DNA of 64,000 bases, from positions 1-64,000 of the forward strand of contig JAABTH010000004.1 in NCBI GenBank assembly GCA_011389985.1, in the 5' to 3' direction. This document shows positions 1 through 64,000 of this stretch, piece by piece. The first letter of the stretch is position 1, and every line of letters begins with the position of its first letter. The stretch is from Bacillota bacterium. GTDB lineage: Bacteria > Bacillota > Dethiobacteria > DTU022. The notes under the pieces were generated by a model. It was given only the letters and a program-made list of their open reading frames with translations. It was not told where the DNA came from and ran no database searches. The position numbers and the translations under genes are program-made.

Positions 1-1175
1 ACGGCAGCAATAGCGTGGTTGGTTTCAGGAGCGCAAATGATTCCTTCACTGCGTGCAAAGATCAAACCGGCTTCGTAAGATTTAAGCTGGTGGTATGCTC
101 TCGGTTCAACCAGTTTATCCAGAATTAGCTGACTGACCAGCGGAGCTAAGCCGTGGTACCTGAGCCCGCCGGCATGCAGGGGAGCAGGAATAAAATTGTG
201 TCCCAGTGTATGCATTGGCACTAACGGAGTAGTAGCAGCGCCATCTCCGAAGTCATAAAGAAATGGGGCACGAGTCATCGTAGGGCAGGCTGTAGGTTCT
301 ACCCCCAGCACGGTAACATCCTTGCCGTTGATCTTGTCCCTGACAAAGGGGAAAGACAATCCGGCGAAATTACTGCCGCCGCCGACGCAACCAATGACCA
401 CATCAGGGTAATCGCCAAACTCTTTCATTTGCTTCTGGGCTTCCAGCCCGATAATAGTCTGGTGCAGCATAACATGATTCAAGACACTACCAAGTGAATA
501 TTTAGTATTCACTTTTGATGTAACAGCATCTTCTACGGCTTCACTGATTGCTATACCGAGGCTTCCGGGTGTATCCGGTATTTCTTCCAGCAGTTTACGC
601 CCGTAATTTGTATCCGGGCTGGGGCTGGCCACACATTCTGCGCCCCAGGTGTTCATCAATAATTTGCGGTAAGGTTTCTGGTCAAAGCTGATTCTGACCA
701 TATAGACTTTTAAGGGCATATTAAATAAAGCGCAGGCGAAACTAAGGGCGCTGCCCCACTGTCCGGCACCGGTTTCCGTGGTCATTCTTTCAATTCCAGC
801 GATCTTGTTATAATAAACCTGGGCTACAGCCGTATTAGGTTTGTGGCTTCCAGCCGGGCTTACTGATTCATTTTTAAAATATATTTTAGCGGTTGTTTTA
901 AGATGTTTTTCAAGGCCATAAGCCCTGGTAAGAGGGGTCGGCCTCCAGATATACAGTTTTTCAAGAACTTCATCGGGAATATCAATCCAGGGATCTGTAC
1001 TGAATTCCTGTTCAATGAGAGTCATCGGAAATAAAGGGGCCCAATCATCTGGAACTGTCGGCTTTCCTGTTCCCGGGTGTAAATAAGGCTGCACCGGATT
1101 AGGCAGATCGGCCTGGATGTTATACCATTGACGCGGCATTTCCTTCTGGTTTAAATTGATCGTGCGTGTTTTCAT
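1..1175 (-). CDS. trpB: Tryptophan synthase beta chain, TrpB2 type (partial, 3' end beyond window)
   Basis: PLP enzyme that joins indole and serine to make tryptophan. I translated the minus strand from the ATG at 1173-1175, which follows an AAAGGAGG Shine-Dalgarno. About 391 codons are visible and the frame is still open at base 1. Recognisable parts are the PLP-lysine motif SHKPNTA, the segment [11 protein letters not shown], and the glycine-rich phosphate loop GCVGGGSNF. The N-terminal extension before the lysine motif and the SPAGSHK wording resemble the TrpB2 subfamily rather than classical TrpB1. No trpA or other trp gene lies next to it in the window, so it may work alone on free indole or with a distant alpha subunit. 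The Trp T-box in front of it supports a tryptophan role. Confidence 0.9.
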
Positions 1176-1212
1176 TTTGTTACCTCCTTTGAATTTAAAA
1201 AGATATAATTGA

Positions 1213-1530
1213 CAAATAAAAAAACTCCCGTCCGGGGACGAGAGTTATTCGCGGTACCACCCTGGTTACCTGTTTACACAGGTCGCTTTGTCAGATGCGA
1301 AAAAAGATTTCTATCCTTTTCCAGACCTGCTTTCTTTTAACGGTGAAAGTTCCGACCGGGTCTACTTGCGTTTTACCGCTTTCAGCCGGTACCTCCAGGA
1401 CCCATTCACCAGGTGCATCGACGCCGAAATTTCAGCTCTGGAAGCTTTGCTTCCTCCATCCGGCTCTCTTGGTCGACCCTATCCGGGTTACTAGTTCCTG
1501 TCATCGGCAAAGAGTATTATCTTTGATTCA
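1213..1530 (-). promoter_or_regulatory. T-box leader, tryptophan (UGG specifier), upstream of trpB
   Basis: Read on the minus strand, the leader contains the conserved T-box AGGGTGGTACCGCG (about 1250-1263), immediately followed by a terminator hairpin. At the base of stem I, CAGGA pairs with TCCTG. The specifier loop reads GAA-UGG-G, with the UGG at 1402-1404, matching tRNA-Trp. The AGTA and GAGAGCC elements of stem I are also present. Uncharged tRNA-Trp should favour antitermination and turn on the trpB2 gene. The two short plus-strand reading frames across this stretch are shadows of the leader. The element fills most of the 450-base gene-free gap. Confidence 0.93.
1214..1246 (-). terminator. 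T-box terminator hairpin
   Basis: On the minus strand AACTCTCGTCC pairs with GGACGGGAGTT (11 pairs, one G-U), followed by a run of T. It competes with the T-box antiterminator just upstream. Confidence 0.88.
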
Positions 1531-1532
1531 AA

Positions 1533-1561
1533 ACATTAACACAGCTTGACATAGCTGTCAA
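1533..1561 (-). promoter_or_regulatory. Promoter of the T-box/trpB transcript
   Basis: On the minus strand a perfect -35 TTGACA (1556-1561) is separated by 17 bases from the -10-like TAATGT (1533-1538). It sits just upstream of stem I of the T-box. Confidence 0.65.
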
Positions 1562-1586
1562 GCAGAAATTAAAAAAATATTTCAAG

Positions 1587-1625
1587 AATAACTCAAATAG
1601 GTATCTGACACTAAGTTGAGTTATT
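1587..1625 (-). terminator. Hairpin after the DUF2148 gene
   Basis: AATAACTCAA (1587-1596) and TTGAGTTATT (1616-1625) form a perfect 10-pair stem with a 19-base loop, starting 2 bases after the DUF2148 stop. On the minus strand a T-rich stretch follows after a few bases; on the plus strand a T run follows at once. It probably ends the DUF2148 transcript and separates it from the trpB promoter. Confidence 0.5.
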
Positions 1626-1627
1626 TT

Positions 1628-2149
1628 TTAACGATCGAAGTAGATGCTTTTCCCAGTGGCGGAAAGCGGCACTCCGATGGCCAGTTCTCCATCAATCAAC
1701 TTTGCCCGCAAAGCGGCAACTCCAATACGGTACATAATTCGATTATCAGCATTGAAAAGTGATGCTGTTTTAACTGCCGACCCGAGAGCTATGCCAAGAT
1801 CGACAACCCGCCAGGTGCACAGCGGTCCGCTGAATTCAGGACCTTTTTTAAGATTTTTATCCATTTCAGCGCAGGTTTCAAAGCCGCATGCTCCGCAGTT
1901 TAATCCCAGGTAGAGAGGTTCTTTCAGCGAAAGAAGGAAAACAGCTTCCGAATTGCGCACATTCAGTCCGTCACGGTCATAATTAGTTTTTTTGCTTTCC
2001 TCGCCATACTTGATCATTTCGTCTGCAAGGTGGGCAATTTCTGATCCGGTTATGATTTTAATGTCAATAAAATCCTTCCCGATCGCTTTTGGCGCTGTTC
2101 TGGCTGCCAGGGCCATCATGCCTGCAACTGTTTTAAGGTACTCTTCCAT
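1628..2149 (-). CDS. DUF2148 ferredoxin-domain protein
   Basis: A 173-residue protein of the DUF2148 family, whose biochemical role is not established. A cysteine cluster of the form NCGACGFETC, plus a further cysteine in GPLCTW, fits an iron-sulfur site as known for the family. I chose the ATG at 2147-2149 because GGAGGTG lies 7 bases before it; an ATG 15 bases upstream overlaps that ribosome site itself. The gene is monocistronic, followed by a hairpin and the trpB leader. The product looks cytoplasmic. No partner gene hints at a substrate. Confidence 0.75.
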   Translation of the reverse strand: MEEYLKTVAGMMALAARTAPKAIGKDFIDIKIITGSEIAHLADEMIKYGEESKKTNYDRDGLNVRNSEAVFLLSLKEPLYLGLNCGACGFETCAEMDKNLKKGPEFSGPLCTWRVVDLGIALGSAVKTASLFNADNRIMYRIGVAALRAKLIDGELAIGVPLSATGKSIYFDR

Positions 2150-2393
2150 CAAAGACACCTCCATATTTATTTATATTATGGTATCATATCCAGGGAGGCT
2201 ATGGATATTTTTAGTTATAAAGATATTTTATTTTATGGAAGGAAAATTTTAAGGGTGCGGCGAAAATAAAATATTGAGAGATTTAAATTAACGGCAGATT
2301 ACATAAATGCGCCGGCTAATCTAAGTTTGCTTTTTTAGCTTTGTTTCAGGGAGAAAACCAAATACATTAAATCGTTAAAAGAATATTTTAACG

Positions 2394-2550
2394 AGGGAAA
2401 GTGCGCCTAGGGTTCCGTGCAGAGATGGAGTTAACAGTATCTAGATACTGGACCATCGTGCAGGCTGGTCCGAGTGGCGCAGGCATCCACTGCTGCCTTC
2501 ATTGCTTCAGGGTGTCACACCGAAGGGATAAAAGCCCAGGCGGGTAGGTT
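2394..2550 (+). promoter_or_regulatory. ykkC-family riboswitch, PRPP-type (subtype 2)
   Basis: The conserved core is clear: GGGAAAGTGCGCC with CTAGGGTTCCG near 2395-2417, then CTGGTCCGAGTGGCGC (2465-2480), then ACACCGAAGGGATAAAAGCCC (split at about 2517-2537) and AGGCGGGTAGGTTTC. TGCGCC pairs with GGCGCA to form the base helix. The tail AAGCCCAGGCGGGTAGG is what I recall for ppGpp/PRPP-class members rather than guanidine-I. The downstream permease and purine genes favour PRPP. The P-helix arm at 2418-2462 is longer than in the compact aptamers I remember. Ligand binding should hold the AAGCCC strand and prevent the overlapping terminator, so PRPP would switch the operon on. No guanine aptamer accompanies it. 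The bases from 2165 to about 2393 hold no clear gene; a weak promoter (TTGTTT, 16 bases, TACATT at 2363-2368) is possible. Confidence 0.88.
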
Positions 2551-2588
2551 TCGCTCGATACCTATCTGTCCGGGCTTAATTTTATTCC
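2532..2588 (+). terminator. Riboswitch-controlled terminator
   Basis: AAGCCCAGGCGGGTAGGT (2532-2549) pairs along 18 positions with ACCTATCTGTCCGGGCTT (2560-2577), with several G-U pairs and one mismatch, then TAATTTTATT follows. Its 5' arm is the last conserved strand of the aptamer, so the two folds exclude each other. Confidence 0.8.
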
Positions 2589-2627
2589 GGGAGGTGAAAC
2601 TCACAACGCAGTTAAACCGGACAGATA
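2563..2627 (+). other. 11-pair complementary arm downstream of the riboswitch terminator
   Basis: TATCTGTCCGG (2563-2573), the 3' arm of the terminator, is perfectly complementary to CCGGACAGATA at 2617-2627, 43 bases further on. It would open the terminator hairpin in transcripts that have read through. Its function is unknown. Confidence 0.5.
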
Positions 2628-2681
2628 TTCCAAGCGCTTCATAATTTATTACTATTCCTGATTTTAACCAAGGAGGATAAA

Positions 2682-3971
2682 ATGGAGAAAATTTTTAAGT
2701 TCGAAGAACACAATACAAATGTAAAAACTGAAGTGACTGCGGGTATTACCACTTTCATGACTATGGCCTATATTATTTTTGTTAACCCCTTCATCCTCAG
2801 TGCAGCCGGTATGGATTTTGGCGCAGTTATGACCGCAACTATTATCGCCGCAGGTGTTACCACAATTCTGATGGGGCTACTAACAAACTATCCCTTTGCC
2901 CTGGCCAGCGGAATGGGTTTAAATGCCTTTTTCGCATTCGTGGTTGCAGCGCAGTTCGGCTGGCAGGCCGCTCTCGGCGCTGTTTTTATTTCCGGGATTG
3001 TTTTCTTTATTCTTTCAGTTACCGGGGCGATTTCACATATTGATGCTGCCGTGCCAACCAGTCTTAAGAGCGCTGTTGCTGCAGGTATCGGCCTATTTAT
3101 TGCCTATATCGGTCTTCAGAATGCCGGAATTATTGTTGGTTCTGAAGCTACACAGGTAACTCTTGGCGATTTAACAACCCAGGGACCGATTCTTTCATTA
3201 ATCGGAATCCTGATCATCGCAGTTTTGATGGCCCGCAAAATAAGAGGCGCTATTTTAATCGGTATTCTGCTCACAACAATCGTTAGTTTTATTATGGGCT
3301 TTCAACCGCTGCCTACAGGTTTAGGCGCTATTTTTGGACCGCCGGCCAGTCTGTCGCCGATTTTATTCCAGCTCGATCTCAGGGCCGCGCTGGCGATACC
3401 TTTCTTTGTAATATTCTCCTTTGTTTTTGTTGATGTATTCGATACTATGGGGACACTACTCGGCACCGGGGCAAGAGCAGGTTTTCTTGACGAGGAGGGC
3501 CGCCTGCCTAAAGTGAACAAGGCGATGCTGGTCGATTCAATTGGAACCATGGGTGGAGCTCTGCTTGGAACAAGTACTGTTACCACTTACATCGAATCGA
3601 CTGCCGGTATTTCGGAAGGTGGCCGGACCGGCTTTACTTCGATTGTTACAGGGATTCTGTTCTTCCTGACCCTTTTCCTGGCTCCGCTGGCCGGTTTGGT
3701 TCCGGCTGAGGCTACCGCACCGGCGCTGATAATTGTCGGGGTTCTGATGGTCGGAGCAGTAACAAAGATCGATTTTGAAGATTTCACCGAAGCATTTCCC
3801 GCTTTTATGACCATTATCTTTATGCCTCTTGCTTACAGCATTGCCGATGGTATTGCCTTCGGTTTTATTGCATTTCCCCTGGTTAAAGTTGTTTCGGGAA
3901 AAGGCAAAGAGGTTCACTGGCTGCTCTATGTTTTGGCGGCTATTTCGCTGATTCACTTCTTCTGGAAGTAG
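2682..3971 (+). CDS. Hypoxanthine/guanine (purine) permease, AzgA/PbuG family
   Basis: A 429-residue integral membrane protein of the NCS2 group, AzgA-like branch, which imports purine bases such as hypoxanthine, guanine or adenine by proton symport. The start EHNTNVKTEVTAGITTFMTM is typical of the family, as are GMGLNAFFAF in the third segment, DVFDTMGTLLG, and TSTVTTYIESTAGISEGGRTG (read in two parts). About 12 to 14 hydrophobic segments alternate along the chain. The ATG at 2682 has AAGGAGG 7 bases upstream. As first gene after the PRPP-type riboswitch it links salvage uptake with the de novo genes downstream. Exact substrate cannot be told from sequence. Confidence 0.9.
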   Translation: MEKIFKFEEHNTNVKTEVTAGITTFMTMAYIIFVNPFILSAAGMDFGAVMTATIIAAGVTTILMGLLTNYPFALASGMGLNAFFAFVVAAQFGWQAALGAVFISGIVFFILSVTGAISHIDAAVPTSLKSAVAAGIGLFIAYIGLQNAGIIVGSEATQVTLGDLTTQGPILSLIGILIIAVLMARKIRGAILIGILLTTIVSFIMGFQPLPTGLGAIFGPPASLSPILFQLDLRAALAIPFFVIFSFVFVDVFDTMGTLLGTGARAGFLDEEGRLPKVNKAMLVDSIGTMGGALLGTSTVTTYIESTAGISEGGRTGFTSIVTGILFFLTLFLAPLAGLVPAEATAPALIIVGVLMVGAVTKIDFEDFTEAFPAFMTIIFMPLAYSIADGIAFGFIAFPLVKVVSGKGKEVHWLLYVLAAISLIHFFWK

Positions 3972-4060
3972 GAGAAAGAATCAGCACCTTGAAGTAAATA
4001 TTGATGTAAAGCAATATTGTTAATTAGGATTACAAAAGATCGAACTATAAGTAAGCAGAA

Positions 4061-4113
4061 CTGCTGCGGGGTATTCTCTCAATCAGGCAATAACGGTGAA
4101 TACCCCGCGGCGG
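4061..4113 (+). other. Strong hairpin between permease gene and purE
   Basis: GCGGGGTATTC (4066-4076) and GAATACCCCGC (4098-4108) pair perfectly, and the stem extends to about 16 pairs with G-U pairs. No T run follows, so it is not a standard intrinsic terminator. It ends about 7 bases before the purE ribosome site and may affect processing, mRNA stability or purE translation. Confidence 0.55.
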
Positions 4114-4135
4114 CTAACAATAGGAGTTGATAAAA

Positions 4136-4666
4136 ATGTCTGAGGTTCTGGTTGGAATTGTGATGGGTAGCGATTCGGATCTGCCAATAATGCAGAAGTG
4201 CGCCGATGCCCTGGAAGAATTCGGCATTGGTTATGAAATGGTAGTTTCAAGTGCGCATCGCCATCCCGAGAAGACGGCTCGTTATGCCAGGGGCGCTGCG
4301 GAAGCAGGTTTAAAGGTTATTATTGCCGGGGCCGGTGGAGCCGCCCATTTGCCGGGAGTAATTGCTTCAATGACTCTTATTCCTGTTATAGGCGTACCGG
4401 TTGCAATTGAGCCTTTGCATGGTATCGATTCGCTCTATTCTATCGTGCAGATGCCGCCGGGAATTCCCGTTGCCACGGTGACAATAAACGGCGCCTATAA
4501 TGCCGGACTTTTAGCAGTGCAGATCCTGGCTGTTCATGATGAAAGATTACAGCTGAAATTGAAAAGTTACAGGCAAAGCCTGGCAGCAAAGGTTGAAGAG
4601 AAAGATTGCAAGCTTCGCGATAAACTGGCTCAGTGCAAACGTCCGGATGCCGGTGATAACCAATGA
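4136..4666 (+). CDS. purE: N5-carboxyaminoimidazole ribonucleotide mutase (PurE)
   Basis: Moves the carboxyl group of N5-CAIR to give CAIR in purine synthesis (class I PurE), or carboxylates AIR directly in class II enzymes. The 176-residue product has the active-site motifs [17 protein letters not shown] and [12 protein letters not shown] start at the ATG at 4136, 9 bases after TAGGAG; a TTG 9 bases earlier lies too close to that site. The tail after about residue 145 is a charged helix longer than in most PurE. Its stop overlaps the purB start. No purK is found in the window, which matters for deciding the reaction class. Confidence 0.93.
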
Positions 4667-5958
4667 TTGATCGCTATACCGGGGCGGCAATGGGCAAAAT
4701 TTGGAGCATGGAAAACCGCTATCAGAAATTTTTGGAAGTTGAAATCCTGGCATCGCAGGCCTGGGCTGAATTAGGTATTGTGCCACGGGAAGCGGCAGAA
4801 TTGATTGCTGCAAACGCTAAATTTGATGTAAAGAGAATTGAAGAGCTTGAGGCAGAAACCAGGCATGATGTGGTTGCCTTTACACGCTGTGTTGCTGAAT
4901 CACTCGGTGGAGAAAGCCGCTATTTCCATTATGGCCTGACTTCCTACGATATTGTTGATACGGCTCTTTCAGTAATGCTTGGTGAAGCAGCCGCTATATT
5001 GAAAGAAGGGTTGGGTAAGCTTGAATCAGTTTTAAAAGATAAAGCTATTGAGCATAAGTATACCCCCTGTGTAGGCCGTACTCACGGTGTGCATGCAGAA
5101 CCTACCAGCCTTGGCTTAAAATTTGCGTTATGGCTGGCCGAAACCAGGCGCAACCTTGAGAGACTTGAAAGGGCAGCAGATGCCGTACGGGTCGGTAAGC
5201 TTTCCGGCGCTGTGGGAAACTTTGCCCATATAGACCCCTTTATTGAAGAGTACGTTTGTGGCAAATTAAACCTTCAGCCTGCTCCTGTTTCAACCCAGGT
5301 GCTTCAGCGTGATCGTCACGGTGAATTTGTCTCAGTGCTGGCCCTGATCGGGGCGACCCTTGAAAAAATTGCTCTTGAGGTGCGCAGCCTGCAGCGAACA
5401 GAAGCAAGAGAGCTTGAAGAGCCTTTTTACAGGGGGCAAAAAGGGTCATCGGCCATGCCTCATAAAAGGAATCCGGTAACGTGTGAAAAAGTTTGCGGCC
5501 TGGCCCGTCTGCTGCGCGGATACGCTACGGCAGCCCTGGAAAATGTTGCTCTCTGGCATGAACGCGATATTTCTCATTCTTCAGTTGAGAGAGTGATATT
5601 ACCCGATAGTACAATTGCCCTGGATCATATGCTGCAGCAAATGATCAGAGTTGTTGGTGAGTTGAATATTTACCCGGAACATATGAACCGCAATCTTGAA
5701 CTGACCGGCGGTCTGATCTATTCCCAGAGAGTATTGCTGGAACTGGTTGAAAGCGGATTATCGCGCGAAGAAGCTTATGATCTTGTGCAGCGCTGTGCTA
5801 TGACAGCCTGGGATAAGGGAAAATCGCTGGAAGAAGTTTTAGCCGCAGAAGAGAGAGTTCTTGAACGTCTGGGCAGGGAGAAGTTGAGCAAGTGTTTTGA
5901 TCCGGATTACTACCTGCAGCGTGTCGATTATATTTTTGAGAGATTGGGAATTTCTTAA
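4663..5958 (+). CDS. purB: Adenylosuccinate lyase
   Basis: Cleaves SAICAR to AICAR and adenylosuccinate to AMP, releasing fumarate. The 431-residue length is normal. The fumarase/aspartase-superfamily signature [10 protein letters not shown] is present at about residues 262-271, and the [10 protein letters not shown] stretch carries the active-site histidine. N-terminal [15 protein letters not shown] matches the family. The ATG overlaps the purE stop in ATGA, so the two are translationally coupled. Confidence 0.97.
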
Positions 5959-6013
5959 AGCTTAAACTAATATTATTTTTTAAGAATCAGAAAAAATTAA
6001 ACGAGGTGAGATT

Positions 6014-6724
6014 ATGGAAAAGGGTAAGATGATCTATGAGGGTAAGGCTAAAAAAGTTTTTAAAACTGATGATCCCCAGCAGTTCCTGGTTGAATTTAAG
6101 GATGATGCTACCGCATTTGACGGAGTGAAAAAAGACAAACTTGAAGACAAGGGGATCCTTAACAATCGTCTCTCGGCGATATTTTTCGGTCTTCTGGAGA
6201 CTGAAGGAGTAGAAACCCACTACGTTAAAACAGTCAGTGAAAGGGAAATGCTGGTTAAGTCTCTCGAGATTATACCGGTTGAAGTTATTGTGCGTAATAT
6301 CGCAGCAGGCAGTATGTCAAAACGGTTGGGTCTTCCGGAGGGTGAGGCCCTTAATAAAACGGTGATTGAGTTTTCGCTTAAAGATGACGAACTGCATGAC
6401 CCGATGATCAATCACTACCATATTTATGCAATGGATCTGGCGAAAGCTGAAGAAATGGCGACAATCGAGGCGTCAGCTCTGAAAATTAACGATATCTTAA
6501 CTGCATACCTTAAAGATAAGGGAATAACCCTTGTTGATTTCAAACTTGAGTTTGGTCGTCATCAGGGAAGGGTAATTCTTGGGGACGAAATCTCGCCAGA
6601 TACCTGTCGTTTCTGGGACAGCAGCAGTGGTGAAAAACTCGACAAGGATCGTTTCCGCCGTGATCTTGGTGGTGTAATTGAAGCATATCGCGAAGTGCTT
6701 CGCCGTCTTGAAGGGAGCGAATAA
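6014..6724 (+). CDS. purC: SAICAR synthetase
   Basis: Joins CAIR and aspartate with ATP to give SAICAR. The 236-residue chain starts [12 protein letters not shown], contains the substrate segment [11 protein letters not shown], and the [10 protein letters not shown] and SPDTCRFWD motifs of the ATP/metal site. GAGGTGAG precedes the ATG by 3 to 9 bases. It follows purB by 55 bases and is followed after 2 bases by purS. Confidence 0.97.
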
Positions 6725-6726
6725 GC

Positions 6727-6984
6727 TTGAAGTGGCTGGCAAAAGTTGAGGTAACCCTGAAGCAAGCTGTTTTAGACCCTCAGGGTGTTGCGGTTGAAAG
6801 TTCTCTTACGACCATGGGCTATGAGAATGTAAAACGGGTCAGGGTAGGTAAATATTTAGAATTGGTTCTTGAGGCTGCAGACAGGGATAAGGCTTCGGCC
6901 CAGGTTGAAGAGATGTCGCGGCGCTTGCTGAGCAACCCTGTTATTGAAGACTTCAGTTATAGTATACAGGAGGCCGGGGTATGA
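6727..6984 (+). CDS. purS: FGAM synthase subunit PurS
   Basis: Small 85-residue subunit of phosphoribosylformylglycinamidine synthase that bridges PurQ and PurL for ammonia transfer. It starts at a TTG two bases after the purC stop, with GGGAG 9 bases upstream inside purC. The pattern [28 protein letters not shown] and [11 protein letters not shown] is typical for the family. Its stop overlaps the purQ start (GTATGA), so it is coupled to purQ. Confidence 0.95.
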
Positions 6985-7694
6985 AATTTGCAGTAATTGT
7001 TTTTCCCGGTTCAAACTGTGATCTTGATGCGTATCATCTTGTGCAGGATATTTTAAATGAACCGGTGGAATATATCCGTCATGATACAGATTCGATTGGC
7101 GATGCTGATCTGGTGATTATTCCGGGAGGTTTTTCTTACGGAGATTACCTGCGCTCGGGGGCAATTGCGCGCTTTAGCCGAATAATGCCCGCTGTGACCG
7201 AATTTGCCCAATCAGGCGGTTTGGTGCTGGGCATTTGTAATGGTTTCCAGGTGCTGACTGAAGCAGGACTGCTTCCGGGCGCATTGATCAGGAACAGGCA
7301 TCTCCAGTTTCGCTGTGGCCAGGTTTACCTGCGCGTTGAAAATAATTCAACCCCCTTTACATTTACTGCAACCCGCAGTGATATTTTAAAAATTCCTATT
7401 GCCCATGGTGACGGCAGTTATTATGTGCCGCCGGAAAAATTACAGGAAATTGAAGATAATGGACAGGTCTTATTTCGTTACGTTAACAGCAGTGGAGAGG
7501 TTACAGATGAAGCTAATCCTAACGGCTCAATCAATAATATTGCCGGGGTATGCAACAAATCAGGTAATGTAGCCGGTTTAATGCCTCATCCCGAAAGGGC
7601 TGGTGAAAGAATTCTGGGTTCAGAAGACGGCCTGGTAATCTTCAAATCAGTAATTAATTACTTCGGAAAAAAGGGGGTGGGTGCCGGTGACTGA
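6981..7694 (+). CDS. purQ: FGAM synthase glutaminase subunit PurQ
   Basis: Class I glutamine amidotransferase that supplies ammonia to PurL. The 237-residue protein has the nucleophile elbow GICNGFQ (Cys near 86) and the His-Glu pair in MPHPERA near the end. Opening [12 protein letters not shown] is characteristic. It overlaps purS by 4 bases and purL by 14 bases. Confidence 0.97.
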
Positions 7695-9885
7695 AAATAG
7701 CTGGAGGCAGCTTGGTCTTACTGACAGCGAATATGAAAAGATAGTAAACCAGATGGGTCGTGAACCAAACCTGGTTGAACTTAACATGTACAGCGTGATG
7801 TGGTCGGAGCACTGCAGTTACAAGCATTCCCGCTCTTCTTTACGCCTTTTCCCGACTGACGGACCACGTGTGGTCCAGGGGCCGGGTGAAAACGCCGGTG
7901 TTGTCGATATCGGTGACGGTTGGGCTGCTGTATTTAAAATTGAAAGCCATAACCACCCGTCGGCAGTTGAACCATACCAGGGCGCGGCAACCGGGGTGGG
8001 AGGAATCTTAAGGGATATCTTTACCATGGGCGCAAGGCCGGTAGCCTTTTTAAACTCTTTGCGATTCGGAAATCTTGAAGATGCCCGCGGTCGTTATCTT
8101 TTTGACGGGGTAGTTGCGGGTATAGGCGGTTATGGTAACTGTGTCGGTATACCCACCGTGGCCGGTGAGATATATTTCGAGCCGTGTTACCAGGGTAACC
8201 CCCTGGTTAATGCCATGTGTGTAGGGGTGATGCCGCTTGAGCGCCTGGTGCTCGGCAAGGCTAGCGGAGAAGGCAACCTGCTCTTGCTGGTTGGAGCCCG
8301 CACAGGCCGTGATGGTATCCACGGGGTTACATTTGCTTCTGAAGAACTTTCGGAAGCTTCAGAGGAGAGACGTCCTGCCGTGCAGGTGGGCGATCCATTT
8401 ATGGGGAAACTCTTACTTGAAGCTACCCTTGAAACAATAGAAAAAAACCTGGTAGCAGGAGTTCAGGATCTGGGCGGGGCCGGTCTTACCTGTGCTTTGA
8501 CAGAAACTGCTTCACGTGCCGGTTCCGGCGTGGAAATCGACTTAGAAAAGGTGCCGCTGCGTGAGGAAGGGATGCATCCCTTTGAAATTCTTACTTCTGA
8601 ATCACAGGAACGGATGCTGCTTATTGTTGAACCTGATAAGCTTGAAGCGGTAGAAGAGGTATTTAAACGCTGGGAGCTTAAACCGGCGGTTTTGGGAAGA
8701 GTAACAGGTGATGGAATGGTTGTGGCCAAGTATCGTGGTGAAGAGGTTGTAAGAGTCCCTGCGGCCAGTGTTGCCGGCGGTTCTCCCCTCTACGAACCGG
8801 AAGCGAAAGAACCGGAATATTATGCAAGGTTGTCCCGCTTTGATCCTTCATCGCTTTTGGTTTCAGATGATTATGGCGATATACTGTTAAAGCTGCTTTC
8901 AGCCCCGGATATTGCTTCGAAAGAATGGGTCTGGAGGCGCTATGATTACATGGTGCGAACATGTACTGTGCAGGGTCCCGGGGGTGATTCAGCTGTAATC
9001 AGGCTCAGGGAGACGGGAAAAGGATTGGCGATGACTGTAGACGGTAACGGCAGGTATTGTTACCTTGATCCATATCTGGGGGGTATGCTTGCAGTAGCCG
9101 AAGCTACCCGCAATTTAAGCTGTACAGGAGCCGAGCCTGTTGGCATAACCGATTGCCTTAATTTCGGAAACCCTGAAAAACCTGGTATTTTCTGGCAGTT
9201 TCGTCGATGCGTGGAAGGAATGGCCGAGGCCTGCCGGGTATTGGAAGCGCCTGTTGTGGGCGGTAATGTAAGCTTCTATAATGAGGTGGAAGGTGAAGCA
9301 ATATATCCAACTCCGGTGGTTGGGGCTGTCGGGCTGCTTGAAGACTACAAAAAGCAGGGAGCAGCTTTCTTCAGCAGCGAAGAAGATATTATCTGCCTTC
9401 TTGGTTCAGATCAAATATCCTTAGGTGGCAGCCAGTACTTAAAAACCATGCATAGTAAAACAGCCGGAAAACCTGCTAATATTGATTTACTGTTTGAAAA
9501 ACGCCTCCAGGTTATGCTGCGCCGTCTAATCAGTGAGAACCTGATAAATTCGGCGCATGATCTTTCCGACGGCGGATTGGCAGTAGCTCTCGCTGAATGC
9601 TGCATGCCCGGTAATTATGGGGCTGAAATTGAACTGGAACTGCAGAAAGATCCCGTCAATGAGCTTTTCGGCGAAGGGCCCTCAAGGGTTTTGCTTTCGG
9701 TTTCGGCGAATCTTTATGGTGAAGTTGAAAATCTTTGTAGTGAGGCTGCATTACCACTGCAAAAATTGGGCAAAACAGGCGGCCAAGCTTTGATAATCAA
9801 TTCAGGCGATGATATAATTATAAAGTTAACTCTTTCTGAAATGAGCAAGGCTTACAAGGAGGTTTTTACATGTATTATGGAGTAG
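7681..9885 (+). CDS. purL: FGAM synthase large subunit PurL
   Basis: ATP-dependent synthase that converts FGAR to FGAM, of the short (non-fused) type. At 734 residues it fits the Bacillota PurL. Motifs include [11 protein letters not shown], the substrate loop [10 protein letters not shown], the paired ATP-fold glycine segments VQDLGGAGL and [14 protein letters not shown], and GGNVSFYNE. The start is a GTG at 7681 or at 7687, both inside the purQ 3' end after AAGGGGGTGG; I list the longer one. The last 16 bases overlap purF. Confidence 0.96.
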
Positions 9886-11267
9886 CCGATCCTGCAGTCG
9901 GAAAACTACATGATGCCTGTGGAGTATGTGGTGGCTATGCTGAAGATCAGCCGCTGGCTTTTCTGACCTGTTTTGCTTTATATGCTCTTCAGCACCGCGG
10001 CCAGGAGAGCGCCGGCATTGCCGCAGGACCCGGTGATGGTCGTAAAATATGGCTTAAACGCGGCCTGGGACTGGTTTCAGAAGTGTTTCCGGACAGCGCC
10101 GATTTAAAAGGGATTGTCTGTAAGCTGGCTGTTGGTCATGTGCGCTATTCGTATGGTCAGGAAGGGCGCAACCCTGAGAATAACCAGCCGCTTAAGCTTA
10201 AGTACCGGCATGGTGAGCTGACTATTGCTCATAACGGACATCTTTTAAATGCCGGAGAATTGCACGAAGAGCTGGAGGAGCAGGGCGCCATATTTCAGAC
10301 TGATACCGACAGTGAACTTCTTGCTCACATGATTGCCAGGCAGGGCAGTAGTTGTCTTGAAGATGCCCTGGCCGAGGTAGCGCCACGCTTAAGGGGAGCT
10401 TATGCTTTTGTTATATCTGACGGGCATAAGGTAATAGGATTACGTGACGGACAGGGTTTCAGACCTTTGTCACTTGCCTCTCTTGAAGGCGGCGGGTATT
10501 ACCTGGCTTCGGAAACATGTGCTTTCGATACAATTGGCGCAACTTTCGTCCGTGATTTGTTACCGGGTGAAATGGTTATTCTGGATGAAAATGGCCAGAG
10601 GAGCATCCAGGTGATTGATCCGGCCTGCTCCAATCTCTGTGTTTTTGAATATATTTATTTTGCCCGTCCTGACAGTAACCTGCAGGGTCAGAATGTGCAT
10701 TTGGTCAGGCGTGAACTTGGCCGACGTCTTGCCCGCCAGCACCCGGTTGAGGCAGATATTGTATCAGGTGTGCCTGATTCAAGTATTGCCGCCGCTTCCG
10801 GTTTTGCCGAGGAGGCAGGCCTGCCTTACGAAATGGCGCTGGTTAAAAATCGCTACATCGGCCGCACATTTATCAAACCGACTCAGAAGATGCGTGAAGA
10901 AGGGGTCGACCTGAAGTTAAATGCCGTGCAAAAAATTGTTGAAGGTAAGCGTGTTGTTCTGGTCGATGATTCAATTGTTCGCGGCACAACCAGTTTGAAG
11001 CTGATCAAGATCATGCGACGGGCGGGAGCAGCCGAGGTGCATTTACGAATCAGTTCTCCGCCGGTAACCGGTTCATGTTTTTATGGTATAGATATTCCGG
11101 ATCCTCATGATCTGCTTGCTTACGGGAAATCTGCTGATGATATTCCAGCCCGCATAGGAGCGGATTCAGTCGGATACCTGAGCATGGATGAAGTGGTTGA
11201 AGCTGTGGGGCTGCCGACAGATGACCTCTGCAAGGGCTGCTTTACGGGAGATTACCCGGTTAGATAG
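9870..11267 (+). CDS. purF: Amidophosphoribosyltransferase
   Basis: First committed step of purine synthesis: PRPP and glutamine give phosphoribosylamine, glutamate and pyrophosphate. The 465-residue protein has a 16-residue propeptide before the nucleophile Cys17 (DACGVCGGY), as in the Bacillus-type enzymes that mature by cleavage. The PRPP-binding signature [13 protein letters not shown] is present, and cysteines in [13 protein letters not shown] and [10 protein letters not shown] fit the Fe-S cluster seen in the Bacillus enzyme. AAGGAGG precedes the ATG inside purL. It makes PPi, the substrate of the pyrophosphatase encoded next. Confidence 0.97.
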
Positions 11268-11386
11268 GTTCATAATTCAGGATTTAAAAAATAATAGTAA
11301 ATGCTCAGGCTGATTTTCTCAGCCATGATATTGTGCCGAAGCAGTTAAAAACAATAACAGAAATTATATTCAGGAGGTAGAAAGAT

Positions 11387-13366
11387 ATGGATCTATTAAT
11401 GTACGCCGCACCGGTTTCTGCTCTGGCTGCTCTTGTTTTTGCCCTAATACTTTGGTTTAAGCTGAGCAAAGCCGATGCGGGAAATGATCGCATGAAAGAG
11501 ATTGCCGCTGCTATTCATGAAGGGGCGATGGCTTTCATGAAGCGCGAATATACTTACCTGGCTATTTTTGTAGTGGTGTTAACAGTAGTATTAGCCCTGG
11601 TAATTAATGCGCTGACAGCGGTTAGTTTTGTTGTAGGCGCTCTCTTTTCAGCAACTGCCGGTTATGTGGGAATGACTGTGGCTACCATGGCAAATGTACG
11701 CACAGCCCATGCCGCCCGTTCGGGGATTAACCCGGCTCTTTCGATCGCTTTTTCGAGTGGGACTATCATGGGTATGATGGTAGCCGGCCTTGGCCTTTTC
11801 GGTCTCGGCTCACTGTACCTGTTTATCCGTGATCCGGCAATTATAAACGGTTACGCTTTGGGCGCCAGCTCAATTGCGCTGTTTGCCCGTGTTGGCGGAG
11901 GTATTTATACTAAGGCAGCAGATGTGGGAGCAGATTTGGTAGGCAAAGTTGAAGCCGGTATTCCCGAAGATGATCCGCGCAATGCCGGGGTTATTGCCGA
12001 TAACGTTGGCGATAATGTCGGTGATGTTGCCGGCATGGGCGCCGACCTCTTTGAATCATATGTTGGCTCGATGATTGCCACCATGACTCTCGGCGTAGTT
12101 TTATACGGGATTGGCGGAACTTTGCTGCCTATGCTGGTAGCTTCTGTAGGAATTCTGGCCTCTATTTTTGCTTATTTCTTTGTTAAAGCGAAGGAAGGCT
12201 CAAGGCTTGGCGCAGTTCTGGAAAGAGGGATCTGGATCAGCGCCCTGGTAGTTCTGGTGGTGGCATTTTTCATAGTTCGTTCTTTTATTGCCCAGGGTGT
12301 TTTCACTGATTTTGGGCCTTTCTTTGCCGTTGTCGCCGGACTGCTGGCCGGAGTAATCATCGGCAGGGTTACAGAATATTATACTTCTGATCACTATAAA
12401 CCGGTACAGGATATTGCTCACGCTTCACTGACAGGTCCGGCCACAAACATTATCAGTGGACTTGCTGTTGGAATGAAAAGTACCGTTTTCCCCATTCTTA
12501 CTATTGTTGCAGCAATACTTGTTTCTTACGAGGTTGCCGGTATTTATGGTATTGCCATTTCTGCTGTTGGTATGCTTTCAACTGTTGGCATGACTGTAGC
12601 CGTTGATGCTTACGGTCCGGTAGCAGACAATGCCGGCGGTATTGCTGAAATGGCTGAGCTTGAACCTGAAGTGCGCAAGATTACTGACCAGCTCGATTCT
12701 CTGGGCAACACTACGGCAGCGATCGGTAAAGGTTTTGCCATTGGTTCGGCAGCCCTTACTGCTCTTGCACTTTTTACGGCATATGCCCAGGTAGCAGAGT
12801 TAAGTGTAATTGATATTACCAGTCCCCGGGTTATTGCCGGATTACTGATTGGCGGTATGCTTACCTACTTCTTTACATCAAGAACAATGGAAGCTGTTGG
12901 CAATGCCGCCTTTTCCCTTATTGAGGAGATTCGCCGCCAGTTCAAAGAAATTCCCGGTTTAATGGAAGGAAAGGCAAAACCTGAATACGCCCGCTGTGTT
13001 GATATCAGCACAAAAGCGGCCCTGAAGGAAATGGTTGTTCCCGGACTGATGGCTGTTATTGTTCCACTGGCTGTAGGCTTGATTCCCTTCCTCGGGAAAG
13101 AAGCCTTAGGCGGGTTATTGGCAGGCGCGCTGGTAACAGGGGTTTTACAGGCAATTAATATGGCAAATGCCGGTGGTGCCTGGGATAACGCCAAGAAATA
13201 TATCGAAGCAGGACATCACGGCGGGAAAGGCAGCGATCCGCACAAGGCGGCAGTTGTCGGTGACACGGTCGGAGATCCTTTCAAGGATACGGCCGGGCCC
13301 TCCCTGAACATCCTGATCAAGCTGATGAGCATCGTCGCACTGGTATTTGCGCCGCTCTTCTTCTAA
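11387..13366 (+). CDS. hppA: Membrane ion-pumping pyrophosphatase, K+-stimulated type
   Basis: Hydrolyses pyrophosphate and pumps H+ or Na+ across the cytoplasmic membrane. The 659-residue protein has about 16 hydrophobic segments and the PPi/Mg-binding stretches [30 protein letters not shown] and [15 protein letters not shown]. The [10 protein letters not shown] segment has Ala where K+-independent enzymes have Lys, which predicts the K+-dependent class; Na+ or H+ transport cannot be decided by eye. AGGAGG precedes the ATG. A strong terminator follows at once. It lies between purF and purM, which is an unusual place, 119 bases after purF. Confidence 0.95.
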
Positions 13367-13372
13367 AAAGCG

Positions 13373-13404
13373 ACCCGGCGCTTATATTAAGCGCCGGGTT
13401 TTTT
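13373..13404 (+). terminator. Intrinsic terminator after hppA
   Basis: ACCCGGCGCTT (13373-13383) pairs with AAGCGCCGGGT (13389-13399) around a 5-base loop, followed by six T. Expression of purM and beyond must come from readthrough or a separate promoter; I see no strong promoter in the 22 bases before purM. Confidence 0.92.
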
Positions 13405-13426
13405 AGACCCGAAAGGGGTGTTGTCA

Positions 13427-14461
13427 ATGGGTGATGGTCTTGATTATCGCACAGCCGGGGTTAACATTGACGCCGGTGAAGAAGCTGTAGAGAGAATTAA
13501 GGGGCTGGCTCGCTCGACCTTCAGACCGGAGGTATTGCAGGGCCTGGGTGGTTTCGGAGGCCTCTTTGCTCCAAAATTCAGCAGCATGAAGGAACCGGTT
13601 CTTGTTGCCGGTTGCGACGGCGTGGGCACGAAATTAAAGATTGCTTTTGCTGTAGGTAAACACGACACCGTTGGAATAGACTGTGTAGCCATGTGTGTTA
13701 ATGATATCCTGGTGCAGGGCGCTGAGCCTTTATTTTTCCTTGATTATCTTGCAGTAGGAAAGCTGGAACCTGCCCAGGTTGAATCGGTGCTTGCAGGGGT
13801 AGCTGAAGGCTGCCGCCAGGCGGGCTGCGCACTGCTGGGTGGAGAGATGGCTGAAATGCCCGGTTTTTATCCACCGGGAGAGTACGATATTGCCGGTTTT
13901 GCAGTAGGTATGGTCGATAAAAAGTCAATTATTGACGGTGCGGCTGTCAGGATAGATGATGCTGTAATCGGTCTGGCTTCGACAGGTATTCACAGTAACG
14001 GTTTATCGCTTGCGCGTAAGGTTTTGCTTGAAGAAGCCGGCCTGGTCATGACCGAATTTCAGTCGGCATTCGGCGTAACTGTGGCTGAAGAGCTCTTAAA
14101 ACCGACAAAGATTTACGTAAAACCTGTGCTGGGTGCGTTAAAAAAATTTAATATTAAGGGTATGGCTCATATCACAGGTGGGGGCATGCCGGGCAATCTG
14201 CCAAGAATACTTCCGGACGGGCTTGCCGTTGAAATTGATTCATCAACATGGTCTGTGCCTTCTATCTTTAAAGTGATTCAAGAACTTGGCCCTGTAAATA
14301 TTGATGAGATGTTTAGGGTTTTTAACATGGGCATCGGTTATGTCATGATTATTTCAGAAGCTGAATCTGAAGACCTGATTACCTACCTCAATAATAGCGG
14401 AACCAAAGCCAGCAGGATAGGAACTGTTCGTAAAGGGAAAAATGAGGTGAATATTTTATAG
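13427..14461 (+). CDS. purM: Phosphoribosylformylglycinamidine cyclo-ligase (AIR synthetase)
   Basis: ATP-dependent ring closure of FGAM to AIR. The 344-residue protein begins DYRTAGVNIDAGEEAV, with GCDGVGTKLK, VNDILVQGAEPLFFLDY and GGEMAEMPGFY as active-site segments of the PurM/PurL ATP-binding superfamily. I prefer the ATG at 13427, 8 bases after AAAGGGG; a GTG at 13418 overlaps that site. It sits directly behind the hppA terminator. Confidence 0.96.
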   Translation: MGDGLDYRTAGVNIDAGEEAVERIKGLARSTFRPEVLQGLGGFGGLFAPKFSSMKEPVLVAGCDGVGTKLKIAFAVGKHDTVGIDCVAMCVNDILVQGAEPLFFLDYLAVGKLEPAQVESVLAGVAEGCRQAGCALLGGEMAEMPGFYPPGEYDIAGFAVGMVDKKSIIDGAAVRIDDAVIGLASTGIHSNGLSLARKVLLEEAGLVMTEFQSAFGVTVAEELLKPTKIYVKPVLGALKKFNIKGMAHITGGGMPGNLPRILPDGLAVEIDSSTWSVPSIFKVIQELGPVNIDEMFRVFNMGIGYVMIISEAESEDLITYLNNSGTKASRIGTVRKGKNEVNIL

Positions 14462-14531
14462 CACAAGGATTTATTACGGGTCGGGTAGAATTAATAAAGT
14501 GACATAGAAGACAACCGGGAGGAGCCATTAG

Positions 14532-15137
14532 ATGAAGCGTATAGTCGTACTCGCTTCCGGGCAGGGATCAAACCTGGAAGCAATTCTTAAGGCTGTTGAA
14601 AGAGGTGAAGTGGCCGGCCGGGTTGTTATGGTGATCAGTGATAACCCTAATGCACCGGCTCTTGAACGAGCCAGGAAGCGCAAAATAAATGCGCTTTTTC
14701 TTGATCCGAAAGGTTATGCCGACCGGTTGGATTATGACCGGGCTGTGATAGAAGAAATAAAGGCTCTGCAGGCTGATCTCGTAGTTCTGGCTGGTTTTAT
14801 GCGCCTATTGTCGCCCCTGTTTATCAAGTCATTTCCGATGCAAATTATGAATATTCACCCATCCATATTGCCTGCATTCCCCGGTAAAGACGGGGTTGAG
14901 CAGGCCTTAAATTATGGAGCAAAAGTTACAGGATGCACAGTTCATTTTGTCGACGAAGGACTCGACAGCGGTCCGGTAATTTTGCAGGAAACCGTGCCGG
15001 TAATTCAGCAGGATACATTGAGCACTCTGCATCAGCGGATTCATGCTTCCGAACACAGAATTTACCCTACGGCGATAGACCTGTTCTGCCGTGACAAGCT
15101 AAAAGTTGAAGGAAGAAGGTGTTTTATAGTTGACTAA
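14532..15137 (+). CDS. purN: Phosphoribosylglycinamide formyltransferase, folate-dependent
   Basis: Transfers a formyl group from 10-formyl-THF to GAR. The 201-residue chain has the N-terminal phosphate loop SGQGSNLEAIL and the active-site segments NIHPSILPAFPG and GCTVHFVDEGLDSGP, including the catalytic Asn, His and Asp. GGGAGGAG precedes the ATG. It overlaps the start of purH by 8 bases. Confidence 0.96.
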   Translation: MKRIVVLASGQGSNLEAILKAVERGEVAGRVVMVISDNPNAPALERARKRKINALFLDPKGYADRLDYDRAVIEEIKALQADLVVLAGFMRLLSPLFIKSFPMQIMNIHPSILPAFPGKDGVEQALNYGAKVTGCTVHFVDEGLDSGPVILQETVPVIQQDTLSTLHQRIHASEHRIYPTAIDLFCRDKLKVEGRRCFIVD

Positions 15138-16677
15138 AATCCGCAGGGCTCTTATTTCAGTATCCGATAAACGAGGCATCGTAAAGCTTGCCCGTGAACT
15201 GATTGCTCTTGAATATGAGATAGTTTCAACCGGAGGCACGGCCAGGGTTTTGAAAGAAGCAGTTCTTCCCGTTACAGAGGCTGCTGATGTAACCGGTTTT
15301 TCCGAGATTCTGGGGGGAAGGGTCAAAACACTTCATCCTTATCTTCATGGGGCCATCCTCGCCCGCCTTGACCTGAAAGAGCAGGTTGAAGAACTTGACA
15401 AACGCGGAATTATCCCGATCGAACTTGTTGTGGTTAACCTGTATCCTTTTGAAGAAACGATATCCCGCGAAGATGTCACATTACCCGAGGCAGTTGAAAA
15501 TATCGATATCGGCGGACCGACCATGGTCAGGGCGGCGGCAAAAAACCATGCTCACGTTGCTGTTGTGGTTAATCCCGATCACTATGATAAAATTGTGGAA
15601 GAACTGAAAAGTAAGGGTGAAATAAGTATTCATACCCGCCGTAACCTTGCCGCAGAGGCTTTTGCACATACTGCATCTTATGATGCCATAATTTCTTCAT
15701 ACTTTAATAATTTGCCCGATCTGAAAAGAGAATTATATCCACAAAAACTGAGTTTGCCCATGCATAAGCAGGAAGATCTGAGATATGGTGAAAATCCGCA
15801 GCAAAGCGCCGCATTTTACAAAAGTCCGGGGAAGCCGGTCGGCTTGGCTGCGGCAGAGCAACTGCAGGGCAGAGAACTTTCTTTTAATAATTTAAATGAT
15901 TTAAATGCTGCCTGGGAGCTGGTGACGGAATTTGCCAAGCCAACTGCAGTTGCAGTAAAACATGCCAACCCCTGTGGCGTTGCTTCGGCTTTAACACCGG
16001 CAGATGCATACAGGCTTGCTTTTGAAGCAGATCCTGTCTCAATATTCGGCGGTGTGCTTGCCCTGAATCGGCCGGTAGACAAAGATACGGCAGTTGAAAT
16101 GGTCAAAATCTTTTTAGAGGTTGTTGCCGCTCCGCATTTTACCGAGGATGCCCTGAAAATATTTTCAGCCAAGAAGGATGTGCGTCTGCTTTTAATGCCT
16201 GGGATAATTAAGCCAAATCACAGTTTTGACCTGAAGAAGGTTACAGGTGGTTTCCTTATCCAAAGCATTGATCGGGAAACTGTTGATGTCAGCCAGGGCA
16301 AAGTTGTAACGAAAAGGAAGCCTACGCTTGATGAATGGCGCGATCTAAACTTTGCCCAGACCGTGGTCAAACATGTAAGATCAAATGCAATAGTTCTGGC
16401 CAAAGGTGAACAGTCTGTAGGCGTGGGAGCCGGACAAATGAGCCGGATCGGCGCAGCCCGTATTGCTTTAAGTCAGGCCGGACCAAAAGCTTCGGCTGCT
16501 GTCCTTGGTTCTGATGCTTTTTTCCCCTTCCCCGATACGGTTGAGGAAGCGGCAAAAGCCGGTATAAGCGCGATAGTCCAGCCGGGTGGTTCACTAAAAG
16601 ATAACGAGTCAATCGAAGTGTGCAATCATTACAACATGGCCATGGTATTAACAGGCCGCCGGTATTTTAAACATTAG
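15130..16677 (+). CDS. purH: AICAR transformylase/IMP cyclohydrolase
   Basis: Bifunctional enzyme for the last two steps to IMP. The N-terminal MGS-fold cyclohydrolase covers about residues 1-195 (STGGTARVL, GRVKTLHPYLHGAIL). The transformylase follows (RYGENPQQSAAFY, KHANPCGVA, GVGAGQMSRIGAARIA, DAFFPFPD). The start is a TTG at 15130 within the purN end, with GGAAGAAGG upstream. Length of 515 residues is normal. Confidence 0.97.
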   Translation: MTKIRRALISVSDKRGIVKLARELIALEYEIVSTGGTARVLKEAVLPVTEAADVTGFSEILGGRVKTLHPYLHGAILARLDLKEQVEELDKRGIIPIELVVVNLYPFEETISREDVTLPEAVENIDIGGPTMVRAAAKNHAHVAVVVNPDHYDKIVEELKSKGEISIHTRRNLAAEAFAHTASYDAIISSYFNNLPDLKRELYPQKLSLPMHKQEDLRYGENPQQSAAFYKSPGKPVGLAAAEQLQGRELSFNNLNDLNAAWELVTEFAKPTAVAVKHANPCGVASALTPADAYRLAFEADPVSIFGGVLALNRPVDKDTAVEMVKIFLEVVAAPHFTEDALKIFSAKKDVRLLLMPGIIKPNHSFDLKKVTGGFLIQSIDRETVDVSQGKVVTKRKPTLDEWRDLNFAQTVVKHVRSNAIVLAKGEQSVGVGAGQMSRIGAARIALSQAGPKASAAVLGSDAFFPFPDTVEEAAKAGISAIVQPGGSLKDNESIEVCNHYNMAMVLTGRRYFKH

Positions 16678-16711
16678 CGATTTAGAACTGAGGAAATTGG
16701 AGGCGGTAAAT

Positions 16712-17986
16712 TTGAAAGTACTGCTAGTCGGTGGAGGCGGCCGGGAACATACCCTGGCCTGGAAACTGGCTCAGAGTTCGCTTTTAGACAAACTTTACTG
16801 TGCGCCGGGTAATCCCGGTATTGCAGAAGTGGCTGAATTGGTTGAATTGGCGGCTGACGATATCGAGGGGCTGAAAAACTGGGCCTTAGAGAATACAATT
16901 GATCTGACAGTAGTAGGGCCTGAGGCGCCTTTGGTTTTGGGGTTGGCTGATAGTTTCCGTGAAGCCGGTTTAAAGGTTTTTGGCCCCGGCCATTCCGGAG
17001 CACTGCTTGAAGGCAGCAAAGTATGGTCAAAGCGTAAAATGAAAAAGTGGGGTATACCCACTGCCGAGTTTGCCGTGTTTGATGATTTTGATGAAGCCCG
17101 CTATCATCTCGGCCGATTTTATGGCGGTGCTGTTGTAATTAAAGCTGACGGTCTTGCGGCAGGCAAGGGCGTTACCGTGGCAGCAGGACCAGCTGAAGCT
17201 GAGCAGGCTCTTTACGATATCATGGTGGAAAAAACTTTTGGTAATGCCGGGGACAGGGTTGTTATCGAGCAGTGTTTAAGTGGGGAAGAAGTATCTGTCC
17301 TGGCTTTATGTGACGGAAAAAGATTAATTCCACTCCCGTCAGCCCAGGACCACAAGGCTGTAGGAGAAGGAGATAAAGGAGCTAATACGGGAGGTATGGG
17401 CGCCTATTCGCCTGCTCCTGTTTACTCAGATGAACTGGCACGTAAAACAGAAGAAGCGGTATTCAAACCATTGCTAAAAGGTTTTAAGGATGAAGGCATT
17501 GATTTTCGCGGTGTTATTTACGCCGGGCTGATGGTTTCAGATGAAGATTTAAATGTTCTTGAGTTTAATGTTCGTTTCGGCGATCCTGAAACACAGGCGA
17601 TCATACCCCGGCTAAAAACTGACCTTTTACCTTTGCTACTAAAAGCGGCAGAAGGTGATTTGAGTGGAAATGATGTAGAGTGGACCAGCAATCCGGCGGT
17701 TTGCGTTGTTCTTGCCTCTAAAGGTTATCCAGGAAGTTATGAGAAAGGGTTACCTATACATGGCATCGATAAAGCTGAAGAGAATGGAAAAGGCAGAATA
17801 GCTGTTTTCCATGCCGGAACAGCAATAAAAGAAAGGCACCTGGTTACCGCGGGAGGGCGGGTTCTGGGTGTAACCGCCTGGGACAGAGATCTAAAAAAGG
17901 CTGTAAATCGCGCTTACAAGGCAGCTGAACAAATTGAATTTGAAGGTTGCTACTATCGTAAAGACATTGCTCACAGGGCATTATAA
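16712..17986 (+). CDS. purD: Phosphoribosylamine-glycine ligase (GAR synthetase)
   Basis: ATP-grasp ligase joining phosphoribosylamine and glycine. The 424-residue protein starts [18 protein letters not shown] and has the ATP-grasp lid [13 protein letters not shown] and the metal-binding [12 protein letters not shown] start at the TTG at 16712, 8 bases after GGAGG; an upstream in-frame TTG overlaps the site. It is the last gene of the purine group; the next gene begins about 100 bases later. Confidence 0.96.
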
Positions 17987-18085
17987 ACTTCTTTAGCGAT
18001 TCCGGCAGCAGATGGATGTAACGAGGGAGCGCTGAATATATCACTTTAGCACCGTTTGCATAAATCAGAACAGATGAGGTGGCTT

Positions 18086-19264
18086 ATGGGATCTACTGTC
18101 ATACTCGGTTATGCCAGAACGCCCTTCGGGCGCTTCCTGGGAGCTCTTCATGAAATACCGGCAGTTGAACTCGGTGCTGTTGCAGTCAGGGAAGCACTGA
18201 AACGTGCCGGGGTTTCAGGTGAAGATGTAGACAATGTTATTCTTGGCATGGTGGTTCAGGCCGGGGCCGGTCAAATTCCATCAAGACAAGCAGCAGTAAG
18301 GGCCGGGTTACCTTACAGTGTGCCATCGGAGACAATTAACAAGGTTTGCGCATCAGGTTTAAGAGCGGTAAACATGGCCGCTATGATGATCAGAGCCGGC
18401 GAAGCTGAGTTAATAGTTGGCGGAGGCATGGAAAATATGAGCGCCGTTCCATATTTCATGCCGAAGGCGAGGACAGGTTTCAGGATGGGTGATTCGGCCC
18501 TCATTGACGGAATGGTGCATGATGGTCTCTGGTGCCCGTTTCATAATGTGCACATGGGAGTACACGGCAGCGCTGTACCGGCTGAGCATGGTATTACAAG
18601 ATCTGATATGGATCGGTTTGCCCTGCGCAGTCACCGGCTTGCTGTTGAAGCAATCGACAGGGGTTATTTTAAAGATGAGATCACTCCGGTAGAAGTGCCT
18701 CAGCGCAGAAGTGATCCGCTTTATGTTGATACAGATGAACTGCCCCGCCGTGATTCAACTATTGAAAGGCTGGCTAAGCTGCCTCCGGCCTTTGAAAAAG
18801 AAGGCTTAGTTACTGCAGGCAACGCCCCGGCTATCAGTGACGGTGCAGCTGCGCTGGTTGTTTCATCAAAGGAAAAAGCCAAAGAACTTGGCCGGGAACC
18901 GCTGGCAGAAATAATTGCTCATGCCTCAGTATCGCTCGAACCGCGGTATATTGCAACCGTTCCTTATGAAGCCGCCGTAAAAGCTTTAGCCAGGGCCGGT
19001 TTAACAGCGAAAGATATGAAATTAATTGAGGTTAACGAAGCTTTTGCCGCTGTAGCTCTAACCTGTATAAAGCTTGGCGCCTGGGATGAGAATCTGGTTA
19101 ATGTAAATGGTGGAGCCGTTGCTCTTGGACACCCTATCGGGGCAAGCGGTGCGCGAATATTGATCACTTTGATTGCAGAGCTCAGGCGTCGTGGAGGCGG
19201 ATACGGCCTTGCGACGATCTGCAGCGGCGCTGCCCAGGGAGAGGCTACAATAGTTAAAGTATGA
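18086..19264 (+). CDS. Acetyl-CoA acetyltransferase (thiolase)
   Basis: Cleaves or forms acetoacetyl-CoA from acetyl-CoA. The 392-residue chain has all three thiolase residues: the nucleophile Cys in [13 protein letters not shown], the His in [17 protein letters not shown], and the second Cys in [12 protein letters not shown] use the ATG at 18086 after GATGAGGTGG; a longer TTG frame starts 30 bases earlier. It begins a seven-gene co-directional set with two acyl-CoA dehydrogenases and a B12 mutase, where it could act as the last step of C4 acyl-CoA oxidation, or the first step of its synthesis. Confidence 0.93.
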
Positions 19265-19375
19265 TCAGGCCTAAATATGTAAAACTGTCCGCCTGGTTGA
19301 TGAAGCGAGTCTTGCAAGAAAACCGATCTGCCAAGATTTAAGCAGTCAGCCCAGACTGAATGGAGAGTAATAGTT

Positions 19376-20476
19376 TTGAAACTGGTTTTATCTGCACATC
19401 ACCTGGAAAAACAAAAAGAGTTCCGCCATTTTGCGGAAGAGGAAATGAATGGAAATGATCAGTTCCCACGCAAAAACCTGCTTAAAGCCGGTAAACGCGG
19501 TTATATGGGTCTGCCTATACCTGTAGAATTTGGGGGGCAGGGCGAAGATTTTCTTACCTATATACTGCTGATTGAAGAAATTTCACGGGTATGTGCCTCA
19601 ACCGGTGTAATTATGGCAGTTCATACGTCGGTGGGCAGTTTTCCACTGCTATATTATGGAAATCACGAACAGAAAGAAAAATATCTAAACGGTCTGGCTT
19701 CAGGAAAATTACTCGGCGCATTTGCCCTTACCGAGGCTGGGGCCGGTTCTGACGCCGCTGCCCTTATGACCAGGGCGGCTGCGGTCGAAGGCGGATATAG
19801 AATTAATGGCTGCAAGCTATTTATAACCAGTGGGGGAGAGGCGGACATATATACCGTTTTTGCCAGAGATGACAAAGAAGCCGGCAGCAGAGGCATTACC
19901 GCATTTCTTGTTGAAAAAAAATCAGCAGGCTTAATTGCCGGTAAACCAGAAAAAAAGATGGGTTTAAAACTTTCAAGCACGACTGAACTGAGGATGGAAA
20001 ATCTTTTTGTTCCTTTATCGAACAGGCTCGGTGCGGAAGGGGAAGGTTTTAAAATAGCCATGTCTCTGCTTGATGGCGGCAGAATCGGCATTGCTGCCCA
20101 GGGACTCGGTTTGGCCCGCGCCTCGATTGACTATACAACTAACTGCTACAGGGAAAAAGAGAAAAGAGGAATAAAAACAGGGCAGCAGAGCGCTTTCATT
20201 CTGGCCAATCTTGCTACCCGCCTGGAGGCTGCAAAACTGCTCACATACAGGGCGGCATTATTAAAAGAAGAAGGAAAACGCTGTTCCAAGGAGGCATCGA
20301 TGGCAAAAATCTGTGCGACCGACCTGGCGATGGATGCGGCGATAAAATGCATTGATTTATGCGGTTTTGACAATAATCTTTCACAGTACTTTTGTGATGC
20401 AAAAGCAACCCAGATCTATGAAGGGTCTAATCAGATCCAGCGGATTGTTGTAGCGAGGGAAATGCTGAAAGAATAG
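19376..20476 (+). CDS. Acyl-CoA dehydrogenase, divergent
   Basis: Flavin-dependent alpha,beta-dehydrogenation of an acyl-CoA is expected. The 366-residue chain keeps AFALTEAGAGSDAAA, LFITSGGEADIY and the active-site region ATQIYEGSNQIQR with the Glu at the catalytic position. It differs from its neighbour in FAD-contact segments: the usual REQFG is replaced by EKRGIKTG, and the [11 protein letters not shown] region by CGFDNNLSQYF. The N-terminus is about 10 residues shorter. The start is a TTG at 19376 after GGAGAG. It may have another substrate or work as a mixed partner of the next gene. No etfAB is nearby. Confidence 0.85.
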   Translation: MKLVLSAHHLEKQKEFRHFAEEEMNGNDQFPRKNLLKAGKRGYMGLPIPVEFGGQGEDFLTYILLIEEISRVCASTGVIMAVHTSVGSFPLLYYGNHEQKEKYLNGLASGKLLGAFALTEAGAGSDAAALMTRAAAVEGGYRINGCKLFITSGGEADIYTVFARDDKEAGSRGITAFLVEKKSAGLIAGKPEKKMGLKLSSTTELRMENLFVPLSNRLGAEGEGFKIAMSLLDGGRIGIAAQGLGLARASIDYTTNCYREKEKRGIKTGQQSAFILANLATRLEAAKLLTYRAALLKEEGKRCSKEASMAKICATDLAMDAAIKCIDLCGFDNNLSQYFCDAKATQIYEGSNQIQRIVVAREMLKE

Positions 20477-20509
20477 ATGAATTCAAACATAATTCAGGAG
20501 GATGAATAA

Positions 20510-21649
20510 ATGAAATTTGTGTTGACCGAAGAACAGGAAATGACACGTCAGATGGTCCGTGATTTTGCTGAAAAAGAGCTCCGACCAGGGGCGGAAGAAC
20601 GCGATGACCGTGAAGAGTTTTCGCGGGCTATTTTCGATAAAATGGGCAAGCTTGGTTTAACCGGCATTCCCTTTCCCGAAGAGTATGGCGGTGGCGGATG
20701 CGATTTTATAAATTATGTTATAGCTGTTGAAGAGCTTTCACGTGTTGATGCTTCAGCAGGAACAACTCTTTCTGCGCACACATCTCTGGCAGGCTGGCCG
20801 CTTTATAAATACGGCAGCGAGGAACAAAAGAAGAAGTATCTTGAGCCGCTGTGCCTTGGCGATAAGCTGGGCGCTTTTGGACTTACTGAGGCAACAGCCG
20901 GCACGGATGCTGCTGCGCAGCGAACATCTGCAGTGCTCGACGGTGACAGCTATATTCTAAACGGAAACAAGATCTTTATTACCAATGGCGGAGAAGCGGA
21001 AGTTTATATTATATTCGCTGTTACAGACAAAGAAAAGAAGGCCAGGGGTATCAGCGCTTTTATTTTAGATTCTGATACACCCGGTTTTTCCTGTGGCAAA
21101 AAGGAAAGAAAAATGGGGCTGCGTTCTTCGCCCACGCTTGAGTTAATCTTTGACAACTGCAGGGTGCCGAAAGAAAACCTGCTGGGCAGCGAAGGAGAAG
21201 GTTTCAAAATTGCAATGAGCACACTCGACGGCGGGCGTAATGGCATTGCCGCCCAGGCAGTAGGCATTGCCCAGGGCGCCATGGAAGAAGCTATTAACTA
21301 TGCGAAGAGCCGTGAACAGTTTGGTCAGCCAATCTCAAATTTTCAGGCTGTTTCATTTATGCTGGCTGATATGGGCACTAAAATTGAAGCGGCACGCCTG
21401 TTAACCTACCAGGCGGCCTACCTTGAGAGTGAAGGGCTGCCTTATGGAAAAGCTTCAGCAATGGCCAAACTTTTTGCAGCCGAAGCAGCAATGGAGATAA
21501 CCACAAATGCTGTACAGATTTTCGGCGGTTATGGTTACACCCGCGACTACCCAGTTGAAAGATACATGCGTGATGCAAAAATAACCCAGATTTACGAAGG
21601 GACAAGTGAAGTGCAGCGTCTGGTTATATCGCGCCATCTATTATCCTGA
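20510..21649 (+). CDS. Acyl-CoA dehydrogenase, butyryl-CoA type
   Basis: Probably oxidises a short-chain acyl-CoA such as butyryl-CoA to the enoyl-CoA, passing electrons to an electron-transfer flavoprotein. The 379-residue length and the motifs [46 protein letters not shown] and [13 protein letters not shown] fit the short-chain class, with the catalytic Glu in IYEGT. AGGAGG lies 8 bases before the ATG. It follows the divergent dehydrogenase after 33 bases. Chain-length specificity is inferred only. Confidence 0.92.
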
Positions 21650-21743
21650 TCGATAGAAGACAAATAATATTATGCTGGTTAATAGAAATATAAAAAATAA
21701 TACTACTGGATCATTTTAGATTAGTGGAAGGAGTAAAGTTGCT

Positions 21744-22271
21744 ATGGCAGAGAAAAAGCCGGGCCTGATCATGGTTTTTACGGGCGATGGCAAGGGAAAA
21801 ACAACTGCAGCGGTCGGTCAGGCGGTCAGGGCGCTGGGGCATGGTTTTAAGGTTTACATGATTCATTTTATGAAAGGTCGAGATTATGGTGAATTCCTGG
21901 CAACAGCCAAGATGCCCAACTTAACTGTGGTTCGTGCAGGTAGGGATTGCTTTGTAAACCGTGATAAACCTGATCCCATTGATGTTGAACTGGCCCGTGA
22001 CGGTTTCAAGAAAGCTGAAGAGGCATTGCTTGAGGGCAATTATGATATGGTTGTCCTGGACGAAATTAATGTTGCTGTTGATTACGGCCTGATTACAGTG
22101 GACGAACTTCTGGATTTGTTGAAGAAGAAACCGGCCGAAGTAACAGTAATACTTACGGGAAGAGGCGCGCCACAGGAACTGGTAAAAGCAGCTGATATGG
22201 TAAGCGAAATTTTGGCCATCAAACATCATTACGAAGAAGGCGCCGATTGCTGTCAGGGGATAGAATATTAA
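21744..22271 (+). CDS. cobO: Cob(I)alamin adenosyltransferase, CobA/BtuR type
   Basis: Makes adenosylcobalamin from cob(I)alamin and ATP, the cofactor of the mutase encoded downstream. The 175-residue protein has the P-loop GDGKGKTTAAVG and the segments VVLDEINVAVDYGLI and VILTGRGAP of the CobA family. GGAAGGAG precedes the ATG. Placement next to meaB and the mutase genes indicates dedicated cofactor supply. No cobalamin riboswitch was recognised in the 94 bases upstream. Confidence 0.94.
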   Translation: MAEKKPGLIMVFTGDGKGKTTAAVGQAVRALGHGFKVYMIHFMKGRDYGEFLATAKMPNLTVVRAGRDCFVNRDKPDPIDVELARDGFKKAEEALLEGNYDMVVLDEINVAVDYGLITVDELLDLLKKKPAEVTVILTGRGAPQELVKAADMVSEILAIKHHYEEGADCCQGIEY

Positions 22272-22356
22272 AAAGTAGAAGGTTACACCATGAATAAGTT
22301 TTATGCTTAATTATAAACATGAGATTAGCTCTCTCATGGCAATACGGGGTGTTTTA

Positions 22357-23322
22357 ATGCACCAGTTGGTGAAAGATTTATTAAATGGTAACAGGCGGGC
22401 AGCGGCCCGGCTGATAACCATTGTTGAAAACGAAGACGATCAGAAAAGATCGCTTTTAAAAGAAATATACCCGCATACCGGCAATGCTTTTATTGTTGGA
22501 ATAACCGGAGCTCCCGGGGCCGGTAAAAGTTCTTTGGTTGATCGACTGCTGCAGCAGATACGTTCAGATGGGCTTACGGCCGGGATCATTGCGGTAGATC
22601 CAACCAGCCCTTTCAGTGGCGGGGCTATACTGGGCGACAGGATTCGCATGCAGGATCATGCTCTCGATTCCGCTGTGTTTATTCGCAGCATGGGAACCAG
22701 GGGCAGCCTTGGAGGTCTGTCACGTTCGACGAGAGAGGCGATCCAGGTCCTTGATGCTTTTGGAAAAGATATTATTATTGTTGAAACTGTCGGTGTGGGA
22801 CAATCTGAAGTCGATATAGTAAAAACAGCGGATTCAACCGTTGTTATGCTCACCCCTGCCGGAGGAGACAGTGTGCAGACTATCAAGGCGGGTATTATGG
22901 AAATAGCAGATGTTTTTGTAATCAACAAGGCAGATCTGCCCGGCTCCGATCGCTCCGCCACAGAGATCAACATGATGCTTGATATGAACGGTGAAAAACC
23001 CTGGCGACCGCCGGTGCTGTCAACTGTTTCAATAAATGGCGAGGGTGTAAATGAACTATGGTTGGCGCTTCAGGAACACAGACAATATCTTGAAGAAAGC
23101 GGAAAACTGCTGGAGGTGCGTAAACAGCGGGTCAGGCGGGAACTTACCGAACAGGTGGAATACCTGGTAAAAACAAGAATATGGGAAGATGTGAGGGATA
23201 CGATAGAGTTGGATGATCTGGTTGAAAAAATTACAAAACGCTTGCAGGATCCCTACAGCGCTGCCGGTGAACTGCTGGAAAAGATTAATTTTTTCAAGGA
23301 AGACCAGGGAGAGGGTGTTTAA
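22357..23322 (+). CDS. MeaB/ArgK-type GTPase chaperone of a B12 acyl-CoA mutase
   Basis: G3E-family GTPase that gates adenosylcobalamin loading and protects its mutase. The 321-residue chain has the Walker A GAPGAGKSSL, the switch region DPTSPFSGGAILGDRIRM, the Walker B ETVGVGQSEVD and the base-recognition motif NKAD. I choose the ATG at 22357, giving MHQLVKDLLNG as is usual at the family's start; earlier in-frame ATGs lie 54 and 21 bases upstream. It ends at the mutase start without a gap. Confidence 0.93.
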   Translation: MHQLVKDLLNGNRRAAARLITIVENEDDQKRSLLKEIYPHTGNAFIVGITGAPGAGKSSLVDRLLQQIRSDGLTAGIIAVDPTSPFSGGAILGDRIRMQDHALDSAVFIRSMGTRGSLGGLSRSTREAIQVLDAFGKDIIIVETVGVGQSEVDIVKTADSTVVMLTPAGGDSVQTIKAGIMEIADVFVINKADLPGSDRSATEINMMLDMNGEKPWRPPVLSTVSINGEGVNELWLALQEHRQYLEESGKLLEVRKQRVRRELTEQVEYLVKTRIWEDVRDTIELDDLVEKITKRLQDPYSAAGELLEKINFFKEDQGEGV

Positions 23323-24978
23323 GTGTCTGCTAGCGATAGCCTTAAGAAATACCTGGTTAAGTGGCAACAAGATATGCATAATTTGGAAGAAAGAGAAGAA
23401 AAATTTACTACAATTTCCGGTGAACCGCTAAAAGCGCTATATACGCCGCTTGATACAAACAGCCTCGATTATGAAAATGATCTCGGTTTTCCGGGAAGCT
23501 ATCCCTATACAAGGGGTGTTCAGCCGAATATGTACCGGGGGCGCCTTTGGACAATGCGCCAGTTTTCAGGTTTCGGTGATGCCTTCGATTCAAACAAGCG
23601 TTATCGCTATCTTCTCGGGCAGGGTCAGACTGGTTTAAGCGTTGCTTTTGATATGCCGACAATTATGGGTTACGATTCTGATCACGAGCGGTCTTTCGGA
23701 GAGGTAGGGCGCTGTGGTGTGGCGATTGATTCTTTAGAAGATATGGAAGTTCTTTTTAACAGGATTCCTCTTGACCAGGTAACGACTTCAATGACAATAA
23801 ACGGGCCGGCAGCAATAATCTGGTGCATGTACCTGGCTAATGCCGAAAAACAGGGAATAAAGTTAAGTGATTTGGGCGGCACAATTCAAAATGATATTTT
23901 GAAAGAATATATAGCCCAGAAATCGTGGATATTCCCTCCCGAACCGTCTATGCGCCTGATCACCGATATATTTGACTTTGCGGCTGAAAATGTTCCCTGT
24001 TGGAATACAATCAGCATTAGCGGCTATCATATTCGCGAAGCAGGTTCGACAGCGGTGCAGGAACTTGCTTTTACACTGGCTGATGGTTTTGCCTATGTCG
24101 AAGCAGGAATTAAAGCTGGTCTTAAAGTAGATTCATTTGCTCCGCGCCTGTCATTTTTCTTCAATGCTCATATGGATTTCTTCGAGGAGGTTTGTAAATA
24201 CCGCGCAGCGAGACGGATATGGGCCAGGCGGATGAAAGAAAAATACGGAGCTAAAGATCCCCGATCACTGAAATTGCGATTCCATACTCAGACAGCCGGC
24301 TGCAGTCTTACGGCGCAGGAGCCGGAAAACAATATAGTGCGCACAGCGCTCGAAGCGCTTTCGGCTGTGTTGGGCGGCACCCAGTCGCTTCACACCAATT
24401 CAATGGATGAAGTGCTGGCCCTGCCGACTGAAAAAGCAGTGAAGATAGCGTTGCGCACTCAGCAGGTTATAGCTCATGAAAGCGGAGTGGCCAACACGAT
24501 TGATCCTCTTGCCGGTTCATATTTTGTAGAATCGCTGACGGCTAAAATGGAGGCGGAGGCAGAAGAATATTTTAACCGTATTGACCAGTTAGGCGGTGTA
24601 CTTGCTGCAATCGACTGTGGATTTTTTCAGCAGGAAATCGCCGATGCAGCATATACTTACCAGAAAGCTGTAGACAGCTGTAAGCGGGTGGTGGTGGGTG
24701 AAAACCGCTATAACAGCGAGGAACCGGTGCAGATAGAACTGCTCAAAATAGACCCGGCTGTGGAAGAAAAACAGGTAGGCAGGCTGAAAGAGTTAAAGCA
24801 GAAGCGAGATAATAATGCCGTAAACCGCAGCCTGGTTGATCTGAAAAACACTGCAGCCAAAAAGGATAACATCATCCCTAAAATTTTCAGTGCCGTAAAA
24901 TTATATGCCACAGAGGGCGAAATTGTTGCCGCCCTGAAAGAAGTATTTGGCGAATACAGGGAAAAACCGTTGTTTTAA
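23323..24978 (+). CDS. B12-dependent acyl-CoA mutase, large subunit; isobutyryl-CoA mutase signature
   Basis: Catalytic TIM-barrel subunit (551 residues) of the methylmalonyl-CoA mutase superfamily, without the cobalamin domain, which is encoded by the next gene. It would usually be labelled methylmalonyl-CoA mutase. By hand alignment to the Propionibacterium enzyme, the position of Tyr89 is Phe81 (TMRQFSGFG) and that of Arg207 is Gln199 (EYIAQKSW). These two residues bind the free carboxylate in methylmalonyl-CoA mutase; Phe/Gln is the pair known from isobutyryl-CoA mutase. The spacing of 118 residues is the same. I therefore infer isobutyryl-CoA/butyryl-CoA interconversion. The start is a GTG directly after meaB. 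Confidence 0.85.
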
Positions 24979-25051
24979 GATTTGGCAGGAAAACATGATA
25001 CTGATGAGATCATAAATATTTTTAGGTGCAGGTAATTTGGAGTGAGTAAAA

Positions 25052-25471
25052 ATGAATGCAAACGCTAAAAAAATCAGGGTTCTGGTAGCGAAGCCGGGGC
25101 TTGATGGGCACGACCGGGGTGCAAGGGTGGTGGCGCGCGCTTTGAGGGATGCCGGGATGGAGGTAATCTACACCGGTCTTCATCAGACGCCTGAGCAGGT
25201 AGTTGAAACAGCCCTGCAGGAAGATGTTGATGTGGTTGGCCTCAGTATCTTATCGGGAGCCCATATGACCATTGCTCCAAGGATCAAAGAGATGCTTAAA
25301 GAGAAAGATATGGGCGATGTTCTCTTCTTGGTCGGTGGCATTATCCCAGGTGAAGATGCTGAAAAACTTTTAGCCGAAGGCAATGCAGATCAAATCTTTA
25401 CCCCCGGAGATCCGCTCGATAAAATTATCAATTATATAAACGGCCGGGTTAACATCAACCGGAAGTCTTAA
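25052..25471 (+). CDS. B12-binding small subunit of the acyl-CoA mutase
   Basis: Carries adenosylcobalamin for the mutase. The 139-residue protein has the B12 signature Asp18-x-His20-x-x-Gly23 (LDGHDRG), a serine in VVGLSILSG and GG in FLVGGIIP, the Rossmann-like cobalamin fold. The His would coordinate cobalt. It lies 73 bases behind the large subunit with TTGGAGTGAG before the ATG. Its last 17 bases overlap the 3' end of the convergent epimerase gene. Confidence 0.94.
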
Positions 25472-26504
25472 CCCTACTGCGTTTTTTCAAGCGGAGTTTA
25501 CGTGTATCTTTTAATTTTTCTAAAAGCACTGCATTATGGGTCTTGTTCCAATCCAGAAAGTCTGCAACAGTATCATTAAGCGGACGAGGCCGGTAACCAA
25601 GCTCACGACAGGCTTTTTGGGAGCTAAACGTCGAGTTATCAATCAGCGTTTGCAGGGAATAGTGGGTATAACGAGATTTGATTTTAAACCACTGGAAAAA
25701 ATGCTGGACAAAAGATACGGCAAAAATTGCGATTTTTACCGGTATTATTAATTTGACCGAACGACTGCCAGTGACCTTCTGGGTCATGGAGTGCAGATTC
25801 TCTATTGTAACCTGGCTGCCGGATAATATATATACTTCCCCTGAAACCCCACTGTTACAGGCCTGAAGCATCCCATAGGCTACATCACGCACATCAACAA
25901 AATCATAAGCTCCTTCAATTAATATATCTAAATTTTTATTTGAAAAAGAGCGCAGGGTGTCGCCCATTTCAGATTGGAGATAGTCGTGCCTGCCTATTAT
26001 ACCAGTGGGGCAGACAATAACGGCATTCAGGCCTTTTTGAGCCAGATTGAGAATGGTCAGAGTTCCCTCTGCTTTGGTTCGATCATATGATCCCGGAGCG
26101 CTGTCAAGAGCAAGCGGGGTATTTTCATCGATTACAGTACCATGAGGCTCTCTGCGAAAGGCGTGGACAGAACTTACATGTATAAATTTATTAACTTTAT
26201 TTTCGAGGGCGATTTCACCAACATTACGGGTTCCCTCAACATTTACCCGATGCATTAGATTTTCCATACCCGGTCTGATCGCAATAATGCCTGCCAGATG
26301 AAAAACAGTATCAATGCCCCGCATCGCTTTCTGCAGTGAGTCGCGATCAAGGGTATTACCATAAATAATTTCAACAGGAAGATTCTGAAGGGATTGCAGC
26401 GATTCGTTCGGCAAAACCAGTGTTCTGACACTTTCATTTTCTTTAAGCAATTCACGAACCAGAACATTGCCTAGATGACCCGTTGCTCCTGTAACCAGAA
26501 TCAT
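25455..26504 (-). CDS. NAD-dependent epimerase/dehydratase (extended SDR)
   Basis: Extended short-chain dehydrogenase of 349 residues. It shows the nucleotide loop GATGHLG at the N-terminus, the catalytic pair in YDRTK, the strand [10 protein letters not shown] and DFVDVRDVA. The C-terminal part has a short hydrophobic stretch ([15 protein letters not shown]) and a very basic end. The substrate is unknown: sugar-nucleotide, dihydroflavonol-like or 3-beta-hydroxysteroid-like relatives are possible. AAGGTGGGGA lies before the ATG. The gene is single and convergent with the mutase operon. Confidence 0.82.
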
Positions 26505-26531
26505 TTTAAATCCCCACCTTCTACTGTTTAT

Positions 26532-26580
26532 ATTATACTACTATTCTGAGTAATATAATACTTAACCTGCTTCGGTTAAG
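26532..26580 (-). promoter_or_regulatory. Epimerase promoter region with inverted repeat
   Basis: A minus-strand -10 TATAAT is seen at 26532-26537, without a good -35. Just upstream CTTAACC (26561-26567) and GGTTAAG (26574-26580) form a 7-base dyad around a 6-base centre, which could be an operator for the epimerase gene or the divergent ligA. Confidence 0.4.
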
Positions 26581-26660
26581 AATGGTCTAAAAGTGATATT
26601 TAGCTGAAGTAAAAGGTAAATGGCAAAAAAAAAAGAATAATTTTATATGTCTTGTAATAA

Positions 26661-28703
<2,043 letters not shown>

Positions 28704-28726
28704 CTTGTCTGAGAGGGGGATTTGAC

Positions 28727-30115
28727 ATGGCCGGTAAAGAGGCTTTCACTCTTGTTTACAGCGATGAAAGCAGGCAGTTGTTGCAGGCAATCATTGATTC
28801 GCTTTCTGATGCTGTTTCTGTAGTTGATGAGAATGGAATAGGCATCATGATCAACCGCGCCTATACCAGGCTAACCGGTATGAATAAAGAACAGGTTCTG
28901 GAAAAACCGGCTACGGTTGATATTGCCGAGGGAGAAAGTGTGCATATGCGTGTTCTCCAGACGGGAAAGTCTATAAAAGGAGTGCGCATGAAGGTGGGCC
29001 CTTTGCGTCGTGAGGTTATTGTTAATTGTGCGCCACTTATTATTAAGGGCGAACTTAAGGGAAGTGTTGGCGTCATTCATGATATTTCTGAACTGCGAAG
29101 GGTTATGGAAGAGCTTGAACACACCCGCCGAATGATCAGAAGACTTGAGTCGAGATATACCTTTGATGACATTGTGGGCAGCAGCGATCAAATCAGGGAA
29201 ATTGTTGAGCGGGCAAAACAGGCCGCAACCACACCGGCCTGCGTACTGCTAAGAGGGGAATGCGGTACAGGTAAAGAGCTTTTTGCTCATGCGATCCATC
29301 ATGCCAGTGATCGCGCTGATAAGCCTTTGATCAGGGTTAACTGCGCTTCTCTAACCGACACTCTTCTTGAAAGCGAGCTTTTTGGTTATGCTGACGGAGC
29401 TTTCACCGGAGCAAGGAAGGGCGGCAGAAAAGGTTACTTTGAGGAAGCAAATGAAGGCACGCTTTTTCTTGATGAGATTGGCGCCATGAAAAAAGAAGCA
29501 CAGGCAAGATTATTGCGGGCAATCCAGGAAGGTGAAATTATCCGGGTAGGTGAATCCCGCAGCAGAAGCGTCAATGTGCGACTTATTACCGCAACCAATG
29601 CAAATCTTGAAAAATTAACAGATGAAGGTCTCTTCCGAAAAGATCTTTACTATCGTCTGAATGTATTCCCGATCGACCTGCCTCCACTGCGTGAGATAAA
29701 AAGTGACATCCCCCTGTTGGTGAATCATTACCTCAAGCGCTATGCCAAGGAATATGGCCGTACTGTTGTCGAAACTGTACCTTCTGTTTACCGCCGCTTA
29801 AAAGAGTATGATTGGCCCGGAAATGTCCGGGAACTGCAGAATGTTATTGCCCGGGCTCTGATTAACCTCGGTCGTGAAGAAGAAATTATTGAAATCAGGC
29901 ATCTCGTTATGCCCTTTATTACTGATGCTGAAAAGAGCGAAGATGCTTTCAATCTTCCTGAAGGAAGTTTAAAAGAAATGCACAGCAAGTGGGAAAAATC
30001 GATACTAGCGCAAGCGCTATTTGACAGTAAAGGAAATAAGGCTGAAGCTGCCCGCCGCCTTGATATATCAATTCGCAACCTCTACAATAAACTTCACCAG
30101 CACAAACTTCTATAA
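28727..30115 (+). CDS. PAS-containing sigma-54-dependent transcription activator
   Basis: A 462-residue bacterial enhancer-binding protein. A PAS domain spans about residues 15-125, an AAA+ ATPase about 150-380, and a Fis-type helix-turn-helix lies at the end (AARRLDISIRNLYNKL). The ATPase has Walker A GECGTGKE (Cys replaces the usual Ser), the sigma-54 contact loop GAFTGA, and Walker B TLFLDEIG. I choose the ATG at 28727 behind GAGAGGGGG; the frame opens earlier within the ligA end. It lies just before a candidate -24/-12 promoter and the 2-oxoacid oxidoreductase genes, its likely targets. The PAS signal is unknown. Confidence 0.93.
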   Translation: MAGKEAFTLVYSDESRQLLQAIIDSLSDAVSVVDENGIGIMINRAYTRLTGMNKEQVLEKPATVDIAEGESVHMRVLQTGKSIKGVRMKVGPLRREVIVNCAPLIIKGELKGSVGVIHDISELRRVMEELEHTRRMIRRLESRYTFDDIVGSSDQIREIVERAKQAATTPACVLLRGECGTGKELFAHAIHHASDRADKPLIRVNCASLTDTLLESELFGYADGAFTGARKGGRKGYFEEANEGTLFLDEIGAMKKEAQARLLRAIQEGEIIRVGESRSRSVNVRLITATNANLEKLTDEGLFRKDLYYRLNVFPIDLPPLREIKSDIPLLVNHYLKRYAKEYGRTVVETVPSVYRRLKEYDWPGNVRELQNVIARALINLGREEEIIEIRHLVMPFITDAEKSEDAFNLPEGSLKEMHSKWEKSILAQALFDSKGNKAEAARRLDISIRNLYNKLHQHKLL

Positions 30116-30150
30116 TAAATCTATTTTATAAAAATAAAAGATGCAATTTC

Positions 30151-30197
30151 AGCAGGTTTTAATTATTGTATTTTTCCTTCGTGATCCTGCTTTTTTT
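30151..30197 (+). terminator. Possible terminator after the sigma-54 activator gene
   Basis: AGCAGG (30151-30156) pairs with CCTGCT (30186-30191), followed by seven T. The loop of 29 bases is long and the stem short, so efficiency is uncertain. Confidence 0.4.
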
Positions 30198-30207
30198 ATT
30201 GTTTATA

Positions 30208-30224
30208 TTGGTATGAAAATTGCG
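30208..30224 (+). promoter_or_regulatory. Candidate sigma-54 (-24/-12) promoter
   Basis: TTGGTATGAAAATTGCG has the invariant GG (30210-30211) and GC (30222-30223) exactly 10 bases apart, with TTGC at -12. Three positions differ from the usual consensus. It lies behind a sigma-54 activator gene and about 130 bases before the oxidoreductase operon. Confidence 0.6.
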
Positions 30225-30294
30225 AAATATATAACCAGAAGTCAGGAAAATGCAGGTGTGATCTTTTAAATAGTCAACTGATCATTAATAACAT

Positions 30295-30339
30295 TGCAAT
30301 ATATTGCAGGCAAACAATTGCACCATGCAAAATGTTGCA
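30295..30339 (+). repeat. Cluster of TTGCA/TGCAA half-sites before the oxidoreductase operon
   Basis: TGCAATATATTGCA (30295-30308) is a perfect 14-base palindrome. TTGCA-N3-TGCAA follows at 30318-30330, and another TTGCA at 30335-30339 just before AAGGAG. The half-sites are candidates for a dimeric regulator, possibly the neighbouring activator, although they lie downstream of the proposed promoter. Confidence 0.5.
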
Positions 30340-30352
30340 GGAAGGAGAATCT

Positions 30353-30952
30353 ATGAAAGAAGATATGCTTGAATTCAGGCTTCATGGCCGCGGTGGCCAG
30401 GGAATTGTAATTGCAGCGTCTATTTTTGCAGAGGCTGTTTTTCTGGATGGTCATTATGCCCGCGCTTTTTCATTATTTGGCGCTGAAAGACGCGGCGCGC
30501 CGGTGACTGCTTTTATAAGAACAGGCAGTGATCGACTAATGCCGCGCAGCCGCATTTACGAACCTGACTATGTCGTCGTGTTTGATTCAACGATTTCCGG
30601 CGATACTCTTTTAGCTGGATTAAAAAGGGAAGGGACAATAATAATCAACGCTGATTCCAGTTGGACTAAGCGCCTTCCTGTCGGTGAAATTGAGAAAGCA
30701 ACGGCAAAGGTATTTATTGTTGATGCCAGGGAGATTGCCTGGAAACACAAACTGGCGATTGGCAGTTTCCCAATGGTAAATACGGTAATGCTTGGCGCAA
30801 TGGCGAGAATAAGCGGGTTGGCTTCACTTGATAGTTTGTTTGTCTCAATAAAAAAAAGAGTAAGCGCCAGTATTGATGCAAACATAAATGCAGTAAAAGA
30901 TGGTTTTCAGTGCGTGAAGGAGGTGAACAGCTTTGCCCCCAGTTATGATTAA
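30353..30952 (+). CDS. 2-oxoacid:acceptor oxidoreductase, gamma subunit
   Basis: Gamma subunit of the pyruvate/2-oxoacid:ferredoxin oxidoreductase family (199 residues). The N-terminus LHGRGGQGIVIAASIFAEA is the family hallmark, and SLFGAERRGAPV follows. In this family it contributes to CoA binding next to the thiamine site. GAAGGAG precedes the ATG at 30353; an upstream in-frame ATG would bury that site. It overlaps the next gene by 20 bases and opens the alpha/beta/gamma/delta set. Confidence 0.92.
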   Translation: MKEDMLEFRLHGRGGQGIVIAASIFAEAVFLDGHYARAFSLFGAERRGAPVTAFIRTGSDRLMPRSRIYEPDYVVVFDSTISGDTLLAGLKREGTIIINADSSWTKRLPVGEIEKATAKVFIVDAREIAWKHKLAIGSFPMVNTVMLGAMARISGLASLDSLFVSIKKRVSASIDANINAVKDGFQCVKEVNSFAPSYD

Positions 30953-32480
30953 TCAGGATAAAGGTTACTCATTCGGCAATGAACCAATCTCTGTAAATAA
31001 AACAGGTGAATGGCGTTTTTTAACTCCGAAAAAAATCAAGAAACTTTCTCCATGCAGTCAGGGCTGCCTGCTTGATGGTGAAATACCCGATTGGATGGAA
31101 GCGGTAAAAAAAGAAGAATGGGCTGAAGCATGGAATATCATGAAACGAAACAATCCTTTTCCGGCCCTGACCGGATACGTATGCTTTCATCCCTGTTCAG
31201 AAAACTGCAATCGCGGGCAGTTGGACCAGGAACTTGATATCCAGGCTGTTGAAAAAAAAATCGGCCTCTGGAGACTTAATAATTACAAGCACGAGACCGA
31301 ACCGTGTTCATTTAAAGGCAGGGTAGCTGTTGTAGGTTCCGGCCCAGCAGGTTTGAGCTGTGCTTTTTACCTCACTGAAGCCGGTTATGAAGTTACTGTT
31401 TACGAAAAGTCAGATCTTATCGGAGGAATGCTGGCCCTGGGTATTCCGGAATACAGGCTTCCACGCAAAGTTTTAGAACAGGAGCTTCAACTTTTGAAAA
31501 ATAAAGGAATAATTTTTATAACTAATTCGGCTCTGGGCAGTGATTACAGTCTGGCTGATCTTTACAGTAAGTATGATCAGGTTTTCGTTGCTACCGGAGC
31601 CTGGGTAGCCCGAAAGGCCTTGATACCAGGAGAAGAAAATAAAGGCGTTTGGAATGCTCTTGAATTATTAAGTGCTTATAACAGAAGCAAAATACCGGAT
31701 CTAAAAAATCCGGTTGTGGTTGTAGGCGGAGGTAATGCTGCTGTTGACAGCGCCCGCAGCGCTCTCCGGCTACCGGGAGTGAATCAAGTCAGCCTTGTTT
31801 ACCGGCGTGGTAGGATCGAAATGCCGGCGGACCAGTCAGAAGTGGAAGCAGCCGAGAAGGAAGGGGTTGAGTTGATATTTAATGCCACACCCCGGAAGAT
31901 TGAAACGGATCAGAATCAGCTTAGTGAAATAATCTTTGATTACAGCAAGACTAATTTAAATGGATTAATCATTGACTGCAACAAATCTTTTAAAAAAGAG
32001 TGCAAAACAGTAATAATGGCTGTTGGTCAAAATGCGGACCTTAGTGTGCTCGGACTTCTTGATGAAGCAAAAACATTCATAGCGGGAGGAGATATGATCA
32101 GTGGGCCGGCCACTGTAGCTGATGCAATCAGGGCAGGCCGGATTGCGGCTGAAACAATCAAATCTTTTTTGGAGGGTTTACCGGGTCCTTTAGATGATCC
32201 AAAAGAGGAGGTTCCGATCTTATTTGAAGAGTTGAATCTTGCAGCGAGGCTGAACATGCAGCCGCTTAAAAAACAGGTTGACCCCGTATCAGAGGCAGGA
32301 CGCTGTCTGGGCTGCGGAACATGCAATTCCTGCGGTATATGTTATCTTTTCTGTCCTGATCTTGCCGTTGATAATGTCGGTGGACGTTATGAATTTAACC
32401 TTGATTATTGCAAGGGTTGCGGCATCTGTGTTAAAGAATGCCCGGCCAGAGCCCTGGTTATGGAAGGAGGAAGTGAATAA
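30933..32480 (+). CDS. GltD-like NAD(P)H/FAD oxidoreductase fused to a ferredoxin (delta) domain
   Basis: A 515-residue fusion. Residues about 30-105 hold the cysteine-rich N-terminal Fe-S region of glutamate synthase small subunits (CSQGC, CFHPCSENC). An FAD fold follows (VAVVGSGPAGLSCA), then an NAD(P)H fold (VVVVGGGNAAVDSA). The last 60 residues are a two-cluster ferredoxin (CLGCGTCNSCGICYLFC, CKGCGICVKEC) like the delta subunit of pyruvate:ferredoxin oxidoreductase. It starts at a TTG 9 bases after AAGGAGG and its stop overlaps the alpha-subunit ATG. It likely passes electrons between 2-oxoacid oxidation and NAD(P)H; the pyridine nucleotide is not certain. Confidence 0.9.
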   Translation: MPPVMINQDKGYSFGNEPISVNKTGEWRFLTPKKIKKLSPCSQGCLLDGEIPDWMEAVKKEEWAEAWNIMKRNNPFPALTGYVCFHPCSENCNRGQLDQELDIQAVEKKIGLWRLNNYKHETEPCSFKGRVAVVGSGPAGLSCAFYLTEAGYEVTVYEKSDLIGGMLALGIPEYRLPRKVLEQELQLLKNKGIIFITNSALGSDYSLADLYSKYDQVFVATGAWVARKALIPGEENKGVWNALELLSAYNRSKIPDLKNPVVVVGGGNAAVDSARSALRLPGVNQVSLVYRRGRIEMPADQSEVEAAEKEGVELIFNATPRKIETDQNQLSEIIFDYSKTNLNGLIIDCNKSFKKECKTVIMAVGQNADLSVLGLLDEAKTFIAGGDMISGPATVADAIRAGRIAAETIKSFLEGLPGPLDDPKEEVPILFEELNLAARLNMQPLKKQVDPVSEAGRCLGCGTCNSCGICYLFCPDLAVDNVGGRYEFNLDYCKGCGICVKECPARALVMEGGSE

Positions 32481-33622
32481 TGCCATTTGAAGTAGTTAGC
32501 GGAAGCCAGGCTGCAGCTATAGCGGTTCAGCGGGTCGGGGTTGATCTTGTTGCCGCTTATCCGATAACGCCGCAAACAGCAATTGTGGAAACCCTGGCCA
32601 ATTATGACGCCAAAGGAGAGCTCGGCTGCGATTTTGTCAGTGTTGAATCCGAATACTCTGCCCTTGCCTGTTGTAATGGGGCTGCTGCGGCTGGAGCAAG
32701 GGTGTTCACAGCCACGGCCTCACACGGGCTGGCCTATATGCATGAAATGATTCACTGGTGCAGCGGCGCCAGGCTGCCAATAGTAATGGTTAATGTAAAC
32801 AGGGCTATCGGAGCGCCGTGGTGTCTTGATCCCGATCAGGGTGACAGCCTCAGTCAGAGGGATACGGGCTGGATGCAGATTTACTGTTCTGGGGCCCAGG
32901 AGGTTTTCGATACAGTTTTGCAGGCTTACCGTCTCAGTGAGGAATTGCTTTTGCCATGCATGGTAGTTTTCGACGGTTTTTATATATCACACACATATGA
33001 AGCAGTCGATATACCGGACAAAGAACAGGTCAGTAAGTTTATCGGGCCCTCAAACTTTAAAGCGCAGGTTGTCCCGGGCGAGCCGGGCAATATTCAGGGT
33101 ATTATTCCCGGAGAAATACAGCATCAGCTTGTCAAGAAAAGATCTGAAACAATGATGTTTGCCCCAAGCTTGTTTGAGGAATTAAACAAAAGCTTCGAGA
33201 AAATATTTGGCCGGTGTTACAGGGCAGTAGAGGTAGTTGCTCCGATTGGGGCGAAAACAGCTATTTTCACTGCAGGGGCAACAGCTGAAACGGTTAGATG
33301 GTGTTTGCCTAAAATGGAAGGGACAGCAATGATTCAGCTAAGGATGTTTCGACCTTTTCCCGCAGAGCAAATCCGTTCAATTATAGAAAAAAATAATTTT
33401 GAAAGAATTGTGGTGATCGATCGGAACTGTTCAGTAGGCGTTGGGGGAATTTTGGCTCAGGAACTAAAGGCAGCTCTTTACGGTATGAGTAAGCTACCGG
33501 CTGTTCATGACCTGATTCTGGCTGGTGGAATTGATTTGACCGGAGAGATGTTGGGCCAAATGGTTGAAGAATCAGATGGAAATGTTAAAACCGGTTACAA
33601 GTGGGGAGATGAACTGCTATGA
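32480..33622 (+). CDS. 2-oxoacid:acceptor oxidoreductase, alpha subunit
   Basis: Alpha subunit (380 residues) of the pyruvate/2-oxoacid oxidoreductase. AAYPITPQTAIVETL near the start and VSVESEYSAL plus TATASHGLAYMHE are the pyrimidine-domain segments that pack on thiamine diphosphate. The transketolase C-terminal-like domain follows (LRMFRPFPAEQI, VIDRNCSVGVGG). It begins in the previous stop (TAATG) and overlaps the beta gene by 4 bases. Pyruvate is the likeliest substrate, but a branched-chain 2-oxoacid is possible. Confidence 0.93.
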   Translation: MPFEVVSGSQAAAIAVQRVGVDLVAAYPITPQTAIVETLANYDAKGELGCDFVSVESEYSALACCNGAAAAGARVFTATASHGLAYMHEMIHWCSGARLPIVMVNVNRAIGAPWCLDPDQGDSLSQRDTGWMQIYCSGAQEVFDTVLQAYRLSEELLLPCMVVFDGFYISHTYEAVDIPDKEQVSKFIGPSNFKAQVVPGEPGNIQGIIPGEIQHQLVKKRSETMMFAPSLFEELNKSFEKIFGRCYRAVEVVAPIGAKTAIFTAGATAETVRWCLPKMEGTAMIQLRMFRPFPAEQIRSIIEKNNFERIVVIDRNCSVGVGGILAQELKAALYGMSKLPAVHDLILAGGIDLTGEMLGQMVEESDGNVKTGYKWGDELL

Positions 33623-34521
33623 AAATAGAAGAGATGAACCGCGAAAACGAAATGATCTATTCAGGGCACAGTGCCTGCCCGGGTTGTGGGGCAGCCCTTG
33701 CTGTCCGTTTTCTAACCAAAACCCTGGGGCCCAACCTGGCCATAGCTCTTACAGCCTCCTGCTGGAGTATTATAGCCGGTGTTCCACCGCTGACGGCATT
33801 AAAATGCCCGATACTGCACTGTCCTTTTCCAAGTGCCGGTTCGGTTGGTAGTGGATTGCGTAGGGGTTTGAATGCAAAAGGTATGCTTGATACCACTGTT
33901 GTAGTGCTGGCCGGTGACGGCGGAACTTTTGATATTGGCCTGCAGGCGTTATCCGGTGCGGCCCAGCGGAATGAAGACTACATTTTTGTTTGCTACGACA
34001 ACGAAGCGTACATGAATACGGGTATGCAGACAAGCTCGGCTACACCCTTTGGCGCCCGCACTAACACAGCGCCCTACCCGCTTTTTAAAGAGGGTCAGAA
34101 GAAAGATATTGTGCAGATTATGGCAGCTCACAGTATACCTTATGCTGCAACTGCAACTGTGGCATTTCCGGAAGATATGGAGAACAAATTTAAATTTGCC
34201 AAGGAATTAAAGGGGTTTCGTTTCATCCATATTCTTTCACCCTGCCCACCGGGCTGGGGAACTGAATCATCAGATACCATAGAACTTTCAAGGCTTGCTG
34301 TTTCCAGCGGTGCTTTCCCCTTATTTGAAGTTAAATATGGTATGGAGTGGAGGATGACTACGCCGCTTGAAGATAAGAGAACGCCCTTGGGCGACTATCT
34401 CGGAATACAGCGTCGCTTCAAGGATATAGATAGTGAGCGTCTCAAGATCTTACAAGAAGAAGTTAATTACGAATGGGAATTGCTGCAAGACAAAGTAAGA
34501 AGGTCTGAGATTTTAAAATAA
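33619..34521 (+). CDS. 2-oxoacid:acceptor oxidoreductase, beta subunit (thiamine-binding)
   Basis: Thiamine diphosphate-binding subunit (300 residues). CPGCGAALAVRF gives two of the cluster cysteines, LAGDGGTFDIGLQ with the downstream NEAYMNTGMQTS is the Mg-thiamine signature (GDG..N). The NEAYMNTG wording resembles pyruvate:ferredoxin oxidoreductases. It completes the four-gene set with overlapping stops and starts; 109 bases separate it from fumarase. Confidence 0.94.
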   Translation: MKIEEMNRENEMIYSGHSACPGCGAALAVRFLTKTLGPNLAIALTASCWSIIAGVPPLTALKCPILHCPFPSAGSVGSGLRRGLNAKGMLDTTVVVLAGDGGTFDIGLQALSGAAQRNEDYIFVCYDNEAYMNTGMQTSSATPFGARTNTAPYPLFKEGQKKDIVQIMAAHSIPYAATATVAFPEDMENKFKFAKELKGFRFIHILSPCPPGWGTESSDTIELSRLAVSSGAFPLFEVKYGMEWRMTTPLEDKRTPLGDYLGIQRRFKDIDSERLKILQEEVNYEWELLQDKVRRSEILK

Positions 34522-34630
34522 ATTTTAGAATTATAATAAATTTTATAATAAGCGGCAGGAATTTCATTCCCCAGGCAGAAAAACAATAATGTAATGATTA
34601 AATTTTAAGAATATCAGGGAGGTGTCGGTT

Positions 34631-35476
34631 TTGCGGGAACTTGCCGCGTCTACTATTTCCGAAAATGTGGCCGAGATGTGCCAGGAAGCAAACTTCTATC
34701 TGGGGGAAGATGTATTTGATGCATTGAAAAAATCCCTGGAAACAGAAGAATCGCCAACCGGTAAGGAAGTTCTGAAACAACTGATTGAGAATGTTGAAAT
34801 TGCCAGGAGTGAGCAGATCCCCATCTGTCAGGATACGGGATTTGCTGTTTTTTTTGTTGAGTGGGGCCAGGAGGTGCATCTTACCGGAAGTACTCTCGAA
34901 GAAGCTATGCATGCGGGTGTAAGGAAGGGTTATGAAGAGGGTTACCTGCGCAAATCGATCGTAGATGATCCTTTATATGAGCGGAAGAATACCGGAGACA
35001 ATACCCCGGCTGTAATATACACCGATATAGTGCCGGGCGACAAAGTAAAAATTGCCTTTGCTCCCAAAGGCGGGGGCAGCGAAAACATGAGTGCGATCAA
35101 AATGCTGAAGCCCTCTGATGGTGAAGAGGGCGTGGTAGACTTTGTTGTCAACCATGTCAAGGCAGCCGGACCAAACCCCTGCCCACCGATAGTAGTAGGT
35201 ATCGGCATCGGGGGAACATTTGACAAGGTAGCAGTTAATGCCAAGAAAGCTCTTTTCCGCAAACTTGGTGAGCCGCACCCAGATGAAACCTTTGCAGCTC
35301 TGGAGAAGAAAATTCTTGACAAAATTAATGATTTAGGTGTTGGGCCCCAGGGTTTTGGCGGAAGAACATTTGCCCTGGCGGTGCATATTGAAACTTTCCC
35401 ATCCCATATTGCGAGTATGGCTGCGGCAGTTAATATCAACTGCCACGCCTGCCGCCATCTGGAGAGGACTATTTAA
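34631..35476 (+). CDS. Class I fumarase, alpha (N-terminal) subunit
   Basis: Iron-sulfur fumarate hydratase subunit, interconverting fumarate and malate. The 281-residue protein has CQDTGFAVFF, KGGGSENMSA and NCHACRH, with cysteines of the labile 4Fe-4S cluster. I choose the TTG at 34631 because AGGGAGGT is 8 bases before it; a GTG at 34622 lies inside that site. The family usually starts MRE, as here. The partner subunit follows after 35 bases. A tartrate dehydratase role is the main alternative, disfavoured by the malic enzyme next door. Confidence 0.92.
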   Translation: MRELAASTISENVAEMCQEANFYLGEDVFDALKKSLETEESPTGKEVLKQLIENVEIARSEQIPICQDTGFAVFFVEWGQEVHLTGSTLEEAMHAGVRKGYEEGYLRKSIVDDPLYERKNTGDNTPAVIYTDIVPGDKVKIAFAPKGGGSENMSAIKMLKPSDGEEGVVDFVVNHVKAAGPNPCPPIVVGIGIGGTFDKVAVNAKKALFRKLGEPHPDETFAALEKKILDKINDLGVGPQGFGGRTFALAVHIETFPSHIASMAAAVNINCHACRHLERTI

Positions 35477-35511
35477 TAATTATTAAGTGAAAGGAGGCAT
35501 ACAATACTGCG

Positions 35512-36063
35512 ATGGAACCGAAAAGAATTGAAGCTCCCCTAACGGATGAAGTGGTAATGTCGCTTAAAGCCGGCGATAATGTTCTGATCAACGGGGTTAT
35601 CTATACAGCAAGGGATGCCGCCCATAAAAAGCTGGTGGAGTTAATGGATAAAGGAGAACCGCTTCCGATTGATCTGCAAGGTCAGTTTATCTATTATGTT
35701 GGCCCTACACCTGAGAAGCCGGGTAATGCAATCGGCTCAGCGGGCCCTACAACCAGTGGACGAATGGATGCCTACACGCCAAAAATGCTGGAACAGGGGA
35801 TGAAAGCCTGTATCGGTAAAGGCCTGCGGAATCAGACTGTAAGAGATGCCCTGATTAAGTACAAGGGGTTATACCTGGCAGCTGTGGGAGGCGCAGGGGC
35901 ATTACTTTCCAAGCGCATTACAAAAAGTGAAGTTGTAGCATACCCCGAGCTGGGCCCTGAAGCGATACGACGCCTTGAAGTGAAGGATTTTCCCGCTACA
36001 GTAATTAACGATGCTTACGGTAACGATCTTTATGTCGAAGGAGCAAAAGAGTACGCGAGATAA
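35512..36063 (+). CDS. Class I fumarase, beta (C-terminal) subunit
   Basis: The 183-residue partner of the two-subunit fumarase. It has GPTPEKPGNAIGSAGPTTSGRMD, which must be read as two family motifs (GPTPEKPG, SAGPTTSGRMD), and GGAGALLSKRI. The ATG at 35512 is unusually far (about 16 bases) from AAAGGAGG; no other start codon is in frame between them, so translation may be less efficient. Confidence 0.92.
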   Translation: MEPKRIEAPLTDEVVMSLKAGDNVLINGVIYTARDAAHKKLVELMDKGEPLPIDLQGQFIYYVGPTPEKPGNAIGSAGPTTSGRMDAYTPKMLEQGMKACIGKGLRNQTVRDALIKYKGLYLAAVGGAGALLSKRITKSEVVAYPELGPEAIRRLEVKDFPATVINDAYGNDLYVEGAKEYAR

Positions 36064-36177
36064 AAACGGGATTTCGCAGAAAGAAGCCAGGAAGCTTTAA
36101 TAATAGAGATGTGACCGATGCATTATCAATTACCAGGTTTATTAAATAATTATAACGAGGAAAGTAGGGACAGGCAA

Positions 36178-37518
36178 ATGACTATGAACAAGGAAGAACT
36201 GCTGGCCAAGGCGAAAAAGCCAGCTGCCGACGCAATGCGTCTGCATCCGTTTTACAAGGGAAAAATTGAAGTTAATTTAAAAAGTTGTGTTCGCGATATC
36301 GGCGACTTTGCAATCTGGTATACTCCCGGGGTGGCTGAGCCCTGCAAGGCGATTGCCCAGGATAAAGAAAAAGTATATGAGTATACCAACAAGGGCAATT
36401 TTTTGGCAGTAGTTTCAGACGGCACAAGAGTGCTCGGTCTGGGTGACATCGGGCCTGAAGCAAGTATGCCGGTTATGGAAGGCAAAGCGCTGTTATTTAA
36501 ATACTTAGGTGGTGTTGATGCTTTTCCGGTTTGTGTTGATACCAAAGACCCGGAAGAGTTAATTAATTTTGTCAAGATGCTGCAGCCCTGTTTCGGAGGG
36601 ATCAACCTGGAGGATATTTCCAGCCCGAAATGTTTCTATATTCTTGATCGCCTTCAGGAAGAATGTCATATCCCAGTTTGGCACGATGATCAGCAGGGAA
36701 CAGCTATGGTCACCGTAGCCGGGCTGATCAATGCTCTTAAGATAGTCGGTAAGAAAATGAGTGAGGCAAAAATTGTGATGATCGGCGCCGGAGCGGCCAA
36801 TATTTGTACTGTCCGCATGTTAAAAGCAGCCGGAGCTGATACCGGCAAGATCATTATGGTCGACAGCAAAGGTACATTGCATGAAGGGCGCACTGAACTA
36901 AAGGAAAAACATCCTGTTAAGTGGGAGTTGTGTAAAACCACTAATTCAGCCAATTTAAAGGGCGCTGCTGCTGAAGCCTGCGAGGGTGCGGATATTATGA
37001 TCGCTTTATCAACACCGGGGCCCGATACTGTCAAGAAAGAATGGATTTCAAGCATGGCTAAGGATGCAATTGTCTTTGCCTGTGCTAATCCAATTCCGGA
37101 GATCTGGCCATGGGAAGCTCTCGAAGCGGGAGCAAAAATTGTCTCTACCGGACGATCTGATTTTCCAAACCAGGTCAATAACTCACTTGGATTCCCGGCT
37201 ATTTTCCGCGGAGTTCTTGATGTTCAGGCTACCAAGATCACAGATTCCATGTGCATTGCAGCTGCCGAAGCGTTGGCCGACTGCGCACCCGATGGTGGCA
37301 TGAATCCCGAGAAGATTTTGCCGACAATGGATATGTGGGAAGTATTTCCCCGTGTTGCCACTGCTACTGCTATGAAAGCGATAGAAGAAGGTGTAGCCAA
37401 GAAGAAGCTTAGCAGAGATGAGATATACAAGCTTGCTGAAGAATCGATCGGTAAAGCTCAGAGACAAACCAAACTGTTAATGGATGAGGGCTTCATACCG
37501 GCACCACCTGCCGAATAA
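36178..37518 (+). CDS. Malic enzyme (malate dehydrogenase, oxaloacetate-decarboxylating)
   Basis: Oxidatively decarboxylates malate to pyruvate and CO2. The 446-residue chain has the catalytic Tyr region IWYTPGVAEPCKAI, the metal/NAD motif LGLGDIGPEASMPVMEGKALL, VWHDDQQGTA and the nucleotide loop GAGAANI. The coenzyme (NAD or NADP) is not certain. I use the ATG at 36178; the frame opens 60 bases earlier without a good ribosome site. It sits between fumarase and the fumarate reductase-like pair, giving a path between C4 acids and pyruvate. Confidence 0.93.
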   Translation: MTMNKEELLAKAKKPAADAMRLHPFYKGKIEVNLKSCVRDIGDFAIWYTPGVAEPCKAIAQDKEKVYEYTNKGNFLAVVSDGTRVLGLGDIGPEASMPVMEGKALLFKYLGGVDAFPVCVDTKDPEELINFVKMLQPCFGGINLEDISSPKCFYILDRLQEECHIPVWHDDQQGTAMVTVAGLINALKIVGKKMSEAKIVMIGAGAANICTVRMLKAAGADTGKIIMVDSKGTLHEGRTELKEKHPVKWELCKTTNSANLKGAAAEACEGADIMIALSTPGPDTVKKEWISSMAKDAIVFACANPIPEIWPWEALEAGAKIVSTGRSDFPNQVNNSLGFPAIFRGVLDVQATKITDSMCIAAAEALADCAPDGGMNPEKILPTMDMWEVFPRVATATAMKAIEEGVAKKKLSRDEIYKLAEESIGKAQRQTKLLMDEGFIPAPPAE

Positions 37519-37543
37519 GCCTGCAGCACATAAGGAGGTTAAC

Positions 37544-38224
37544 ATGAGCGACGAAATCAAAATGGTCGATATATTTATAATGGGCAAGCGCTACACTGTG
37601 CCTGAAACGCTTACGATCATGGATGGGATGGAATATGCGGGCTACCAGCTGAAGCGTGGCTGTGGTTGCCGTGCCGGTTTTTGCGGCGCCTGCGCCACGG
37701 TCTACCGCATGGCAGGCGACTATGAACTTAAAGTAGCGCTGGCCTGCCAGACCAAGGTCGAAGATGGTATGTACCTGGCCCAGATTCCATTTTTCCCAGG
37801 CCGGAAAGCTACTTTTGATCTTGAAAAGATTAAAGCTTCTACAGCACACATGGCCCAGCTATACCCGGAAGTCTTTCGCTGTCTGGGCTGTAGTTCCTGC
37901 ACAAAGGTATGCCCGCAGGATATTGATGTTATGCAGTATATTGCTTATATACAGCGTGGTGATTTTGAAAAAGCAGCTGACCTGTCTTTTGACTGTGTCA
38001 TGTGTGGTTTGTGCGTTTCACGCTGCCCGGCCAACATAGTTCACTACAACGCTGCACTTACTGCAAGGCGCATGTACAGCAGATATATTGCCAAACCCGA
38101 TGCTTTTCTTGCTGAGAGAACAAAGGCGATCGAAGAAGGTAGTTGCGATGCCGAGATAGATGTGCTGATTAATTCAGATCAGGCAAAACTACAGGAAATG
38201 TACAATAACAGGGAAATTGAATAA
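37544..38224 (+). CDS. Iron-sulfur subunit of a fumarate reductase/succinate dehydrogenase-like enzyme
   Basis: Electron-transfer subunit of 226 residues. Cysteines 40, 42, 47, 50 and 68 form a 2Fe-2S-type ferredoxin loop (GCGCRAGFCGAC). Cysteines 113, 116, 119, 123 and 151, 154, 157, 161 form two 4Fe-4S motifs. Classical SdhB has a 3Fe-4S instead of one of these. AAGGAGG precedes the ATG at 37544. No membrane-anchor gene is present, so the complex should be soluble or dock on another protein. The flavoprotein partner is next. Confidence 0.85.
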   Translation: MSDEIKMVDIFIMGKRYTVPETLTIMDGMEYAGYQLKRGCGCRAGFCGACATVYRMAGDYELKVALACQTKVEDGMYLAQIPFFPGRKATFDLEKIKASTAHMAQLYPEVFRCLGCSSCTKVCPQDIDVMQYIAYIQRGDFEKAADLSFDCVMCGLCVSRCPANIVHYNAALTARRMYSRYIAKPDAFLAERTKAIEEGSCDAEIDVLINSDQAKLQEMYNNREIE

Positions 38225-38251
38225 AAGATCTGGAGAGGAGGAGCAAAATCA

Positions 38252-39856
38252 TTGGCTTACACAGGTAAATTAGGTGAATTAGTCAAGAAAGTTGAAGAAA
38301 GCAGGACCTCCCGGGTCGGTGTACATTATCCGCGTATGTCTCAGGAGGAACGGCAGGACGTTCTGGAAAATTTTCACCCGGATTATAATAAAAACGGCTT
38401 TCGTAATGTTAAAGTAGGGGTGAATAAGGGCGCCCGTATGCCTGTAGAAATGGCCGACGTATTTGAATCATGGAGCCGTTTACGCGATGTGAATTTGGAT
38501 CTTAATGCGGCACCTGATTATGATGTTGATGTTCTGATCATTGGTGGTGGTGGGGCCGGCGCTTCAGCTGCCCTCGAAGCACACGCAGCCGGTTCAGAGG
38601 TAATGATAGCAACCAAGCTGCGGTTTGGCGATGCCAATACAATGATGGCCCAGGGCGGAATTCAGGCCGCAGACAAGGAAAACGATACGCCGGCTATACA
38701 TTATCTTGATGTTGTCGGCGGAGGACGTTTTGAAAATGTGCCGGAGCTTGCCCGTGCCCTCGTGATGGATGCTCCGCTTGTAATCAAATGGCTTGAAGAT
38801 TTGGGCACAATGTTTGACAAAAAAGACGACGGAACGATGATTACAATTCATGGCGGTGGAACATCAAGAAAAAGGATGCATGCCGCTCGCGATTATACCG
38901 GCGCTGAAATTATGAGGACTTTAAGAGATGAGGTTCTCAACAAACAAATCACTGTTGTTGAGTTTTGTCCTGCTGTAGAAATACTGCTCGATAAAAAAGG
39001 GCAAGCTGCCGGAGCGGTGCTCTTTAACCTTGAGACCGAACAGTACCTGATTGCCAGGGCTAAGACAGTTATTATTGCAACCGGCGGATCAGGAAGGCTT
39101 CATTACAGGGGTTTCCCAACCAGTAATCACTATGGAGCCACGGCTGACGGTTTGATTATCGGCTACCGGGCCGGCGCTAAAACGATTTATGCTGATTCAA
39201 TCCAATATCACCCGACCGGTGGAGCTTATCCCCCGCAGCTGCTGGGCCTGCTCGTTACCGAAAAGACCCGTGGGCTGGGCGCAACACCTCTAAATATCAA
39301 GGGTGAACAGTTTGTATATCACCTTGAGACGCGTGATGTGGAGTCTTCAGCAATTATTCGTGAATGCGATGAACGCGAGCTTGGGGTTCCCCTGCCGACG
39401 GGAATTACTGCAGTATGGCTTGACTCGCCTATTATTGAGTTAATCCATGGCGAAGGAACGATTGAACGACAATTACCGGCGATGATGCGTCAGTTCCAGC
39501 GTTTCGGAGTGGATATCCGCAAAGAGCCCATGCTCATTTACCCAACTCTGCATTACCAGAATGGTGGCCTGCTGATTGATGAAAAAGGTATGACGGCAGT
39601 TGAAAAGCTCTACGTGGCAGGAGAAGCTGCCGGAGGAATTCATGGCACTAACAGGCTTATGGGTAATTCACTGCTTGACATTATAGTCTTTGGAAGACGG
39701 GCAGGAAGACATGCAGCTGCAGTCAGCAAAGATTCTCCTGTGCCTGAGGGATTAAATCTTGAGCATGTGAACGTTTACCATCGTGAATTGGAGGAAACCG
39801 GGGCAGCTGACGAACGTGTCGGACCGATGTTACTGCCCCACTATACACACAGATAA
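38252..39856 (+). CDS. Flavoprotein subunit of a soluble fumarate reductase/succinate dehydrogenase-like enzyme
   Basis: A 534-residue FAD protein of the SdhA/aspartate oxidase family. Residues 1-90 are an extra N-terminal region. The FAD loop is IIGGGGAGAS (96-105). The MAQGGI segment has Asn129 where covalent-FAD enzymes have His (SHT), so FAD is probably non-covalent. Catalytic-site pieces are QYHPTGG, TEKTRGLGATPLN and GTNRLMGNSLLD. The usual C-terminal helical domain of SdhA is largely missing. The start is a TTG about 10 bases after GAGGAGG. Fumarate reduction or succinate oxidation is inferred from fold and neighbours; aspartate oxidase is less likely because of the Fe-S partner. Confidence 0.83.
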   Translation: MAYTGKLGELVKKVEESRTSRVGVHYPRMSQEERQDVLENFHPDYNKNGFRNVKVGVNKGARMPVEMADVFESWSRLRDVNLDLNAAPDYDVDVLIIGGGGAGASAALEAHAAGSEVMIATKLRFGDANTMMAQGGIQAADKENDTPAIHYLDVVGGGRFENVPELARALVMDAPLVIKWLEDLGTMFDKKDDGTMITIHGGGTSRKRMHAARDYTGAEIMRTLRDEVLNKQITVVEFCPAVEILLDKKGQAAGAVLFNLETEQYLIARAKTVIIATGGSGRLHYRGFPTSNHYGATADGLIIGYRAGAKTIYADSIQYHPTGGAYPPQLLGLLVTEKTRGLGATPLNIKGEQFVYHLETRDVESSAIIRECDERELGVPLPTGITAVWLDSPIIELIHGEGTIERQLPAMMRQFQRFGVDIRKEPMLIYPTLHYQNGGLLIDEKGMTAVEKLYVAGEAAGGIHGTNRLMGNSLLDIIVFGRRAGRHAAAVSKDSPVPEGLNLEHVNVYHRELEETGAADERVGPMLLPHYTHR

Positions 39857-41061
39857 TGATCGAAACCGGCAATGAAAATCGCCTTCCACTTGAAGGGCTG
39901 CTTGTCATTGATCTGAGCAGGCTGCTGCCGGGACCCCTTTGCACGATGCTCCTGGGAGATTATGGAGCAGAAGTGATAAAAATAGAAGATGTCGAGGCCG
40001 GCGATCCGACCAGGTTTGTCGGCCCTCTTATTGACGGAACGGGTTCTTTTTTCCGCCAACTTAACCGTAATAAGAAAAGCCTTGCCTTGAATCTGAAAAG
40101 CTCTGAGGGCAGAAAAGTGTTAGAAAAACTGGCAAAGCGGGCAGATGTGCTGGTGGAAGGTTTTCGCCCGGGAGTGATGTCCCGGCTGGGGGTTGGTTAC
40201 GACAGCATTAAGTCAATAAATCCTCGAATTGTCTATGTATCAATCAGCGGTTACGGGCAGCAGGGAGCGTACCGGGAGAGAGCAGGGCATGATATCAACT
40301 ATACCGCCCTGTCAGGTCTGCTTGACCTCAGTGCCGCCAAAGATGGGGTCCCGATAATGCCGGCTGTTCAAATTGCCGATATCGCCGGGGGTTCATTAAT
40401 GGCTGTTAACGGTATTATGTTTGCACTTTATGAGCGAAGTATCAGCGGCAAAGGCAGCTATGTTGATTTGGCTATGACCAGGGGGCTTTTACCCTGGCTT
40501 GTATATGCTGCGTCATCTTTGCAAGATGATGAACTGCCCCGACGAAAGCAGGGTCACATAACCGGCGCTTATGCCTGCTATAACATTTATGAAACTGCCG
40601 ATCAGAAATATATGAGCTTAGGAGCGCTCGAACCTGTATTCTGGCAGCGCTTCTGCGAGTCGGTCGGAAAGCCGGAATGGACACCACTTCAGTTTGACAG
40701 TGAGAGCAGGGAAAAATTAATTTATGAAGTTAAGTTGATATTTAAGAGTAAATCAAGAAAATATTGGATAGAACACTTTACTGCTGTGGATGCCTGCTGT
40801 GAGCCTGTCCTTAACCTTAGTGAGGCAGTTAACCATGAAATAAGCAGGGAAGGGCGTTACTGGCTTGAAAATAATATTGGTGAAGATGAAAATGAATTAC
40901 TGACCGGTTTTCCCATACTTTTTAATGGTTGTGCAGGCAGCATGCGTATGCAGCCGCCCTGTCATGGTCAACACACCAGAGATATCCTGAAAGAATTAGG
41001 TTACAGCGATGAAGTTATTGCAAAAATGGCTGAAAAAAGATCAATATTTATACCCCATTAA
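39856..41061 (+). CDS. Class III CoA-transferase (CaiB/BaiF family)
   Basis: Transfers CoA between carboxylic acids through an enzyme-acyl anhydride on an aspartate. The 401-residue chain has DLSRLLPGPLCTMLLGDYGAEV and VEGFRPGVMSRLGVGY as family segments (the first read in pieces), and the catalytic Asp146 in GHDINYTALSG. The ATG overlaps the flavoprotein stop by one base, which indicates coupled expression. Substrates are unknown; succinate/succinyl-CoA exchange is plausible from context. Alpha-methylacyl-CoA racemases share this fold. Confidence 0.88.
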   Translation: MIETGNENRLPLEGLLVIDLSRLLPGPLCTMLLGDYGAEVIKIEDVEAGDPTRFVGPLIDGTGSFFRQLNRNKKSLALNLKSSEGRKVLEKLAKRADVLVEGFRPGVMSRLGVGYDSIKSINPRIVYVSISGYGQQGAYRERAGHDINYTALSGLLDLSAAKDGVPIMPAVQIADIAGGSLMAVNGIMFALYERSISGKGSYVDLAMTRGLLPWLVYAASSLQDDELPRRKQGHITGAYACYNIYETADQKYMSLGALEPVFWQRFCESVGKPEWTPLQFDSESREKLIYEVKLIFKSKSRKYWIEHFTAVDACCEPVLNLSEAVNHEISREGRYWLENNIGEDENELLTGFPILFNGCAGSMRMQPPCHGQHTRDILKELGYSDEVIAKMAEKRSIFIPH

Positions 41062-41097
41062 ATATTATTCACATGTAACAGGAAGTTTAATTTAATC

Positions 41098-41126
41098 TTT
41101 ACCACGATTCGCTCCCGATCTATAAT
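41098..41126 (+). promoter_or_regulatory. Promoter immediately before nth
   Basis: TTTACC (41098-41103), 17 bases, then a perfect TATAAT (41121-41126). The -10 ends only 5 bases before the first ATG of nth, so the transcript would start almost at that codon. Confidence 0.5.
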
Positions 41127-41131
41127 AATGT

Positions 41132-41818
41132 ATGTCGAAAAAGTCTTATCTAATAAAAATGGCTGATAGAGCGGAGCAAATAAGGATTAAACTGGCCGAA
41201 CACTACCCCCGGGCTAAAACGAGCTTGGTTTTTGAAAACCCTTTTCAATTACTGGTTGCTACCGTATTATCTGCCCAGACTACTGATGAGCAGGTTAATA
41301 AAATAACCGCTCATTTATTTAAAGAAGTCAGATCAGCCCGTGAGATGTCGCTTATGGAGCCGTCAGAACTTGAACCTTACCTGAAAAGTTGTGGTCTTTA
41401 TCGTCACAAGAGCCGCTATCTTATTGAAGCCAGCCGTATTATTATGGAGAAATATAACGGAGAGGTTCCGGACAGTTTTAATGAGCTGATTAAGCTGCCC
41501 GGTGTTGGCCGTAAAACGACAAATGTTATATTAAGCAGCGCTTTCGGTATACCGGCGCTTGCTGTTGATACACATGTTTATCGAGTTTCCAAAAGGCTTG
41601 GACTGGCTGATGGTAAAAATACTGAACAGGTTGAGGAAGAGCTTAAAAAAATCATCCCTGTTAAAGAATGGAGTATCTTTCATCACCATTTGATATCGCA
41701 CGGCCGCAAAATATGTCATGCCCGCGGTCCCCGTTGCGAAAGTTGCTTTTTATTAAGTTTTTGTATCTATGCAAGGGAGAGGGGAATTAGTAATGACCTG
41801 GAAGAAGCTAAAATCTGA
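41132..41818 (+). CDS. nth: Endonuclease III
   Basis: DNA glycosylase/AP lyase for oxidised pyrimidines. The 228-residue protein has the helix-hairpin-helix with the catalytic Lys (LPGVGRKTTNVIL), the catalytic Asp in AVDTHVYRVS, and the four-cysteine 4Fe-4S loop near the end (CHARGPRCESCFLLSFC). The start is uncertain: the ATG at 41132 lacks a ribosome site and lies 5 bases after a TATAAT, while an in-frame ATG at 41159 also lacks one. It overlaps the protease gene by 26 bases. Confidence 0.94.
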   Translation: MSKKSYLIKMADRAEQIRIKLAEHYPRAKTSLVFENPFQLLVATVLSAQTTDEQVNKITAHLFKEVRSAREMSLMEPSELEPYLKSCGLYRHKSRYLIEASRIIMEKYNGEVPDSFNELIKLPGVGRKTTNVILSSAFGIPALAVDTHVYRVSKRLGLADGKNTEQVEEELKKIIPVKEWSIFHHHLISHGRKICHARGPRCESCFLLSFCIYARERGISNDLEEAKI

Positions 41819-44204
41819 AGAACTGCGATTAACTTGTAATGTTGAAGGGATCGATTTTGAAACCACAGCTGAAGTTGCCCCTCTGGAAGGGATGATTGGA
41901 CAGGAAAGGGCGGTTAGCGCAACTGAGTTTGGCCTTCGGGTTCAGGGACAGGGATATAACATTTTCATGACTGGTCAGACCGGTACAGGAAAATCAAGTT
42001 ATGCAAGATCAATTATTGAAAAAATATCAGCCAAAGATCCTGTCCCCGATGATTGGGCTTATGTCTATAATTTTGAGCATCCCGGTGAACCTATTGCTTT
42101 AAATCTTCCGGCAGGAACAGGTTATGAATTTTGTAACCACGTCAAAGAGCTGCTTGAGGATTTGAAAGAAACGATACCCAAAGCTTTTAACAGTGAAGAT
42201 TACGAAAGACAGAAATCAGTTTTTGTAAAAGAGTTTCAGGAAACCAGAAGTGTGCTTCTTGAAGAACTGAATAAAGCTGCCCAAGATCAGGGGTTTGCCC
42301 TGAAAAGGACCAGTTCCGGTTTTGTAACAATACCGCTTAAGGATGGCGAACAGATCAGTGAAGAAGAATATGCTAAACTTGAGCAATCAGAGAAGGATGC
42401 TCTGGAGAAGAAATCAACTGATGTCCAGCTCAAAGCGATGGAGATAATGCGCCGTGTGCAGCGTGTAGAAAAAGAGCTAAAGGAAAAACTGAAGGAACTA
42501 GATCAAAAAGTGGGACTCGCAGCAATCGGACATCTTTTCAGCGAGCTATTGGAACAGTACAGTAAATATCCTGCAGTAAAGAAATACTTAGAAGCATTCC
42601 GGGAAGATGTTCTTTCTAATTTATCTGATTTCAGGGGCGATGATGACGAGCAGCAGAACCCCATGTTCTGGCTGCAGAAACAGAGCCAGGAAAAGGCCGA
42701 TATGCGATACACAGTTAATCTGCTGGTTGATAACAGGGAGACTGAAGGTTCGCCCATGGTCTACGAAACAAACCCATCATACTATAATCTTTTAGGCCGG
42801 GTTGAATATGAAAACCGACTCGGCATGGTTGTGACTGATTTTTCGATGATCAAGCCTGGTGCATTGCATAAAGCTAATGGCGGATACCTGATTCTGCAAG
42901 CCAGGGACGTTTTAACAGCAATGCAGTCGTGGGATGTATTAAAAAGGGTTTTACGGACAGGGGAAATACGTATAGAAAATATTGGAGAGCATTTTGGTTT
43001 GGTTGCCATGGCTACACTGCGACCACAACCGATTCCGCTTGATCTTAAGGTTGTGATGATCGGCAATCCTTATCTTTACCAGATTCTTTATCATTACGAT
43101 GAAGATTTTCGCAAGCTATTTAAAATAAAAGCTGATTTTGATGTTGAAATGGAAAGACGCAACGATAATGTAACCAAGATGGCCGGTTTCATTTCCTTCC
43201 ATTGCAATAAACAACAATTCAGGCATTTTAACCGGGAAGCGGTAGCTGAAATTGTTGAATACAGTACCAGGCTTGCCGAACATCAGGATAAGTTAAGCAC
43301 CAGGTTTAATGAAATTGTCGACCTGCTGTGCGAGGCTGATGCCTGGGCTGATATTGACGGATCTGAACTAGTCGGTAAAGATCACGTGGAAAAAGCGCTT
43401 GAACAGATGGTATATCGCTCAAACAAGTACGAACAGAAGATTATTGAATCTATAAAAGAGGGAGTTATTCTTCTGGATCTGGAAGGTGAAAAAATAGGCC
43501 AGGTTAATGGACTTTCAGTATTAAACCAGGGAGACTATGTTTTCGGCAGGCCTTCAAGGATTACGGCATCAACATATCTCGGGCGCAAAGGTATTATTAA
43601 TATTGAGCGGGAAAGTGATATGAGCGGTAATATTCACAATAAAGGCGTTTTGATTTTAAGTGGCTGTCTCGGGATGCGTTATGGTTCAAAGACCCCGGTC
43701 AATCTGACTGCAAGTCTCTGTTTTGAGCAAACCTATGGCGGTGTTGATGGTGACAGCGCTTCAGCAGCTGAACTTTTCTGTCTCTTATCTAGCCTGGCTG
43801 ATGTACCGTTGCGCCAGGATCTGGCTGTAACCGGCTCAATCAACCAGAAAGGCGAGATTCAGCCAATTGGAGGGGTAAACAGTAAAATTGAAGGATATTA
43901 TCTTGCCTGCAAAGCGGTTGGCCTGACCGGAAAACAGGGTGTAGTTATTCCAATTCAAAACAGATCCAACCTTATGCTCAAAAAAGAAGTGGTTGAGGCT
44001 GTTGCAAAAGGGCTATTTAATATTTACGCCATCAGTACTGTAGATGAAGGGATTGAGCTTTTAGCGGGAATGTCTGCGGGAACAAAAAATAAAGATGGTA
44101 GTTACAGAAAAGGCAGTTTTAATGATAGGGTTGTTAAAAAGCTTGAACGATATTATGAAGTATTGGGCAGTGAAAAAAAGAGCAGGAAAAAGAAAACGAA
44201 CTAA
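41793..44204 (+). CDS. Lon-like ATP-dependent protease (S16 family, AAA_32 type)
   Basis: A 803-residue protein with an N-terminal ATPase region (Walker A TGQTGTGKSS near residue 65) that is interrupted by a long coiled-coil insert (about 130-260), and a C-terminal Lon protease domain. The catalytic Ser is in GVDGDSASAAEL and the Lys in GGVNSKIEGYY. It resembles the YcbZ/LonB-like group rather than classical Lon, because the substrate-binding LON domain is missing. The ATG at 41793 follows GAGAGGGGA inside nth. The lysine-rich end (KKSRKKKTN) may be disordered. Role: probably degradation of damaged proteins. Confidence 0.88.
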   Translation: MTWKKLKSEELRLTCNVEGIDFETTAEVAPLEGMIGQERAVSATEFGLRVQGQGYNIFMTGQTGTGKSSYARSIIEKISAKDPVPDDWAYVYNFEHPGEPIALNLPAGTGYEFCNHVKELLEDLKETIPKAFNSEDYERQKSVFVKEFQETRSVLLEELNKAAQDQGFALKRTSSGFVTIPLKDGEQISEEEYAKLEQSEKDALEKKSTDVQLKAMEIMRRVQRVEKELKEKLKELDQKVGLAAIGHLFSELLEQYSKYPAVKKYLEAFREDVLSNLSDFRGDDDEQQNPMFWLQKQSQEKADMRYTVNLLVDNRETEGSPMVYETNPSYYNLLGRVEYENRLGMVVTDFSMIKPGALHKANGGYLILQARDVLTAMQSWDVLKRVLRTGEIRIENIGEHFGLVAMATLRPQPIPLDLKVVMIGNPYLYQILYHYDEDFRKLFKIKADFDVEMERRNDNVTKMAGFISFHCNKQQFRHFNREAVAEIVEYSTRLAEHQDKLSTRFNEIVDLLCEADAWADIDGSELVGKDHVEKALEQMVYRSNKYEQKIIESIKEGVILLDLEGEKIGQVNGLSVLNQGDYVFGRPSRITASTYLGRKGIINIERESDMSGNIHNKGVLILSGCLGMRYGSKTPVNLTASLCFEQTYGGVDGDSASAAELFCLLSSLADVPLRQDLAVTGSINQKGEIQPIGGVNSKIEGYYLACKAVGLTGKQGVVIPIQNRSNLMLKKEVVEAVAKGLFNIYAISTVDEGIELLAGMSAGTKNKDGSYRKGSFNDRVVKKLERYYEVLGSEKKSRKKKTN

Positions 44205-44287
44205 GTCATCTATTTAAATTTCACTGAAGGTTAGATGCTGACCAGAGAAGTAAATAGAAACAAATTTAAAGGTAAAGAAGGATTAAC

Positions 44288-44746
44288 ATGCATATAGTAC
44301 TAGTTGAGCCGGAAATACCACCAAATACCGGTAATGTGGCCAGAACTTCTGTTATGACCGGCACAAAACTGCATCTGGTTGAACCGCTTGGTTTTTCACT
44401 TTCTGAAAAAGAAGTGAAACGTTCTGGTTTGGATTACTGGTCTTATCTCGATCTCGAAATATATCCTGATTTTTTTACTCTAAAAATTAAATATCCGGAA
44501 GCCCGGTTTCTCTATTTTACAACCAGTGGCACTACCTATTATCACGAAATCAATTACCGGTATAATGACTTTATTGTATTCGGTTCTGAAACAAAGGGCC
44601 TGCCTGCAAATGTTATGGAGCAAGCTGAGAATTTAATTCGTGTGCCCATGGTTGAACAGATTCCCCGCTCCTTGAATCTTGGTAATACGGTTGCCCTGGT
44701 TCTTTATGAAGCGCTGAAGCAACTGAATTTTCCGGGTATGAATTAA
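44288..44746 (+). CDS. trmL: tRNA (cytidine(34)-2'-O)-methyltransferase, SPOUT family
   Basis: Methylates the wobble ribose of certain leucine tRNAs with S-adenosylmethionine. The 152-residue length is typical. The start VLVEPEIPPNTGNVARTS and the knotted C-terminal motifs FGSETKGLP and IPRSLNLGNTVALVLYEAL are diagnostic. GAAGGA precedes the ATG. It is convergent with the AI-2E permease gene. Confidence 0.94.
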   Translation: MHIVLVEPEIPPNTGNVARTSVMTGTKLHLVEPLGFSLSEKEVKRSGLDYWSYLDLEIYPDFFTLKIKYPEARFLYFTTSGTTYYHEINYRYNDFIVFGSETKGLPANVMEQAENLIRVPMVEQIPRSLNLGNTVALVLYEALKQLNFPGMN

Positions 44747-44774
44747 ATTGTCTTCACAGCGCTAATTCGTGATA

Positions 44775-45851
44775 CTAAGAACAGCCACTAAGGTTCGTTT
44801 CTTCATTCTGGCGTTTTTCAAGGTAGTAATGGAAAAGAAGTACTTTAAGCGTAGCAGTGATTGGTATAGCCAGGATAATGCCTACCAAACCCATTAGCTG
44901 ACCGCCTATAAGAACTATAATAATTACGGTTAAAGGGCTTAAATCGGTAGCTTTGCCCAGGAAAACAGGGGTAAACACAAAAGCATCAAGGATTTGCACA
45001 CAAATATATATAATAAGCACAAGGAAAAAGTTCGGAGTTCCCGGCATTATGGTCAGAAGCAGCGCTGGTATGGAAGCAAAGACAGGGCCTATATATAAAA
45101 TAATATTAAAAGTTCCGGCAAGTATTCCGAGCATAAGAGCAAAAGGCATGTCTAGCATAGTCAGACCAAACCAGGTCAGCAATCCGACAAATAGGCACTT
45201 CATCAAAGTTCCACGGATATAAGCCCCAACCTTCTCATCGATAGTGCTTAAAATGTGTACTACATTTTCTTTGTAAATCTGAGGGAACAAGAGGGTAAGG
45301 TTGTGCCTGGCCTTATCAAGATCCTGCACAAGATAAAAAACAAGAAATATGAGAGCAAGGACAATCCACGTCCTGCTGACAACTCCCATTGAAACAGTGG
45401 TCAGGTTGCGCAGAAGCAGCTGCACGTTTCCCGGAGCCTGCCTGATGAATTGATTTGAGTATTCGATAAAACCATCTGTCAGCTGCAGGTTAAAACGTTG
45501 ATCGAACTCTTCTAACTGTGTAACCAGCCTCGGTATTTCTTGAATAAACTCTGTTGTCAGAAATACTGTCAGATGCCGCATCTCGCCGATCAATCCCGGT
45601 ATGAGAAGATAAAAGAGCAGAATTACAAGGACAAGTATGATCAACGAAGCAATCATCGCTGCAAGAAGCGGTCTGAATTTGATGCTGATTAAAAAATTTA
45701 CCAGGGGGTTAATTGTGTAAACAATGAAGATGGCTATGATAATCAGGAATATCACAGGAGCAACTTTTACTATAGACCAGAGGAAAATAAAGACAGCTGC
45801 AGCGATCAGAACAATTTTTAGCGCTAATCGGGTTTCCCGGTCATTAAACAC
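44775..45851 (-). CDS. AI-2E family transporter (membrane permease)
   Basis: A 358-residue integral membrane protein of the UPF0118/AI-2E family with 7 to 8 hydrophobic segments. Family features are the paired helices at the N-terminus, the PxxxF-like loop, and the C-terminal segment GGQLMGLVGIILAIPITA. Members export peptides, autoinducer or act as Na+/H+ antiporters; the substrate here is unknown. The start is a GTG at 45849-45851, 7 bases after AAAGGAG. It is divergent from dnaE. Confidence 0.86.
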   Translation of the reverse strand: MFNDRETRLALKIVLIAAAVFIFLWSIVKVAPVIFLIIIAIFIVYTINPLVNFLISIKFRPLLAAMIASLIILVLVILLFYLLIPGLIGEMRHLTVFLTTEFIQEIPRLVTQLEEFDQRFNLQLTDGFIEYSNQFIRQAPGNVQLLLRNLTTVSMGVVSRTWIVLALIFLVFYLVQDLDKARHNLTLLFPQIYKENVVHILSTIDEKVGAYIRGTLMKCLFVGLLTWFGLTMLDMPFALMLGILAGTFNIILYIGPVFASIPALLLTIMPGTPNFFLVLIIYICVQILDAFVFTPVFLGKATDLSPLTVIIIVLIGGQLMGLVGIILAIPITATLKVLLFHYYLEKRQNEETNLSGCS

Positions 45852-45863
45852 AGCATAACTCCT

Positions 45864-45891
45864 TTGACATGAGCTGTGCCTATTGTACCAT
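45864..45891 (+). promoter_or_regulatory. dnaE promoter, overlapping the divergent permease promoter
   Basis: TTGACA (45864-45869), 16 bases, TACCAT (45886-45891) on the plus strand. On the minus strand an extended -10, TGGTACAAT, covers 45882-45890, so both genes seem to fire from the same 30 bases. Confidence 0.45.
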
Positions 45892-45985
45892 AAAGCATGA
45901 GGTAAAAAAAGTATGAATCATTCAAAGGATCTGTCAGGCAAAAGTAGAAATTTAAATTATTCAGTCCAGAATCGAGGTTAATGGT

Positions 45986-48900
45986 TTGACTAAGGCAAAT
46001 TTTGTTCACCTGCATTGTCACACTGAGTTCAGCTTGCTTGATGGCGCTGCCAGGGTTTCTAAGCTGGTTAAGCAAGCTGCCGGGTTAAATATGCCGGCTC
46101 TTGCAATTACTGATCATGGAACTATGTTCGGGGTTATAGATTTTTACAGGGCTGCAAAAAATGCCGGAATAAAACCTATTATCGGCTGTGAGGTTTATAT
46201 GTCAACCCGCACACGCTTTCATAAGGAGGCAAGGGTTGACGATTCACAATACCACCTGGTTTTACTTGCCGAAAACAATACAGGATATCTTAACCTGATG
46301 AAGCTGGTATCAGCTGCTTACATCGAAGGTTTTTACTATAAACCGCGCATAGATCGGGACTTGTTAGAAGAGCATTCTGAAGGGCTTATTGCTTTGAGCG
46401 CCTGCCTGGCAGGCGAAATTCCAACCTTAATCCTGAACGGGCAAATCGAACGGGCCCGGGAAGCTGCATGTTACTTTCGTGATCTATTTGGCAGGAATAA
46501 CTTTTTCCTGGAGCTGCACGACCACGGTATCGCGGAACAGCGTACTGTTAACACAGCCCTTCTTCAGATTTCCAGAGAAGAAGATATACCTCTTGTAGCA
46601 TCAAACGATGTCCATTATCTGAATAGAAGTGATGCGGTTGTGCATGATGTTTTACTGTGTATCCAGACGGGAAAAACAGTAGATGAAACTGAAAGGATGA
46701 AGTTTGAATCAGAGGAGTTTTACCTGAAAACCGCCGATGAAATGTCTGTCTTGTTTAGTGACTATCCCGAGGCTCTTGATAACAGCCTGCTTATAGCCGA
46801 GCGCTGTAATGTTGATAAAGATTTTACTCAGAGACATCTGCCCGAGTATGCCCTTCCCGAAGGTGTAGATCCGGACGAGTATTTAAAAGAACTGTGTTAC
46901 AGCGGTATAAAAAAACGTTATCCCCGAATTACTCCTGAACTTAAAGAACGATTGGAATATGAACTGAGAGTAATCCGGCAAATGGGTTTCTCGAATTATT
47001 TTCTGATTGTATGGGATCTTATAGATTATGCAAAAAAAAATCAGGTTATAGTAGGTCCTGGCCGCGGCTCGGCAGCCGGCAGCCTTGTTGCTTACTGTCT
47101 TGGTATTACAAATATAGAACCGTTGCAGTATGGTTTGCTTTTTGAAAGATTTTTAAATCCCGAGCGAATATCTATGCCTGATATTGACATTGACTTTTGT
47201 GACGACAAGCGTGATAAGGTCATGAGTTATGTCTGTGACAAGTACGGCCAGGAAAGAGTGGCTCAAATTATAACTTTTGGCACCATGGCGGCCAGGGCTG
47301 CAGTACGTGATGTTGGAAGGGCACTGGCAATTCCTTATGCGGAAGTAGATAAAATTGCCAAGCTTATTCCGATGGAACCTAAAATGACGATTGCCAGGGC
47401 GCTTGTACAGAGCAGGGAACTGAAAGCCCTGTACAAAGAGGAACACTACCAAAAACTGCTCGATACTTCGATGGCTGTGGAGGGAATGCCCCGTCATGCT
47501 TCCACACATGCTGCCGGTGTTGTTATTGCAAAAGAACCGCTGGTAAATTATGTCCCTCTTTATAAAACATCAGACAGCACTATAGTAACCCAGTTCCCGA
47601 TGATGACTCTTGAAGAACTTGGTCTGCTTAAAATGGATTTTCTCGGTCTTAAGACACTGAGTATTATCGGAGAGGCTCTTGAAAACATCAGGAAAAGACA
47701 CAAAAGAAGCATCAATATTGAAGAAATACCTCTTGATGACACCAATACTTACGAGATGCTGACCCATGGGGAAACTACCGGAACTTTCCAGCTGGAAAGT
47801 TCCGGAATGCGGTCTGTTCTGCGGGAATTGATGCCGAACAAATTTGAGGATATCATTGCCGTAGTGGCTCTGTATCGTCCCGGGCCGATGGATCAGATTC
47901 CTACTTTTGTAAAGAGCAAACATGGGCACAAGAAGATTCAATATGCACATCCGATTCTGGAGCCTATCTTAAACGAAACATATGGTGTAATAGTTTATCA
48001 GGAGCAGATTATGGAGATTGCTGCCCGCATGGCTGGTTTTACACTCGGCCAGGCCGATCTGCTCCGACGGGCGATCGGCAAAAAAAAGAAAGAAATACTT
48101 AATGAACAACAGGAACTTTTTGTTCAAGGCTGTATAAAGAACGGGTATTCAAAAGAACTGGCCGGAGAGATTTACGATCTGATTCTTAAATTTGCCTCCT
48201 ATGGATTCAACAAGTCACATGCGGCAGCCTATGCCCTGATTGCTTACCAGACTGCGTATCTTAAAGCCAATTACCCGGTTGAATATATGGCGGCAATAAT
48301 GACTGTTTATTATTCTAACAGTGATAAAGTTGCTTTGTACATTGCCGACTGCCGGCGTATGGGCATTGAAATATTGCCGCCTGATATAAACGAGAGTGAA
48401 ACTCATTTTACAGTTGTCAGCAGTAACAGAATTCGTTTTGGCCTGGCGGCGGTTAAAAATGTTGGGTTGGGAGCAATTGAGTCCATTATCAAAGCGCGCG
48501 CTGAAAAACCTTATATTTCACTGCGCGATTTTGCTTCCCGGGTTGATATGAGGCAGTGTAACAGGAAAGTATTTGAGAGTCTTATTAAATGTGGAGCATT
48601 TGACTCGCTGGGAAACCATCGGGCGCAATATCTTTCAATAATGGATGATGTTCTTGCCCAGGGTCAATGTATTCAAAGGGAAAGAGAAAACGGGCAGATG
48701 TCTATGCTTTCATTAATGGAAAGCAGCGTTCAGGAGGAGCTTTTAACTGATATCCTGACAGATATCGAACCTTTTTCCGATAAAGAAAGATTATCACTAG
48801 AAAAAGAAATGCTTGGTCTTTTTATTTCAGGCCACCCCCTCGAACCTTACCGGGAGCTGCTTAATACGATGCCAAACCTTGTAAAATGTGCTGAATTAGG

Positions 48901-49444
48901 CGAAGCAGGGGATAACCACCAGGTTAAAGTCGGCGGTATTGTGGTTGCTGTAAGAAAGTTCTATACAAAGAAAAACAGGCAGATGGCTTTTGTCAAACTT
49001 GAGGATCTAACCGGCAGTGTTGAACTGGTTATATTCCCAGATCTTTTTGAGAGGCAAACTACCCTGCTTGAAGAAGATAACCTGCTTCTGGTTGAAGGCC
49101 GTACAGATCTAAAAGAGGAAGAGGATGTAAAAATCATAGTTGAAAATCTCAATCTTTTAAGCAGGGATAAAAAATATTACCGCCTGATCATTAACAATAA
49201 GCACGATCACTCGCTTCTTGAGCATCTTAAAGATACACTGGTAGCTGAGAATGGCGAGGTGCCGGTCTGTCTTTATTTTGAAGAAGACAACAAAACATTG
49301 GTGCTCGCTGAAGAATACTGGATTCGGGATCATCCTTCATGCCGGGAACGTCTTGAAAATCTGCTCGGGCATGGCGCTGTAACCGAGCTGGTTCAGAATC
49401 CGGATGAAAAAGCAAGATTTAGAGGCAAGGAGTCTGGATATTAA
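45986..49444 (+). CDS. dnaE: DNA polymerase III alpha subunit (DnaE)
   Basis: Replicative C-family polymerase of 1152 residues. The N-terminal PHP domain starts FVHLHCHTEFSLLDG. The palm carries GPGRGSAAGSLVAY and PDIDIDFCDDKR with catalytic aspartates. The helix-hairpin-helix and C-terminal OB domain (about 980-1060) follow. It starts at a TTG 9 bases after GAGG. The stop overlaps the pfkA start (TAATG). Clostridia also use PolC, which is not in this window. Confidence 0.96.
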   Translation: MTKANFVHLHCHTEFSLLDGAARVSKLVKQAAGLNMPALAITDHGTMFGVIDFYRAAKNAGIKPIIGCEVYMSTRTRFHKEARVDDSQYHLVLLAENNTGYLNLMKLVSAAYIEGFYYKPRIDRDLLEEHSEGLIALSACLAGEIPTLILNGQIERAREAACYFRDLFGRNNFFLELHDHGIAEQRTVNTALLQISREEDIPLVASNDVHYLNRSDAVVHDVLLCIQTGKTVDETERMKFESEEFYLKTADEMSVLFSDYPEALDNSLLIAERCNVDKDFTQRHLPEYALPEGVDPDEYLKELCYSGIKKRYPRITPELKERLEYELRVIRQMGFSNYFLIVWDLIDYAKKNQVIVGPGRGSAAGSLVAYCLGITNIEPLQYGLLFERFLNPERISMPDIDIDFCDDKRDKVMSYVCDKYGQERVAQIITFGTMAARAAVRDVGRALAIPYAEVDKIAKLIPMEPKMTIARALVQSRELKALYKEEHYQKLLDTSMAVEGMPRHASTHAAGVVIAKEPLVNYVPLYKTSDSTIVTQFPMMTLEELGLLKMDFLGLKTLSIIGEALENIRKRHKRSINIEEIPLDDTNTYEMLTHGETTGTFQLESSGMRSVLRELMPNKFEDIIAVVALYRPGPMDQIPTFVKSKHGHKKIQYAHPILEPILNETYGVIVYQEQIMEIAARMAGFTLGQADLLRRAIGKKKKEILNEQQELFVQGCIKNGYSKELAGEIYDLILKFASYGFNKSHAAAYALIAYQTAYLKANYPVEYMAAIMTVYYSNSDKVALYIADCRRMGIEILPPDINESETHFTVVSSNRIRFGLAAVKNVGLGAIESIIKARAEKPYISLRDFASRVDMRQCNRKVFESLIKCGAFDSLGNHRAQYLSIMDDVLAQGQCIQRERENGQMSMLSLMESSVQEELLTDILTDIEPFSDKERLSLEKEMLGLFISGHPLEPYRELLNTMPNLVKCAELGEAGDNHQVKVGGIVVAVRKFYTKKNRQMAFVKLEDLTGSVELVIFPDLFERQTTLLEEDNLLLVEGRTDLKEEEDVKIIVENLNLLSRDKKYYRLIINNKHDHSLLEHLKDTLVAENGEVPVCLYFEEDNKTLVLAEEYWIRDHPSCRERLENLLGHGAVTELVQNPDEKARFRGKESGY

Positions 49445-50406
49445 TGAAGAAAATAGCTGTTCTGTCAAGTGGGGGAGATGCACCGGGCATGAACGCCGCG
49501 ATTAGGGCGGTAGTACGCAGGGGCATCAATAAAGGTCTGAAGGTTTTCGGCATTCAACGGGGATATGCCGGGCTGCTGAATGGGAACCGGTTCATTGAGT
49601 TTGAAATGGGTTCGGTAGCCGATATTATTCACCGTGGGGGGACGATTCTACTTACTGCAAGGGAGGAGGGAATGTTTAATCCCGAATTCCGGCAAAAAGC
49701 GGTTAAAAAGCTAATTAATATGGAAATAGAAGGGCTTGTGATCATTGGTGGGGATGGTTCCTTCCAGGGGGCGATTGCTCTTGAAGAACTGGGGATGAAG
49801 GTTATCGGCATTCCTGCTACTATCGACAATGATATCAATGGGACAGAACAGACCATTGGTTTTGATACTGCCGTGAATACTATACTTGATGCGGTCAACC
49901 GTCTCAGAGATACGGCCACCTCGCACGAAAGAATATTTCTACTTGAAGTAATGGGACGTGAAACAGGTCACCTTGCTTTGACAGCCGGCCTGGCAGGCGG
50001 CGCCGAATCAATCATTGTTCCCGAGATCGAGTATGATCTTGACGAGGTATGCAGACGTATTCTACGCGGGATTAAAAGGCGTAAAGCGCACAGTATTATA
50101 TTGGTTGCTGAAGGGGCTGCAGATGTTTATAAACTTCACAGTGAGATTAAGCAAAGAATAGAGGCTGAAACAAGGGTTACTGTATTGGGCCATATTCAGC
50201 GGGGTGGCAGTCCAAGCGCTGTTGACCGTTTACTTGGCAGCAGAATGGGGGCAATGGCAGTAGATCTGCTATCTGATAGTAAAAGCGGATATTTTACTGC
50301 AGTATCCGGCAGGAATATAATTCCTGTTCCGCTAACTATATGTATAACTGAACAAAAAGAATTTCCGAATGAGCTTTATAAGCTGGCTTTGGACCTGGCA
50401 CGATAA
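49444..50406 (+). CDS. pfkA: 6-phosphofructokinase, ATP-dependent
   Basis: Phosphorylates fructose 6-phosphate in glycolysis. The 320-residue chain has the ATP loop LSSGGDAPGMNAAIR, the catalytic segment GIPATIDNDI with the proton-accepting Asp, and VMGRETGHLAL. The Gly in GGDGSF at the ATP/PPi-specifying position favours ATP. The ATG overlaps the dnaE stop by one base; pyk follows, an order common in Bacillota. Confidence 0.96.
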   Translation: MKKIAVLSSGGDAPGMNAAIRAVVRRGINKGLKVFGIQRGYAGLLNGNRFIEFEMGSVADIIHRGGTILLTAREEGMFNPEFRQKAVKKLINMEIEGLVIIGGDGSFQGAIALEELGMKVIGIPATIDNDINGTEQTIGFDTAVNTILDAVNRLRDTATSHERIFLLEVMGRETGHLALTAGLAGGAESIIVPEIEYDLDEVCRRILRGIKRRKAHSIILVAEGAADVYKLHSEIKQRIEAETRVTVLGHIQRGGSPSAVDRLLGSRMGAMAVDLLSDSKSGYFTAVSGRNIIPVPLTICITEQKEFPNELYKLALDLAR

Positions 50407-50439
50407 TTTCAGCCGGGCAGCCGGGAGGAGGCATTTTAG

Positions 50440-52188
50440 ATGCGTAGGACTAAAATCGTCTGCACGATTGGACCAAGTATAGATACAGAGGAAAGAATTG
50501 AGGCGCTGATAGATGCAGGCATGGATGTCGCCAGGCTTAATCTATCACACGGAAAGCGTGACGAACACCTCCGTCGATTGGAAATGATTCGCACCATTGC
50601 CTCAAAAATGGGAAGAAACGTTGGAATTCTTTTTGACACAAGAGGTCCCGAAGTAAGGACGGGCGACCTTGCAGAAGATTCTGTAGTGCTTGATGACGGG
50701 CAGGAGTTTATACTGACTACGGAAAAGGTAGTCGGCAATAAAGAAAAAGTATCAGTAACTTACCCAGATTTACATAAAGATATTTCTGTTGGTTGTATTA
50801 TTTTAATCGATGATGGGCTGATCAACCTGGAGGTTTTAAAGATTGAGGGCCAAGAAATATTCTGTCGGGTGATCCACGGGGGTGAACTGAGAAGTTATAA
50901 AGGGTTAAACACTCCCGGTACAAGGATTAATCTTCCGGCAGTGGGAGAAGAAGATAAAATTGATCTGAAGCTTGCTCTTGATTATGAAGTGAGTTTTCTT
51001 GCTGTCTCTTTCACCCGCAGCGCCGAAGATATTCTGGAAGTAAGGCGGCTTGTAGAGAATTATGGCGGACAGATCATGATCCTGGCAAAGATTGAAAGCC
51101 GCGAAGGAGTGGAGAATTACGATACAATTCTCGAAGTTTCAGATGGTGTAATGGTTGCCCGGGGAGATCTCGGTGTAGAAATTCCCCCGGAGGAAGTTCC
51201 TTTGTTGCAGAAAGCATTTATCCGTAAATGCAACCTGGCAGGAAAACCTGTAATTACTGCCACACAGATGCTCGACAGTATGATTCGCAATCCCAGGCCT
51301 ACCCGTGCCGAAGCGAGCGATGTTGCTAATGCAATATTCGATGGAACAGATGCAGTAATGCTTTCAGGGGAAACAGCCATGGGGCGCTTTCCGATCAAAG
51401 CGGCAGAGACGATGAGCCGGATCGCAGTAACGACTGAAAAAGGGCTTGATTATGCCGGAATACTCGAAAGAATGAGCCCTACAATTAAAAAAACAGTTAC
51501 AGATGCAATCAGCTATGCAACCTCGCATATCGCTGCTGAACTGAAAGCAGATGCCATCATCACCGCTACTCAGTCAGGTCAGACTGCCCGGATGGTTTCT
51601 AAATATAAGCCGAACGCACCCATAATTGCCGTCTCTGCCCGCAGACAGGTGGCAAATCAATTAACCCTTACCTGGGGAGTAAATGCTGTAGTATGCCCTC
51701 CTGTCAGCTCCACTGATGATATGTTTTCCAATGCCATAGAGGCAACATTAAAAGCAGGTATGATTAAAGAGGGCAACCTGGTTGTGATTACTGCCGGTGT
51801 GCCTGTTGGAATATCCGGCACCACAAACCTACTACGGGTTGAAACAGTTGGGGAAGTTATAGTTAAGGGAACAGGTGTGGGTAAAAGGGCGGCCTCGGGA
51901 AGAGCGCTTATCGTAAATAATGAAAAAGATCTTGAAAACTTTGAGGAAGGGCAGGTACTGGTAACCAGAAGCACCGGAATTGATTACCTGCCTGCCATAA
52001 AGAAAGCGGCAGCTTTGATAACTGAAGAAGGCGGTCTGACTTCACATGCCGCCATTGTGGCGATAAACCTGGGTAAACCGGCCGTGGTTGGAGTAGATAA
52101 AGCAGTTAGCCTTATCAAAAACGGTGAAATGATCACTGTTGATGCTATACGCGGTCTTATTTACCGCGGTGAGGCCAATGTCCTGTAA
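50440..52188 (+). CDS. pyk: Pyruvate kinase with C-terminal PEP-utiliser domain
   Basis: Makes pyruvate and ATP from phosphoenolpyruvate. The 582-residue protein includes the barrel (KIVCTIGPS, ILAKIESREGVEN, VARGDLGVEIP), the regulatory C-domain (TQSGQTARMVSKYKP), and an extra 110-residue end with the phosphohistidine-swivel motif GGLTSHAAIVAINLGKPAVVG (read in two parts). This extra domain is typical of Bacillus/Clostridia enzymes. GGGAGGAGG precedes the ATG. Confidence 0.97.
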   Translation: MRRTKIVCTIGPSIDTEERIEALIDAGMDVARLNLSHGKRDEHLRRLEMIRTIASKMGRNVGILFDTRGPEVRTGDLAEDSVVLDDGQEFILTTEKVVGNKEKVSVTYPDLHKDISVGCIILIDDGLINLEVLKIEGQEIFCRVIHGGELRSYKGLNTPGTRINLPAVGEEDKIDLKLALDYEVSFLAVSFTRSAEDILEVRRLVENYGGQIMILAKIESREGVENYDTILEVSDGVMVARGDLGVEIPPEEVPLLQKAFIRKCNLAGKPVITATQMLDSMIRNPRPTRAEASDVANAIFDGTDAVMLSGETAMGRFPIKAAETMSRIAVTTEKGLDYAGILERMSPTIKKTVTDAISYATSHIAAELKADAIITATQSGQTARMVSKYKPNAPIIAVSARRQVANQLTLTWGVNAVVCPPVSSTDDMFSNAIEATLKAGMIKEGNLVVITAGVPVGISGTTNLLRVETVGEVIVKGTGVGKRAASGRALIVNNEKDLENFEEGQVLVTRSTGIDYLPAIKKAAALITEEGGLTSHAAIVAINLGKPAVVGVDKAVSLIKNGEMITVDAIRGLIYRGEANVL

Positions 52189-52203
52189 AAGGAGTTGCTT
52201 CAT

Positions 52204-52623
52204 TTGAGAAGAAATGAAACTTTATTCAGGGTTCGCTACAACGAGACAGACCAGATGAGTGTGGCTTACCATGCCAATTACCTGGTTTGGTTCGAAATGG
52301 GACGGGCCGAGTTAATGAGAGAAATAGGGCTTCCTTATATTGAATTCGAGAAAAGCGGTTTGATGTTACCTGTTCTCAAAGTATATTGCGAATATAAGCA
52401 TGCTGCCCACTACGATGATGAGCTTTATGTGATAACCAGGCTCAGTAACTTGCAGAAAGTTCGCCTTACTTTTGATTATGAAATAAGAAGGGAAGGTAAA
52501 CTGCTGGCCAGGGGGTATACAGAGCATGCATTTATTAATCAGGACGGTAAACCGGTTGCCCTGAAAAAATTCAGCCCTTTTCTCTGGAACAGGTTGTGTC
52601 AAACGCTGGATAAACAGGGTTAG
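52204..52623 (+). CDS. Acyl-CoA thioesterase, YbgC/4-hydroxybenzoyl-CoA type
   Basis: Hot-dog fold thioesterase of 139 residues that hydrolyses acyl-CoA or acyl-ACP. VRYNETDQMSVAYHANYLVWFEMGR carries the signature Asp-Gln-x3-Tyr-His-x-Asn-Tyr (read as DQMSVAYHANY). I take the TTG at 52204, 10 bases after GGAG; an earlier TTG abuts that site. The gene is tightly placed between pyk and the deacetylase-like gene. Substrate unknown. Confidence 0.87.
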   Translation: MRRNETLFRVRYNETDQMSVAYHANYLVWFEMGRAELMREIGLPYIEFEKSGLMLPVLKVYCEYKHAAHYDDELYVITRLSNLQKVRLTFDYEIRREGKLLARGYTEHAFINQDGKPVALKKFSPFLWNRLCQTLDKQG

Positions 52624-52639
52624 AAACGGGAGGGCTAAT

Positions 52640-53692
52640 ATGCAGGAAAATGGTGAAAAAGTAGGTATTGTTTATCACCCTGATTATTTGATCCATACTC
52701 AAAGCTACCATCCTGAACGAAAAGAAAGATTAGAGGAGATTTTGAGCCTTTTTGAAAAAGAAAAACTGACGGATAAAATTGAAATGATTGATCCGGTACC
52801 AGCTTCAGCTGATGATCTGGCTTTGGTTCATGACCGTGATTACATTAAATCTGTTGATGTCGCTTGCCGTTCCGGAAAAAAGAACCTCGATATGGATACT
52901 TATATTGTCCCTGAATCTTATCGAGTAGCCCTGCTTTCAGCGGGAGGGGCATTGACAGGTTTGCGAAAGGTGATGAATAAGACTCCCCGCAGGGTGTTTA
53001 CTCTTAATCGTCCACCGGGGCATCATGCTGAATATGACCGGGCGATGGGGTTCTGCCTTTTCAATAATATTGCCATTGCTGCACAAGCGGCAAGGCGCGA
53101 TTATGGTTTGAAGAGAATTGCAATTGTCGATTGGGATGTACATCACGGCAATGGTACGCAGCATACATTTGAAGCTGATCCGGATATTCTTTTTATTTCA
53201 ACACACCAAAGTCCGGCTTACCCGGGGAGCGGTGACATCGATGAAGCCGGTAAGGGAAAGGGTGAAGGTTATACACTAAATATACCCTTAGCGCCTGGAA
53301 GCGGTGATGCTGAGTATGCTTTATTTTTTAAAGAAATTATTATTCCGGTAATAGATCAGTTTAAACCCGAAGTACTGATGGTTTCCGCCGGGCATGATGC
53401 CTATCATATGGATCCTCTGGCAGGGATGAGGCTCACATTCAGCGGCTATGATATGATGGCCCGTGAATTGTCTGCAGCCGCAGAGCGATGGTCTGAAGGC
53501 AGAATACTTTTGTGTCTGGAGGGCGGGTACAATCTTGAGGGACAGGCCGGAGCGGTTGTCCATACTCTGAATGCTCTTGGAAGATGGGGGTTTCCGGTTA
53601 CAGAAAAAGGCCCTGAGCTTAAGCCTGCTGCCCATGCGTTGAGATTACTGGATGATATTAGAGCATTCCAAAAAATATACTGGAAGCTTTAG
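52640..53692 (+). CDS. Histone deacetylase-family zinc hydrolase
   Basis: A 350-residue arginase/deacetylase-fold protein related to AcuC and acetylpolyamine amidohydrolases. It has RPPGHHAEYDRAMGFC with the catalytic His pair, the zinc ligands in DWDVHHGNGTQ and in SAGHDAYHMDPLAG, and the final Tyr region in GGYNLEG. It probably removes an acetyl group from a protein lysine or small amine; the substrate cannot be assigned. GGGAGG precedes the ATG by about 7 bases. A hairpin covers its stop codon. Confidence 0.9.
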   Translation: MQENGEKVGIVYHPDYLIHTQSYHPERKERLEEILSLFEKEKLTDKIEMIDPVPASADDLALVHDRDYIKSVDVACRSGKKNLDMDTYIVPESYRVALLSAGGALTGLRKVMNKTPRRVFTLNRPPGHHAEYDRAMGFCLFNNIAIAAQAARRDYGLKRIAIVDWDVHHGNGTQHTFEADPDILFISTHQSPAYPGSGDIDEAGKGKGEGYTLNIPLAPGSGDAEYALFFKEIIIPVIDQFKPEVLMVSAGHDAYHMDPLAGMRLTFSGYDMMARELSAAAERWSEGRILLCLEGGYNLEGQAGAVVHTLNALGRWGFPVTEKGPELKPAAHALRLLDDIRAFQKIYWKL

Positions 53693-53701
53693 CAGCTTCC
53701 A
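53670..53701 (-). terminator. Hairpin between convergent genes
   Basis: TGGAAGCT (53681-53688) and AGCTTCCA (53694-53701) form a perfect 8-pair stem that includes the deacetylase stop codon. Read on the minus strand it is followed by GTATATTTTTT, so it best fits as terminator of the DUF1015 gene. Confidence 0.5.
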
Positions 53702-53740
53702 GCTTATAAAATATTTAAATGATAGCAGATACAAAAAAAG

Positions 53741-55015
53741 TCAATAACTGAGCTTGTGATGATGTAAAACAAGGCCGCTGGGCAGCTTGGGATAGAAGAA
53801 AGTCGATTTCTGGGGCATTATCTCGCCTTTCTCAGCCCTTCTTAAAACTTCTTCAACCGCTATTGGTTCTAATATAAAAGCCAGTCGGGACTGTCCGGAT
53901 ATAATCGCCTGAATCGCTGTGTCAATATCGTGCGGATATGAGAGCACGTTTTTATCAACTTCGCTTTTTTCCCCGGGTGCAAGGACAGGTTTAAGGATCT
54001 GTTCATGAAGCAGGGCAACAGGTAAAGCTGCTTTATATTGATAGTTTTTTGGGGTAAGGAAACCGGCTTTTCCTTTTGTTATTATCCCTATTACGCTGCT
54101 GTCATGATTTAAAAAAGATAAATTATTTAAGTAAACTTCACTGTCGATATCTTTAAGAATACCGTATTCACAGTAATCAAAATGCCTGGAAATAATTTCA
54201 TTAAGCATTATTTCCTGGGCCTCTGCAAGATCATCTACCAAGCGGTGCGTGGGCAAAACAAGCAGGCCGGGGTCTTTCATGCTGACAAGCGTTGCAAGGA
54301 CAAAGTCTTTACCGCTAGATACTTGATCACGATTATTGAGCGAATAATTAAGAGCTGTTTCATAACGGTGATGGCCATCAGCTATAAGCAGCGGCTGGGG
54401 TGTTAGGTATGCTGTCAGTTCTTCCTGAAGAGCGATATTGTTAAGCGACCAGAGGCGATGATACTGGCCTGAATCTTCTTGAGCTTCCAATATGCAATCT
54501 TTTTTCGAGACTGCGTTAAAATAGTGATCAAGACGCTGATCCGGATCGGGGAAAAGTGTAAATATGGGGCTGATATTTGTTTCAAGGCGTTTTAACAGTT
54601 CCATGCGGTCTGCTTTCGGAACAGACATGGTTAGTTCGTGCGGCAATATGAATTTATTGCTGTATTCTTCTACTCTTAATGCGGCGATTATTCCGCGCCT
54701 GCAGTATTTTTTTGAGCTATGTGTAAAATTTTGTTCATAGAGGTAATAGCATGGCTCTTGATCCGCTTCGAGTAACTTATCGGCAAGCCACTGGTTTAAA
54801 AATGATTCAGCTCTACTGTAACGATTTTCTTTTTCATTATCTGAAGGCAGTCTTTTTCCGTATTCGAGTCGAATTATGTTATAAGGGTTTTTTTGATGAA
54901 GATGTTCCTGATCGGCAGGACTGATAACATCGTAAGGCGGAGTTATTACTTCACCAAGATTATCTATCTTTGAATGGTTGTATCTTAAACCTTTAAACGG
55001 TTGAATAAGAGCCAT
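53741..55015 (-). CDS. DUF1015 family protein
   Basis: A 424-residue protein of the DUF1015 family; function is not established. Typical features are the start IQPFKGLRYN with TPPYDVIS, then NIIRLE, and the central LLIADGHHRYETAL. The His-rich motif suggests a catalytic or metal site. It has no signal peptide or membrane segment. The ATG at 55013-55015 has GGAGGGTTTT upstream. In other genomes it often lies near serine or 2-hydroxyacid metabolism genes, but here it is alone. Confidence 0.85.
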   Translation of the reverse strand: MALIQPFKGLRYNHSKIDNLGEVITPPYDVISPADQEHLHQKNPYNIIRLEYGKRLPSDNEKENRYSRAESFLNQWLADKLLEADQEPCYYLYEQNFTHSSKKYCRRGIIAALRVEEYSNKFILPHELTMSVPKADRMELLKRLETNISPIFTLFPDPDQRLDHYFNAVSKKDCILEAQEDSGQYHRLWSLNNIALQEELTAYLTPQPLLIADGHHRYETALNYSLNNRDQVSSGKDFVLATLVSMKDPGLLVLPTHRLVDDLAEAQEIMLNEIISRHFDYCEYGILKDIDSEVYLNNLSFLNHDSSVIGIITKGKAGFLTPKNYQYKAALPVALLHEQILKPVLAPGEKSEVDKNVLSYPHDIDTAIQAIISGQSRLAFILEPIAVEEVLRRAEKGEIMPQKSTFFYPKLPSGLVLHHHKLSY

Positions 55016-55124
55016 AAAACCCTCCGTTGTGCTGTTTTAAAAATCAAAAAAAGGGGCAGCGCATTTATGATTTTATTATAACCCTATAACAAATGCAACG
55101 ACAATGTTTTTGTCCGGCAGAACG

Positions 55125-55153
55125 TTGCCTTAGGGCGTGATATATGCTATACT
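55125..55153 (+). promoter_or_regulatory. Promoter of the rpsB operon
   Basis: TTGCCT (55125-55130), 17 bases, TATACT (55148-55153), about 110 bases before rpsB. No other strong promoter was seen between here and tsf. Confidence 0.7.
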
Positions 55154-55171
55154 TACGGATGGCATTTTTAA

Positions 55172-55248
55172 AAACTCACGTCTGATGAGTGGGGATCGTG
55201 TTGGCTTAAAAGCTTCGATCCGGGCGATGATCCAGGCGGTGGTTAAAA
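55172..55248 (+). promoter_or_regulatory. Structured rpsB leader, possible ribosomal protein S2 binding site
   Basis: The leader after the promoter folds into ACTCA/TGAGT (55174-55190) and GGATCG/CGATCC (55193-55221) hairpins, followed by another GC-rich stretch and the rpsB ribosome site AAGGAGG. rpsB leaders bound by S2 are known in bacteria. That this is one is inferred from position and structure only. Confidence 0.4.
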
Positions 55249-55264
55249 CAAAGGAGGAGTTAGT

Positions 55265-56107
55265 GTGGCTAGAGTAAGTATGAAACAATTGCTTGAAGCG
55301 GGGGTCCATTTTGGACATCAAACCCGCCGGTGGAATCCCAAAATGAAGAATTATATCTTCACCGAGCGTAACGGAATTTATATTATTGACCTGCAGAAAA
55401 CCGTTAAGCTGATGGATACCTGTTATAATTTTGTCCGTGATCTAATCGCAGATGGAGGTAACATTATTTTTGTCGGAACCAAAAAGCAGGCTCAGGAATC
55501 AATCCGGGTTGAGGCTGAAAGATGCGGCGCTCACTATGTTAACCATCGCTGGCTCGGCGGAATGCTTACAAACTTTAAAACTATTCGCAGAAGGATTGAA
55601 AGAATGCTTCAACTTGAAAAAATGGAAGTTGACGGCACTTTTGAAAGGTTAACAAAAAAAGAGGTATTAACTCTTAAAAATGAAAAAGAAAGACTAATGA
55701 AATTTTTAAGCGGTATCCGCAACATGAAAGATGTGCCTGATGCAATATATGTTGTAGACCCACGCAAAGAGAAGATTGCTGTAGCTGAGGCCCGTAAGTT
55801 AGATATACCGGTTATTGCAATAGTTGATACCAACTGTGACCCCGATGAGATCGATTACCTGATTCCGGGCAATGATGATGCAATCAGGGCAGTTAAACTA
55901 ATTACTTCGGTTATGGCTGATGCCGTCCTCGAAGGGAAGCAGGTTAGTGAAGCTGTTGAAGAAGAGGAAGAAGAACCTATTGCTGAAGCTCCTGAAGTAA
56001 AGCCGGAAGAAGTGGCTGAAGAAGTTGTGGCTAACGAAGCAGCAGCAGAAGAAGTCAGGGAAACAGAAAAACCTGCAGACAATGAAGATATAAACGAAGG
56101 AGTGTAA
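55265..56107 (+). CDS. rpsB: 30S ribosomal protein S2
   Basis: Structural protein of the small ribosomal subunit. The 280-residue chain starts [26 protein letters not shown] in two family segments ([21 protein letters not shown]). It shows [21 protein letters not shown] and [19 protein letters not shown]. After residue 225 it ends in a tail of about 55 residues very rich in Glu and Ala, longer than in most S2. The start is a GTG at 55265 behind AAGGAGGAG. Confidence 0.97.
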
Positions 56108-56111
56108 ATAG

Positions 56112-56738
56112 ATGCATATCGATGCCAAAGCAGTTAAAGCGCTGCGTGAAAAAACCGGAGCCGGAATGATGGATTGCAAAAAAGCTCTGGCAGAAACTGA
56201 AGGTAACGAAGAAAAAGCGATCGATATTCTCAGGGAAAAAGGTTTGGCTGCGGCAGCAAAGCGCTCTGGCCGAGCTGCAAACCAGGGCATTGTCGAATCA
56301 TATATTCATCTCGGCGGCAAAATCGGTGTTTTGGTTGAAGTCAACTGCGAAACAGATTTTGTAGCGCGCAATGATGAATTCCGGGAGTTTGTCCGAAACT
56401 TATGCCTTCAGGTGGCTGCTACGAATCCTACCTACCTGGTAAAAGAGGATGTACCCGAAAAAATTCTTGATAAAGAACGCCAGATAATCAAAGCGCAGGC
56501 GTTAAATGAAGGAAAACCAGAAAAAGTGATCGAGAAAATTATTGAAGGCCGGCTTGATAAATACTATCGTGAAAACTGTCTGCTTGAACAGACTTATGTT
56601 AAGGATGAAGACCTGACCATACACGAGTTGTTAACAAACCTTATCGCCAAGATTGGTGAAAATATAGTAATAAGGCGATACTGCCGGTTTGAGATCGGAG
56701 AGGGTCTCGAAACCGATAGTCAGGAATGTTGCTGTTAA
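56112..56738 (+). CDS. tsf: Elongation factor Ts
   Basis: Nucleotide exchange factor for EF-Tu. The 208-residue form is the short type found in some Bacillota, Thermus and cyanobacteria, with a reduced C-terminal core. Signatures are [18 protein letters not shown] and [12 protein letters not shown]. It ends in ECCC, three consecutive cysteines. It lies 4 bases after rpsB and is followed by a terminator. Confidence 0.96.
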
Positions 56739-56750
56739 GTTAGTTTAAAG

Positions 56751-56777
56751 AGAACACTGAAAAGTGTTCTTTTTTTA
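56751..56777 (+). terminator. Intrinsic terminator after tsf
   Basis: AGAACACT (56751-56758), loop GAAA, AGTGTTCT (56763-56770), followed by a T run. It separates rpsB-tsf from pyrH. No clear promoter for pyrH was recognised in the following 150 bases. Confidence 0.92.
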
Positions 56778-56916
56778 TGAATCCATATTAGATGAAAGGG
56801 ATAATGTTTTTATAAAGATGCCTGTTTATTATGCTAGGCAATGCTAATAAGGGGTGATATTTATAAAAAAGTTTACTCTTTTGAAGGTTGTTCAGGTTTT
56901 TTAGCGAAATTAATAG

Positions 56917-57651
<735 letters not shown>

Positions 57652-57654
57652 TTT

Positions 57655-58212
57655 ATGTTAGACATAGTCTATGTTGAAACCGAGGAAGGTATGGATAAAG
57701 TAATTGCCGCGTTCCAGAGGGAACTGGCCACCTTGCGCGCCGGCAGGGCTACGCCTTCACTGCTTGATCGGATTGAAGTCGATTATTACGGCACTGCCAC
57801 CCCTTTGAACCAGTTGGCAGGTGTAAGCGCGCCGGAGCCGCGTCTTTTAGTGATTCAGCCCTGGGATAAACAGGCTATTGGTGAGATTGAAAAAGCGATT
57901 TTAAAGTCTGATTTAGGTTTGACTCCCAGTAGTGATGGCAGTGTAATCAGGTTGTCAATACCACAGTTGACTGAAGAACGTCGAAAAGAACTTGTAAAAT
58001 TTGTTCGGAAAAAAGCAGAAGAATGCAAGGTCAGCATTCGTAATATCAGGCGTGATTCTAATGATGAGGTTAAGCAGCTTGAAAAATCAAGTGATATTAC
58101 TGAAGATGATCGCAGGCGGGGTCAGGATAAGATCCAGGAAATAACCGATGAAAAAATTAACGAAATTGATGAAATTATGGAGCGTAAAGAAAAAGAGATG
58201 CTGGAAGTATAA
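57655..58212 (+). CDS. frr: Ribosome recycling factor
   Basis: Splits post-termination ribosomes together with EF-G. The 185-residue protein has the family segments [24 protein letters not shown] (residues about 22-45), [37 protein letters not shown] and a long charged C-terminal helix. GGGTGGGTG before the ATG lies in the pyrH end. Confidence 0.97.
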
Positions 58213-58293
58213 ATGGCTGCGGTATAAACTGTTTGGAGCCTCATATTAAGGTTACTGAACAGGGCCGCGCCGGTTAAGGCTGGTTTTAAAAGG

Positions 58294-58322
58294 CGGCTTT
58301 CTCTTGAATTAAGGGAGAGCCG
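58294..58322 (+). other. Hairpin in the frr-uppS gap
   Basis: CGGCTTTCTCTT (58294-58305) pairs with AAGGGAGAGCCG (58311-58322), 12 pairs including two G-U. No T run follows. It ends about 15 bases before the uppS ribosome site and could be a processing or translational element. Confidence 0.5.
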
Positions 58323-58349
58323 TTATCACTGTAACAGGTGGGGTCTTTT

Positions 58350-59093
58350 ATGGGTATGACAGAATCTGAAAAAGAACTTTTAGAAAAAATAGAACCGGAA
58401 AAGATACCCGATCATGTCGCAATTATTATGGACGGAAATGGACGCTGGGCCCTTGAAAGGGGATTACCCCGACATGAGGGGCATCGCCAGGGAGTGGAAA
58501 CTGTTCGAGCTACAGTAAGAAACAGCAGTGAGTTAGGTATTAAAATATTAACTTTATTTGCATTTTCTACAGAAAATTGGAAAAGGCCTGTCCGCGAAGT
58601 TAACTACCTGATGAGTCTGCCTGAGAAATATTTCAAAACCGAGCTTCCTGAATTAATGCGTAACAATGTTCAGGTCAGGCTAATAGGTGATCGTGATAAG
58701 CTTCCCGGTAAAGTACAAAAGGCGGTTAAGGAAGGTTCAGAGAAGACAAAAAATAACAGTGGTATGATTTTAAACTTTGCCCTTAATTACGGCTCCCGTG
58801 CGGAAATTATTATGGCAGTGAATCGGCTGATTGATCAAGCCGGGTGTGGTAAAATTAGTGGCAATGTAAACGAAAAGACTTTTTCAAAATACTTATATAC
58901 AGCTGAGCTGCCCGACCCCGATTTGCTGATTAGAACCAGTGGTGAAATGCGAATTAGCAATTTTCTCCTCTGGCAGCTTGCTTATAGCGAACTGTGGTTT
59001 ACCGATGTATACTGGCCGGATTTTTCAAAAGTCCACCTGCTTGAGGCTGTATATGATTATCAGGCGCGAAAGCGCAGGTTTGGGAAAATTTAA
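58350..59093 (+). CDS. uppS: Undecaprenyl diphosphate synthase (isoprenyl transferase)
   Basis: cis-Prenyltransferase that makes the C55 lipid carrier for cell-wall synthesis. The 247-residue chain has the catalytic IIMDGNGRWALERG, LTLFAFSTENWKRP and RTSGEMRISNFLLWQLAYSE signatures (long ones read in parts). I take the ATG at 58350 after ACAGGTGGGG; a GTG in frame 12 bases earlier is part of that site. Confidence 0.96.
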   Translation: MGMTESEKELLEKIEPEKIPDHVAIIMDGNGRWALERGLPRHEGHRQGVETVRATVRNSSELGIKILTLFAFSTENWKRPVREVNYLMSLPEKYFKTELPELMRNNVQVRLIGDRDKLPGKVQKAVKEGSEKTKNNSGMILNFALNYGSRAEIIMAVNRLIDQAGCGKISGNVNEKTFSKYLYTAELPDPDLLIRTSGEMRISNFLLWQLAYSELWFTDVYWPDFSKVHLLEAVYDYQARKRRFGKI

Positions 59094-59194
59094 CGATCAG
59101 TAAAGAGCAGGCAGAAGACGGGTTGAGGAGAAATAATTAGAAGTTGGCTATAAAGAATATATTAATTGAAATGCAGAGAGTGCGGTGTTAATAT

Positions 59195-59995
59195 ATGCTA
59201 TATCTGCGGGTATTATCGGCCCTGGTCGGAATTCCAATTATAATCGGTTCTGTATATTTAGGTGGGCCATGGTACGCCGTTTTGCTACTTATAGTGGCCA
59301 ACCTTGGCATATTTGAATTCAGTTCCATGTTAAAAGCCAAGGGATATAAAATTCCATTAGTGATCGGTTTTTTAGGCGTAAGCCTGTTACTTATAGTGAT
59401 ATACATTGAACAAATCAATTTAATATACCCACTGCTTATGCTGACCTTTCTGATACTTTTTATAAATGCTTTGTTTAGTATGGAAAGAACCAGTGTGGCT
59501 GAGTCTGCTGTATCTTTCTGGGGGATCGTTTACTTAGGCGGTTTTTGTGGCTATCTGCTGCTGCTTCGAATGATGCCAGATGGAGCCACATATACGTATA
59601 TTCTGCTGATTGGCGTTTGGATCCACGATTCGGCAGCCTACTTTATAGGGAAAAAATGGGGGGTGCGAAAGTTTGCGCCTTTGATCAGCCCGAACAAATC
59701 AGCAGAAGGTTCGGCGGCAGGAATAATAACCACAGTAGTTATATTCTTCTCGGCAGCTATTCTTTTTCCCGATTTTCTTCCTGTTAACCCCTGGCAGTCT
59801 GTTTTTTTTGGTTTGGGTATCTCAGTTTTTGCCCAGTTAGGCGACCTGCTGGAATCGGCGCTTAAAAGACAGCTTGAGACCAAAGATTCAGGAAGTATTA
59901 TTCCCGGTCACGGTGGTATTTTAGATCGTTTTGACAGCTTGCTTTTAACGGCTCCTTTTGTTTATTATTTTTTTACGTTAAATAATCTGCTTTAA
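59195..59995 (+). CDS. cdsA: Phosphatidate cytidylyltransferase
   Basis: Makes CDP-diacylglycerol for phospholipid synthesis. The 266-residue membrane protein has about seven hydrophobic segments and the C-terminal signature KDSGSIIPGHGGILDRFDSL (catalytic Asp pair). SPNKSAEGSAAG precedes it. The ribosome site before the ATG at 59195 is weak (GCGGTG). The product sits in the cytoplasmic membrane. Confidence 0.95.
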   Translation: MLYLRVLSALVGIPIIIGSVYLGGPWYAVLLLIVANLGIFEFSSMLKAKGYKIPLVIGFLGVSLLLIVIYIEQINLIYPLLMLTFLILFINALFSMERTSVAESAVSFWGIVYLGGFCGYLLLLRMMPDGATYTYILLIGVWIHDSAAYFIGKKWGVRKFAPLISPNKSAEGSAAGIITTVVIFFSAAILFPDFLPVNPWQSVFFGLGISVFAQLGDLLESALKRQLETKDSGSIIPGHGGILDRFDSLLLTAPFVYYFFTLNNLL

Positions 59996-60011
59996 ATACA
60001 GGTGAATAGAA

Positions 60012-61178
60012 ATGAAAAAAATTGCGTTGCTCGGTTCCACAGGTTCGATTGGCCGCCAGACCTTGGAGGTATTGGCTAACCTGGGAACTGATTACAAGGT
60101 TGTTGCTCTGACAGCCGGCAAAAATGCTGAGGAGTTGGAAGCTCAGGCCAGAAAGTTTAAACCTGCAATGGTGGCGCTTCATGATTATGAAGCGGCGCAA
60201 AGACTGACAGAAGCTCTGGCTGATCTTAATATAAGAATTGAATCAGGCGATGAAGGACAAGTTAATGCTTCCACCTGGTCTGATGCGGAGCTTGTAGTTA
60301 TGGCTCAGGTAGGATTCAGCGGTTTTCTGCCGCTGATAGCTGCCCTTAAGGCAGGTAAAACGATTGCGCTGGCCAACAAGGAATCGTTAGTTGTCGGCGG
60401 AGAATTGCTGGATAGACTTGGCCTGCTGGATCGCTCCCGGATACTGCCTGTTGATAGTGAGCATTCTGCCGTATGGCAGTCAATGGCAAATGCTCAAAAA
60501 GATGAAATAGCCAGAGTCTACCTGACCGCTTCAGGTGGTCCTTTTTTTGGTTACACTCGTGAAAAACTACACGAGGTGACGCCTGAACAGGCTTTGAAAC
60601 ATCCTAACTGGCAGATGGGAAGCAAAATTACGATTGATTCGGCAACAATGATGAATAAGGGGCTTGAGGTAATTGAAGCGAAATGGCTATTTGACTTAAA
60701 GCTTGAACAGATAGAAGTTGTTGTTCACCGACAAAGTATTATTCATTCTATGGTAGAATATATTGACGGATCTATTATTGCACAGCTTGGCAGTCCGGAT
60801 ATGCGAGCGCCTATTCAATACGCTTTGACTTACCCTGAAAGAAAAACAGGCCTGGTTGAAAGGTACAACCCGTTTAATAGTCAGCTTACTTTTGAATCAC
60901 CGGACCGGCAGAACTTTCCCTGCCTCGATCTTGCTTACCGGGCAGCGGAAACAGGCGGGACAATGCCTGCAGTGCTTAATGGTGCCAATGAGATAGCGGT
61001 TGAAAATTTTCTGGCCGGCAAAATAACATTTATTGATATACCGGCAGTGATAGAATCAGTAATGACTTCGCATCAAACAGTTAAGAATTATAACCTGAAA
61101 GATGCCGTGACTGCGGATAGATGGGCCCGGCAAAAGGCGGAAGAGATCATAACCGGGTGTAAAGGAAGGATGAATTAA
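60012..61178 (+). CDS. dxr: 1-deoxy-D-xylulose 5-phosphate reductoisomerase
   Basis: Second step of the MEP isoprenoid pathway, making MEP with NADPH. The 388-residue protein has the NADPH loop LGSTGSIGRQTLEV, ANKESLVVGGELL, the metal/substrate loop PVDSEHSAVWQ, and DSATMMNKGLEVIEA. ACAGGTGA precedes the ATG. It works in the same pathway as ispG three genes on and feeds UppS. Confidence 0.97.
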   Translation: MKKIALLGSTGSIGRQTLEVLANLGTDYKVVALTAGKNAEELEAQARKFKPAMVALHDYEAAQRLTEALADLNIRIESGDEGQVNASTWSDAELVVMAQVGFSGFLPLIAALKAGKTIALANKESLVVGGELLDRLGLLDRSRILPVDSEHSAVWQSMANAQKDEIARVYLTASGGPFFGYTREKLHEVTPEQALKHPNWQMGSKITIDSATMMNKGLEVIEAKWLFDLKLEQIEVVVHRQSIIHSMVEYIDGSIIAQLGSPDMRAPIQYALTYPERKTGLVERYNPFNSQLTFESPDRQNFPCLDLAYRAAETGGTMPAVLNGANEIAVENFLAGKITFIDIPAVIESVMTSHQTVKNYNLKDAVTADRWARQKAEEIITGCKGRMN

Positions 61179-61179
61179 A

Positions 61180-62199
61180 ATGCAAACAGCAATAGCGGCA
61201 ATATTTGTCTTTGGTGTGCTTATTCTTGTTCATGAACTGGGACATTACTTTGTTGCGCGTTTAACTGGAATAAAAGTTTTAGAGCTTGCAATCGGCTTTG
61301 GCCCGAAAGTGATCGGTTGGAGAAAAAATGAAATTAATTACTCCCTTAGAGCTGTTCCTCTGGGAGGTTTCTGCCGAATGCTTGGCGAGAGTCCGGAAGA
61401 AGCGGATGAACCGGATAGCTTTCCGCAAAAACCAATCCCAAGCAGGGCAGCTGTTCTTCTTGCCGGCGCCGGAATGAACCTGCTGCTGGCCATAGTGGTT
61501 TTCTTTGTTATATTTTTCTTTATAATCGGAGTGCCCGGTTATGACAGCGCCGCAATAGGTTATGTTATTGAAGATTCACCGGCAGAAGAAGCAGGCCTTG
61601 AAGATGGCGATAAAATATTATCGATTAACGGAGAAGCAGCCACCGAGTGGAATGATGTATTAAAGCTTATTTCAGCCAGACCAGCAGAAGAGATCAGGCT
61701 GGTAATCGAGCGAGATGGGGAAGAATTAGTCTATAATATTGTTACTGAAGTTGCGCCTGAAACAAATAGAGGAATGATCGGTATCGGTCCGGAGATGCTT
61801 AAATACCGTTTTTTTGCTTCCCTCGCTACAAGTTTTGAAAGATTCGGATTGATAATAGCTTCAATGTTTCAGGTCCTGACCGGACAAGCTCCGTTAGATG
61901 TGGCCGGACCGGTGGGAATAATATTTGTCATTGGGGAGGTTGCCCAAACCGGATTTGTCAACCTGCTTATGCTAACTGCCCTAATCAGCATAAGCCTGGG
62001 GATTATGAACCTTTTACCTATACCAGCGCTTGATGGAGGCAGGCTCTTTTTCCTGTTTGTTGAAGCGCTGCGCGGCCGGAAGCTTGATCCTGAGAAAGAA
62101 GGGTTTATTCATTTTATTGGTTTTGCCCTGCTTATTTTACTCATTCTTTTTATTACCTACCAGGATCTTCTTCGCTGGGTTTTTACTCCAGGCAAATGA
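61180..62199 (+). CDS. rseP: Site-2 intramembrane zinc metalloprotease RseP
   Basis: Cleaves membrane-bound substrates such as anti-sigma factors within the membrane. The 339-residue protein has HELGH at residues 18-22 in the first membrane helix, a PDZ domain (about 118-200, EDSPAEEAGLEDGDKILSING in parts) and the third zinc ligand in NLLPIPALDGGRL. Four membrane helices are visible. It starts one base after the dxr stop, with GGAAGGATG upstream. Confidence 0.95.
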   Translation: MQTAIAAIFVFGVLILVHELGHYFVARLTGIKVLELAIGFGPKVIGWRKNEINYSLRAVPLGGFCRMLGESPEEADEPDSFPQKPIPSRAAVLLAGAGMNLLLAIVVFFVIFFFIIGVPGYDSAAIGYVIEDSPAEEAGLEDGDKILSINGEAATEWNDVLKLISARPAEEIRLVIERDGEELVYNIVTEVAPETNRGMIGIGPEMLKYRFFASLATSFERFGLIIASMFQVLTGQAPLDVAGPVGIIFVIGEVAQTGFVNLLMLTALISISLGIMNLLPIPALDGGRLFFLFVEALRGRKLDPEKEGFIHFIGFALLILLILFITYQDLLRWVFTPGK

Positions 62200-62212
62200 G
62201 TGGTGAATTATA

Positions 62213-63298
62213 ATGTCGGCAATAAACAGAAGAAGAACATATCCGGTTAACGTTGGTGGAGTTACCATTGGTGGAAATGCCGATGTGGTGATTCAGTCTA
62301 TGACCAATACAAAAACCGCTAATATAAGTTCTACTATAGATCAGATAAAACTTCTCCATGACGCAGGTTGTGAACTGGTAAGGTTGGCTGTTCCCGATCA
62401 GAATGCAGCACATGCCCTTAAATCTATTACGAAAAAAAGCCCCCTGCCGATCATTGCTGATATCCATTTCGATGCAAAACTTGCACACTTGGCTATTGAG
62501 AACGGGGCTGCAAAAATCAGGATTAACCCCGGCAATATTGGCGGTCCCGATGCCCTGATTACACTGGCCGGGAAAGCAAAAAAACATAAAGTTCCGATTA
62601 GAATCGGAGTTAATGCCGGTTCCCTGGAGCGAAATATCGTAAAAAAATACAGCGGTGTTACTTCTGAAGCTTTGGCTGAATCGGCTTTTCGATATTATGA
62701 ACTTCTCGAAAAGGCAGGTTATACCGAAACGGTAGTCTCCCTTAAAGCCTCGGATGTTTACACAACCATATGCGCCAACCGATTATTTGCAGAAAAAACT
62801 GATGCGCCGATTCACCTCGGTGTTACTGAAGCAGGTCCGCCCGGAGTGGGTATTATCAAAGGCGCAATAGGGATAGGAACACTTTTAGCTGAAGGGATTG
62901 GTGATACTATAAGGGTATCACTAACGGCATCTCCGGATGAAGAAATTAAGGTTGCCCGACGTATATTACAGGCACTGGGAATTAGGGTATTCGGACCGGA
63001 ACTGATATCCTGCCCTACCTGTGGGCGTTGTGAAACAGACCTGGTTCTGCTGGCAGAAAAAGTGGAAATGCTGCTTAAAAACATTAGTATTCCGATTAAG
63101 GTGGCGGTGATGGGTTGTGCAGTTAATGGCCCGGGGGAAGCCAGAGAAGCTGATATTGGCATTTCCGCAGGGAAAAAACAGGGTATAGTATTCAGGGAAG
63201 GTAAAGTGGTCAAGACTGTAGATCAGGATCTACTACTTGCGGCTTTAAAAGATGAACTTGGTGCATTAATTAAAGAGAGGTCCGAGTGTGGTTCCTGA
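62213..63298 (+). CDS. ispG: 4-hydroxy-3-methylbut-2-enyl diphosphate synthase (IspG)
   Basis: 4Fe-4S reductase of the MEP pathway, converting the cyclodiphosphate to HMBPP. The 361-residue chain has VQSMTNTKT (as IQSMTNTKT), RINPGNIGG, RIGVNAGSLE and the cluster cysteines in CPTCGRC and GCAVNGPGEARE. It overlaps the frame of the next gene's upstream region. It follows rseP by 13 bases. Confidence 0.97.
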   Translation: MSAINRRRTYPVNVGGVTIGGNADVVIQSMTNTKTANISSTIDQIKLLHDAGCELVRLAVPDQNAAHALKSITKKSPLPIIADIHFDAKLAHLAIENGAAKIRINPGNIGGPDALITLAGKAKKHKVPIRIGVNAGSLERNIVKKYSGVTSEALAESAFRYYELLEKAGYTETVVSLKASDVYTTICANRLFAEKTDAPIHLGVTEAGPPGVGIIKGAIGIGTLLAEGIGDTIRVSLTASPDEEIKVARRILQALGIRVFGPELISCPTCGRCETDLVLLAEKVEMLLKNISIPIKVAVMGCAVNGPGEAREADIGISAGKKQGIVFREGKVVKTVDQDLLLAALKDELGALIKERSECGS

Positions 63299-63311
63299 AG
63301 GAGGAAAAATA

Positions 63312-63959
63312 TTGAAGGTAGCAGCTATTATTCCGGCTTACAATGAAGAGAAAACTATTGGCGATGTTATTTCAAAGCTTGTTAAGAACAGCCAGATTAA
63401 CGAGATAATTGTTGTCAGCGACGGGTCTGAAGATAAAACTGTCGAGCAAGCAGCAATGTTTAATGAAGTAAAGGTTATTGATTTATTGGAAAACAGGGGA
63501 AAGGGTGGCGCTGTAAAAGCCGGTCTTGATCGTTCGGATGCAGAAATAATTCTTATTCTCGATGCTGATTTAATTGGCTTAACTCAGGCTCATATCAATT
63601 CACTGTTAGAACCAATCCTTAATGGAGAAGCGCTTATGTCTGTTGGCATTTTTGAAAAAGGTCGTGTGGCTACTGATTTTGCCCAAAAAATGGCGCCTTT
63701 CCTGTCAGGGCAGAGAGCTCTTAAAAGAGATCTTCTGGAAAACATTTCTAATCTTGATCTATCGAGGTTTGGCATAGAGGTTGCTCTTCATACATATGTT
63801 GAAGAAAATGAAATTTCTACTGAAGTGGTACAGCTGCCGGATCTTTCCCATGTTATGAAAGAAGAGAAACTCGGGTTGTGGAAAGGAATTTCGGCAAGAG
63901 CGAAAATGTACTGGGAAATCGTACGATATGTTGCCAAAATAGATCCTGGCGATAAGTAA
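63312..63959 (+). CDS. Glycosyltransferase family 2 (GT-A fold)
   Basis: A 215-residue protein with the family 2 glycosyltransferase fold: VAAIIPAYNEEKTIGDVI, VVSDGSEDKTVEQA, NRGKGGAVKAGL and the metal-binding ILDADLIG. It lacks C-terminal membrane helices, so it should be cytoplasmic or peripheral. I choose the TTG at 63312 because AAGGAGG lies 7 bases upstream; the frame opens 24 bases earlier at a GTG. Donor and acceptor are unknown. A polyprenyl phosphate acceptor is possible from the uppS and MEP neighbours but not shown. Confidence 0.84.
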   Translation: MKVAAIIPAYNEEKTIGDVISKLVKNSQINEIIVVSDGSEDKTVEQAAMFNEVKVIDLLENRGKGGAVKAGLDRSDAEIILILDADLIGLTQAHINSLLEPILNGEALMSVGIFEKGRVATDFAQKMAPFLSGQRALKRDLLENISNLDLSRFGIEVALHTYVEENEISTEVVQLPDLSHVMKEEKLGLWKGISARAKMYWEIVRYVAKIDPGDK

Positions 63960-63977
63960 TTAACGGAGTCCGTGGTC

Positions 63978-64000
63978 TTGCGTTTAAGGGTTGTTTATGA
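63978..64000 (+). CDS. Start of an unidentified gene (partial)
   Basis: A TTG at 63978 lies 9 bases after GGAG and opens a frame (start MRLRVVY) that runs off the window. Too little is visible to identify it. Confidence 0.35.

Follow-up and report, generated by a model that had tools for sequence, protein, structure and literature searches.

We analyzed a window of 64,000 nucleotides from a Bacillota bacterium (GTDB lineage Dethiobacteria, DTU022; assembly GCA_011389985.1, contig JAABTH010000004.1) in which two intact genes of the same direction encode an iron-sulfur protein and a flavoprotein related to fumarate reductase and succinate dehydrogenase, FrdB and FrdA (Table 1). Our preferred reading of this pair, to which we assign a probability of roughly 0.6, is a soluble cytoplasmic fumarate reductase fed by bifurcating Flx-Hdr proteins, linked to NADH and probably coupled to ferredoxin. 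The catalytic chemistry of a fumarate reductase is well supported at the level of sequence, and we infer the partner and the direction; in principle, the enzyme would also be reversible as a succinate dehydrogenase. FrdBA would belong, as a widespread member, to a type of enzyme that earlier work proposed from genomics and transcripts. Added here are the conservation of all its odd features, its wide distribution and its repeated linkage to Hdr-Flx genes, as well as an unlinked Hdr-Flx set in the window's genome and a propionate-pathway setting.

Table 1. Features of the window that bear on FrdBA (positions in the window)
Feature	Positions	Strand	Basis
MeaB GTPase, methylmalonyl-CoA mutase large subunit, B12-binding small subunit	22303..25468	+	Profile matches
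Enhancer-binding-type regulator (PAS/AAA+/HTH), upstream of the block	28700..30115	+	ORF sequence
2-oxoacid oxidoreductase genes	30332..34521	+	Profile matches; same block in relatives
Starts within these: PorC; GltD-like NAD(P)/FAD protein fused to PorD-type ferredoxin domain; PorA; PorB	30332; 30933; 32480; 33619	+	
Class I fumarase alpha subunit	34622..35476	+	408.9 bits, cut-off 276
Class I fumarase beta subunit	35512..36063	+	272.4 bits, cut-off 238
Malic enzyme	36118..37518	+	Pfam; same place in relatives
frdB, FrdB-like iron-sulfur subunit, 226 aa	37544..38224	+	ORF, RBS, Pfam, invariant Cys sets, comparison with E. coli SdhB/FrdB
FrdB [2Fe-2S] motif, C42-x4-C47-x2-C50-x17-C68	37667..37747	+	Invariant columns; Fer2
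FrdB first 4Fe-4S motif, CLGCSSCTKVC, Cys113/116/119/123	37880..37912	+	Invariant in alignment
FrdB second 4Fe-4S motif, CVMCGLCVSRC, Cys151/154/157/161	37994..38026	+	Invariant; E. coli comparison
frdA, FrdA-like flavoprotein subunit, 534 aa, TTG start	38252..39856	+	ORF, Pfam, alignments, model, fold search
Asn129 codon, site of covalent-FAD His of E. coli FrdA/SdhA	38636..38638	+	Alignment with E. coli FrdA, SdhA, NadB
Class III CoA-transferase (CaiB/Frc family)	39856..41061	+	PF02515; overlaps frdA stop

Architecture of FrdA and FrdB

The frdB gene starts with the ATG at 37544, preceded by AAGGAGG, and frdA with the TTG at 38252, preceded by GGAGAGGAGG. FrdA consists of an N-terminal extension (residues 1 to ~88), FAD and capping domains (~90-495; Pfam FAD_binding_2 spans residues 93-474) and a short C-terminus. 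The original prediction, made from the DNA alone, had described a 90-residue extension, the loss of most of the SdhA C-terminal domain and an Asn in place of the usual covalent-FAD His, and all three descriptions hold. The extension is real, at about 85-88 residues: R18, P43, D44, G56 and G60 are invariant in an alignment of 44 homologues, and the segment is modelled as folded helices and strands with pLDDT mostly 82-94 (FrdA and FrdB were modelled as single chains). Pfam found no match to the SdhA C-terminal domain in FrdA, and the homologues from dozens of genomes fall within a narrow length range of about 530-545 aa. Asn129 aligns with the His of E. coli FrdA and does not vary in two separate alignments, of 20 and of 44 homologues; in the absence of the His, FAD is probably bound non-covalently. 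A truncated or frameshifted FrdA was also considered and is ruled out by the conserved length, by Asn129 and by the conserved C-terminal P-x-LLP-x-Y end.

As judged by alignment, the fumarate/succinate active site of the SdhA/FrdA/NadB superfamily is kept in FrdA. Arg361, Arg468, His434 and His320 correspond to Arg287, Arg390, His355 and His232 of E. coli FrdA, respectively, and all four are invariant. The top-ranking Foldseek match of the FrdA model is FrdA of the E. coli quinol:fumarate reductase.

FrdB combines Fer2 and Fer4 dicluster domains (Pfam). Two 4Fe-4S motifs, instead of one 4Fe-4S and one 3Fe-4S, had been predicted, in agreement with the alignments, where both cysteine sets are invariant. 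In the second set, Cys154 takes a position that is occupied by a non-Cys residue (Val in E. coli FrdB) at the 3Fe-4S site of classical SdhB/FrdB, which implies a 4Fe-4S motif for the second cluster and the absence of the 3Fe-4S site. The [2Fe-2S] motif (Cys42/47/50/68), unmentioned in the original prediction, is present too. The C-terminal half of FrdB aligns with HdrC with hhalign E 4e-11 over 66 columns, compared with 1e-8 for SdhB, and resembles HdrC in a fold search at low TM scores, which amounts to a hint only; since FrdB aligns over its full length with SdhB (E 6e-15), the likeness to HdrC is weak on its own. A large family in anaerobic Firmicutes and Anaerolineae shares the odd features of both subunits, which argues for design rather than decay.

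Membrane anchor, family placement and distribution

No membrane-anchor gene lies beside frdBA, as had been noted from the DNA, and a search of the window's genome (assembly 97% complete) with the Sdh_cyt profile PF01127 detected no sdhC-like gene elsewhere. The same profile exceeded its cut-off in none of 80 relatives and was positive in 7 of 14 control genomes. For quinone synthesis we used the score gap alone, as PF01209 matches generic methyltransferases as well as MenG/UbiE: the best match in the window's genome reached 50 bits, while a relative's true enzyme scored 245 bits, and all PF01209 matches there are generic methyltransferases, with no recognisable MenG/UbiE. This supports, without proving, a quinone-free organism. 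Together with the position of FrdA in a clade apart from SdhA/FrdA and NadB, it also sustains the earlier view of a soluble enzyme rather than a quinone enzyme.

FrdA scores below the cut-offs of the SdhA/FrdA model TIGR01812 (254.7 vs 567.3 bits) and of the NadB model (250.4 vs 452.75). The best-scoring NCBIfam models are TfrA for FrdA (329.6 bits, cut-off 718) and TfrB for FrdB (47.5 bits, cut-off 385). The scores thus place FrdA outside NadB, classical SdhA and TfrA. In a tree of 72 proteins, built without TfrA, a branch with support 93 separates the window's FrdA family, together with its 50% and 40% sister groups, from both NadB and SdhA/FrdA.

These placements bear on two other identities. 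The best models would suit a thiol:fumarate reductase of the TfrAB type, in which HdrB oxidises thiols and the electrons pass to FrdBA, and so would one locus (L254 of genome G122) with the order HdrC-HdrB-FrdB-FrdA and neither HdrA nor Flx nearby; we nevertheless consider this very improbable, given that both scores lie far under their cut-offs, that FrdB has no CCG domain, and that HdrA and FlxABCD accompany FrdBA in most loci. An L-aspartate oxidase, or another oxidase of the NadB group, acting in NAD synthesis is scarcely credible. FrdA does belong to the same superfamily and reaches 250 bits with NadB models, and no separate NadB was detected in the window's genome at E 1e-80, but the FrdA family lies outside the NadB clade, contrary to what an aspartate oxidase would predict, several carriers encode a true NadB besides FrdA, and a gene for an Fe-S partner adjoins frdA. 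In addition, the NadB active-site motif EGGHS reads GGGTS in the window's FrdA (E. coli alignment), with the Glu replaced. Identity with NadB is rejected on the score, the clade, the replaced Glu and the separate NadB of these carriers.

FrdA is present in 49 of 80 relatives of the window's genome and in 24 of 249 genomes sampled across the phylum. The 80 named loci include those of Ruminococcus flavefaciens FD-1, [Clostridium] asparagiforme, Clostridium lacusfryxellense, Desulfofundulus thermobenzoicus, Dethiobacter MAGs and Anaerolineae; the nearest named genomes are MAGs labelled Syntrophomonadaceae.

Gene neighborhood and the candidate electron partner

Genes for fumarase and malic enzyme lie upstream of frdBA on the same strand with short gaps, and the 2-oxoacid oxidoreductase block found ahead of them also precedes fum-ME-frdBA in loci L059, L063-L066 and L068. 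The CoA-transferase directly 3' of frdA recurs in 8 of 73 loci, mostly those of close relatives. A pattern search upstream of the block returned no -24/-12 promoter site close to consensus, and promoter and terminator counts equalled those in shuffles. The more distant MeaB and methylmalonyl-CoA mutase genes (TIGR00641, 772.8 bits, and TIGR00750, 368.7 bits; the 139 aa B12-binding protein at 25052-25468 is named from its sequence) are pathway context that consumes or supplies succinyl-CoA. Another contig (C41) carries a carboxyltransferase, a second mutase, succinyl-CoA synthetase and, where the epimerase would be expected, a glyoxalase-fold protein; the window's genome encodes most of a succinate/methylmalonyl-CoA pathway, along with RnfD-like proteins. 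The content of the block and the methylmalonyl-CoA genes suggest that FrdBA links malate and fumarate to succinate and propionyl-CoA.

Across the wider family, frdA has a recurrent neighbor. At least two Hdr/Flx genes occur near it, on the same strand within 10 kb where frdA was called, in 56 of 80 homologous loci, which were chosen by FrdA similarity and not by synteny, with kinship among gut Clostridia inflating the count. The block comprises seven genes, namely HdrB, HdrC, HdrA, FlxD/MvhD and three more, including an NAD-binding FlxA-like protein. Among the 24 FrdA carriers of the 249 phylum genomes, drawn regardless of synteny, 11 have HdrB within 10 kb. There are at least two gene orders: FrdBA follows Flx in R. 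flavefaciens (L087; FumC-HdrB-HdrC-HdrA-FlxD-x-x-FlxA-FrdB-FrdA-membrane protein) and precedes Hdr in loci L252 and L253. That the block precedes frdBA in some lineages and follows it in others speaks for a recurring functional linkage.

In the window, Hdr/Flx genes are not adjacent to frdBA; the set is found on another contig (C10, locus L164, 10921-17374). It is complete, with seven proteins (HdrB, HdrC, HdrA, FlxD, two Fe-S proteins and a FlxA-like protein), and its CCG, FlpD, Fer4_22 and NAD-binding domains were confirmed. Its HdrA is ~66% identical to frd-linked HdrA and is nested among the frd-linked HdrAs in a tree; the second HdrA of the genome, on C41, belongs to another clade. CCG proteins akin to HdrB are partners of SdhAB-like modules in other systems: the HdrB of this set also has a match below cut-off (148.8 bits) to SdhE, which is the CCG subunit of methylmenaquinol:fumarate reductase, and the TfrB of methanogens is an FrdB-like protein with an HdrB-like domain; both favor a contact between FrdB and HdrB.

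With frd-type HdrA judged by score per matched position, 30 of the 80 relatives have both FrdA and this HdrA, 18 FrdA only, 3 HdrA only and 29 neither (Fisher p 1.8e-6, kinship ignored). The window's own family shows a weak association (17/16/2/8, p 0.14): 16 of 33 FrdA-bearing genomes, including most of one genus, have no frd-type HdrA, and another donor must serve there unless the assemblies are incomplete. It is therefore possible, if doubtful, that FrdBA is a soluble fumarate reductase whose donor in the window's lineage is not Flx-Hdr, with no bifurcation; ferredoxin, the GltD-like NAD(P)H protein (30933-32480) or another Hdr-like set could take that place. The conserved block of the window's family does contain the GltD-like protein and no Hdr-Flx, and the distant carriers G144 and G148 lack HdrB nearby or lack any detected. 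However, a full orthologous Hdr-Flx set is retained in the window's genome, linkage to Hdr-Flx recurs in the wider family, and the GltD-PorD fusion is accounted for by the surrounding 2-oxoacid oxidoreductase genes. The original prediction called the electron partner unknown; the linkage across loci and the complete set narrow it to Hdr-Flx as a strong candidate, which we infer with moderate strength to be the partner of FrdBA in this organism.

Proposed reaction and comparison with known systems

Gene presence, residues and linkage are observed; complex formation, bifurcation and direction belong to the preferred reading. In it, NADH would be oxidised at FlxA, and the electrons split at the HdrA flavin, with one pair passing to ferredoxin and the other to HdrC/HdrB. 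The latter pair would continue through the FrdB clusters to the FAD of FrdA, where fumarate would be reduced to succinate; the predicted 2Fe-2S/4Fe-4S/4Fe-4S wire ends in a 4Fe-4S cluster and not in a quinone-facing 3Fe-4S cluster. The net reaction would be fumarate + 2 NADH + oxidised ferredoxin -> succinate + 2 NAD+ + reduced ferredoxin. The C4-dicarboxylate block (2-oxoacid oxidoreductase, fumarase, malic enzyme and CoA-transferase) would feed the succinate/methylmalonyl-CoA pathway, and Rnf could recover the energy of ferredoxin as an ion gradient.

The standard potentials are +30 mV for fumarate, -320 mV for NAD and -420 to -500 mV for ferredoxin, and the bifurcating reaction toward succinate is estimated from them to be exergonic by about 33-48 kJ/mol. 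Fumarate reduction is therefore the default reading, and reversal needs extreme metabolite ratios. Quinone-free succinate formation changes how the energy yield of anaerobic fermentation is counted: a bifurcating enzyme would supply, per fumarate, reduced ferredoxin that Rnf can convert to an ion gradient. As the family is found in rumen and gut Firmicutes, including R. flavefaciens, knowledge of the donor is relevant to how succinate and propionate are formed in animals and sediments.

The same proteins may be considered in the opposite direction. FrdBA and the unlinked Flx-Hdr would then form a quinone-free, electron-confurcating succinate dehydrogenase working mainly in propionate oxidation, in which reduced ferredoxin lifts the electrons of succinate to NADH without a membrane step at succinate, as opposed to the membrane-bound succinate dehydrogenase of published propionate syntrophs (PMC7082340, PMC10579422), which use reverse electron transport (PMC6046458). 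Methylmalonyl-CoA mutase, MeaB, the epimerase-like protein, carboxyltransferase and succinyl-CoA synthetase are all encoded, fumarase, malic enzyme and 2-oxoacid oxidoreductase share the block, and neither an anchor nor MenG/UbiE was found. We regard this direction as unlikely all the same, because the forward reaction is exergonic by the above amount, with reversal only at extreme ratios, the same genes serve propionate formation, and the closest published case forms succinate.

That case is the "succinate operon" of Pseudoclostridium thermosuccinogenes, which was ~4-fold up under CO2 limitation; its fumarate reductase was proposed to receive electrons from a bifurcating NADH dehydrogenase/heterodisulfide reductase, and the evidence comes from genomics and transcripts and not from a purified complex (PMC7282089). 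The Flx-Hdr-linked fumarate reductase of this species was put forward in a 2019 preprint and is used in PMC7282089. As in the window, its FrdAB is anchorless and accompanied by fumarase; it adjoins a seven-gene Flx-Hdr block, and the gene order, also found in gut-clostridial relatives of the window's family, is that of L087 (fumarase-7 genes-FrdBA-membrane protein), a likeness of gene order. Unlike in P. thermosuccinogenes, the window's Flx-Hdr is on another contig, and class I fumarase, malic enzyme, 2-oxoacid oxidoreductase and CoA-transferase lie beside FrdBA.

Other systems share parts of this design. The E. coli complex II enzymes have the FAD fold, the catalytic residues and an Fe-S subunit with a 2Fe-2S domain in common with FrdBA, which, in contrast, lacks the covalent-FAD His, the C-terminal domain and the anchor and has a second 4Fe-4S in place of 3Fe-4S. 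TfrAB of methanogens likewise pairs a soluble flavoprotein, the best NCBIfam match of FrdA, with an Fe-S subunit, but both scores fall short of the model cut-offs, FrdB is without CCG, and FrdA is extended at the N-terminus and has no counterpart to the C-terminal part of the TfrA model. In tubeworm symbionts and Thioflavicoccus, tfrAB is interspersed with flxABCD-hdrABC and the authors suggested a complex (PMC6315080); there, too, fumarate reductase genes adjoin Flx-Hdr, a likeness of gene arrangement, although the context is the gammaproteobacterial reductive TCA cycle. In MetFV-HdrABC-MvhD of Moorella thermoacetica, finally, a soluble, NADH-linked HdrABC-MvhD module similarly feeds a catalytic partner, with other catalytic subunits and another substrate.

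Redox sets beyond the frdBA pair

A second HdrA-FlxDCBA set is encoded in the window genome on contig C41, adjoined by EtfB/EtfA-like genes and a gene for a 384-aa HdrC-like Fe-S protein. Because most relatives carry HdrAs in the score class of the C41 HdrA, this set may link electrons from acyl-CoA dehydrogenases to NADH/ferredoxin. In the window itself, the thiolase and acyl-CoA dehydrogenase genes would fit a pathway for fatty acids or branched-chain acids, and the GltD-PorD fusion within the Por set is reminiscent of the NAD-linked phenylglyoxylate dehydrogenase.

Coordinates of further genes in the window, its genome and locus L053
Feature	Position	Neighbours
Thiolase and two acyl-CoA dehydrogenases	window 18056-21649	methylmalonyl-CoA mutase genes
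GltD-like FAD/NAD(P) protein with fused PorD-type ferredoxin domain	window 30933-32480	inside PorC-PorA-PorB set
Second HdrA-FlxDCBA set	C41:76536-84824 (L171:4536-12824)	EtfB/EtfA-like, HdrC-like
Flavoprotein, 40% identity group	L053:9232-10716	

A second FrdBA paralogue and a 40%-identical flavoprotein group

A second, about 50% identical FrdBA paralogue with the motifs MAEGG and HCGGHS is present at loci L048, L049, L050, L051, L052 and L056, most of which also have an adjoining MmgE/PrpD-like gene, a cluster c32 gene, or both. This paralogue may reduce a different unsaturated dicarboxylate. Another group of flavoproteins, 40% identical and 477-497 aa long, occurs at L053 and L054 with no adjoining FrdB gene.

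Variant frdBA loci and long HdrA fusions

In Anaerolineae and some other MAGs (loci L075, L094 and L113), the frdBA locus encodes a 370-aa Fe-S protein of another kind and an HdrA-like fusion reaching about 1,500 aa, which stand in for some of the Flx proteins. Long HdrA fusions of about 1,040 aa in relatives (for example, G028:C79, G036:C44 and G054:C8) are interrupted by a single in-frame TGA, the reading frame being open apart from it; this TGA is a possible selenocysteine codon. In gut Clostridia, the gene directly 3' of frdBA (cluster c9, 40 loci) encodes a roughly 410-aa membrane protein, as in the Ruminococcus flavefaciens locus L087, where it follows frdA; its position corresponds to that of the putative succinate transporter in the published 'succinate operon' of Pseudoclostridium thermosuccinogenes.
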